In this document: positions 1-64,000 of the stretch, in pieces
Layout: the number at the start of each line of letters is the position of its first letter
How positions within the stretch are numbered: the stretch's first letter is position 1
Assembly: GCA_947179485.1 (NCBI GenBank)
Contig: OX359249.1
Coordinates: forward strand, 39,480,250-39,544,249
Direction of reading: 5' to 3'
From: Allacma fusca
Lineage: Eukaryota > Arthropoda > Collembola > Symphypleona > Sminthuridae
Length of the DNA: 64,000 bases
Position numbers and translations under genes: made by a program
The notes under the pieces: model-generated
Databases searched by the model: none
Told to the model about the DNA's origin: nothing
Seen by the model: only the letters and a program-made list of their open reading frames with translations

Positions 1-1482
1 TCAAATCGCTCCGTACTCCACCTATAGTGTCTGCCTACCTCGCCAAAAATGCCGTTCATTCATTGATTACTCAAATTCAAATCACAGGGTTGAATGCAGA
101 GAGCGGGGCTTCAAAGTAGTCCAGTCCAAAGTACCTAATCACTTATGGTTACTAACAAGTTACAGAGATGGAGAGGGGAGAAAAAGTAAAAGTATATACA
201 TGAAATCAAGGCTTGGCATTCTCCTTAATAATGAGGATTCTTCTGGAAAGGAACAAGTATCACCTCTGAATCTGAAGCAAGTATTTCACTCGTATATATA
301 TACTGTCTAGCCCCTCAGGATTTCCCTGCAACTGATTGTGAGGCAAACCAATAGGTCTCTGAGTTATTTAATTGGATTCAGTTTTCGACGAGAGTCGGAG
401 CTCTTTTTGTGGTATGGGATATTAATTATGGTCGCGGATCCTCTCATGTGAGTGCCTAAGCCTGAGAGCCCTTTCCGTGAGGAAATGGAAATGCTGACAA
501 GGAACGAAACATTCCGAGAAACAGATTCCCTACATTTCTTCGTATTTACTTTTAAAAAGAAAACTTATAAAAGAAACTTAATGAAAACACTTCCAGATTT
601 GGAGTACATTTGAAACTGTGGCACAATTCGTATGCATGAAAACATTCAGTCAGCTAAGAGGTAAAAGTGAACACCCACAGTTCATTCAAAAAGCCCCTAC
701 TATGCATGTGCCTTAGAAAATGTTCCGTAGGAAGAGGAGAATAGCAACATTTACTGAAAAATACATACGGCATTGAATTCTGCTTTGAAACATTTTTCAA
801 ACGGTCACTTCTGCTTCTCACCCAACAATGTGTGGTAGACATGATGGACGAATTATTACAGTAATGTAATTAAATTTTTTTTATAAAGAATAGACCACCT
901 AAGCGGAAGTTGCAAGTTTTGGAGTGACTCGAAAGTACTTGTAAATGTTCCAGCTCGTTAGGAATTTTTATTCTCTGTAGCCTCTCTGAACTACAGAAAC
1001 TTATGTATTTAATAAGGACGGAGATTTGAAGAGAAAATCTTCAGTACCTCTGGATACGCTCCAACTACTACTCACTGAAAACATTCGTCCTCTGGGGATA
1101 GTTCCTGTTTTGAAAACATTGTTCCAGGCGATTCACAATTCCGGTTGAAGAGCTCGGACTCTTTTTCCGGTAGAGCTTTTCATACGAAAACTAAGCGTGA
1201 GAAAAGAAAGGACCGAGACGAAGGAATGACAGAGTGAAACAGTACAGGAAATCAACTATGGGCTTTCCGGTTAATTTTTGTGCGTATTGAAGTAGTTGCA
1301 TGTAACCGAAAGTCAGTCCCAGACAATCCTTAATTAGAAATGTTGAAACTGAAATGATCAAGTATAACCTTACATTGTGTGGTTTTAAGATCTGGGCGTG
1401 ATATGACGGGAGAGAAGGGAGTACCCGTGATGTAATTATTTCTAGAGGAAAATAAATGTGAGTCTCTTGTAATTCATTTCAG
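1..1482. other. Non-coding DNA upstream of the first acyltransferase exon seen
   Basis: This stretch is AT-rich and holds no reading frame I can support. Because the first recognisable exon of the O-acyltransferase starts at 1483 behind a splice acceptor, the stretch is most likely the end of one of that gene's introns. The upstream exons would lie left of the window. Confidence 0.6.
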
Positions 1483-4400
1483 GCTTCCCTTCAATTCTGC
1501 AACTTACCTGGACCAAGTTCAACGTTGGTGGTTGGAGGCTTTCCCCTGAAAGGAGTTTACCCAATCTATCCTCCTTCGGGTGAAATACGAGTGGCTGTGT
1601 CGGTCTTCACGTATGCTGATCAGGTGCACGTCACGGTGGTTACTCACAGATCTCTCAGAAACGCCGGCCCCCTTCTCCTGCATGGAATGACCAACCAAGT
1701 AATATCCGTTCACACATGCTTTCTCTCTCGTTTGTAATTTCAGTCAACTTCTTTCCAATTATTGCTACATGGGAAAGAAGCCTAGAAAAATTCTGTCTTT
1801 GTTCATATCTTCCCCCTCCGTAATGAGTACTATTTCCCTCAACTGGAAAATCTACTTTGTCACCCTGTCATCCACTATCAAATCTTGTTACTAAGATCTA
1901 TACAACTTTTTCCTATAATTACTAACACCGAGATCCTTAGCAGTCGGAATACTATTTATTAATCACATGAGTAGTCTCTATTACCGTACAACATGTCTAG
2001 CATTCTATATCTCCGCTACTGTAATGTGCCCTGCAACTTCCAAACTGATTTCCGGTGATTGCATTACAACCGGTTATTTGTATACTTGGTTTAATGATAA
2101 GCTTCAAAGAAAGCAGATATGATTAATGTCATTTTAAAGAGGCAATAGATTTGAATTTGATTCAAGTGTTATTACTTTTCTAATCTGTAATGTTACTTGT
2201 CCTGGTCGACACGAGGAGCATTTCGGCGATATTTTGCTTAAAAATGAGTTTCACTGTCTAATCATCAACTTCCTAGTTAGGAGTCTTTAACATCACAACT
2301 CTTATCCAATTCCCATACAAAGTGTTGTTTGTTGCAAGGGTTCAAAGCCAAGTAACCCCTAAGTGTAGAACAACAGACCTTTTGTTGTTTTTTCCATTTT
2401 AAATACCATTTTCAACTTGGGATTTTGTCCTGACCTTCTCTCAATCTGTTGTTGATTTAAAGTTTAAATGATGCGAGGCTTTCGTCTTATTGCAAGATGT
2501 GAACACGCGACACATGCATAAAATATCTTTTGAAAATTGTCGTAGGGTCGGCGGTGTCAAGTATGTTGTATGTTTATTTCCATAGATACGTTTATGTAAA
2601 TATTCACGATCAAGTAGTTTCATTAAATAGCGTAAACATTGCTCTTGCTCATAGTGAACAAGTCTTAAATCATTCCGTAGACTGAACTGTCTGAAGAGAT
2701 ATTTATGCTTTGCATAAACCATTCCAAGGGCTTTGCCCACACAGTTCCTATTTACAATTATCTCACAGTTAATAGTTTGCGAATAGTTGGTAGTGTGAAC
2801 GGTCTTCCTTACTGAAGTAAGCATATCTTATGATGATCACCTTTGAACTTGAGAATGGTTTAATTTCCTTGAGAACATAGTTGCTCAATTGGACAGACCT
2901 CGTGAGGGAAATAGATAGTAAGGAAAATAAATATGTACATCAGGAAATTTGTTGCAAAAGGAAGTCCAGCGTTCTAAAAATTAGTTTTACCGATAAAAAT
3001 TATATTAATAATTAAAGAGCCGTATAATTAAATTATCAAAGGTGAAGGTAGGATTTGGAATGCTTATTTGCAATGTAATTTTCCTATAATGGCCCATCAC
3101 TCGATTAAATGCAAACTCGTCAATTAAATAAGAGCACGGAGGATTTACATCCGCGCAAGATGTGAACCAGAAAGAGTAAACATAATTATTTGAATCTGTC
3201 TCAGTTCAGAGAGCGTACTAGCGTCAAGTATAATTCTGACAAGAGATAAATAGCATGAGGATTACGATGGATTTAGTATTCCCGCATGGTAGTGCATGGG
3301 TTGAGACTCATAGTCGAAATTAAGGATGTTATCTCTTGCTGACATATATTAGATTTCAATCATTCATTTCATTCTAAAGTAACCATCCAGACTCCTTTGA
3401 TCAATTCATTACAGGAAAGACAAGCACTAATTATGGCTTCCATGCGAACTGGGTATCCTTTTTAATTACTGTTTTGTTCATGTCGTAAAATTTTAGGGCA
3501 GTGATATCCAGTTGCAATTAACTAAATTGACTTTCCTGGCAACTCCATGAATTTCAAATCAATCCAGGTATCTAAAGGGGCAGACTTGAGAAGCGAGAAA
3601 ATAGAAAATTCAAAGGTTGCTGTCAGATTCCAAACCGATGAAAAGAGATTTAATTAAATTGCTCCAAATTTTTCAGCTGAAACTGTTTTAGATAAAATAA
3701 TCAAGTTAATTAAAGGAAGCATCTCGTTCGGAGGAAGCTTAGTTCTTCAAATAGAAAGTTTTACACTTTAAAATGCTCCGTATTAGTTTTTGATATGGGA
3801 GTAGTATCAATTTCATGGTTTTTATGTACATACTTCTGAAGTATTAAAATGAGAAGGTGAACAGATAGTGGATGTATAAATAGAAAATTACAAATAGGAA
3901 ATACAATTTCCCAAACATTTCTCCTCCTAAACTTGATTTCTCCAGCAAGTATCATGGAGGGAAGCGAGAGAGCAAGTTCTCCTAAGTAAGTTCTATTTTC
4001 TCCTTGACGTGACGATTGACTACCACGATAGATATAATGTGGAAGTTTGTACAGCGTCAAAGAGGCGGAAGATGTGCGTGTGCAGGACGGGGATGCCTCC
4101 TAGTTATTAGTAATAGTAATTTCCTGCTCCCATGCAACCTGGTGTATGATTACACGAGGATTTATTAACATTCACAAAGTTGTTCAGTTTCATAATTTAA
4201 GGACGCCGCATCTTGTACTTGAGAGGGCTCAGCTTGTAAGGACTTTACACCATACGAAATAATTAATGGGTAAAATGGTTTCAGGTAGACCAACTGTCAC
4301 GCCAGTTATCCCAACGACGGGTCCCAGGAGAAAGCCGCAGGTCAGCCCGACATATGAGTACAAATAATGCTGAAATAACCAAACCTCCTACGAGACAAGT

Positions 4401-7400
4401 AAGCGAGTTGTTTCTCCCAAGCAATATAAATATATCATTTTGCATGGTGTAGATGTTATACGTAGATGTTTTATAGATGTACATACCTCATCTTAAGTTT
4501 TCCACGGCAAATTATGCCTCACTTACTGCATTTCCATTTTTCCAGCCAGCCTCGCTCGTCATCAGAGCAGGCATTTTCTAATTCATACACCAAGCTGCAC
4601 TTAAGTTCCTAACCTCTCCGTATGGTTAACAATTTGTGACACTGCATCCCTCTGCTTACATATGTAGACATCTTCATTTATCACAACTGCCGTCGTGGTA
4701 ATTTAAAATCCCATTTACAGTAGTTACTCCGATAAAATTTTAGTTTGCATATGCATTTGTTAATTCCCTCGTTTCATCGTATCCCTAAGTGCCTTTGCTC
4801 ATTATTTCAATTGAGAAATAATACTTGCTACGGGGGATGTGCACGATCTATGCCCAAAGTATTATACACATACTCACAATTCACAGCAATAATGATATAA
4901 AACATTAAGTAGAATTGGCAATTAGGAATTAATCATTAAGTCCTATACACATGTTCCCTGAGTCGTATCATCTTATTGTTAGTTATTAAAGTCCTCACAA
5001 AACTAGTCAACGAAAACCTGTTGTGCAAGCTCTTAATTCTTAGTAATATAATGCAAGATAACACACACAGCTTTTAAAAGTAGTTTATCAACTCTTCATT
5101 TTGTAGAAAATGTCGCTCTGTTTTACCATCCATCAATTCTGACATGTAATTTAGTGGTTCAAACAATTTTCTTGTCAAGATTTTTGACCGCAGACCCCGC
5201 AACCCGCATCGAAAAGTGTCATAGTACAGAAGAATTACCCGGAACAGCCTCCCCTTGAAGCTGTAAACTTATTGTTTTTTTTGTTAGTATTGACCATTTT
5301 TTAAAAATTAGCTCAATGGCTCTGACCATAATGAAAATGTCGAGATTGTTTATGAGCTATACCATATCCAGCTCCTCTGAGCTAGGCGTGGACGTTTTTA
5401 TATTGTTTTACATGCATTGTAATCGAAATTGTTCCAGTTTTGTTCCAATGTCTCTGTTCTAAAAAAAATCACATGGTAGTCAACAGAAAATAGGACAACT
5501 TAACAGCACTACCCACACTTATCTTAGGTTGTCATCATTCATCATTTTTATAGGACACAGTTCTACAGTTCATGATGCATGTTCAGGGAATCAGAGGAAG
5601 TGAGGATGTTGGTAGCCAGGACACATCCGGGGGAAAGTTAAACTAATAACGGTACTCTTGTGTCTGCAATTCTCCCCAAAAGTTGGTATTACTTTGATGC
5701 TACTTGCATTTTGCTTATTATTTCTTACACTCTTTTGAAGGGTGGAGAAAGAAATGGGGCGGCTGAAGTGAAACCTTATTCTCTTGCAAAGTGAAATGAA
5801 AGAGTGATACAAAATGCATCAGACTTGTGTGTGTAGAGTGTGAGGAGGGAGAAGGAGTACATAAAAGTTTTGCGGATGAAAGTGCGTAGTCTTACTGTGG
5901 GAAGCTCAGGGAGTCTGTATTATATTTTTATATACATACATACCTTGGATGTATAAAAATATATACGGAAAGTTTTTACAAGACAGGCACATAAGTAGTG
6001 ATATTAGAAGGGAATTGATTTGGTGAGCAACTATAGAATACCAAATAGTAGCAATTTCCCCAGTGTACTTTTATTTGGTATTTCTATTCATTTATGTTTT
6101 GAAAATGCTGTCTGCCCCTGTGTGAGTATAAGACTAGGACAGAGCATCCCAAGGGGGAACATGCACTTGGAACACACTTTAGTCATTTATTTGTCATTGG
6201 GTACACAGATTCACATCAAACTGCAAGTTGTACAAGAAGAATTGCAACAGTTGAGTCATCGTCTGGACTGGGCAGAGGGACAGGATGATCGGTCTGTGGG
6301 TGAGGCCTCCTCCCTCCAACTAAGCCCTGGAGGACATTCCGAGCTGCGAACTCGGCTAAAATCCCTGAAAAATGAGTTTACCGAACTAATTGGAGAACTT
6401 CGTCGGCGATCATCAATTGTCGAAGGTGTCACCATCTCTTTCGAGGTAAATTACACTGACGTTCATAGACATAGTTGAACTCTTTTGTTTCCCTGTTCAC
6501 ACAATCATCATCACCATCATAATCCTATAGACAATTGTGGAGTTATAGGGGTGGACAGGAGACCCCAACTTTGTCTCCCTGGGTTAAATTTAAAGTTTTC
6601 ATGTTCAGTTAACCTTACGTAAAGATTGATGCGTTACTTACCATTACCGCACCCTGTCCGCACCAAGTATGTCCACCAATTCGCATGCTGTCTGATACTT
6701 ACAGCCGAACATATTGTCTGCATGAAGAAAGCACGGCAAATAAATATAGACCTATTCACCGGAACAGATTCCCATATTCTGAGCGGAGACTCTGAATTAA
6801 CCATTTAAGTGAAGATCTATCTGCTCGGAGAAGAAGTAAATCCTAAGGGGAAAAGTTCCTATCATCTGCCAAGTTTTTCATAAATAACTTTCCTCAAGGT
6901 TTTACCAAACAATTTTAAAACACTACCTGTCTTCTTCTATACCATTCTCTAGCACTTACGTCTTACTGAGTTCCTGAAAACTTGTTAAGTAGGTATCCGA
7001 TTTTTTTCATTTTCTCCCCATCTTTCCAAGTATGCGTAGATCTGTACTATCTGTACATATACATCTGTACGTGGCTTAGACCCAGAAACAGTATTTGTGG
7101 AAAACCTTCCAGCTGAGTTTCACTAAGAGACTTATATTTTCAAAAAGTGAAAAGTATTTTCTGCAAATAGTATTAGTAGGTATAGTTATACTTGGGTGGG
7201 TATTGCTCCAGACGATATTGATTTTTTTGGGTGCATGTTTAAGCATGCACCCGGGGCTTGAACAGGGGTTGTACGCTTGAGCATGAGTAACCCTCATGTC
7301 CGAGGTTTTTGAAATTGTCTCTGAAAAGAAAATCGTAGGAGTAAAGGATGAAAATTCTTGAAATATTTGGTATATCCCAAATTATTTTTGTAGAATCCTA

Positions 7401-10250
7401 ACTTGACAAGGAAGAAACCAGGTGATCTTACGATAGCGGAGGATCCTCAATCTCCAAAATAGAATAAAATTATAATATTTTGTCTAATGACTCTTTTCTT
7501 ATTGTTTTCTATCGGCGCTTCTATTGCATCATAGTCGTCAATTTTTCCGTATTAACATAAAGGTACGGTTTCTCTCCTAAATACGTTTGAAGTTATTTTC
7601 AACAAAGAATTCTAAATAGAACTCTTGCTTCAAAAATAAATGTTCACTAGAACTCTTGCTTCAAACATAAATTCTCAATAGAACTCTTGCTTCAAAAATG
7701 AATCCTTTGTAGAACACTTGCTCTTAAAAATGAATTCTTTATAGAACGCTTGCTCTTAAAAATGATTTCTGAATAGAACTCTTGAAAAAAAATCATTGTT
7801 TACGGGTTACGACTCTTATGCCTATAGCTTTTGATCTAGTACCCCACTTCAACGCTACATTTACTTAACAGCTGGAAAGGGGAAGCATGCATTTTCTCGT
7901 ATTCCGATGCAATCGCATCTCTGATCTTCTGATCTTGGCACCAGCCTTCGCTGCCTGCAGTTTGATAGTGCCCACGGTTTCTGGACGCAATTTGGACCTC
8001 AAGGGTGGAACTCTGGAAAAACTAGAATCCAATCCCGGATATTTGTATTGTTTGCACATAAATGAATGGTCAAAACATTATTTATGTGCACATGCATTAT
8101 TTTCCAAACAAAAAACAAAATACAGATACATATGTATTGTACAGGGTTTAAATTTTCTTTATCATATGTATCATACGCCTCATAAGTATCATATATACGT
8201 ATGTATCATACGTATCAGTACAAAAAGCATAGACTTTTCCTTAGGGCTGCTACGTTCGGAATCCCCAGCCCGAATTCGATTAAACAAATTCGTGAAGTTT
8301 CAAAAAAATTATATGGATTTTAGGACTCATTTTCCATTCACATGACTTGGAAAACATCCGACTTTTTGAAACCCCTCATTTGGCGTATAATAACTTCAGA
8401 AAGTACTGTAAAGTTTTTCAATATTCATTGTTATATGAGAATCCACGATTGTAATAAGAGATGGAAGCCAAATGAGAAAATTCAAAATGTCGCATTTTTT
8501 CGAGATCATGTAACTGGATAACTGCCATCTTAAAATCAATTTTTTTAATTTCACGACTGTTATTAACCAGGTACCCCCAAGTTTTGACGTTACTGAAATA
8601 ATTACAAATCTCAAAACATCGACACCAACAGACTTTTTGTCACCACGAATTTATACATAATTACGTACGTTGCCCGAAAAAATCAATACTGTCTGGAACA
8701 TTACCTGTATTCTACCAACATGAGACTACCCAGGTAGCACACATACTCAAATTTTACAATGATTAAAACTTTAGGACATGGTTGAGACACCGATGGGAGT
8801 ATTTCCTAGACAAAAGTTTAATTATTTTAGTTTTAAAATACCGCAGTAAAATACATGTCAAAACCGTTGATTCTCATCCTCAAGCGACCATATACAAGAT
8901 GTACCCTATTCTTTCCCCCTAGCACATACAAGAGAATGACGAAAAACGTAATTCACTCTTGCTGTAGCAAATTATTTTCCAAATATTTCAAAATTTGCTT
9001 CATTGACCAAGGTCAAGAGAAGTCGTCGAAAACGTAAAGCAAAGCCAGATTCTTTGAGGATTTTAGATAATACAAATTGTTATTCCCGGGCAATATTTTT
9101 TCTAAAAGACGCTACTTTGTAACAAATTTTATGAGCTTTCCAGGGAGCTTACTCACAAATCCCAAATTTGAGAATTATGTACATACATGGCCCGTAAGAC
9201 AGAGAGCAAGGTCAGGGAAATTTAGAATTATTCACTAACTTTGTCACACATTTCTGGCTCCTGAGAACGTAATTTTTGATTTAGGTGAATGATGCCAGTG
9301 TCAAGTAGTTCCCCAAGAAATTTTCTACAAAACAAAGTTTCGAAACGATTTTATAAATGGCATACAGCCCATGAAAAATGGCAAGCTCACAATCAGTCAT
9401 TCCTATTTTTCCTCATCTTTCTCACTTGCACCCTTCAAGCTGAATTTCCCCAACCTTCTCTTTTTACGGGTCATGCGCACTCAACGTTGGGACCTGTGAA
9501 TTACCTCCCTGGAAAGACTATAAAATTTCCTACAAAGAATCAGCAAAAAATCTTTAAGAGAAACTTTCAGTCGGAAACGAAAATTTGAAATTTATACAAT
9601 ACTAATAATGTTTTATTCCCGTCAAAAAATTCCCGTTAAAATAATTTCTAAAATCCGCGGAAAATCTTGCCTTGTTCACGTTGGATATTCTGACAGCAAT
9701 ACATGACCTGGGTCAATGAAACAAATTCTGAAAAATCTGGAGTCGAATTTTCTTCTACAAAAATACGATTGGCTCCACCTTATTTTGAACCTTGTTGAAA
9801 TCCCTCAGTTCCTTCCCTATTGACGAAAGTTAAAATTAGTTTTTATTAATTAATGATAATTGACAAGAAACCGAAGAATAGTATTATGCATCTGTCTCTT
9901 TGTTACCTCTTATGAATTATTGATGAGTTAACTTATTTTTGGTGTTGAGAGTTTGATATGTACTAACAACTAGTTTTATTTTTTCTTCCTGTCACTCTGA
10001 CTCCCCATGACAGGATGAAGAGATGGAGGAGGAATTCAGGAAACCAAGAAAACGAGCTTTGTCGGTGGTGTCCGTCACGCGAAGAAATAGTATTTTCTCT
10101 TCGAAATCTTTGACAACACCGGAGTCATCCCAGTGCTACTCATCGGATGATGACCTTTCCTCCACTACAACTCCACCCCCACCAGATATAAGAATGTACT
10201 CTCCAAATCTACGACATACTTCTCAATCCATTCGGACTACTGCTGTGTAA
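1483..10250 (+). CDS. WS/DGAT-family O-acyltransferase, C-terminal part (5' end outside window)
   Basis: Three coding exons join in phase 0: 1483-1698, 6209-6445 and 10014-10250 (stop TAA), giving 229 residues. Acceptors are CAG at 1481-1482, 6207-6208 and 10012-10013; donors are GT at 1699 and 6446. Exon one carries the C-terminal signature of the wax-ester synthase/diacylglycerol acyltransferase family: an NLPGP motif, then [16 protein letters not shown], then YADQVHVTV. Members esterify acyl-CoA to a long-chain alcohol or diacylglycerol at endoplasmic-reticulum or lipid-droplet membranes; the catalytic HHxxxDG motif would lie upstream and is not seen. Exon two is a charged amphipathic helix, probably coiled coil ([15 protein letters not shown], then [20 protein letters not shown]). 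Exon three is a basic/serine-rich then proline-rich disordered tail ending in SIRTTAV. The tail exons are joined by phase and spacing only, so the family call rests on exon one. Confidence 0.72.
1699..6208 (+). other. Intron of the O-acyltransferase gene
   Basis: A 4.5 kb AT-rich intron with matching phase-0 GT and AG ends. It contains an unexplained 127-codon minus-strand open frame (2441-2824) and a short GC-richer island (about 4281-4365), listed separately. Nothing else recognisable. Confidence 0.65.
2441..2824 (-). other. Unidentified 127-codon open frame inside an intron
   Basis: A minus-strand frame, long for such AT-rich DNA, reads as plausible protein (for example [19 protein letters not shown], then [14 protein letters not shown]). 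I recognise no family. I see no clear splice signals, promoter or poly(A) signal, and it lies antisense within the O-acyltransferase intron. It may be chance, a decayed retrocopy, or an exon of a nested gene. Confidence 0.2.
7229..7252. repeat. Perfect 9-bp inverted repeat (hairpin)
   Basis: GGGTGCATG and CATGCACCC flank a six-base spacer, TTTAAG. It is a perfect palindromic stem in an otherwise AT-rich intron. No function is evident. Confidence 0.7.
7617..7790. repeat. Minisatellite, 31-32 bp unit, six diverged copies
   Basis: Units begin TAGAACTCTTGCTTC or a close variant at about 7617, 7648, 7679, 7710, 7742 and 7774, spaced 31, 31, 31, 32 and 32 bp. The first three share the spacer TTCAAAAATAAAT; the later ones switch to CTTAAAAATGAAT, so the array falls into two sub-types. 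It is intronic with no coding potential. Confidence 0.85.
7871..8047 (+). pseudogene. Relic of thymidine phosphorylase exon 4
   Basis: This block matches TYMP exon 4 (20396-20669) and some 25 bp of the intron before it. Its conceptual peptide runs [10 protein letters not shown], then [18 protein letters not shown], then NPGY. By hand count 28 of 38 residues are identical to the live exon. The live acceptor context (CAAAG before GTATCTCTG) is CAATCG here, so the AG is lost, and an 8-bp internal duplication (CTGATCTT repeated) follows. Similarity stops after about the first third of the exon. Because intron sequence is included, this is a genomic duplication and not a retrocopy. It sits on the same strand about 12.5 kb upstream of the live exon. 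Confidence 0.85.
8161..8217. repeat. Irregular short tandem repeat (GTATCATA-like)
   Basis: Variants of GTATCATA and GTATCATACG recur several times in about 57 bp, immediately downstream of the TYMP exon-4 relic. Simple AT-rich repeat. Confidence 0.55.
8930..9170 (+). repeat. Diverged dispersed repeat, copy 1
   Basis: The order CAAATTA, then TTTTC with ATTTGCTTCATTGACC, and later TTGTAACAAATTTTATGAGC and CTTTCCAGGGAGCTTACTCA is echoed at about 11100-11320. It shares its middle part with the inverted arms listed at 8980-9745. Confidence 0.45.
8980..9745. repeat. Diverged long inverted repeat
   Basis: The left arm (about 8980-9085) contains TTTCAAAATTTGCTTCATTG followed by ACCAAGGTCA and, further on, GGATTTTAGA. 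The reverse complement of about 9620-9745 contains TTTCAGAATTTGTTTCATTG, ACCCAGGTCA and GGATTTTAGA in the same order and at similar spacing. The arms are clearly related but degenerate, as in an old MITE or foldback insertion. Confidence 0.55.
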
Positions 10251-11099
10251 CCGTACCCTGAAAAATACCATTGATATTCCTGACCTCGTAAAAGCTTATA
10301 TCTTCCGTTTGTTCTTACATAAGTTATACATAATTACAATACTGTTGCTTATATGTATATCTATTGTAGTTGTATACGTATAAGTAACTAGATTTAAAAC
10401 GACTCCAAGGATGAAATTATTACATTATTTACTTTGATCGAACGACAGCAAATTTCTGCTTGCGTGGAAATCTAATAATTTAATTTGCTATTATCTCAAG
10501 TATACCATGGGAAGTAAAGGAATGCAAATTCAGGCGTTTATATTTTTACTTATTTATTTCGACAGTGCCATTACTGCATGATCTCTTCATTTCAAGGTAG
10601 CCAATCTAAGTTCCATGTCCGAGCGAGAATTCCAATCCAAATGTCTCGACAAGAGGATCACCCTTGGCCAAGCATACATATCCCGAGTGCTTGATTAAGC
10701 AAAAGCACCAATGTGGACAAAAAGCACAAAATGGTCAATGGTTGGGATAAAACACAACAAAATCTTACTAATGGTAAGGTGTTCAACGCAAATACATACG
10801 TTCTTTGCTTACGCCATGGGAAAAAACGCATGAACAACGATTCATCTATGTAAACACGAACCCCTTGAGACCGCCTTTTCAAATATATTCTCGTAACGTT
10901 TTTTGATTCGATAGACCCAAACATCCAATAAATAAGACACTTTCAACTTGCATTTACAAATTGCATTACCTTGTGGCGAAACTCATAATAAGGGATGATA
11001 ATTTTACCGGAACAACCCTTTTTTCAAGGTGGATATTGACGCTACTGTTCATTAGCCACTGTTCATGCCACTCCCGTAGCCATAACATAAGCGAATCAT

Positions 11100-11320
11100 T
11101 CATAAAATATTTGATTCTCCCATGTTGTACCAAATTAATTTTCAAAAATTGACTTCATTAACCTTGGTTAATATTTGAGGTCACGGGGTTCAAAAATGTG
11201 ATGCAGTCGAGATTTTCTTCTGTTCTTAATTCTCACGTAAATGTTTTTCAGAAACTTTTGGCACAATTTTGTAAGAAATTGTATGGGCTTTACGGGGACT
11301 TAGTCAGTCTCTACTTTTAA
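11100..11320 (+). repeat. Diverged dispersed repeat, copy 2
   Basis: Resembles the block near 8930-9170: CAAATTAATTTTCAAAAATTG with a following CTTCATTAACCTTGG, then after a gap TTGTAAGAAATTGTATGGGC and TTTACGGGGACTTAGTCAG. Same order and orientation, roughly three quarters identical in the best parts. Confidence 0.45.
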
Positions 11321-11859
11321 AATTGTCGACATGACAGAAACAAGGAGGAATTACAGAAGCAGGAAGAAATTATGTTTGAAAAACATAATAAAATAATTAT
11401 TATTGACGAAAATGCAGAGGAGGGTAAATTTCTGACGTTGTTAGACAATTTTTACTCGAATCCATTTTCATCAAGTATCTACCTCTAAACTACTTTTCCA
11501 GGACTATTTTTGAATATTTAGAGTGAAGGTTGTCTGAACCAAATATTAAGACATACATACATCAGCCACGATAAAAAAAAGTATGTATGTACCTTATTCA
11601 TCCGGAGATGCTATCTTGAAAGTTAAATAGTTGAAAATAAAATCTCTATCTTTGCTTGCTTTGGTTTTAAACTTCTCCCAGTCAATGTAAATAAGGAATG
11701 GTAATTTCTGATAAATGGATACATGGAATAAGGTAGAATTTTATGAATGATATTCAGCCATGGGATAAGCCAAAGGATTTAGTGTCTCAGGTACACTTAA
11801 AATCCTGTACCTTGTGACGGCTAAATATTTTCAAAGAATGGCTCGATTGTCTATAGAAT

Positions 11860-12015
11860 GTGGTACTTCGTGGTTCACCAAAGCCACTAGCTTAGTTGGC
11901 TTCTCTTGCTCTCGCTGTATTACCAACTGTTCTCCAAGGTACAAGTACTTTTTGATTTGCATGAGAAAAGTCTACATACTCATACTGAAAACGTACTCCC
12001 ATTTATGCATTTATA
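11860..12015 (+). repeat. Diverged direct repeat of the DNA just upstream of TYMP, copy 1
   Basis: Aligns by eye with 17685-17860, which ends about 200 bp before the TYMP start codon. Shared blocks in the same order include TAGTTTAGTTG or TAGCTTAGTTG, CGCTGTA, CCAACTGT, AAGTACT, ATGAGRAAAGTC, ACTGAYGCTGA-like sequence and TTTATAATAG or TTGTAATAG. Confidence 0.55.
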
Positions 12016-15000
12016 ATAGCTGATTTGCCTTCCGATTAAGCTGATTGTGGCAGAGCAAAGTATGGGAGGGGTTGAGGGCTGTATCGTGACTTCTCGAACC
12101 CATACTGGAGTCCTCGGTTTTGTAAATATGAGCAGACATTTATTTTTTGGGTAAGTTTTTGAATGCAGTAGCATATTAATATCCATACGCATTATCCATA
12201 CATTAGGACCAGAGAATTGATTTTCAAATAGATTACGTGTACATAGTACATACATAGAACATGAATACTTTACAACGAGATACTAATAATAAGAGATTCT
12301 ACAAGAGAAAGGAAAAAAACACAAACGAGCATGCGTGATCACTACATACTAAATCACCAAGGGGCGCAGTGTCAGCATGAAGTGCAACAGCGGGGTGAAT
12401 CTGATAATGTGGTGCCTGTGTACTTTTGAAACTTTCCACAAAAATCGTAATACATATTCATGCACTTAAAATTTCAAAACGACACATCGTTTCTCTTCGT
12501 CTCTAAATAGACCAACCCATACGTTTAAGTATATTTAGCATGTACTTACTACAGGGACATCTAATGACTGAAGTTTAAAACACTTGCAAAAGGAAATTTA
12601 ATTCCATGAGACCTCTTTCAATTTTGGGATGTCAAGCGGTTGACCTAATCATCTTCACAACAATAGGTTTCTTACTTTTAAGCTTCCATGTTACTATACC
12701 AAGTTGCAATTCATTCCGTCATTTATCCTGCAAACAGACAACCAAGTCCACAAAAGCAATCTCCGTTTCAGGTCGCCCCTTGCAGACATGCAATAACCAT
12801 CATAGGGTTCTCCGTGCCATTTCGCCCCTAACAATCCTCTCACAAGCTGAAGACTCTGTAAAGGTAATCTGCAGTAATATTTTATAATCGAATCTTAAAG
12901 CCCATAATGAGGGCAAGCAGAATCAATTTTATTTTGAAGTTAAAAACTGGTATACAGCTTTTCTGGAAAACATCCCGACTTAGCATAATTTATGTGAGCG
13001 CTGTGACCAAATGCGTTAACCTGAGACAAAGTGCATATTTTCGAAAATTCTAGAGTAAGATTGTTTTGAAAATAGAGGGGCTGAAATTTGCGGTGAATGG
13101 GAGGCATGCAATACAATATCTATATTTTTTATACTACTGGTATTTATAATCATCTAAGGATTTGTATCTAAGGAGTTGTAGATAGCCCGAAGATGAGCAC
13201 AGTTGTTGTTCGGGAGCTTATTATTTATAATAAAAATGGATTCCACCGAAACCAATATAAATGTGAAAAATAAGGATTAATGATTTGAATGAATTTCACG
13301 CATACATATTATCGTATGCAGTGAGAATACACTAAAAATAAACTAATTATAATAATAAAATAATTAGTAAGTGTTGAAAAATATTTCATAATCGAATTTA
13401 ATCACGCATGTACAGTTCGTGCGACATCTACCAGTTGGCTGGAAAACCATTTTAATATAAACAACAAACCAGAAAATAGCCGGTTCATAGAATATCTCCC
13501 AGTTTCTATACGTATATATTTGTATATTTTTATATGCGATCTAATTTATTTTTTTGAGGTGAAAAGGATGACCCGAGATCGTTCAAAAAAACAGGCTTCT
13601 TAACTTTTATCTAATCCACCAGACCAGTGGAAAAAATTTGAATGGTATTCTGACATTGGTTCAGCGGATGTCGTGGCAACAGACAAGCAGACACTACGAC
13701 ATCCGCATTTGGGAATCTCAGCTTCTTATAGCCCCTAAACAATACTAGTACTATTACAATACTTTCTCTCTATAAATTAAGCCCTTATATATACATAAGA
13801 GTAAATCAAGTGATTGCGGACAGGGAAACCGGAGACCGTGGTCATTTTAATGTTAGTTCAATTGACCAGCATCTCATGTTTCCCCACCCGCGAGCAATCG
13901 CAAAATTACAAACGGTGTTTTTGATTCAACGTAAGCACAGAGGGAAAATTTTAGTATTGACGTAATAGATTTTGTCATTTCTCTGATATTGTTATGTCTC
14001 TACAGATTCACGGGAACAAATTTAAAAAAAAAACATTTTAAATGTTTAATTCTGAAATTTGGGGACAAACTTTTTAAGTTTGAGCTTAATATTATTAGGG
14101 GTCGATTTGAGTATGCAGGCGAACGATAATCGAAGTGGCGATCCATAACAGGGAGAGGACACGGTAGGTCACAACTTTTGTGAACCGACGGGCTACCTAT
14201 CTGGACGCTTCCTTGTGACCTTGTGAGATGCGTATCTAAAGCCACGGATTTCATATGACATAGATCAAAGTTGACGCTTTATTGCTGTATATGGACAATT
14301 TGGAATGTATATAGTTTCATGTGTGTGCAGCTCATGCTCACTGTATAAAAATATATTTACATTTGTACTGACTGTCAATAAGGAAATGTTATCTAAAAAC
14401 GGCTCGACTGAATGCTATAGAAGTTTCTTATCTAGTTTACAGAAAAACCAATGATTCAAAACAATAGTAATAACTATTATTATAACAGACGAGAATAAAG
14501 TAGGACTCTGTTCAATATATTCCTGACGAATGATAGTTTATCACCATATAATTCAATTATGTCATTCATTGATGGGGTCAATGAAGTGAGTTGGGAGTGA
14601 GGTCTTTTGCCACATGTTATTTAAAGATAATTATTGGAGGACAGCACGTATTCGGAAAATGTAAAATAAGCTCTTAGAAATAAGGATGTCAAGTGACGAG
14701 ATCTTTTGAATTAGGGTTTGATATGTGGTTTGTTTTGGGGCGAAATTGACAATGGGTATGATATACATAGGTACTTACACTTACTATATTATTATGGGGA
14801 AGGCTCTGTATTGGAGAAAGACAGCGTTTACTGATAATAGTCTACGCAGAGCACTCAGCTCATAAGTTCACTCAATCAACCTCTCCTCAAGCATACAGAC
14901 ATATGATGGGTTTTTAGCATTATTTGTCAGACTATACAGTGATAACTGCCGACTTTAATGGACAATAAAGTTGGGCACGGCCAATAAATTCTTCATCAGT

Positions 15001-17684
15001 TACAGCCCTATTGAGAAGTTCAGAGTGGTAGGTTCTGAGAAGATACAGTGATTGGAAGTGTCAGTTGTGAAGTGCGGCTTTTATTCCTTGTCCATTCAAT
15101 ATTCCAGACCTGGTTAATATATCAAGGGATTCTCCGGGAGGTGTTTAAAAATAATTTCAATAGATATTACTCATCATAATAGATTGAAACCAGGACAACC
15201 TTTGCTCTCTGAACCTTAAATGATATTTATGTTGACTGTGTATTTTGAGAAGATTTTCAAAGTAGAGGGTATGTTGATTTTTCAAATTCAAATATCCTGT
15301 TGGAAAAATCAAATACGTGATCAAAGACTTTTATTAATCTTCTGTTAGCATGCAAAAAACAGAACTGGGATTTATTTCAACGTGATTAATTTTGGCACAC
15401 GTATACCCACACGATCATATGAGCCTTCAGGGGTATGAAAAAGTATCCGCGTGCTTTTTGCTGCTTCGGAGAATTATAATCAATGAACTTCCATAGCATA
15501 TTCACTGAAATACCTCGAGAGGCTTATACTTCAGAAATACGTTCTGAAAATTAAAGCAACTCATACTTGCGGGTTTACTTCCATGTGAAGCATAACCAAC
15601 GAAAGCCCTAATATTATCCACGTTCCCATGAACCAGTTCAGTGATGGTTCATGTGCTTAATTATTTAGAAGATAGTGTTTATCATCTACAGAAATTAATA
15701 CTAACAGGGTATTAAAAACGGGATCCGAAATTAATATGATTGAGTCGAATCAGTTATTGCCGTCACAACAGAGCGTATTATTGGGCACTCATGTATGTAT
15801 GTATATACCAGAACCATATACATGGGCAGTAAAACAAAGTAACAAGAATAAATTACTACCTATTAAGTTCAAAAAGGACTAACAGGTCAAGTTTGATAAG
15901 CCTAATTTATAAATAGTAGCAAATGTCGATCCAGCTGCTAAATGAACCACCAGAGATAAAATCCTCAACAAGATCCAGCTTATGAATAAACTCTTTATAA
16001 TAAATCTTAATGGCTAACACTAACAAGGAAGGTTATAAAGCTGTCCCAGACACATATTTTGAAGCTTTGCCTGATAAGTAGATACATGAAGCTGACTTCA
16101 ATGAGTTCAATGGCACATGCCATTACCCTTACTTTTTGGTGAGAGCTGCGTAACAGTGCGCAAAAATATGATGTCCTCAAAAATTTCCACAAGGAGGGAT
16201 ACTTGTTGTTTTCCATAAGAAATTTTGGGTGTTTTATTTTGAGCAAAATTTCAAATCCACATTTTATTATTATTAGTAACAGCAATCGGATGCAGTTTAG
16301 CTCCGCGTGCCTGTAATGTTGCAAGTAAACTTGAAATGGAGCACTTGATTTCCTGGATTGATCAGACACTCAAGTTTCAGTCTGTCTCGAATGTGAACGA
16401 TAGTCTCAAGTGAAATTCGACTTCGGTAACCCCCTTTAGAAATTTTGGAGCGCGAATATTTTCGTGAAATGTAGCGCAGCTCTAGCAAAAATAGTAACCG
16501 TAATAGATTGTGCCACTGAAGCCAATTGGACTTCACTCAACCCAAAAATTAATTTCCATCACGGGCTATTTATTTTGCAGCATTGAGCCGTAATAGTATC
16601 CTCAGCGTACGACACATGCATGCACAAGTTATCTATTTTGTAAGAGTAAAAATAAACTGGAGGTTCCTGTAGGTGTGGGATAACTTGTTTTGACAATAAA
16701 ATGCCTGATTGGAGGGATGAGGAAACATCAGGCGGATTTTGGAGGGCTGCGGATTAAATCAACAATATGCTGGACAAGCAAGAATGATAAAACCAAGGGA
16801 TCAAATGGCAGGATCAGTTGGTGAGATGTACTGAAGGCAATTAAAGATGTACACAAAATGATACAAGCAATTTGCAAAGAAAAGTCCTAATTAAAAAGTG
16901 ACTTTCTGTGATGGTTTGTGATACATACCTTCATTCCATCTCACTAATTCATCCGACCATCCCCTCCATTTGGCTCATCAAGACATGATCCCATCCCGTT
17001 ACCTCATCAAGCTAACTCGTCCCGCATTTTTGTTGCTCATGAAATTACAGTATTTCAAAGTAAGTTAAGAAGAGCAGTGATTCGTTTGAAAATCGTAAAT
17101 TTGTTACATCCCACTAATTCAAAAAATCCCGGTACAGCTATCCAGGTGCAGGACCAAGACAATGGTTTTTTGAAAAAAGTAAAATTTTGAAAAAGTATAA
17201 CACTTTCAAAATGTTTTCCGAATATCTTTAGACGCTCGTTTATAGAAAATTGCTTTGGATTTTCAACGATCCAGCGAGTTGGTCCTTCCTTGAGAATTGT
17301 GAGCATGACCGGTAAGCATAGAGATTAGAGAGCAAGTTTGGAGAAAGTTATATGGGTGAAAGTGGGGAAAATGCTAAAAAGGAGGCATTTCAGATGTTAT
17401 ATTTCCCTGGATAATCTCTGTTATTCTCGAAAATTATTCAGAATATTTTTCTTCTATCCAATTTCATGGGAAACTATCCTATCATTTCATCTTCCAAAGT
17501 CAAACATTTTGGTCACAGGGACTCAAAATATCAGACAAGATTAAAGTATTTATTCTTATTTTAACTTTAAAAACAATTCATAGACCTTGACTCACATTTT
17601 CAGTTTGAAATGTCTGACTTAGGAAGATGATTATCAAGATCAATTATCAGTAGAATAAGAACGGGATACAGTGCGATACATCCA

Positions 17685-17860
17685 AGCCCCTAGTTTAGTT
17701 GTCTCATCTGAAAGCTTACGCTGTACTTGCCAACTGTCCAATTAGGATTATGCAAGGGATAAGTACTGATTTACATGAGGAAAGTCCACAGACTGATGCT
17801 GACAACGTAGAAACTCCACGGATGTAATTTGTAATAGTTCATTTGTCTAACCTCACCAGC
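17685..17860 (+). repeat. Diverged direct repeat upstream of TYMP, copy 2
   Basis: Partner of 11860-12015, located 200-380 bp before the TYMP start codon. The conserved blocks could be shared promoter-proximal sequence carried along in a duplication, or an old transposable-element fragment. Confidence 0.55.
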
Positions 17861-18065
17861 GGAAAGAAGTCCGCTGGATTGTATCTGGTCAGGATTGTAA
17901 ATTAGAGTGATTATAGGGAGTTGGAAAGTGAATCAATACAGTAAAAGGGCTTGTAACGGCATATTAGTTGATGTCCCGGTAAAACAATCCCAACAACTTG
18001 TGCGTTTTAGTCGTCTCAATTAATTTTCCAAATTTCCCTGGATTGTGGAACACAAACAATACAAC

Positions 18066-21000
18066 ATGTCTGTGGCTGAAGTTCACTCAATTGTGGAGTT
18101 GATACGAGCAAAAAGAGACAAAAGAGAGCTGAGTGAAAATCAAATCAAGGCTTTCATTTCCAAATTAGTTTGTACTAATGAAGAGGACCGGGTTCATGAT
18201 TCACAAATCGGTATGTGTCATATTTAAATATCTTTATTATCTTCCACCTCCCAGGCATGCCTCCTCCCCTGTCTTGTCTTTACATTTGTCCTTAATAAAG
18301 CAGGAGTTGTAGACTCCATGAGAAGTAATGTCTTATTTCATGCATGTCGTATGGTTGAAAGTAATCACAGAGATAATGCAGATAAGTAAGAGTTTCCCGA
18401 GCAAGTTCCGTCCAATCAACTTGTGTACTCAAACTTAAGACACTGTTGTTTTATCCGTGCCCGAGTCTCAATGTAGTCAATACTTGTGTATGGTAGGCGG
18501 TATGGTAGGGTAGTGTCAGGTCGTTAAATATTAAGGCATTTGTAATGCTTCAGCGACAAAATGCCTCCAGGAATCCAAAATCATGAATTATTAAGTCAGT
18601 GGAGACTACCATGTAATCTTAGTTGCATGTCAAGGTGTGGGGGATTCTCACCTTCGAGTAAGTTTTTTTTTTAAAGGAAAGGAAAGTAACTTAATATTTG
18701 ATCAATTCTCCTCCTTTCTTATTAGGATTGAATATCATTTTTCATAGTTTCTGTGACTTTAAGCACAAGTATTGTGTCACCATGAGACTCTCTAAAACCA
18801 GCCCAAAAAAAAATATTGTAAAAATCTGGAATATTTTTAGGTGCATTTTTGATGGCAGCCTTCCTCAATGGATTCACTTTCTTGGAAACGTCCTACTTAA
18901 CTCAAGCCATGACCTACTCGGGTAAGTTATGCAAAATAATTTTCAACTTAATTTCCACCCTTGCATGATTCATACCATTACCAAAGACCATATATGGTGC
19001 TATAAACTATACAATCATGTATGAACCTGAATTTATAATTCTACTGCAATACTCTTGGACGCCATTGTTTCCCTCGACAAAAACATGCGTAAGCAATTAA
19101 CAAAACCCAGAACAATAGCAAGAAACCCCAACTCCTACCCACAAGACTGTTCACTACACCCAAGAATTTGTAATTATAGGATTCACATTCAGCTGGCCAC
19201 AGGAATGGAGAGGACGGGTAGTGGATAAGCACAGCACGGGAGGCGTTGGTGATAAAGTGAGTGGGGAATGAATGAATGCATTAATGTATAATAGCTTAGA
19301 GGTTTCATCTCATTTTCTGATTAACTATATCGCTCTCTTCAAGTTTTTGGTCAAGCCTAATGAAGTTCAGTGGAATTTTAAGGATAATTTTTTAGCACAT
19401 CTCTTTACTACAAAATTAGAGCATGTGCACTAATTAACACTTACTAATTAATTTAGATTGGGTTGATTATTGAACAGCAAAGAAGGTTCAGACTGAATAC
19501 AACATAAAGATATGTGTTGTAGTCGGAAAGATTTCAAGCAGGACTGTGTCTCACGAACGACTGTTTTCAATCTGGCCCAGTTCAGAACATGCATTCACAT
19601 CAGAATTGTTTATCCCCGAGGAAATCTCGTGAAGTTTGCACTTTCCCCAGTTTTCTGCTCATATATTCACTTGTAGGGAATAACTAAAATTGAGCGTGTA
19701 TTGACATTCATTGAGCTTTCAGTGCCTTTTTTTTGTTACCTGGTGACTTTTATGTATCTATAGATATGTATATAAAATATATATCCCATGTTTACAAGTT
19801 TATTAACAATGTCTTCAATTGTGATCCTCTTGTATTTACTGAGTGGACCTCATATATCCTGTAAATTTTACCCCTGAAAACCACTGAGGAATTACAATTA
19901 CCATTCAACCCAAGTTCTTATTATCTTTGAGTATGGTTTCTTCCAGAGATAAGAGCATGTTCGGAAAATGACTACATTCCTGGAGCACATTACTGGGGCA
20001 GTAAATCCTCTCGGAGTAAAATAAATGAAAAATACAGTAGATGAAAAAACAGTGGCTTGAAGGAAAGCTATACAATCCCAAGTTTTACAACCACAGATCA
20101 AAATGGGAGTCGTGTTCAGTTGATTTTTATATGGGAATTGAAAAAGATAAATGATGGGTATGGTGTGCTACGAGCAGAAAGTCATAATTCTGTATAGGAT
20201 CAAAGTTTCCCTTTCGAGTACCAATTTTAGGTATATGTGTACACAGCCTGCCATGAAAAAAATTCATCTGTGCCCGTTACAGCTCTTAGACGTATAGAGC
20301 TTTCAAATATAAGGATCTAGGAACCTATTCCAATGCTGTATGTATGTAACAGGAGGAGAAGGGAAGTATGAATTTTCTCGTTTTCTGATGCAAAGGTATC
20401 TCTGATCCTGGCACCAGCCCTCGCTGCCTGTGGTTTGAAAGTACCCATGGTTTCGGGACGGAGTTTGGACTTCACGGGTGGAACTCTGGATAAGCTTGAA
20501 TCCATACCAGGATTTTCAGTATCTTTTTCGCCTGACAAAATGAGAAAAATTGTTGAAGATGCGGGTTGCTGCATTGTAGGTCAGACGGAGGATTTAGTTC
20601 CAGCTGATAAGTTACTGTATCGAATAAGAGATACTACTGCAACGGTCGAACACGAGGACCTGATTTCTGGTAAAAAGTCAAAAAAATTGCTAACTCAGTC
20701 TGCCACAAAACAATACAATTTATGTTCAGGGACAATTCAGAGACATCTATTCAGTTTTCACTTTGATCTCCAACCAAACCTACATACATCCAAAATATTT
20801 GAAACTGGATCACGCTGAAGTTCACAAGAATTTCGTTGACAATGCGGGTTAAATCTAGTGCTAACTATATAGTTTCATACCCAACTATTAATTTTGTACA
20901 TGAAATTACACAGCTTCCGTGATATCCAAGAAAGCTGCTGAGTCTCTGGATGCACTGGTTCTAGACATAAAGGCGGGTTCTGGTGCCTTCATGAAAGACA

Positions 21001-24000
21001 TAGAGTCAGCTCGTCATTTAGCCTTGAATATGGTAAGTTTAGCTTTGTCTTGTAATGCTCACTCTCTCTCTCTCTCTCTCCCTCTCTCTCTCTCTCCCTC
21101 TCTCTCTCTTTCTTATCCCATTCTCCCCATAAATTCTAACGACTCTCGGACTTCCTTCATATTCTTGCTCCAGAAATGTGGAACTATCGGACAAATGCAC
21201 GTTACAGATACAAGGAGAAAGTATTGCAGCAGGAAGTAAAAGTTCAGAATCCCCACTACATCCATTCTTGCTCTTTTCGGGATACATTCACATAATTACA
21301 CAGAAATTAGCATACTACCGGCTCTTTTGAAATAGCGTTTAAACATTCATACTCTGTGGGACACTTCCAGAGCCAGGATGCATATTTGAGCCAGTAACGT
21401 CAGTCCCTCCAGTTATGACTCCAATGTTTATGGAACCAGGAGGGAATTACATGCACGCACATACGATACAGACGTACTGAGGCATATAGGGACACATCCA
21501 TCCATGTACAGCTTGAGCGGATAACTATATTATTCTGGGAGCCAAGTACCCTTTACAACCGTACAGCAGAGCATCGCCAGGAGCTCGTTTGAAGCCCAAC
21601 ACAGCTCTTTAGCGTATTGATTTTCTCCAAACTTACATGATAATGATGACTGCTAGCATATTATTTTTCTCGAACATTTTTCAATGCGGAAATATGTTGG
21701 GAAAGTCAGAAAAGCTCGTCTCATTAACTTTTTACAATAGCTGCAGTAATGCAAACTCAAATAATAAAGTAGAACTGCAGGATAGTCGTTAATAGTGAGG
21801 GAACCCCTGAGAGAGGCATAATTCGACATGAAATGATCAGTTAGAATTTTGTGTCCTGATTTCTTCACCTATATACATATGTACTTATATCCCGTGTTAT
21901 TGCCGCTTTAAAGATTTTCGACAGGTATGGGAAGAATAAGGGGATTTAAAAATAGAACTTTGTTCCAGCTGGAAAGGTGGAATTTCCCCGAAGGAAGGGA
22001 ATAAGAAATGAAACTAACTGTATAAGGAGAACCTGCTCCCAGGTAGGCTGAGTGAGTGGGCCGCTCAAACATGGTACTATTACAAGACGATTGCTAGTAC
22101 TAGTTGTAACAATAAATTCCCCTCAGTGAGCTTACCTCCGTGGGGATAATAGATACCCGTCCTACATTACAGGACGAACTATAGCTATTTAAGTACAACC
22201 GGAGTGACAAGGTTATGATCACACGTGTGTTGTGTAATGTATAACTACTGGTGGGCTAATGGTAACGTCTATAGAGGTGGATGGGCTGATGGCAGCAATA
22301 ATAAAAATCGTTATGGCAACAGTTTGACTCTGGTGTGAATTCCCATATGCGACTGGCATACATACAACCTCACCAAGTAGCTTAAATATGTAAGGGAACT
22401 GGCTGAGACGTGAGTGGGCTATACCCAACCCTAGTAATGGGCTTTAATACCAATGTGTGATAATAATAATTGAATTCCAGGTGAAAATTGGCAATACATT
22501 CGGTATGAAAGTAACGGGCGTTATAACAAGGATGGATACACCGTTGGGAAATGCAGTGGGAAATGCTCTTGAGGTAGCGGAGGCGATCGATGCTCTGCAA
22601 AACAAGGGCCCTCCAGATCTTCACGAGATTGTCTTAACTCTAGGTTCGATTTATTTTATGATCCACGTGTGATTTTATTATGTGGTTCTTTTACTACAAA
22701 TGGACCTTTTCAAATAATACAGGCTATATATTATTCCTCATCTTTCCTTTCACTATTATTTATTGATCGGATTTTTCCTTCAATTTCCCCTTCCTATTCC
22801 CCTCGCCCTGCATGCCTGTCTGGGAGAGGGAAAACTCAACCGATACGGATGCTTATTTTTTTTTCCTGTTGTACTCTCCATCCGCAACTATCGTTTTTAT
22901 TCTCCTCTATTTCTTTTCTCTGGCAGCTCAAATTAGTTTCCCAGAAACTAACTTTTACAAATTCAAATCAACTTCACGAATAGAGTCAGAGGGAAATATT
23001 AAAACACATCTATACCAAGTCATAACAGTATGAGGGAAGAGCTCGGGGCAGTCAACTTTGTACGTAGTACTAGATTTCCTAAGTTTTTTTCTTTTCTGTA
23101 GGACAAGGAAAAGGAAGAGTGCTTTCAGTGAGAGGATTTCTAGGGAGTCATGACACTCAAAAGCTGCTTATATGCCAGCTACTCTAGATGATTTTTTTTC
23201 TTGGAAAAATTTCGAATGGAATGAACCAGAACTTACTAAATAATTTTAAAGCCTTGTTAAGAAAGAGATATTTCCAATAGTCTCTCCTACTCCTACTAGA
23301 AAGATATTCCTAGGAGGAAATGTGCTACAGTAAGTACAATTTTCTAGATGCCATTTTTGACATAATACAAACATCAGTTCCTGTAGTGTGTCGCAATTCG
23401 ATAGTAGGATCTTTACAAACCTAAGATTCATTTTGTGTCTCCTCTCTCCCCGTCGTATATTTTTGCTCCATCTGTAAAGGAAATTTTCGAAAAAAGGCCA
23501 ATACTAAATTAAAGCCAGTTTTATGAAGGCAAGGAGAATATAAGGCCACCTAAATTCAAGCCAAGAGAAAATAAGGCCATCTAAAATGAAGCCACGAAAA
23601 AATAAGGCCACATATAGCACACTTAAATCGTTTTGTGATGTTGGTTTTTGAATAATTTAATTTCCCAAGAATTCAGAGTGTGCCAAAATCCATTTACATT
23701 AACCCTTTGGAAGTAGTTCGTGCAAAATCCAAACGAGAATGATAAATAAATAACTCAAATGGAGTTCATTCGCAATTAAATTGCAATTCAACTCTCGGTA
23801 TAGTTAAAAGATCGCACAGCTAATTATGAAAAATTTAATTAAAACCAGCATATACAAATAAATTCCTAAATGTAATACAGGCACGAATTCAATCTATTTT
23901 TCGACCACTTCTCAATGTGATCCTGGCAGCTTCGGCAGCGCTTCGCGTTTGTCTTCGTTCATCTGATGAACCTTCACTTGACTTTGCTTTCTTCCTGGCT

Positions 24001-27000
24001 GATTTTTCCGCGAGCTTCTTCAAATTCTCATCAGATGTCAGGAGCTCGGCTTGTTGTCGTTGTCGAGGCTTTCGGGTCAAAATTTCGCGATCTAATTCAG
24101 GAAACTGAAATCCAACTCCAACTTCTCTAGGGCCGACTGTAAATGCCTTTAAAAAGTTGAAAATGAAACGAATAATTTACAATTTGAGTAGATTTGTTTT
24201 GATTCTTGTACTGTAATTATTGTTTCTACATATAATTAATGTAAAATAGTTTGTTACTAAACTAGTTAGTAATTCGTATGCCAAGAATAATTAGGTCATT
24301 AAACCTGCAATTGATGATATAAGTAATCAAAAGCAGTAAATTAAAATGAAAAATTTGTTTATTTTAAATGTTTATATGAATATTAGAACCTTTTTTGATC
24401 CACCACGCGGAATTATTAAGTCTACGATGCCTTGTTCATCTATTTCCTCCCCGGTTGAAAGTACCAAATCTTTTTCCTTAGAATTAGGAGAAACATCAAT
24501 TATGTTGTAGGATTCATCTGTATCATCGTCGGTTGAGGACTCTTCATGTCCTTTGCATTCGGAAGTTCTTGCTGAACCCCGCCGTTTTTTTAAAACTTTG
24601 GATTTTTTTCCACAAACTGACTGGTCGGTTGGAGGCCCACCTGGCAGCCCTGTGTGTAACCAAGGTGGCTGGTCTGAATGAGGCCTACCTTGAGGGCTGA
24701 GACGTATTCCCGGTGGCTGGTCCCGCGGAGGGTCAGATGGTGTGTCCGAAGCACATACATACGGCTGACCTTGAAGTATATCGAAGAAGTCCGTGTGGAT
24801 TCCAGCTGGCTGGTCCGGAGGTCCACTTGGGGGGTTGTATAGGACACCAAGTGGCTGGTCCGGAGGTCCAACTGGCGGCTCAAGTTCGAGTGCCCGTGGC
24901 TGCACAATAATTTCGCTAGAAGATTTGGTATGAAAGTTAGGTTGGTCCTCATTTTCGCTGCTTTCACTTCCAAAATCTAATGGTGGTGGTATAGGTAATA
25001 TCGATAAAGTTTCATTCAATGTAATAGGTGAATCTTCTCGCGTCCATTTAGGGGGTTCGAACATGCACCACATGTTCATATCACTAAAATAGTCCTGGTT
25101 TTCAATAACTGTAGCCGGTTTCTTTGTGAGACTTTGGTGTAATTTCAATGGAATTAAAGGTGGTATATTTTTACGAAAGCAAACAGGAGTAGATGATAAG
25201 CTTTTTGAAAAGTCAGCTGGCTTATTCCGAGACACTACTCTATTGTTGAAATTGTTCGTAACATCCTGGTGTGATCCGCATTGCAAATTATGCGATGGAA
25301 ACGGTGGTTGTGTGTACAGCTGTTTTCTGATTCCAACTGGAGTAGGTGGAAGGCTTTCAGAAAATCGGCGTGGCTGTTCCAGAGTTGAACTTGATGGGCT
25401 TGTCTGGAATCCACGTGGCTGGTCCGGAGGTCCACGTGGTGGGCTTGCCTGGTAACCGCGTGGCTGGTCCGGAGGTCCACGTGGTTTGCTGGTCTGGAAT
25501 CCACGTGGCTGGTCCGGAGGTCCACGTGGTGGGCTTGCCTGGTATCCACGTGGCTGGTCTGGAGGTCCACGTGGTGGGCTTGACTGGTAACCGCGTGGCT
25601 GGTCCGGAGGTCCACGTGGTGTGCTGGTCTGGAATCCACGTGGCTGGTCCGGAGGTCCACGTGGTGGGCTTGTCTGGTATCCACGTGGCTGGTCCGGAGG
25701 TCCACGGGGTGGGCTTGCCTGGTAACAGCGTGGCTGGTCCGGAGGTCCACGTGGTGTGCTGGTCTGGAATCCATGTGGCGGGTCCGGAGGTCCACGTGGT
25801 TGGCCTGTCTGGTTCTCATATGACTGGCCAGGATGTCCAATGTGTTGGTCTGGAGGTGCCACTAGAGGGTCGTTCTGGAATATTGAAGTCTGTTCAGGCA
25901 GTACAGGGGGAGGATCTAAATTAGTTGCTTGTTGGTCTTCGGCTGGACTGTCAGGTGGGTCGTCGGGATCCGAATCTGAATTTGGATGGCTCTGAAGATT
26001 TTCTTCGCTCTCGTCATCGTCGGAAAAATCTCCGTCAAATATATGTTTATTCGGACCCCATTTTTCCAATACTTCATCATACCTCCAGATCCCTGCCTTA
26101 CTGAAAGCATTGATTGCAGTTTCACGTTTGAATGTATCATTACAGGCCAGCTTGAAAATCCCGGGTATATCACTTAACATTGGTACGCGTCCCTGCCTCG
26201 CCGGGTCAGACAACCATCTTGATAGATATTGGTCATATTTTCCTTTCAATGGGCTAAAGAGACCCACGTCAAGTGGTTGCATTTTGTGGGTGCTGTGTGG
26301 GGGGAGAGTTAACATGTCGATTTCATGTCTGCGACAATACCGAACGGCCTTGTAGCTGATGTGGGATGAATGGTTGTCTAATATCAGTAAAACTCTCCCC
26401 TCACCCACATGTCTTCGGAAATGGTGTAACCAGGTGAGAAATGAGTCCGACGTACTCCAGCCCTTCTTGGTTCTTGTAAAAATGGAATTTTCAGGAGCGT
26501 GCATCATGGTAACATTCCTTGCGCTTGATGGGAACACGAACATTGGTGGAAGAAAGGTTCCACTAGCGCTGAAACAGCATAAAACTGTACACAGTTGTCC
26601 TCTCTCAGCGGGGACCATAACATGAACCGACCTTGCACCTTTACGAGCAAGTACCTTTCTTGGTTTGCTCTGATTAAGAAAATAAAGATTATGTAAATAT
26701 ATTTATATTGAAACACTGATTCTTTATATTTAGTTTTAAATTTAAAAAGTTTGCGTTGCTTAGAATTTTATTATTGGCTATTAGTAACTATGCTTGTCTT
26801 CAAATAATAATAATTTTTACCGGTACAACGGTAATCCCTGTCTCGTCGACATTATAAATAGTATTGGCGGTGTATCCTTTCGCTTCTACTACTTCGTGGA
26901 GTAAATCAAAGAATCGATAAACTGGACCCCTTTTAAATGACGTGATGCGGATTAAACTAAGCGGAGTTCCTGTTCTTACTGAAAGGTACTTTTCGTGGCG

Positions 27001-30000
27001 GTGAAGAAAGGACGTGACCCACCCATCACTGGCAGCACCGTTTGCAAATTCATGGTCTAATCCATTCCTAATCGCTAATCCACACGCTAATTCAGCCAAA
27101 GCCCGTCTGGTCATACCATGAAATCTGTCAAAAATTCCATACTTGTTAAATGATACTAATTAATTATATGTAATCGCATATTTCATTTCCAGTTTCAATT
27201 TTTGACATTTAAAATAATTATACATAATTAGATATAGTACAAAAAATAAATTCATGCCTGTTTGCCAACATGTGGATGTAACTGACTATCTCTTTCTCCA
27301 TATCCTCAGTAAATACGGGTGTACGGCCTTGGGAACACTCGTCAGGAATATCTTCGAAATTGTATTTCAAATATTTTTGAAATACCGAACGCGTGAGACC
27401 GAATAACAGACAAGTTTCTCTTTGGTTAGGAATGTCCATGGATTTATAAAATCTAATGGCATTCTTTATCTGTTCCCCGAGAACTGGTACAGAATTTCGC
27501 TGATACCCTCTCACTAATTAAAAGCAAAATACAAACTATAATAATAATAAATAAAATAGATATTTATGTTATTATAATTACTTAATTAGTAGAAACAATA
27601 TCACAGGGATGTACTCGTAACTTACTTTCTTAAAAGATAGGTATGCCTCCATCACCGTAAATGCTTAATGTTATACTTAATGTAAATAATCCACACTATG
27701 TAAACAATTAACGTTAACTTACCCATTTCGTCTCTTGAAAAATTTCTCCTCCCTTACTTGAAAATAATGATCATATCGCTTGTGAAAAACAAAAATCGTG
27801 TCTATTCCTCCCTTTGAAAAATCAAATGCAGTAAGGCAACGATCTCCTTTCCAACGTAGTACGTACAATGGATCACGTTATGAATCAATATTTGAATTTT
27901 TGCAAGTTAAACCATAACTATGTAATTAAGCGGTAATTAGTTATGCGGTACTATCATAATGTTATTTATATGGTGACAAACGCTTTGAATAGATGGCTCA
28001 AAATTTTATAATTTAAGGTAATCAGTACAAGCTAATAAATGAGATGATTGTGGAAGTATTATTATGATATTACTTACAATAAAATTATGTGAGTTTGGAA
28101 CAATTATTTGTGGACACGCATTATGAAATAAGTACTGGGAATTCGGGATAGGAAGGATTTCTTCTAGGAATCATTTGTGCTGTTAAGTTGTTTCGACCAA
28201 TTTACAAAGACGGGAGTTTATAATTGCGGTCAGTTAACTGAAGGTAAGCTTTCGAAGTATAATTAATCATCTACACTGACTTGTGTATGTATTACTACGT
28301 GATTATATAAAGCTTGAGTTTACATCCTTTGTTTTGTTTGCTTCAATTAATTATTTTTATTTAGAAGCGGTATAACAATGCTTCTAACGCTATTAAACGA
28401 ATACGTCAAGAAACTTTGGGGCTTCTTCAAATCCATATTTACTGTCAACCAAGAGTTACTCGATTTACCAGCGTTTGGACCCCCTGCCGATGCCGAAGAA
28501 AATCTGAATTTGGTAGCAGATCCTGACGAAGTTTTTGCTGACGCTATGGACAACCCTCCCTGGATTGCTGGACAGGAAGTATCGAGGATAGAATCGCGAA
28601 TGGGTTAATTTTATTCAAAACTTAAAATGAATTAATTCCCTTATCGAAGTTCATGCTTCCGTCTCGTATAGACAATATTACATAATGTAAATATTATATA
28701 CTTTCTGACTTGGCTGTTTTATTTTGATTTGTTTTTTTCTTGTTTGATTATTGGTTGTTTAGGATGAAAACCACTACATGTATTGATTCCTTTTGACACT
28801 CGTGAATGATTAATAAAGCTTAACTAACTATTCTGTTGTATTGATTATCTATCAATGAATGCAGGCTAGCACTGAAATTTGGACACTCCTTTAAATTATT
28901 TTTAAGACAATTAGACATCTTACATTTAATGTATTTATGTAATTTTATCATTTACATTTTTATGGCTATAGCAACAATCTTAAGCATATTGTAAATGGTG
29001 ACTGGGACCAAGAAAATGCGTTCCTTGTGGGGGGAAAGCAAAGCAGCGTTTATCTTGATGACAAAATAGTAAAATAAATTTCTTAGATGTGGCCTTTTTT
29101 ATAGTGGCTTCATTTTAAGCGGCCTTTTTTACAACGGCTTTATTTTGAATGGTTTTTCTGTGGCTTTAATAATGTAGGCTTTATTTTTTCAACGGCTTTT
29201 TTTCGAAAATTTCCATTACATATGTATATACACTTATGTAGATACTTGGGATAATATAGGGGATTTTTGTAAAGATGGGAAGGGATGAATACATTTCATG
29301 GGAAATTTGTCAGTCTACCTAACTCCATAATCTATGTCTGTCTATATTACTACATTAAATTGACAATTTCAAACGAATGAGAAATGCTCAGCCTGTCAGT
29401 TTGAGTTTAGAGGAGCGGGAATTGAGTATACTTCACTCATCAAGTGCTCCTCGTGCTCACATCGTCATATCAAGTCAGATTTAAGCTCATACATACGTAC
29501 ACACTTGAAATTAGAATAGCGGAGAGAATCCTTGGAATTTTGATTTTAGCAATAAAAATCCTCCCGGTGGCTGAAAGATGAGAGATTTTGGATAGGATGA
29601 GGGTCTCAAGAAATTTTTTTTTACTTTTATAACGGAACAAGTAGCTACCGCATTTATCGTTTATTGTAGTAATAATTGTCTGCTACCGTATAAAATTTGA
29701 TATGGACTCCATGTCCGCCCTGAGTATGAAACCTCAGTGTAATGAACAAGTTTCAATCATGAATGTAAATATAATATGGATTCTTCTCTTAGTTCCTTCC
29801 ATCCGGAGGGAATATCTTGACATGACTCTGAGCTCATTTTGTTGGCTGGGCATTCATAACAAAACAGAAACAGTCCTTTCATCTTCGTCGTACTACTTGT
29901 ACAAAAAAAATACAGCCGCAGTAAACAAAAACCTCTTCAGGCAAATACTTGACTCACAAGTTGGTACATATAATTACATATGTATAATTATATATAATTA

Positions 30001-33000
30001 ACGCTGCGCTTTGGAAATAGTAGTAACTGCTACTTTTATGCAGACAAGTTACCTGGGATATCTACTCTTTGTAAGTAACTAATCTCGGCTTGCTCTTTTG
30101 CTAGTGCTAAAACATTTTGTTTGAGACCCTCATGAATCTAGTAGATTCCAAGAACTGGCCTGTTTTAAATTTCCAACAAGAGTCAAAGTTGGGGAATAAA
30201 TAGTTACATACAAACAAGTTTAAATTTGCATTGCTATCTCCTTCCATAGACACTTGATGTAAATCGTGTCTGTATCTACTTCCGTAACGAAACACGTAGT
30301 TAATATTTGAACAAGGAAAAGTAAACGAGGGATGAAGAGTTGAAGCTGTCACTAATTTCAAGAAGACTGGGCACATAAGTAATCGTTTGTTTCTTATTAT
30401 TAGGTTTCAAGAGTATTAACTTCATATTCTACAGGTTTCGTAACCCGACACACAGTGATCAAGTTGAATTTGAAAGTACTGGCTACTCCTTTGATGAACA
30501 CTCTAAACTAATTCCTTTTTAGGGAAGATAGGGAATGGAAAGAAACATACAGATTATCCTCATAAAATTAAGTGACATATGAAGTAAAGGGAGAGATCGA
30601 TTGGAGGATTATCATGACTGTATGGATGAGGAGTCGTAATATCATTTGTAATACCTGTCATAAAAAAACAGTGATGTAGGATGGAATTCAATTCCGAAAA
30701 TAGGTTGAATTTTATGGTCACATCATAAAACAAAACAAATTAAAGGAAATCTTGACAGACTCAGTATGCTCAGGATGTTGCATGGCATGCATGCTGCATG
30801 AGATGAGAACAAGTTTGTCAAATAATAAAGTTACAGAGTCTACACAGAGAGAAAGGTTGATAATCCACCAAAAAAGCAGAAAAGGGGATTCAGGTATGCT
30901 CAACTTGCTTCTTTTAACATGTGAATTATTTACGCAAGGGAAGTTATTAGAATTGAAGGAGAGAAACTTTTGGCGAAGGATCTTTACTTCTCGTCTCTGA
31001 CTGTCTGTCTCTCCCCTACCTTTTTCTCAACTCATCACTGCACATACGTCAGCACGCCAGACTAAAGAATATATAATTAAAAACTAACTCAATGGTAATA
31101 CAGTGAGATATTACTATTCCTGAAAAGGCTTCTTGTCCCTTGAATTGTAACAATGAATTGAGCCCATACGTAAAGTGAAAGTTTCTTAAGAAAAACTTAT
31201 GAGTCCCGGAAACACACCCATAGAATTCGGTTAGGGAGGCAGGATTTTTTCCAAGACAATGACCAAGTTCTAGAGTGGAATCTTGCAAAGGTATATGACA
31301 GTTGCTATTTCAACGACAGACTGATAACAAGAAGATTGAACTGACTCCATAAATGGGAAGGGAGACAGAATGGGAGAGAGACTTGTGATAACAAGGAGTA
31401 GTTGTGACAGTTGTTCCAAACATAAAATTGGCTCCATTTTTCTTTCACAATGACACTGTTTAGTTATAGATAAGGAAATAAAAACTATGAGCCTTCAGCC
31501 ACGAATTTCCTAGAAAATTCAACAACGACTATCCCTTAAACCCCCCTTTTTGTAACACCAGACAAACCCACATAATAAGTAGATTCCATGCGAGGAGTCT
31601 ATCTTCTCAACTAACCATATCCTACATGTAAATTTAGGGGAAGGGGAAGATCGTGACGAAAACTTGAATTTAACCATGCCAACCTTTAAATATAATAATT
31701 TTCCGTCGCTATTGTAACCCACATTCAATATAATGATGTCTCATAAAAAAAAAACCCTGAATGGTAGCATACAGTTTTCCTCCTTACGTCAGCGCCCGCC
31801 TATCTATCTTGTCTCCTGCTGCTCTTTTGCAACAGCACATCCTCCGCTGACAATCATTCCCTCATTTTCTGATCTCCCCTCACTCTTCCTCACGATTCAT
31901 TACCCAGAAAATAATTTACTCCTGGCTTCATCTAGTATACAAATGTAACCGAATGTGTTCAAGTAACCAAATATTATGACAGATCCCTCAAGGAACTCAT
32001 ACCTGTAGCTATCAAAGTAACAGGGTAGGAATTATTATTCTTGATTCTGTCAGCAGCATCAGCTTAATTAGATACAACTTTCAAAAATTAGGATAATTAG
32101 TAGAACTCATAAAGTAAATGAAAAAGTTTTTGACTAGACAAATAGAACTTGGTCTCAGGCTGGAATTCCCAACAAGACGAGTTAGGCATTTTCTTCAATA
32201 TTGTTGACACAAACAATTTTCTGAAATAATTACACAATTTTACTGAATTTAAAATGTAAGTTAAATACATGCGAAAGCTAGTTATTGTTAGTTTGAAGTT
32301 CCTTCCAGGTTGTTAGCCTGTCATATGGTCTAATATGGGTTTTTCAACTTTCAAATAATTTCTTAGCTGGTTTCCAGCTTCAACAAACCTTGTAAATGCG
32401 TATGCAACTAGTAATTAATGTAAAAGTAATCAAATACCTCATTTAATTACTTTAATTAGTATAAAGTAACTTTTTTTCAAGAGATACATATATCACAGTG
32501 GAATACATTGGTAAAGAGACAGAATGGTCTGTATGCAGTTTTTCCCACGGTAAATAAATAGTCTACTATCATGTATTCTTCTCAGAAGTATCTACATCAA
32601 TGTATCTACCTTTAATTGAAAATTCTTCTAGGACATTTTTAATTTAAACGAAAATGTATCTAGACCATTTTACCTCTTCACCTTCGATATCCGACAGCAA
32701 CTGCCATTGTATCATCCGTAGTATCTTTTGCATTCATTGTACTATGAATAGGCAATGCATCAAATACAAAATTTATGCTTATTTAGGCAGCCACATCACT
32801 GCACTGGTCATGATTTCAATAATTTTTAATTTCAAAAACAATTTCGTAATTTACAATTTTAAAAATATTGAATAAACAAATTATTAGCATATTTCAATGA
32901 GAACTTTCACAATTTTCATTACCCCATCCACCCACTCAGCAACACAGGTCATGTTTCTTCTACGTGTATTTACTGAACATGGAGCGTGGGCTACGTAGGA

Positions 33001-36000
33001 GTAATTGACGAAATCATTGGCTTCAACACGTGTTTTCCTGTCTGTACGTACTTACCAGTTCACATCCTATTTTGATAAAGCCAGCTCAAAGTGGAAAATC
33101 TCCTCAGGCCATTTGTTCCCATTGATTTCGGCCTAACGGGGGAGTACTTCACGTTTCCAAGAATCCAATATTGCATAGGTTAAGAATAATATTATACTCC
33201 GTAGAGTTGAAATAGTTGTTAAATATTATATCTATATATAATTACTTACATTATAAATAGATAAATATGCCCGTACTTCTACCATCGGGCTCATATTACT
33301 CCAACGCTAGTAATGTTCCTGAGGAAATCGTTTTTGTAGTAATTATGGATGGATGAAGGTCTCCTTGGGAAAAAATCCTAGTAAAATAAGTTCGTATTAT
33401 TGAAATTTCCTTTTGATAGAAAAATACCTCATTTCACAAAACCCCGGTCTTTACACAACGTATGTACTATATAGATTTCCCCATAACGTTTTCCCTTGAA
33501 GGATGATTTCATAAAAATTTGTGCCAAACCTCTATAAAAAAGATTCACATGTGAATACACACAGATAGGTACATACTGACTTGACACACACACACAGGAC
33601 TCGTGGGGGGAAATTCGGAATTTTACTCAGTCCCAATTTGTCTACTCTACTGTATTAAATTTCAGAACGGCCTTCCACATAGAAAATAAAAGGAGGAAAC
33701 TTTGAAATGCATTGAAAATTTGTGACTTATTGTCTAAGACAAGGAGAGAACGACCAGAGATCCTTAATCGATTTGTTTGCCTTTATCCATGATTTTATTC
33801 GATACTGGGAAGAGTTGTAGAGCAGTCTGGTGGCAGAGGATCGTGATGGAAAAATCATTAGGATTACCAAAGTTTATCCGCTCCTTACACTCCAGCGGTA
33901 AATTTCTTTTAAAATATAGAGATGATCGTAAAGGCACAGTGACGAGGGAGATAGAGAAATTTTGATATAAATGATCTTCCAACTTTCAGCCAGGAAGGGA
34001 AAGGAAATGGGGTAAGTACCCCATGTAGACATTAGAAGGGATACATATACAATACGCTCATTTATTTTCGTTAGAGTAAGGAGCATTATCCCCCCAGAAA
34101 TTGGTTACACGTACATATATATGGAGGGTTAGCAAAATAATGAAAGCTTGGAATGTAAAGAATTCACTCCCCAGTAGGGCACGTCATGAATAGTTATTAC
34201 TCGTATGGTGAGGTTTTCAAATTTGGAAATAAAATCAAGGGAGGAGAATAAAATGTGATTTTCCATTTTAACATGTGACTTGACAAGGAATTTATTTTGA
34301 AACTTTCTTCAAAGAATGGATTATATTTGCATAAGCTTATCAGTTTAAACTCATTCTTCTGGTTCCTTTGTATGCTTACTAACCTGCGTTCAATGTTCCT
34401 GACAGGAGGAGTACTCATACAGTCGACAGGATACGCGGAATCTTTAGATGAAGGCAAGAAACAAATTGAAGAATCAATAGCAAGTGGCTCAGCATTGAAG
34501 ATATTTCACAGAATGATAATCGGACAAGGGACAAGTCCTACTGTAGCCCAGGAACTTTGTTATGGAGACAAATGGAAATGCTTGCCCCGAGCACAATCCA
34601 TCAGGAATATTACAGCTGAAAGTTCAGGTTCGTCCGCTTTCCATACATCTCTCTCTCTCTCCTATCTTGTCCTTTCATATGGTACATGATGATGGAAGAC
34701 TACGATTTCCAAGTATAAGTAGAATCTATCTTATCCCCCCTAAAGACGTAACGATAGTTACGTGAATACCTGAACCGGTCACGGTGCATTGACTACCTTG
34801 AAGAGTAACGGAATCGGTAGAGACCATAAATACACACCAGTGAGTTTCTACGTAAGTTCTATGCTCAAACATAAGCCATAGGATATTCTCCAGTTGTACA
34901 ATATTTAATGGTGTGTCCATAGTCTACAAGCTAGACTGGAGCTTATGATTCAGATTACGTACATGATCATAGTTGTTTCCCAGCATCTCACTTAAGTGCC
35001 TCTTTCTTGCATCAAATTTAATCTACCTGCGTGTCTCCGTAGGCATATCCATTTTATCTTTTCCATTTCAGCTTCTGTCCGGGGAACCAGCTTTGTGAAC
35101 AGTAGTTCTGTGAGGGTTTGTCCACCAGGGTAAAAATACAATACCTTTCCTCAAGCTTCCTACCCTTCTAAATCCCAAATGTCTATTTTTTTCGTCCATT
35201 GAAAACTATTGTCTCAACCATTTGTTGTTGACGCTTATTGCCTCTACACCCGCAGCTTCCTACAGGAAGACGATGAGTCGATGAGTGCACGCATTTGTAT
35301 TACAGGGAAGTGCACGAACAGTCTAGGATTTTTACATAAACCAGGTTTTAGGTTGGGTGGGTTTTTTTTTTGTGTGTGTACTGCATGACACCCGTGAGTG
35401 TTTGCGGATGAGTTGTGTGGAGGAGTTTAAAACTCGGCTGCACAATGAGGAGCACAGGAGAGAGTGAAATTTGTCAAGTTGAAGGCAGACAAGCTCTTGT
35501 TGTAACCCAGTCGAACCAGCCGTGCTAAGTAAGAGGACGACCATCTGACTCAATACTTATGAAAACTACTATTGTATGTATTAAGATGGGAGAGACAGAC
35601 ACTCACTTTCACGGGTACTTTCTCCCTCTCGGTATCTCCGGTTCTCACAACAACAACAACAACAACAACAACTAAAGATTGACCGGAATTGGGAAAATGT
35701 CTAAAAACTTATGCCTGAACTGTTCTATCTTTTATTACAGACTCCCATTTAATCCGTAATGTTGCTTCCACTGAAGCTCATGCTCTCAAGGGCTGGTTGA
35801 GTATTTCAAGAGCATCTGTTGGTTCTTCTTGACTATTACAAATAACATTTGTCCACTTGTTAAAACTTGATTCTTCCACGAATTTTTCTCTCTCAAGTAG
35901 ATACTTATGTGACTGTTTGTATGAATTACCTATGCCGTTGGTTATATGTAGATACATACGAGCTATGAAATAACTCCCAGCTCCGGGTCCTTAAAAGTAT

Positions 36001-39000
36001 TTGTGTGGGAGGGAAAGGGAAAGTGAACTCCACGTGAGGATGAAGTTGGTAGAACCTTAAAAAAAACAAACTATGCTCAAATGATAAAAATTGTAGCATT
36101 TCCTCCGTCGTTTCCTTTTCCTTCTCTTTAGTGTTTCCAGTTTACTCTCTCTCTCAGATGGAAGGTATGGGTTCTAGAAAAGTTTCTAGTGGAAGACTTA
36201 CTTGAGACGAGAAATACTTTGTCGAAGATATTATTCCCGCGTTAGGTCCTCCCTATACAACCTCGAGACTTCACTGACTACCCACCATAAATCTTAAGTC
36301 ATATTTCAATTCTTTGTTGTACACCGCCTGTTTATAAATTCAGCTAACCATCGCACATCGTCTTCATCACAAAAAAAGGGCATAAAAAAGAATTTGGTGG
36401 GAAATTCGGGGAATTTATGCGGAGGACGAGTGCATGTTTGGATAGTATTTTCATTATGTAGGCAAATACTTTTATTTGTTTTACTTTTCGACTGGAGATA
36501 CAGGTTCAGAGAATTTTTCAAAGTTTAAAATACTAGGATATGTGAAACATATCTGGCTTAGGCTGATTTTGTATGTCAATCTCCCTATTGTTTTAGTTAG
36601 TTCTATAAAACTATTTCCGTCACTTTGAGCCCGTCGAGTTATATAGGTATCTATCCGTTGCTCAAGTAACAATAAAGCAGTAGAGCTAACGGTACTGCAG
36701 GTATGTTTTTGTATTTACGATACTCCGGGGAACTGTTTTCCATTTTCCCCAGTTTTGTCTCGCTGCTTTAAAACGAGATACTTTTTCTATTAGAGAGTGT
36801 TATGTACGAACCTCGTGTTCAAGTCTAGCTCCGCCTGGGTTGACTTGTGATCTTAGGTATCTACATATATACACATCTATATAATTATATGTATGAGTTC
36901 ATAAGGACAGGATGGAGAGCTCCAAATTCTTTCCTTTCCTATTACTTAATCATTCATTTGTTGAGGAAATGCCTCATCAAATAATACACAACTTCATTTA
37001 TTCTTCATTTCCACTTGAACTCCGCAACTGTTTGCTCCAAAAGCGACGCTTCATTAAGGTCTCGTCAAGTAATCGTGTATGCTCCAGAGTATTTAGCGAC
37101 AGAAGTTCATCCCATTCTTCTTTTCATGCCCTCAAAAGCGATTAGAATTTCTATGGCATTTCCGATTTTTCTACCCTGTCCATTATACGAGTATTCTTGA
37201 AAAGGATTCCCAGCATAGACAATATGCTATTCAAGGAAGGGATTTAATTTAAGAGATGGTGTTGATAATTTTCAAGCTTTTACAGGAATTAGAGTAGAGT
37301 TACTATTTATGCAAGTATAGAGTATTTTTAGTTCCACAATTTAAATCAAAGTCAGAGGTGACTAAATAGGGGAAAAAAATTGTGAATCCAAACCAACCTG
37401 TACTCTTAGTCTAAGACGATTTCATTCGTAGACTTTTGTGAATAGACTGAATTACAGCAACTTCAATAAAAACGTCGGGGAGACATGGTGCGGATTTCGA
37501 AGGAGTGGTAAATATTACTTTTCTCTTCCCTATTGACTCCAACTTGGTTGCAGTGCTTGAGTGCAAGCAGTTAGCAGCTCAACATAGCCTAATGACCTGC
37601 CATTCGTGATGATATTTTCAATAGCCTCATTTATTTTCCAGGCTCTCCTGTTTCGTAACACGGAAATTCTTTCCCAGTATTTTCTCCTGTGATTCAGTAT
37701 TTGACACTGTTATGTTTATACAGTTCCTATCTACTCTTCAAAATAGAACTTCCTTCAGGGACAAAGATTGGAATACAATCCAGAGAAGAAACGATTCTCC
37801 TATTCTCTTTTGAGCGTCACAATAAAACAAGTAGGGCACCCGTTCCTCGGACGAACCTACCTCCTCGTCTACACTTTCAGAAGTTGACCAAGTGGAACTT
37901 GAAAGGGACGATTACCTAATCAATCGACATCCCTACAAAAGAATTAAGATGAAAAGTTTGACTACTGTTTCTTGTAGTTAGCTGATTTCGCCGTCTGTAA
38001 TAACTTTCTAGAAATAATTATTTTAAAAGAGTTTCCAATTATGTACTGTATTGAATTTTTTTTAGCACAAACAAAAATAATCAGATTATAGAGTACACTT
38101 TACACTTTTCGTTGGAATAGGGGACTTTTTAGTGTCTTGTAATTCAATGAGTATTTAGTTCAGATGTACTTCAAAGTGTTAATTAAAGTAACTCCTATCT
38201 TTGATCAGATTTAAAAGCAATGTATACTTACAAACGTATAAGTACGATAATTTTGTACTTTGTAAATGTCTAATGCCTTAATTACCAGCAAGTCTTTGTT
38301 CAAAGGGCAGGAGGAGTAATTAGCAGAGATACAGATACAGGCAGTTTGTTAAATCGTTTGTATTGATGCACTCCTTGTCTATTTTTCCATTTTTCTTGCA
38401 CTCCTGTGTCAGTCTCCGAAATTATTACAACCATATGTATAGGTATATGTAATTATCTATTCAAGCCATATAAGGATGAAATCAAACCTCTTCACAATTT
38501 CAGACCTGTAATCAGAAGTATCGATTATAGTTTTGTTCTCCATCCGAGTGCGTTCCTTACCAAAGCAAATTTTATCCGGACCTAAGACACACGCTGTAAT
38601 GGTTATACCTACAACTACAGTGCAAGATGAAAGGGAAACCATTAAAGCATTTTTGACTATTGTGTCAAAGCATGCCATGAAGAGAGAGAGAGAGAGAAGT
38701 AACCACCTGGAGCACTCAGTGGATTACATCTTTCTCCTTTTCTAATCCTGAGTGGGCTTTGATTAATGCATCAATGTTCAACTCTAATTTTCCATGAAAA
38801 TCCCACCTCATGAGCTTCCAATTACTACTTCCCCACCTAGACAAGAAAGCCCAAAATCAACGGACATCTCTTGAAACTAAAGCGTACTTTTAAGCTTTCC
38901 TTCTCATCTTCTATTCTGTTCCGAAAAAAAAAATCCTTGGAGTATCTAAGTATTTCAGGAAGTCCAACAGTTACAGTTCTGAGCATTCCGGCGAGGTCCT

Positions 39001-42000
39001 CACATTCCCTGATGTAAAATTTATACACCTGCCTCAAAATTCTGAGACTCCCATCCTTTTCTGAGAGAAAGTGGTGACTTGACTGAGAACCCAACACTGC
39101 GAGGTTAAGAATGACATGTGGAAAACTTCAGGATTTAGAATCTGTTTCCGTATGCTCAGATTGAAATAGGGAAAAGAGATTTGTGTGTAATTGAATTTCT
39201 CTTGGGATAGCTACAGATAAAAACTAATTTTAAAACTGTGCACAATCGAAAAAAGAATGTTGAGGAGGATAGCTCGGTAAAATTGACAAATGAAAAAGCA
39301 CTCTTTTTTTTTACATCACTGTGAAATAGGATTTATTTTGTGATTTGGCAATCTCTGTACCATAATATTTTACCCTTTGAATTTTTGAATGGTTCTGATA
39401 CATCTTGAAGCTTTGCCGTTACGCTAGAATGAAATGGAGAATAGAAACTTTTGTGAATACGTTCCTGTTGTTGTGAATAGAACACAAGTAGCATAGAAAA
39501 ATATGGAAGTGCTCCTGGAATGAAAAATGGAGTAAGCTTGTGAAAGTGACTTTTCCACATATGTACTTTGGAGTGCATGTAGCATGAAGGAAAGTTCTAC
39601 GGGGTACAAGGTAATTCGGTTTTCTAATTCAACCGAAACTCTGTATTCCCTAACCGTGGAAGCATCAAAATATAATATTATTATTTTGCTAATCGGAGCT
39701 AAAGCATGAACCCAGTTATTCCCGGCCTTTGCGTGATCTTGATACATGAGTAAAGTGATGTTATTCTGTTTCCTCAAGTTTCTTCATTATTGAAGTTACA
39801 ATGGCTACTGGTCCAATTCCAAGATGGATATTCCCTACAAGGCGTGATACATTTTTTATGTGTAACCGCATATGTAGCGTATTAGCTTCTACTTGTATGT
39901 CATGTATCGAAGAATTTTATGTGATGTCCGTAGTTCAACTACTTATGTGTCCATAAGTAGCTATAGTCACGCATGTACCCATTTAGTGCTTCCAGGGTGA
40001 ATTATTTCACAGGGCAACTGAAGACATATCTATATAGTATATCATCAAAAAATTGAATATACATATGGAAGAGAGTGAGAGGAAGCGCTGCCTTCTTTTA
40101 TTACGAGGATAATGGGACCTGCATGTAGTATCTCCGTTTACTCCACTTACTACCATGGGATACTTCCTGTGGGAGATCACTTCAAACATCTTTTTTCTCC
40201 CTCATCATATTGCGATCCCTATGCTTATCCTCAAGTTTTGCTACATGCATGCGTGCCTTATCTGAGCGTATGATTTGGGAAACCCAGAAAGATCTAGGAA
40301 CTTACGCGGATGAAGTTGTGCATGCCTCAAACAACTAACGCCACATTTTCACAAGGAGATCCAGGTGAAGTCTTCCGCACTTGTGGAGATAAAAGTGAAC
40401 CTATATAACCGCGTAGCGATATTTAATGTCTGTAGTAGCTCAGTAAACTCTCCTCCGGCCGATGGTTCTTTAATCTTGATAAAATTCTGTATTTTTTCTC
40501 GTATTTTTTTTTCGTAAAGTCAAAACCAAGCTTTTCAGAATCCCACGTTCATGTGCATCAGACCTTTAATCTTCCAAGGGAAATGATTGGTTATTATCAT
40601 CTCTCACACACCATCAGGTCAAGTTCACATCTCACAACCTGAGTATATAATACTTTGACGTAGCCCGAATTATATGTATCTGGAAGTTTACTTTAGAAAC
40701 GAAACTACAAACGTAATGATGCATATTCGGAAGTGCTGTTTTGTGCTATACATAGGTACAACGGTAGGATTTTGTAGGCTCCTAGGAGGCACCGACCCTT
40801 AGGAATTAAACCGAGTATGAGCATGACCGTCTTGCGAAACTAAGTTAAGGGCACTCGTTAGTTATTCATCGGCAAACAACTAGCTACAGCTAATCCGTAT
40901 TTCTTGCTCTGTTACCTCATTGGGTCGCAATTGTAATGGACAATTTTCAGGAGACACAAGCAAAATCGTATTACAAACGATCATATGACAACTAGAAACA
41001 ATTACTAGCATATCATCCAGTTATAGCGAAGTGCTTTCATATAGAATTTCTAAAATCAATAAAATATTTATACAATACATATTTTGATAATTAGCCACAT
41101 AATTTGAATCCGAAGGAAACAAACCTATTTAAATGTCATATGCCAATTTTAATATTCTTGACTTGTATTTATTGTGGGAAATATCCTCCCCTCCATGAAA
41201 CAGATGAAACATGTCAGCAAGTCTCCACAGAGAGCAATTCCGAGCTAACTGCTTCCAAGCATATGTGTTATGTCTTTTGTATTATTACATCGAATTTTTA
41301 ACATTTCTACACTTACACTTGCTCAGCATCACCTTCGGATTGTATGAGCGGTAATGAGCTCCCTAGTGTATCTTACGCGTCGTGTACTCACAAATGATGT
41401 CATGTGCACACACGCCCTATTAGATATCATTCCAAACATCATCACTCGTGGGAAACTACCAAATCTACAAGCTGGATATTATATGATGTAAGGGTGACAT
41501 GAAAATTGTGGGGGACATCAAGAGAGGAACATTAGTTGTTACTTGCACTTGTTTTATTCCTTCAGTAATCACCAACCAGCCACGTATAAAACCAACCATG
41601 ACAGTTCTCAGATACTTACTACACAAGTTCTTCTGACAACTCTGGATAAGTCTTCACTTCTTCACATAAAAGAGATACAATACTGAACAAACATACACAC
41701 AAATACTTAATGACGCTCAAGTTGCACTAAAGACAATTTTTCTAATGAATGTCATCATGAAAGAGACAGACTTTCTCTACGACTTTGAATGATAACATGT
41801 CAGCTATAAATTCATAAATCGTTCATTTCTTGTTTGAGCGAGTCACGTACTTTGTTTACGACGATGGAACACCCTAATGAACCCCGTGTAGTTTTTTTTT
41901 GTAGATTTTTGTAGGAGAGATAACGTATCATTACTTAAGAAGCTTTTCCCTTTCCCAGTATATGTAATTGTACAAATACATATACATCCAACCCTTCACG

Positions 42001-45000
42001 CTTTTCACAGCACTATGCTCGAAAAGTTGTGCCAATTAGTTTACTGAAATGAATAATAATTATAACTTTGTAAAGGAATGATAATTCAAAACATCAGAAA
42101 CCGTTAGTAGTGCAGAATGTATGGAGAATTTTTGTGAAGACATGTCTGCCTGGGAAATGAGATTTACATATTGAAGGAAGTACGAAAACGTCCGGAAATG
42201 TCTAAACTCCCTGTGAACATAGTTGACAGGAGGTAGAGAGATTTAAAGCATTTAGATCATAAAGATGAATCAGGACAGGTTCTATTTTGACGGAAAGTTG
42301 ATTAGAGATCAGACAAAGACATATGAAATGAAGAGTGGCAGGGACCCATTTCGAATTTCCATTCTTCTTCTCAATTTTTTAAGTTGATTATTTTAACACA
42401 TCAAGGACCATACATTTTTTTTCCATTTCAAGACGAATTAAAGTGAGGTGGAAAAAAGACGAAGTGATTGAATCAACTGAACTCTACAATTGAAATGGGT
42501 TTTAATTTTAACTCTATCATACGCACATCTCTTTGGGATTTCCCAGCACAAGAAGTCACTTGGAGTTTGCTAATAGGAACGCTCAGGAGATAGGAGCACG
42601 ACATGAGGACATAATTACATTTCTGCAACAGGAAAAAAGACAGGGAGTAGTTTAAGCAGGGAAAGGAATTTAAGAAAAAGAGAAAGAAGAAGATTCGAGA
42701 AAAATCTGCCACTGGTGACTTCAAGTACCATAGTTTTGTCTTGAGTCAATCTGAACTGCCTCAACCGCACATCTTCCATCCATGTAAGCACATTCTAATA
42801 CAATGAAATAAGGTTGATTTTCTCCCTTGCGTCTTTACACATCCATACATATAAGGACAGAACAAGTACAGAAGAGATGTTTGCTTTTGCACACACGACC
42901 CCCAGCAAGTGGAAAAGCTCATTTGCAAGTCTGCAGGGGTGAACGTGAACTAGATGTAGATAGACAATACTAACATTCATATGTACTTACAGGGTTATGA
43001 CTAGACGCAGGAGCATTTATGTCCCATGTAACTCCTTCGCTCCATACATTTGCATACGTACAAACATACTTGTCTCGTCTGGATGAAAATTATAGGTTTA
43101 TTATTAAGAGCCAACGCTGAACACACAAGGAATTGGACCGAAGTTAGAGAAACTGGAGAGCAAACACGTGCTGTTTCCTCGCGCAGTTTTTTTTAAGGAA
43201 ATGTGTACCTCGCACATAAATTCTTACATGGAGAGCCATCATTTTTATAAATTTATTCACTGCCAGTTACACGACCCAAGATTCATTGAAAGGAACAGAA
43301 TTCAATAGACCTTCAACTATTGCTACTGAGGCGAGTAATAATTCATGCGTTTTTACGCCAGCCGTACATTCTTTCTCATTATTTGTATTTCTATTTGGGG
43401 ATACACATATGCACATAAATCCCGTGTTCCTCCTCCAGCATCCCACCATTACTGATGATCACTAAACTAGGCATGAAAGTAGTGATTAGCGCTATTTCAA
43501 CACTGCATCCATTCAAAAATCTCTCTAAAAAATTCTGAATCGGCACAGAAACTATGCATTTGAATCCTAAAAGCAATAGGAATATCTATTAATACTGATA
43601 ATACTAAAAATCACGAAGATTAACGTCATTTCTATCAGTATGTTGCGTGAATGTCCAGAGTGCATCACACTCTCAATGTAATACATGAAACCGTAGACAT
43701 TACGAAATTACAATCATTTTACATTTCTTTCCTCCTTCTCAGAGGACTAGCGCAGGACTTCGCTCGTCAATAACCTCCTGTCTTGAGTTCCAAACTTCTC
43801 CATGAGATATAATGTTCGCTGTTGCTCTTTGTGAGCAGAAAATTCTGTAATGCAAACAATCAACAATATAGGAGGAGGAAATGGCAAGGCAGTGTTGACA
43901 TAGGATAATATATTAGTCTTTCAATAAAACCAGCTGCATGGTAGGGGTTTTGAGAATCATTTCCGTCTTCGTTTCTAAGTCTCAAGTCCCTATACCAAAC
44001 ATGTCTTCTGAAAGCCCGCTGTAATCGCCCTGTAGAATCTATGTATATTTTCGAGCATATAGAAATGTGCAGACCTTATAGTAATGTACCTGTCTGTTGA
44101 GAGTTTTATGAACTACTCAGGAGAATTGATTTCTGGGGAAGAACAGAAAAATCTTTTTACCCAGCATAAAACTCATTGAATTTCTTCTGATTAATTGACG
44201 TAACCAACAAATGGGAGCAAACAAGGGTTCAACATATCAAATCATGATTCAATACAGACATTCGTCATTGATGCAGATTTTGATAGACGAGCAACCAATA
44301 GCCAGCAGTTCATATTTCTCTTTTATCGCTTCCTGTTGTCAACTCCTAGCTTCCTTTCTCGTTGGAAGACAAAATATGAGATGGTAGTGAAATCATGTCA
44401 GAATGCTTCACAGGTAGTAATAAATATGAATATGCTCTGGTTCCTGAGCAAATAAACAATCAACTTTGGAATACTTGCATATATCAAACAAAACTTTATT
44501 TCTCTAGTATTCAAAATCTCTTCAGACGAAATCTCACATTTTTCTAGTCGAAAACATTTCCATCTTAAGAATTTGTGTGTCCTGGGAATCCAAAATATAC
44601 CGTTCCAGGCATGAATGCAGGTACAAAAAAAGTATGGGAAATTTGACAGGTCTACTTACACGCAGAGACGGAGGTATTTTACGTACACAGGCTTTAAAAT
44701 AGTTGCTCCAGTTTTTCCTCTCATTTTTAATAAAAGCTACATCGTTTGCAGAGTATGTACACATATACATCTGTTTCTACAGGCAAATATATGAGCCGTT
44801 GCAGTGGTAGGATCCTTTGCATACATTATTCAGACATAGCTGCAAACTGAGGAGCGAATACGCGAATATAAAAATAAAGTTAACATCATTATATTCCTTG
44901 TAATTGCAGCGGAATACAACGGAAAGTTTAATTTGCCTCACAGTTAATGTACATATGTAACTCTCCATCTCTCTCCTTTCCTCGTTATTTACTGGTTCGT

Positions 45001-48000
45001 ATTCGTAGTACTCAAAAAACTAGCTCAGATAAGTTAATTGAACATGTCCACCCTGAAATGAGAGTAACCTGGAAGCATTTTTGAAGCAACACTATGTCTT
45101 GCACAGCAGTGCGCTATTAGATTAATTAATTTCTTGTACAAAGTTAGTCACATTTGACTGCTATTCACCGAGGAAGTCATCAGGGCAGAGCAGAACTAGT
45201 AAACCACGTTGGTACTCAAAACGATGTTCCTGGTTAGCTTACCTACGCTCGTGAAAGTTGTCACAATTGCGCAACATCCTTAAATGGGCAAAACTTACAG
45301 ATCTAATAATATTTTATTGAGTGAGAAAACACCAGAGTAGCAGCACAAACTTTACAGGATAAGGACATTTGAAATACTCCGTTTCCAGATGTTATTAGGC
45401 TATCGGGAGGTTTATAGGAGATAAATTCCCGTTTCAAGTTTTAACGCCGTTAGAGCAAAAATAACCTCATAGTAAGGTTTACCTTCTATATTAATTACCT
45501 GCAAATAATAGGCGACGATCCGTTGGAAGACTTTTATACTTGCCCAATTTAATGGCAAGTAAATAGATCAGCCTTATGGGAGTTAGATTCACAGGATTCA
45601 AAAGGATTTAATTAAGTTGGTACACGACGGTAGTATAAATACTTAATACTCACAGGTAATTATATATGGATTATGGATATACATATTATGCATAAGATAT
45701 TTCTGTTGAGATGGAGGAATCTCTAGGGATCTCCCTGCCCATAACATTTAAGCATTTAAAGAAACTTCTATCAGTGTAAACAATTTTAAATAGCAATTCC
45801 AACATCTTGAAGTTCCTGGGGCAACCAAGACAAGTTTACCTTATAGCAAAAGATCATACCTCAAGATTTTTCAAGTCATATCAGCCCATGACAATTCCCA
45901 GCAGGTTCCAGCTTTCTCTTGAGGTGATGAAGTGACTAGTTAAAGTTACAGGTAGTTTGTGCTATCTGGTAAAGTAGAGTAGACAGCATTCGTACATCCG
46001 TAAGAAATATGAATGTTTGGACGACATGTAACCCAGACCCAGCAGACCGTACGATATACCTAGCAATCAACTTCTAAAAGCTCCACATGCGAGGAATACT
46101 CCTCAGGAATGTTTCTCCTCTCAGAATAGCTACTTTTTCACATTATAGGGCATACTCGTAAAATAATTTGAGTTAAGGCAGACAAAATTTTTGAAAGTTT
46201 TAATAATACGGGTTAGACATTATTTTCATTAGTTTCACTAATTTCTGCAGAAATATGTATTTCGATATCTCCTCGGACTGCACCGACCCAAATGACATGT
46301 CGATTAGAGTTCTAATGTATGTATTTAAGCTTCAACATATTCAATATTAAACAGAAATTTTTAAATATGTATGTATGTATGTAAAGAGCCCAGGCTGTAA
46401 CAGAAGACTGTTTGGAACTTTTCTCACGTATCCTTACAGTTCAACTTAGTACTATTTCCCAAAGGTCTTCAGTTATGCAAATCAATGTAGTAAATGGTTA
46501 ATGCTGTTCTTTAAATTTTTAGAGGCAAATTATTAGAAGGTAAACCTTGTCCCTTGTCTCATTTCAACTCAAATGCCTAACACATTGCAATAATAAATCC
46601 TACTGCATGGCCAATTAGTTCAGGTATGATACAGAGCAGGTCAGAATATCTACCACAGTTCACACTTGAACGAACGTATAATTTAATGCAAGGATGGGCA
46701 AAATTTAACGCCTGGTAAAGGCCCTGACAGAATTCCTGGCTTTCTGAAGTTTACCAAGGGATTTTCCAGTTCAAGTGCTTGATTAAATGTCAAATAAATG
46801 CGCTGGAGGTAACCCCGCAGAAAAATACGGATGCTCCACATCATCTTCAAAGAAGCTCTGGTTTAATAAAGTGCAGGAGAAAACAAAGCTAGGGGTATCA
46901 CCAACTCGTCTGGGGTGACGTGTGATGGGTAGACTTGACGAGAATTAAGTTTGTGATATCGCCAAATTGGTCTTTGTCATCAAAGCAAACCACACCTATA
47001 CAGTCAATCAGCTACACGCTCCTACGTTTGTATATAAGGAAGGAGGAAACTATAAGAGGAAGATAAGTAATAGAATAATGTCAAGATTAAACCACGTACA
47101 GGAGACAGCAAACCAAGCCATGAGCTTAACGGTTAGTCTCCACTTATTCTGTCAGCTTTCTAAGCACATGAGGACCGCAAAATTGTGAGTGTCAAGTATA
47201 GTTTCAAGTGTAGTTTCTGAGCTGGACTCCTGAAAGCCAAAATACGATTTCTATGCAGTGACTTGAGTGAAAGTTACTCATACGGGACCACGTCGTTCCC
47301 TGAATCGCTTGAGAAGCGAATCGGTAACACTCTCGATTACTTTCGGTGGCAGCTCCCTGAACAACTAAACAGTCGAAGTTTATTCAAACGTATGCGAACG
47401 TGTTTCCAAAATGTAATATGCCAAGATAACCGGAAGTTGTTACCAATTCTAGAGAGGTATACTTTAAGGTAAGGAAACTTATGAGGTAATTCGAGCCTAA
47501 ATATTGGATTACTGAGTATGTTCGACTTTGGATCTTAAGCGACAGCGTGTATTTAAAAGAGGTAGCTCTCATTTCCTGGAGATGAATTATGTATGACCAT
47601 GGTTTTTCCCAGTTCAAGCAAATTTTCACGTCCTCTTCGAATGAGTAATCACGGTATGGATTACGTACACAACCTACCATATGAATTCTACTTCATGTCT
47701 GAAGAGCTGAAAAAGTTTTTCCCTCGTATGCATGCATACATATGTGTATAGAACACACAGTTGTACACAAGTTGTTTATGCGTGGGGACTTGACACGGAA
47801 TGTTTTCCAAAGAACCTTTTGATTAGGTTTTTTGAAATACTGAACAGAAAACTTAACTTTTTCGGAAATTTCCTGGTGTTTAGTAAATGCCTCAACATTT
47901 TGAAAGCCCCACTCACAGCACTCACAACGAATTTTCGTCTCTACTTATTTTCTCTCATACTCTGCAACTTTCCTCAGCAGTCCCTCCAAGCTATTATTTT

Positions 48001-49198
48001 CATCATTACTTTTCATGTCGTCGTCTCTTATTGTATTCCGCTTTAAGCTATTCAACTTAATAAGAGAGCTCCTTAATTGAATTACATACATCGCATAAAG
48101 CAGTTAGGTGCTTTTATACCTACCATAAGAGCTTAATAAAAACATTTAGACACGAGGGGTTCTGCAAGTAACAAAAACTTGAATCCCTGCGTCTCATCTG
48201 GGGATACTCTGATTTCAAGTAAAAGCATGACAACAAAAACCATACGTAGCTGACGCAAGTTACGAATGAATTCAAACTCGAAATTTCCTCCGAACAACCC
48301 GTCAATGGTAATAGGCCATTTAATTAGCCTTGCATATAAACATGTTAGTGTAAGTATGTATATATTTCTCGTATGTATATGTACTTATACGTATATATGT
48401 ATGTACAGCCTACCGACTCAATAGTAAACCGGAGGGAATACTAAGTTCTAAAGAGAAATTCCTCTGCTTTGACCGAGAGATTTCAAACAAACTACCTTCA
48501 AATAAAAAAAGAAATTGGGCATTTCTAACATGATAAGGCTAATTGAATACGCTGATTATGAAACTGACTAAGAAGACGAAACTAAAGTGGATTTCACAGC
48601 TACCATTGAGTTATGTATTCAACGCATTCTTTTGAATCTACTGGGTAAATAGTAGTTTGCCAGAGGGAAATATCTACTCTAATCTGAGCGATTACATACA
48701 CACATCAAGTGCAGAAAGATACTCGGTCAGGGAATAATATTATCGACGTCAAAATAACCCTCTTTTACATTAAGATTAACGAGCTCCCCTGAGATTGTTA
48801 TTTTATTTCACCAATTTCGTAGAACCGTTAGTGAGGGGGTTAAACGTACTTCAACACATTGAAGCATTTAATGTGTTGAAAATCTTGTATTCATGAAAGT
48901 TAACTTTTGACTAACAGGTTACTTGGAGAATATTGATGCGATGGCAGTAGCTAAAGTTTGTCATGCCCTGGGCTGCGGTCGGACTCAACCTGGAATGTCG
49001 GTTAAGTTTGAGCCGGGAGTGGTTCTTCGAAAAAAACCAGGTGACTTGGTTGCACAAGGGGATATTCTTATGGAACTTCACAATCAAGAGATTTCAAATG
49101 GAGTGCTGGTAAACCTAATTAAGAGTCTGCAAGATGCGTGCCTCATAGTGCAAAATCCTCCAGAACCAAAACCTTTAATCATTGAGACTCTTGTATAA
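18066..49198 (+). CDS. TYMP: Thymidine phosphorylase (complete, 8 coding exons)
   Basis: Cytosolic enzyme that splits thymidine or deoxyuridine with phosphate into base plus deoxyribose-1-phosphate (pyrimidine salvage and catabolism). Exons: 18066-18210, 18841-18921, 19180-19256, 20396-20669, 20914-21032, 22481-22643, 34406-34627, 48918-49198. All junctions are GT-AG with consistent phases (1,1,0,1,0,1,1), giving 453 residues; E. coli DeoA has 440 and the human enzyme 482. The catalytic loop [12 protein letters not shown] (K92, H93, S94), R179 in [10 protein letters not shown], and S194/K198 in ASVISKK match known phosphate- and pyrimidine-binding residues. The N-terminal helical domain ([13 protein letters not shown], then [12 protein letters not shown]), the glycine-rich core and the C-terminal alpha/beta domain ([14 protein letters not shown]) are all present. 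Start: the first ATG, context ACAACATGTC. Oddity: the signature loop reads [17 protein letters not shown] where most family members have SGRGLGHTGGT. Intron 6 holds a transposon. Confidence 0.95.
18211..20395 (+). other. TYMP introns 1-3
   Basis: Introns 18211-18840, 18922-19179 and 19257-20395 separate the first four coding exons. They are AT-rich with ordinary GT-AG ends. I see no further feature in them. Confidence 0.85.
21059..21110. repeat. (CT)n microsatellite in TYMP intron 5
   Basis: About 52 bp of CT repeats with a few CCT interruptions, starting about 25 bp after the exon 5 donor. The rest of intron 5 (21033-22480) is unremarkable AT-rich DNA. Confidence 0.95.
23477..23613 (+). repeat. 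Left terminal inverted repeat of the transposon
   Basis: Begins AAGGAAATTTTCGAAAAAAG and contains eight AAGGCC, AAGCC or AAGGC motifs ending near 23499, 23516, 23530, 23547, 23562, 23578, 23593 and 23609, that is every 14-17 bp. It closes with AAGGCCACAT, matched at the inner edge of the right repeat. Confidence 0.9.
23889..24146 (-). other. Candidate alternative C-terminal exon of the transposase
   Basis: An 86-codon frame including stop. It follows an AAAG acceptor at 24147 and is in phase 0 with a possible donor at 24389 (AAAAAAG then GTTCTA) within the last 18 bp of the main exon. It encodes [19 protein letters not shown] followed by a lysine/arginine-rich tail ([13 protein letters not shown], then [18 protein letters not shown]), which looks like a nuclear-localisation or nucleic-acid-binding segment. 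A minus-strand ATTAAA (23840-23835) lies about 50 bp past its stop. The main exon has its own AATAAA at 24363-24358, so two 3' ends are plausible. The donor is weak; support is phase, open frame and composition. Confidence 0.55.
23889..27726 (-). CDS. pogo-like DD35D transposase with HTH and CENP-B-type DNA-binding domains and a proline-rich tail
   Basis: Minus-strand exons: 27726-27723 (ATG G only), 27513-27258, 27124-26821, 26669-24372 (953 residues, stop TAA). An alternative splices from 24390 to a terminal exon 24146-23889 (1,033 residues). The N-terminus MVRGYQRNS and following helices match the psq/jerky-type HTH of pogo transposases ([15 protein letters not shown]). Exon 3 begins with a CENP-B-type helix ([19 protein letters not shown]). 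The DDE_1 nuclease has D180 in YNVDETGI, D286 in [10 protein letters not shown] and D322 in [15 protein letters not shown], i.e. DD35D. After an acidic linker come nine 15-residue repeats (about residues 478-612) and degenerate versions beyond. It would cut and paste the element by binding the terminal repeats. Intron 2 appears to use a GC donor, because the GC site restores an uninterrupted [10 protein letters not shown] junction. Confidence 0.88.
24358..24363 (-). terminator. Poly(A) signal AATAAA for the shorter transposase transcript
   Basis: TTTATT on the plus strand, 9 bases past the TAA at 24374-24372, in the correct orientation for the minus-strand gene. Confidence 0.6.
25395..25802 (-). 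repeat. 45-bp coding minisatellite in the transposase tail, nine copies
   Basis: Nine tandem 45-bp units encode [15 protein letters not shown] and variants. Successive units alternate FQTST, YQASP, YQTSP, FQTST, YQSSP, YQASP, FQTSK, YQASP, FQTSP, suggesting a 135-bp three-unit higher-order repeat. The array is much GC-richer than its surroundings and creates long spurious open frames in other frames and on the plus strand. Confidence 0.93.
27723..28377. promoter_or_regulatory. Divergent promoter region between the two transposon genes
   Basis: A 650-bp AT-rich interval between the transposase start (minus, 27726) and the small-gene start (plus, 28378). A plus-strand TATATAA lies at 28304-28310. 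On the minus strand a TATAAAT-like sequence lies around 27964-27972. No coding frame is supported inside it. Confidence 0.5.
28304..28310 (+). promoter_or_regulatory. TATA box of the small transposon gene
   Basis: TATATAA followed by AG, 68 bp before the ATG at 28378. This leaves room for a start site near 28335 and a short leader. Confidence 0.5.
28378..28608 (+). CDS. Small second protein of the transposon, unknown function
   Basis: A 76-residue frame starting ATG in the good insect context ATAACAATGC, on the strand opposite to the transposase. A TATA box lies 68 bp upstream and an AATAAA (28812-28817) about 200 bp downstream. The N-terminus is a hydrophobic/basic amphipathic stretch ([17 protein letters not shown]); the rest is acidic and proline-containing ([18 protein letters not shown], then [16 protein letters not shown]) and ends SRIESRMG. 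I recognise no family. Possible roles, all inference: a transposition cofactor, an inhibitor, or a host-interaction factor. The position, start context and flanking signals argue for a real gene, but the short length leaves chance possible. Confidence 0.55.
   Translation: MLLTLLNEYVKKLWGFFKSIFTVNQELLDLPAFGPPADAEENLNLVADPDEVFADAMDNPPWIAGQEVSRIESRMG
28812..28817 (+). terminator. Poly(A) signal AATAAA for the small transposon gene
   Basis: AATAAA lies 204 bp after the stop. A further AATAAA lies near 29073-29078, before the right terminal repeat. Confidence 0.5.
29087..29216 (-). repeat. Right terminal inverted repeat of the transposon
   Basis: The reverse complement begins ATGGAAATTTTCGAAAAAAA and carries the same AAGCC/AAGGCC motif at 15-17 bp steps, with one degenerate unit. 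It ends in AAAATGAAGCCACTATAAA and AAGGCCACAT, mirroring the left arm's inner edge. Confidence 0.9.
35648..35671. repeat. (CAA)8 microsatellite
   Basis: Eight CAA triplets in a row, intronic. Confidence 0.95.
47259..47468 (+). other. Possible orphan exon inside TYMP intron 7
   Basis: A block bounded by TTTCTATGCAG and a consensus donor, AAG then GTAAGG. It is exactly 210 bp, open throughout in a phase-2 to phase-2 frame, and GC-richer than its flanks. The peptide includes [20 protein letters not shown] and [21 protein letters not shown] recognise no family. It does not fit TYMP, whose exon 7-8 junction is phase 1. It could belong to a nested gene or be a chance combination. Confidence 0.28.
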
Positions 49199-50217
49199 AT
49201 CAATATGGAAGAAATTCCACAAAACAAATATATTTGACCTCAACACAGGTACCACTCTAACTTTCAGAGGAAATCAAAGTTTGAAGAAGCCCACAACGAA
49301 CACAATGATTTAAACTGTGGTAAAATCTAACCATCCTTATGTAATGTGTATCTTATGTACGTGTAAGTTTGCTCAATGCTGTAGTAAAATTTAATTCTAC
49401 CAAATTTAACACGCTGAACCCGGGGACAAATGCAACGAATGACGGCAACAGCCAACCACCATCAATTATATAGCTCTAATATAGTACACATATACATCAT
49501 AGCATAGCATTACAGTGAATCCTACAATCATTCTTTCTCTTCCCACAGATGTAGATATTCGTAAAAAGGCAGCAGAGCCTGACTAATCCTCATGCATAAG
49601 ATAAGACCCTACAGCAAATCTGATACTGCGTACATGTTGCAGCATGTCTACATCCAAAAATGATTGTCTACCAGACATGACTGGTTAAATGCACAAATTA
49701 TACTACCAATCAAGTGTTTGATACCCACAACATTTACATTACTTAATGGCGAAATTCTGAATTTGGAGGAAAAAATCCCCCAATCACATTTACATTAATA
49801 TGCCCTAGAGAATCCCGGATGGAAATGCTGTAGTTGTAGTAAATAATCAAGTTAATGAAATTCATCCGCGGAGACCGGAGACCAACGAATCATTTCATTT
49901 CCCATCATGGGAAACTAAAAGAGACTCCAAAAAAAGAAACAGTTCAGCTCTTGAAGCAACCGATTGGTCGGGCCTTGTTGTTTTATACATGCATTATACA
50001 GGCAGGCATACATACAAAAATGAAAATTTATACATCACAAAGGAAGACGGAAACTTTCATGAAAAATTTCACCAAATATTCAACTTTGTCTTGTTCTTTG
50101 CACTCTCTCTCTTCTTACTCAATTTTTCCCTTCAAATAATCTCTCTTTGCGTCTCATCTTCAAAGGATTTACCAGCACAAAGTAGACGGCAGAAATTACA
50201 CTACAGTCGCATTTGAA
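49199..50217. other. Tail-to-tail spacer between TYMP and PRMT3
   Basis: About 1 kb holding both 3' untranslated regions. No perfect AATAAA is obvious for either gene. The open frame at 49855-50139 is not convincing. Confidence 0.6.
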
Positions 50218-57508
<7,291 letters not shown>

Positions 57509-59217
57509 TTTTACACTAGTTTAAATAGAAGCACTGAAACACAATAATTCTTCAACGTGTTGTCACTAATTAATTACTTCTGGAAGTGAGCATTAAAATT
57601 AATATTATTCATTAACTTTATTCGAAAATGTTTCAAATATGATTAATCCACATCCAACGTTCCTCAACTCAAACCATGTGCTTCTTTAAAACTCTTGCTG
57701 TACTATATGCTGTGCTATGGTGCTATGCTATGCATGCTTAACACTTCGCATTTAGTCTGCAATGCCTGCATGATGCGGCTCAGTGTGTTTATTTCACATT
57801 ATTTCGTACTTTCCCACTCCGCTTGCGTACTCCGTCCCAAAATGACCGGTGCAGGCGCTCCGTACAAATTTTTGCAAGTGACAATATACATACTTAAGTA
57901 AGTTCGGAATTCACATTCGATCTGATTTGTTTGACACAGTGTTGTTATGTTACATTTTTAAATTGATTGTGAGATATCGTGAATTATCCCGTCCCTGTCC
58001 ATCCATAACTTGGAGATTTGTGTTGTGTCTCATCATCATATAGGAGCATCTATAATTATTTCATGTGTATATACTTAAGCATCGTTCTCGTTCCCTCTTG
58101 ACTTTTATGAGTTTTGATTGTCCACGGGGAAAGTCAGCCGTTGATCATCAGTTGGAATTTGGGATAGTTGAACGTTAGGGGAAAGGAATAACAGTAAGAG
58201 GGAAGTCATTTTGTGATCATTGACATTTTAGAAGTTCAGAAATTGTTACTGATCCGTGCCAGTCCTTTAATTAATTTGATCTCGGGACAAAATTCTGTTC
58301 GTACATTAAGGTGAGATAGTGTCATGTTTTTTTGTGTTGTAATTATCTAAACGTTGAAGTACTATGTCAGTTGCATGAAATGTGCATGGAATTACTGTTA
58401 ATTATATTTAGCTTGTGTTTTAATAGATTCGAAGTATTTTTTTTTGAGTTGTGTTAAATCTGACGTCAAAGTGTGAGGGGAGCAGATTTAAATGACTTCA
58501 CTGAGTTATTTGTATATGAGTAAATAAGTGTAATACGTTAGTGAGTGTAAGTCATGCATGTGTGTTGTGTTGTGAGTTCGTATTTTTTGTAGTGAGATTG
58601 GAAGGAATGACTCATTCCTGTATGATAGTTGTGTTCTATGTAAATGCATGATGTCAATAGGAGTCATTTAATGTGTATGCTTTCAAGGCTTCTTGCTGCA
58701 GAATGTACAGAGTCTGGGTTGTACTTATTACTTACCTGAGCGTGTATGATTTCTACTCTTTGTATATGAATCCGTCATTGATGGAAGGTGGATTAGTTGT
58801 TGTGGTTGTTTATTAGTCACCAGAGTGGGGTTACGATTCGGTCCTTCAAAATCCGATAAAATAGTGTTGATCCGGAGGACTTGTTGGTCATTAAGCTGGA
58901 ATTGTAGGAAGTTTGTATTTTGAGTGTTATATTAAGGTTGGATTAGTAGTTATGTTTTTTTTTGATTTAATTAAATGTTGTATTCGTGCAGATTTCAGAT
59001 TGTGTAGAGTGTGCGGGAATTTTTATTTGTAAGAAATTACTTGCTGGGAGATTTCTCAGGAGATAGAAAGGTTGTGGTGACAAGTTTATGATTGCAAGTT
59101 TGGAGTCATTAAGTAGTTAAATTGTGGGAATGCTTAACAGTCGATTGGGAAGAGTTTATTTAAATTCATTATTGTTATTTTGGTTGTACCCTTTCAGTAC
59201 CTAACCTTTGATTCACC
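57509..59217. promoter_or_regulatory. Divergent PRMT3/CHMP2A promoter region and CHMP2A 5'UTR intron
   Basis: The two genes start back to back, 1.7 kb apart. Within it a consensus donor (AAG then GTGAGATAG at 58311) pairs with an acceptor (CCCTTTCAG, ending 59197) 20 bp before the CHMP2A ATG. This implies a non-coding first exon ending at 58310 and an intron 58311-59197. No TATA box is clear for either gene. The rest is AT-rich. Confidence 0.55.
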
Positions 59218-60311
59218 ATGGAGTGGTTATTTGGTCGTAAAATGACTCCGGAGGAAATGCTCCGCAAGAATAAAAGAGCCTTGGATAAAGCAGTGAGAGA
59301 CTTAGACAGAGAAAGAATGCGAATGGAGCAACAGGAGAAGAAAATAATTGCAGACATTAAGAAAATGGCCAAGGAAGGTCAAATGGTGAGGTTTCAGTCG
59401 GGAGCTATGTAATATATGCAGTTGGTGTAGAAAATTATTATTCTTTTGAAATTTTGGTAGGATTCCGTTAAAATAATGGCAAAAGACTTAGTCCGAACAA
59501 GGAGGTACGTGAAGAAGTTCATGTTGATGAAAGCTAATATCCAAGCCGTCTCCATGAAAGTTCAAACTCTACGGTCTCAAAATGCGATGGCTGAAGCTAT
59601 GAAAGGAGTAACGAAGGCGATGCAGAATATGAATAGGTATGACGTTGGTAAATTATTAGGATGCTCAATTGCTCTTCAATAAGAATATGTTTAAAATGTC
59701 AAAATTGTCATGAAGAATATGGTGTAACATTTAACTTTAAAGCCAAAAATCAGTATTGAAGTCCAAATTGTGATACCAGTCTTTAACTTTCCAGGCAGCT
59801 TAAGTTACCACAGATTCAGAAGATACTGCAGGAATTTGAGAAACAATCAGAAATCATGGATATGAAGGAAGATATGATGAATGATGCTATGGATGATGCA
59901 CTGGGAGAAGATGACGACGAGGAAGAAAGGTTGGTTTTGTAATATTTTTGTGTGCATTTCGTTTGTGTTTTGTTTTCTTCGTTTAAAGTTAGCAGTATGT
60001 AGTACATTGTCAACATTATTACTGTTTAATCTGGAAAAGTTGGCTTCAGTATTTAATAAGATTTGATTAACGTCACAGCATGGAATGAAAATATTTACTA
60101 AATCCTTAATTCAATGTGTTATATATTGTGCAGTGATGCTGTTGTTTCACAAATACTGGACGAACTGGGACTTCAACTTAAGGACCAACTCGCAGGCCTC
60201 CCTCAGGCCAGTGGAGGATTATCAACAGGATCGAAGCAACCCGCTGCAGCTGTCGCTGCTGATGCGGACGCTGATTTACAAGCACGCCTTGACAATTTAA
60301 GGCGAGAATAG
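59218..60311 (+). CDS. CHMP2A: Charged multivesicular body protein 2a, ESCRT-III (complete, 4 coding exons)
   Basis: A Vps2-type ESCRT-III subunit that co-polymerises on endosomal and other membranes for vesicle budding, cytokinetic abscission and membrane repair, and recruits VPS4. Exons: 59218-59385, 59461-59636, 59795-59929, 60134-60311; phases 0,2,2; 218 residues against 222 in human. The N-terminal WLFGRK membrane anchor is followed by the basic helix 1-2 hairpin (RALDKAVRDLDRERMRMEQQ, then KKIIADIKKMAKEGQM), the LVRTRRYVKKF helix, an acidic MMNDAMDDALGEDDDEEE segment and the C-terminal MIM1 motif DLQARLDNLRRE that binds the VPS4 MIT domain. The start is ATG in strong context (TCACCATGG). 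All domains are intact and introns are short. ATTAAA at 60367-60372 may be its poly(A) signal. Confidence 0.97.
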
Positions 60312-60366
60312 CAAATATTTTATTTTTACTGCGTAACATATTAGAGTAACAATTCGCGTGGATATT

Positions 60367-60372
60367 ATTAAA
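60367..60372 (+). terminator. Probable CHMP2A poly(A) signal ATTAAA
   Basis: The common variant hexamer, 56 bp after the CHMP2A stop, in a 204-bp tail-to-tail interval. Confidence 0.4.
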
Positions 60373-60510
60373 GAAATGTACAATATTTTCATCTAAATCT
60401 AATATCGATGAGGCGATGATGCCGACGTGTAAAAAAATCTTAACTGAACATTATGTAACGAACCGTGATCAAACAATCCATTGTCTTATTAGTTATTATT
60501 TTCCCTCAAG

Positions 60511-60516
60511 TTTATT
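60511..60516 (-). terminator. Poly(A) signal overlapping the stop codon of the NRF-6-like gene
   Basis: On the minus strand the sequence runs TAAATAAA: the TAA stop (60518-60516) shares its last base with AATAAA (60516-60511). The 3'UTR would then be only about 20-30 bases. Confidence 0.5.
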
Positions 60517-63437
60517 TACACACTGGCTTTCACTTCTTTAGAATTGTTATTATTGTTACTGTCATCTTCTTTTCCCAGACCATTAATTATGGAGTCGGTG
60601 GTGTTGTAAAAAATTCCGTACCTCTTTGAAGGTGGTTTCGGTTTAACTTCGGCCGGACGAGGTCCTTGGTTACCTATGATAATAGGATTTATTTTTAAGG
60701 TGTTCAATGATAAATTCCGGAACGCTTCGACTATCGCATTTGTCATTATCACATTTTACAGCTTACTTCAATAAATCGCTTGTGATTTTATAATGGTCAG
60801 TTCTGAAATGATGGCATTTAATTGAATCAAAAGAATAATAATTACCTCCGAAAAGAAGTTTCTCCAGCTGGATGAATGGGGACTCGAAACATATTGTGCA
60901 AACAAATCCTACCACAAGTGACATGATTACATGAGCGAAGAAGAAGTTAGTCTGAAATCAATAACAGTTAAATATAATAATAATTCATTGCGTCCACCAA
61001 AATATTAAGCGAATAGTGTGTAGTTTTTGAAAACCTTCAGCAGTGAAAACTGAAAGCTTACCATGATGTAACTACTGAAGTGCAAGGGTTGTCGTATAGT
61101 AAGATGCAGGACGGTCTGCACGTGCAGAGATACCAAGTAGGTGGTGAACGAAAGTCGACCAAGAGGAATAAATGGTGTCCATGATAAAAAGTTATTTATA
61201 TAGCCTCCGTAACCATTAATGCAAGCAAAAATAATCCACGAAATGCTGATTGCCCAACCGACGCGATGGAACGACGCGTATATGACTTTCCATGCTTGTG
61301 GAATTGGCGTTAGTGGGTCAAACCACGGGGCAATGCCATATAAAACAGCCAAAGCAATACCCGTGGAAATTACCCATCCCAGCATCACTACAGGAGGAGC
61401 TAGTTTTATTTTTTTACCCCTTGTCTTGAATAAAAGGTACCCCAACCACATCCCGACAAAGTAAGTTTGAACTCTAGTCCACGGTTTGATGTAAACGTCT
61501 GCGTAAAAGGATTGGTTGCTGTAAAAAACAAGTTGAAATTATATATCTGTACAGTTGTATTACACAAATGCAGTCAAGCAATAAATGTTAAGCTCACCTT
61601 CGTGATCCAATGATTGTGGGTACCGGCCTGTCTTCAAGTTGAACGTGTAATCCAGGAGCGGCGATGGATAATATTGTGAGTACACCGAGAATAATCTTCC
61701 CAGGAACTTTAAATTTCCACAATGGGTAAACCAGTAATGGTGTGAAAATATAAAACTGCATATCATCCGACAAATACCATGCTTCTGCTTGGCACTATTA
61801 GAGAAATATGTTTAGCATAAGTATTCAAACCATTTTTCAACAACCGACTTTCGATCAAACAATCTGAAGCTACTTACGATTTCTGAACTGTAGACCAAGT
61901 TGTTAATATATAATAAATTTGTCCACCAATGATCTTTGCAATATTGTCCCCACTCGTTCATGAGTCCCCAGTATGGGCCATTACCAAGAAGCGGGAAAAT
62001 TGTTGCCATAATACCCACCAAGATTGCATAAGTTGGTGTCAGTCTAGAATAGGAATAACACAGATGTTCATTAGGCTGTTTATTCAGAGCTCATCAGCAG
62101 ATTCATTGGAAATTAATGTGGAGTAACATGTGAAAGGTTTCATACATCATACTGTATGATTTATAACATACCTTAAATACCGATGAACCACATACATAAT
62201 GTAGTTAATTTGTCCACCGGTTTTTGCGTAAGTTTTCAGCAGATTGTAAGATACTAGCATGCCGCCCATAACAAAGAACGTATCTACGGCTACGGTTGCA
62301 TTAAGCATTGTCAAAACGGTCCAAGTTTTGTGTGCCTGTGTATTATAAATTACAATTTTACATACTGCAAATGTTAAATAAAGCAATTTTGAAAATATCA
62401 CCCCAAATTTTTCTTACCAACTTCACGTCCACCATATTCCACCATGGAACATATATAACCATAAACCAAGTATGGGCTAGGATGACCCACAAAGTACTCA
62501 TAAATCGCAAACCATGGAGGCAACCAAAATTTTCGCCACCCCCTGGGCCAACATTCTGCCATTTCCTAATATTGGTAATCAAAGAAAAAGCAACGAGTAC
62601 CTGAACCCCCGTACCTGCAACAATGAAAGCATGAACATAAAGTAAAAATTTCATTTCTAAACAAATACACTTCTTATGGTCGTAGGAAGCTATAATTTGA
62701 AGTACCAGGTTTGCGTTTGGGTTTATCAGGGTCTGCATTTCGAGCTAAACATCCGTCTATCATTGTACCCACAAAAATGAGCAAGCCGAGGACTCCCAAT
62801 ATACCTCTGTGTGGGAAAGTTTATAAGAAAAAATGGCTATTAGGGAACGGTTCATCCTGAACATTTTCAAGGGATTATTAACACTTGCTCTTACATCATG
62901 GCCCAATCTCCAGTATTGAGATGTGTGTCTTCTTTAACATCACAACTAAGAATTTGACTATATAGGCCAATCTGGGCAAACATGTACGTGGTGAGTTTAT
63001 TCACATCATCTAAGTTGCATGAAGATGGTAGGCATACAGTGGTGGACGGATAGACTAGAGCTCCTTGTTGTATTCCAATTAATTCCTAGAACAGAGGTGA
63101 CTCAATTATTAACTGTTCCAAAAAGATAGATTGCTAGTACAGGACCGATAGAACACAGCAAAATAAATCATAATGGAGACAAAACCTACCCATAATTCTT
63201 CAACGTCGACTGCACCTTTTCTTTCCCTTATCTGCTTGGTAACGGAAGACGATGGCAAAACTACCAAGTTGCAGAATTGTCCGCGGAAGAACTCGTCTAG
63301 ATCCAGATCCTTTGGGTGATTAGGGTAGAGAATTTCCAGATGGTTTACGTTGATGTTATAACATTCGTCAAAATCTCCCATGGAATTGACGTGACCCGTT
63401 AGAAATCCTTCGGGTATTTTACCCCATGAGTCGAGCA
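60516..63437 (-). CDS. NRF-6-like membrane acyltransferase (nose resistant to fluoxetine family), 5' end outside window
   Basis: A multipass membrane protein with an N-terminal NRF domain and an acyltransferase-3 domain. C. elegans NRF-6 acts in lipid/drug transport; the reaction in arthropods is not established. Ten exons in transcript order: 63437-63190, 63085-62895, 62806-62706, 62614-62418, 62335-62172, 62043-61878, 61794-61598, 61518-61062, 60951-60846, 60673-60516; phases agree throughout, about 661 residues. The NRF part has LDSWGKIPEGFLTGHVNSMG, FDECY and paired cysteines (TVCLPSSCN). The acyltransferase part has HGLRFMSTLWVILAHTW, VDTFFVMGGMLVSY, YLSDDMQFYIFTPLL and PLGRLSFTTYLVSLH, with about ten hydrophobic segments. 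The C-terminus is a polar tail with a five-asparagine run from an AAT-type microsatellite. The first exon enters in phase 1 behind a TAG acceptor, so signal peptide and start lie beyond 64000 or in an unseen upstream exon. Confidence 0.9.
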
Positions 63438-64000
63438 CTATTACAATAAAGACCATGTCATATTGAGGAGTTTTTATTTAATTCGCACGCGAATACATAG
63501 AAATTCCATTATGCAAGCATGCTATCCTATCATTAAAGCCAGGTTTGTCTCTGATTTAATTGGAGAACACTATATGAATATATTAATAAAAAAATAAGAA
63601 TATAGATATTAATGAATAATACCATTATATTTTTAAATAATTATTATAGGTATAAATAAAAATTATCTATGTGATTGAAAAATTGCATATGAATACATAA
63701 ATATATTATTAAATATAATATATCAAAAAGTAAGATTTTCGACAAAAACCTACTTTTTGCTAGTTAATTCGAATTTTTCTTCCACGATATCATACTGTCT
63801 GCATGTATATTATTTTATGCGTTTGTGAATGCTCGTACACAAATGAAGCTCATACAAATAAAAATTATTTGTTTTTCTTTAAAACAGTAGCGAACCCGCA
63901 ATTTCATAAATTATCTCTTGATTTATGGCAGTTATTTTTGAAATCCTATAATTATATTTAGGTGTGTGTGCGGCTGTTTTACATAACCCGTATTCTGAAA
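63438..64000 (-). other. Upstream intron of the NRF-6-like gene
   Basis: Very AT-rich DNA (ATATTAATAAA-type runs) right of the first exon seen. No start codon with a signal peptide is recognisable here on the minus strand. Confidence 0.6.

Follow-up and report, generated by a model that had tools for sequence, protein, structure and literature searches.

The DNA analyzed here, a 64,000-nucleotide stretch of Allacma fusca contig OX359249.1 (the window), contains what we take, with a probability of about 85%, to be a complete and probably autonomous, or recently autonomous, pogo cut-and-paste transposon that has inserted at a TA in a thymidine phosphorylase intron. The 5,740-bp element occupies window positions 23477-29216 and has TA on both sides. 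The DNA itself shows its ends, the motif arrays within them, a gene for a DD35D transposase and, on the opposite strand, a small ORF with coding-like codon use. It appears to be an interesting variant of the known pogo group, unusually large, with regularly spaced end arrays and an apparent second small gene.

Extent, class and location of the element

The TA target-site dinucleotides were read directly at 23475-23476 on the left and 29217-29218 on the right. A 2-bp TA duplication is weak support by itself; its position coincides with the outer rim of the inverted repeats. Terminal inverted repeats (TIRs) flanked by TA (or TAA or TAAA) are a criterion of the pogo superfamily, and TA is present at both edges here. 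The target duplications and the pogo-like class had both been claimed in the original prediction and are upheld, the class also by the DDE_1 and HTH_Tnp_Tc5 domains and DD35D spacing of the predicted transposase. An Rfam scan of the window gave no matches at the gathering score.

On one side of the element the plus strand matches Glycos_transf_3 at 20372-20815 (71.0 bits), and on the other side it matches PYNP_C at 48911-49195 (48.1 bits). The transposase gene is antisense to this other gene and lies between its exons. The element appears to have landed in an intron of the gene for an animal nucleoside-processing enzyme, thymidine phosphorylase.

Terminal inverted repeats and motif arrays

When the outermost 150 bases of each end were aligned locally, they showed inverted repeats of about 138 bp, close to the 130-137 bp first proposed, with 101 of 139 aligned columns identical and a score of 76. 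Among 2,971 pairs of 150-mers drawn at random outside the element, none scored as high (maximum 30), and 1,000 single-base shuffles gave a top score of 34. When the window was compared with itself by blastn, 23469-23616 paired with 29224-29084 (71.6% over 148 columns, E = 4.8e-11). The match between the TIRs stands far above chance.

The left TIR (23477-23616, plus strand; tip alignment) contains 8 ARGCC-type motifs and the right TIR (29084-29216, minus strand; tip alignment) contains 7 ARGCC motifs. These 15 motifs are spaced at 15-17 bp, a single 26-bp gap excepted. In the left TIR the GC cores lie at offsets 20, 37, 52, 68, 83, 99, 114 and 130, the third motif being AGGCA; in the right TIR the ARGCC motifs lie at offsets 20, 37, 52, 78, 93, 108 and 123. 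TRF reports a 31-bp period at 23526-23611, inside the left TIR. On one strand, 7 ARGCC motifs fall within 120 bp at each end; nowhere else in the 64 kb are there more than 3, and this background maximum falls in the element's own tandem repeat.

The transposase gene

A spliced DD35D transposase is predicted on the minus strand, with 1,033 residues if all five exons of the model are used or 953 if exon 4 is terminal. Exon 1 ends with the ATG and the first base of codon 2 (27723-27726, donor GTAAGT), so that the splice model gives the N-terminus MVRGYQRNS. An additional coding exon farther upstream, near 27740-27870, was rejected by eye because it lacks an in-frame ATG, whereas the one closing exon 1 gives a start in frame; a start at about 27653 was rejected as requiring a later, poorer acceptor. 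Exon 2 (27258-27513) encodes the N-terminal DNA-binding region, as indicated by the splice model and Pfam. Intron 2 (27125-27257) has a GC donor (AACAG|GCATGA) and an AG acceptor. Exon 3 (26821-27124; Pfam) encodes the C-terminal part of HTH_Tnp_Tc5 and the first catalytic aspartate (NVDETG), and exon 4 (24390-26669; DDE_1) encodes the second and third aspartates followed by a long proline-rich tail.

In the spliced N-terminal 399 residues, Pfam identifies both domains expected of a pogo transposase, DDE_1 (90.1 bits, E = 1.6e-25, cut-off 22) and HTH_Tnp_Tc5 (31.4 bits, E = 1.8e-07, cut-off 22.2). Joining the exons across intron 2 raises the HTH_Tnp_Tc5 score from 18.8 bits, below the cut-off, to that value. 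The catalytic aspartates are D180, D286 and D322; the 35 residues separating the last two fall within the 29 to 59 published for pogo elements (PMC7386202). An NCBIfam IS630 transposase model also matches (E = 4.9e-12, 45.9 bits), at a score under its cut-off of 100. No psq, Brk or CENP-B_N domain was found among Pfam matches up to E = 10 to the 399-residue part, and Pfam lists no second N-terminal domain besides HTH_Tnp_Tc5 for the spliced model. Searches of solved structures found nothing at E up to 1 with the exon 4 frame as query and 3 unrelated matches (E 0.26 or worse) with the 399-residue part; AlphaFold modeling of the exon 4 catalytic piece gave a mean pLDDT of 38.7.

The exon 4 frame is open for 776 codons from stop to stop. 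Within it, a tandem repeat of a 45-bp unit (25369-25813, minus strand; TRF), with 9.9 copies and a 135-bp higher order, encodes proline-rich 15-residue units of the transposase tail. A dN/dS of 0.60 among nine of these units was set aside, the units being short and mutually related. A basic C-terminal tail of 85 amino acids plus stop is predicted in exon 5 (23889-24146, minus strand; acceptor TTTTTAAAG, in-frame join). This exon is uncertain: its codon score is coding-like, with the other two minus-strand frames scoring about equally under two of the three codon tables used. The donor that follows exon 4 (AAG|GTTCTA) seems weak, and an AATAAA directly beyond the in-frame stop of exon 4 fits a shorter transposase lacking exon 5.

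The original prediction of an intron-containing DD35D transposase of nearly 1,000 residues agrees with this model. Its description of the transposase as uninterrupted is correct for the reading frame, and that of the element as apparently intact is upheld with one reservation, the donor after exon 2 being GC rather than GT.

A probable small gene on the plus strand

An ATG ORF of 76 codons lies on the plus strand at 28378-28605, and codon statistics agree with the earlier proposal of a second small gene on the other strand. A possible 5'-UTR intron (GTAAGC...TTTAG, by eye) is located at 28244-28364 and an AATAAA at 28812-28817, downstream of the ORF, both on the plus strand. The predicted protein consists of an N-terminal amphipathic helix and an acidic C-terminal half. 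The helix spans residues 2-28 (ten-residue mean pLDDT of 92, 92 and 80), the hydrophobic moment reaches at most 0.64, and the last 46 residues carry a net charge of -8.

The protein matches no family above cut-off in Pfam or NCBIfam; weak Pfam matches to AP5B1_N and DUF1155 are below cut-off and were rejected. Compared with the 399-residue part of the transposase, its best BLASTP match (E = 0.069 over 21 residues) is not evidence of kinship. In IMG/VR, 17 stretches were returned for the small protein and none was confirmed. The transposase query to IMG/VR, made up of 6 peptides of which one derives from intron sequence, gave 7 pattern-matching stretches, again with none confirmed. A degenerate DNA pattern for the DD35D motif, which as a control recovers the element itself in the window, had no matches in IMG/VR and 4 in prokaryote genomes, none of them a transposase judging by eye from their translations. 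Among the matches listed in a literature search, no title or abstract opening described a pogo element that also carries a small, divergently oriented accessory gene.

Alternative interpretations

The small ORF might be a chance reading frame or a captured fragment of the host, in an ordinary one-gene pogo element whose long ends are merely unusual TIRs. Its length is not significant: an ATG ORF of at least 76 codons occurs in 68 of 500 simulated sequences of equal length, and in 54 overlapping stretches of non-coding window DNA, also of equal length, the longest such ORF has 75 codons, one short of it. The protein's lack of relatives in the databases searched points the same way, and so does the description of the ORFs in published two-ORF pogo elements as transposase-coding (PMC7386202). 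Codon use argues against chance, however. The ORF's own frame has the top score under all three codon tables (0.22-0.30 bits per codon, with the remaining frames below 0.15), and for each table 0 to 0.1% of 4,000 non-coding samples score as high, these samples being drawn from the same sequence as the non-coding table. The plausible spliced leader and AATAAA flanking the ORF also favor a gene, and we regard the one-gene reading as possible rather than probable.

A different question is whether the transposase gene still works. The usual consensus for GC-AG intron donors is AG|GCAAGT, from which the AG|GCATGA of intron 2 deviates, and this donor could be a mutated GT in a decayed, non-autonomous copy. 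Together with the weak donor after exon 4, it means that full-length transposase may not be made. Nevertheless, a minority of normal introns belong to the GC-AG class, and more than 950 codons of the spliced model are free of stop codons and frameshifts; decay, too, seems to us possible rather than probable. Much less plausible still is a domesticated transposase gene, like CENP-B or the TIGD genes, that retains remnants of transposon ends. The long ORF with its added tail and the multi-exon structure would suit such a gene; the preservation of both matching ends, flanked by TA and bearing regular motif arrays, and the antisense position between another gene's exons would not. We prefer the reading of a complete pogo transposon.

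Proposed function and significance

We infer the mobility of the element purely from its anatomy. The N-terminal DNA-binding region of the transposase would bind the ARGCC arrays, whose 15-16 bp repeats (31 bp per pair, approximately 3 helical turns) would allow several transposase molecules to assemble next to one another on each end. Transposases so loaded would pair both ends, the DDD center would cut, and the element would reinsert at TA. The proline-rich repeat tail is probably disordered and may aid multimerization or recruitment of host factors. As for the 76-residue protein, whose gene would be transcribed in the direction opposite to the transposase, it probably serves as a helper or regulator encoded by the element. 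More tentatively, the element could represent a two-component pogo lineage, in which a DD35D transposase of about 1,000 residues loads in register on 7-8 ARGCC sites per end and has a small amphipathic-helix partner, either obligatory or regulatory, that the element encodes itself and transcribes divergently.

Pogo transposases are the source of CENP-B and of at least eleven further vertebrate genes (PMC7386202), and Passer, a single-gene pogo element with 28-bp ends, is active in cells (PMC9976928). If multi-site ends and a second protein of its own prove true, the element would offer a natural test for higher-order end complexes and helper proteins in the IS630-Tc1-mariner group, as already proposed in other superfamilies. 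If it is merely a large private variant, it would be a useful extension of pogo structural diversity and nothing beyond.

Comparison with known elements

Pogo elements are described as 1.2-5.2 kb long, with transposases of 300-977 amino acids, TIRs of up to 856 bp, and one or two ORFs said to encode transposases (PMC7386202). At 5.74 kb and 953 or 1,033 amino acids, the present element goes slightly beyond these limits; given the published range, its size is a slight overshoot rather than a new kind. The contrast with a typical pogo element in the original prediction was thus overstated. Some unclassified insect pogo elements share with it the superfamily features DDE_1, HTH_Tnp_Tc5 and TA, as well as TIRs above the classical 40 bp; their Type 4 TIRs, however, measure 392-856 bp, compared to about 138 bp here (PMC7386202).

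Passer elements share DD35D and TA (PMC9976928; PMC7386202). They differ in their TIRs, most of which are under 30 bp, in their length of 1.6-4.0 kb and in their single ORF of 400-500 amino acids, often with BrkDBD (PMC9976928), as opposed to two ORFs here. BrkDBD is absent from the element's Pfam matches up to E = 10, and Passer members with HTH_Tnp_Tc5 alone are described. Fot and Fot-like elements also have DD35D, in some members with HTH_Tnp_Tc5 alone, and some Fot-like elements use TA; FotC, with TIRs of about 100 bp, comes near in this respect (PMC7386202; PMC7325037). However, most though not all of their TIRs are 40-60 bp, and Fot targets mostly TAA and is described as mainly fungal. 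Tigger elements of bees belong to the same superfamily and have insect hosts, but are DD29-36D elements of 907-4,213 bp with TIRs of 10-33 bp (PMC8472432). The TIRs here exceed the short class (up to 40 bp) of Tigger, pogoR and most pogo families; CENP-B_N is absent from the Pfam matches up to E = 10, and some Tigger and pogoR elements are described with HTH_Tnp_Tc5 alone.

Two more distant systems offer partial parallels. Galileo, of the P superfamily, has long, internally repeated TIRs with several transposase binding sites, and higher-order multimers have been proposed for it (PMC3688188). Its transposase is of another superfamily with a THAP DNA-binding domain, making the parallel one of analogy and not kinship, and binding has been demonstrated for Galileo, whereas in the present element it is presumed. 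The ciliate TBE and Tec elements differ in their DD34E transposases, their hosts and their accessory proteins, yet they too are Tc1/mariner-type elements with extra ORFs, one of which, in Tec, lies in the complement (PMC7325037).

Inverted repeats and motif arrays

The element, a pogo-type DNA transposon occupying positions 23477-29216 of the window, measures 5,740 bp, and a TA lies directly outside each edge. The two ends are imperfect inverted repeats of each other (left, 23477-23616; right, 29084-29216): when the window was searched against itself by blastn, 23469-23616 matched 29224-29084 (71.6% across 148 columns, E 4.8e-11). When the 150-base tips were aligned locally, 101 of 139 columns were identical and the score was 76, compared with best scores of 30 among 2,971 random 150-mer pairs from outside the element and 34 among 1,000 single-base shuffles. 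Starting at the third base and going inward, the common reading of both tips is GGAAATTTTCGAAAAAA.

Both inverted repeats carry a short repeated motif, ARGCC, in a total of 15 copies (14 of them ARGCC and one AGGCA), with an extra A 5' of the motif in 12. GC cores of the eight left-end copies lie at offsets 20, 37, 52, 68, 83, 99, 114 and 130, and those of the seven right-end copies at 20, 37, 52, 78, 93, 108 and 123. Motif-to-motif distances are 15-17 bp, the sole exception being one 26-bp gap in the right end. AGGCC and AAGCC alternate across the inner five left-end copies, which accounts for the 31-bp tandem period found there by Tandem Repeats Finder (23526-23611). Across the whole 64 kb, ARGCC counts per strand per 120 bp reach 7 in each end and at most 3 elsewhere, in a stretch within the element's own coding repeat. 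We infer that these copies are transposase binding sites.

Transposase gene

The transposase gene is predicted on the minus strand as five exons: exon 1, with a start codon at 27726 and a coding part of 27726-27723, followed by exons 2 (27513-27258), 3 (27124-26821), 4 (26669-24390) and 5 (24146-23889). This splice model, drawn from sequence, gives a protein of 1,033 residues. The exon 4 frame meets a stop at 24372-24374 and then AATAAA from 24363; a transcript terminating in that exon would encode a transposase of 953 residues. Codon scores were computed with three codon tables, derived from the transposase, from host exons and from both. Exon 5 scores as coding, although the other two minus-strand frames score about equally with two of the three tables. 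In the model, exons 2 and 3 are joined through a GC donor. This predicted junction is well supported, since the match to HTH_Tnp_Tc5 rises from 18.8 bits with the exon 3 frame alone (cut-off 22.2) to 31.4 bits after the two exons are joined.

The transposase also matches DDE_1 (90.1 bits), with aspartates at residues 180, 286 and 322, the last two separated by 35 residues. Its tail includes nine repeats of 15 residues, the ninth of which has diverged; the array encoding them is built of 45-bp units and shows a 135-bp higher order. Proline makes up 19% of residues 406-950.

A second, divergent ORF

A small ORF of 76 residues lies on the plus strand at 28378-28605. Its length alone does not distinguish it, since 68 of 500 first-order simulations reach 76 codons and the longest ORF in 54 overlapping, equal-length non-coding pieces of the window has 75. 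Codon usage sets it apart from non-coding sequence: the ORF has 0.22-0.30 bits per codon, compared with a non-coding mean of -0.10 to -0.04, and its other five frames all fall below 0.15. This score was reached by 0 to 0.1% of 4,000 non-coding samples per table, in a test where these samples and the non-coding table share one source sequence and the host training exons were chosen by eye. A candidate leader intron (GTAAGC...TTTAG) was seen by eye upstream, and AATAAA lies downstream. The single-sequence AlphaFold model (mean pLDDT 70.7) predicts with good confidence a helix at residues 2-28, and little else. The helix is amphipathic, its hydrophobic moment reaching 0.64, and the net charge of the last 46 residues is -8. 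No Pfam or NCBIfam family passed its cut-off, and IMG/VR yielded no relative. The position of the ORF suggests a putative helper or regulator.

Host gene and other features of the window

Plus-strand frames matching Glycos_transf_3 (20372-20815; 71.0 bits) and PYNP_C (48911-49195; 48.1 bits) sit on either side of the element, in agreement with the original prediction that the host gene encodes thymidine phosphorylase. On this reading, the element would be inserted antisense within an intron of that gene. About 12.5 kb upstream of an intact thymidine phosphorylase exon (20314-20516) there is a degenerate second copy of it at 7833-8043, which aligns to the exon at 76.8% across 211 columns and has a net insertion of 8 bp relative to it; no Pfam domain was found in its frame, 7869-8342. 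At 7199-8705, a 33-bp inverted repeat (85%) surrounds this copy together with a tandem array of 31-bp period (7608-7784), possibly a non-autonomous element with a captured exon; no target duplication was recognised, and the match is short (blastn E 5.8e-4). At 8330-8521, inverted arms of 55 bp (76% complementary) separated by an 82-bp loop are perhaps a small foldback or MITE.

Elsewhere, minus-strand frames of a PRMT3-like arginine methyltransferase occur at 56791-57297 (ANM3_C2H2_Zf, 33.7 bits) and 55316-55690 (a Methyltransf_11 match only, below cut-off). Two further minus-strand frames, 61008-61538 and 62361-62744, resemble a nose-resistant-to-fluoxetine-type multi-pass membrane acyltransferase; all Pfam matches of the former are below cut-off, and the latter has none.

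Comparison with known pogo elements

According to Gao and colleagues (PMC7386202), pogo elements span 1.20-5.20 kb, have one or two ORFs for transposases of 300-977 aa, and show catalytic spacings from DD29D to DD59D. Their terminal inverted repeats are classed by length as up to 40 bp, 40-60 bp, about 100 bp or 392-856 bp, with the longest class seen in unclassified insect elements. The element fits this superfamily on all four features tested; its size is just beyond the published limits and its repeat length falls between two of the published classes. Dupeyron and colleagues assign DD35D to pogo groups 33-40 (PMC7325037). The element does not match the descriptions of Passer (PMC9976928) or of Tigger of bees, with repeats of 10-33 bp (PMC8472432). 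No relatives were found in IMG/VR or prokaryote genome scans, collections not expected to hold animal transposons. Among the papers listed in full-text literature searches, none announces a pogo element whose second gene is small and divergent, which is weak evidence of absence, Repbase and most subscription literature lying outside the scope of those searches.

The element is a structural variation on the known pogo type, and the features worth following are its putative accessory gene and multi-site ends. Such ends recall Galileo, where several binding sites have been identified inside long repetitive ends (PMC3688188); Galileo belongs to another superfamily, and the sites of the element are putative.
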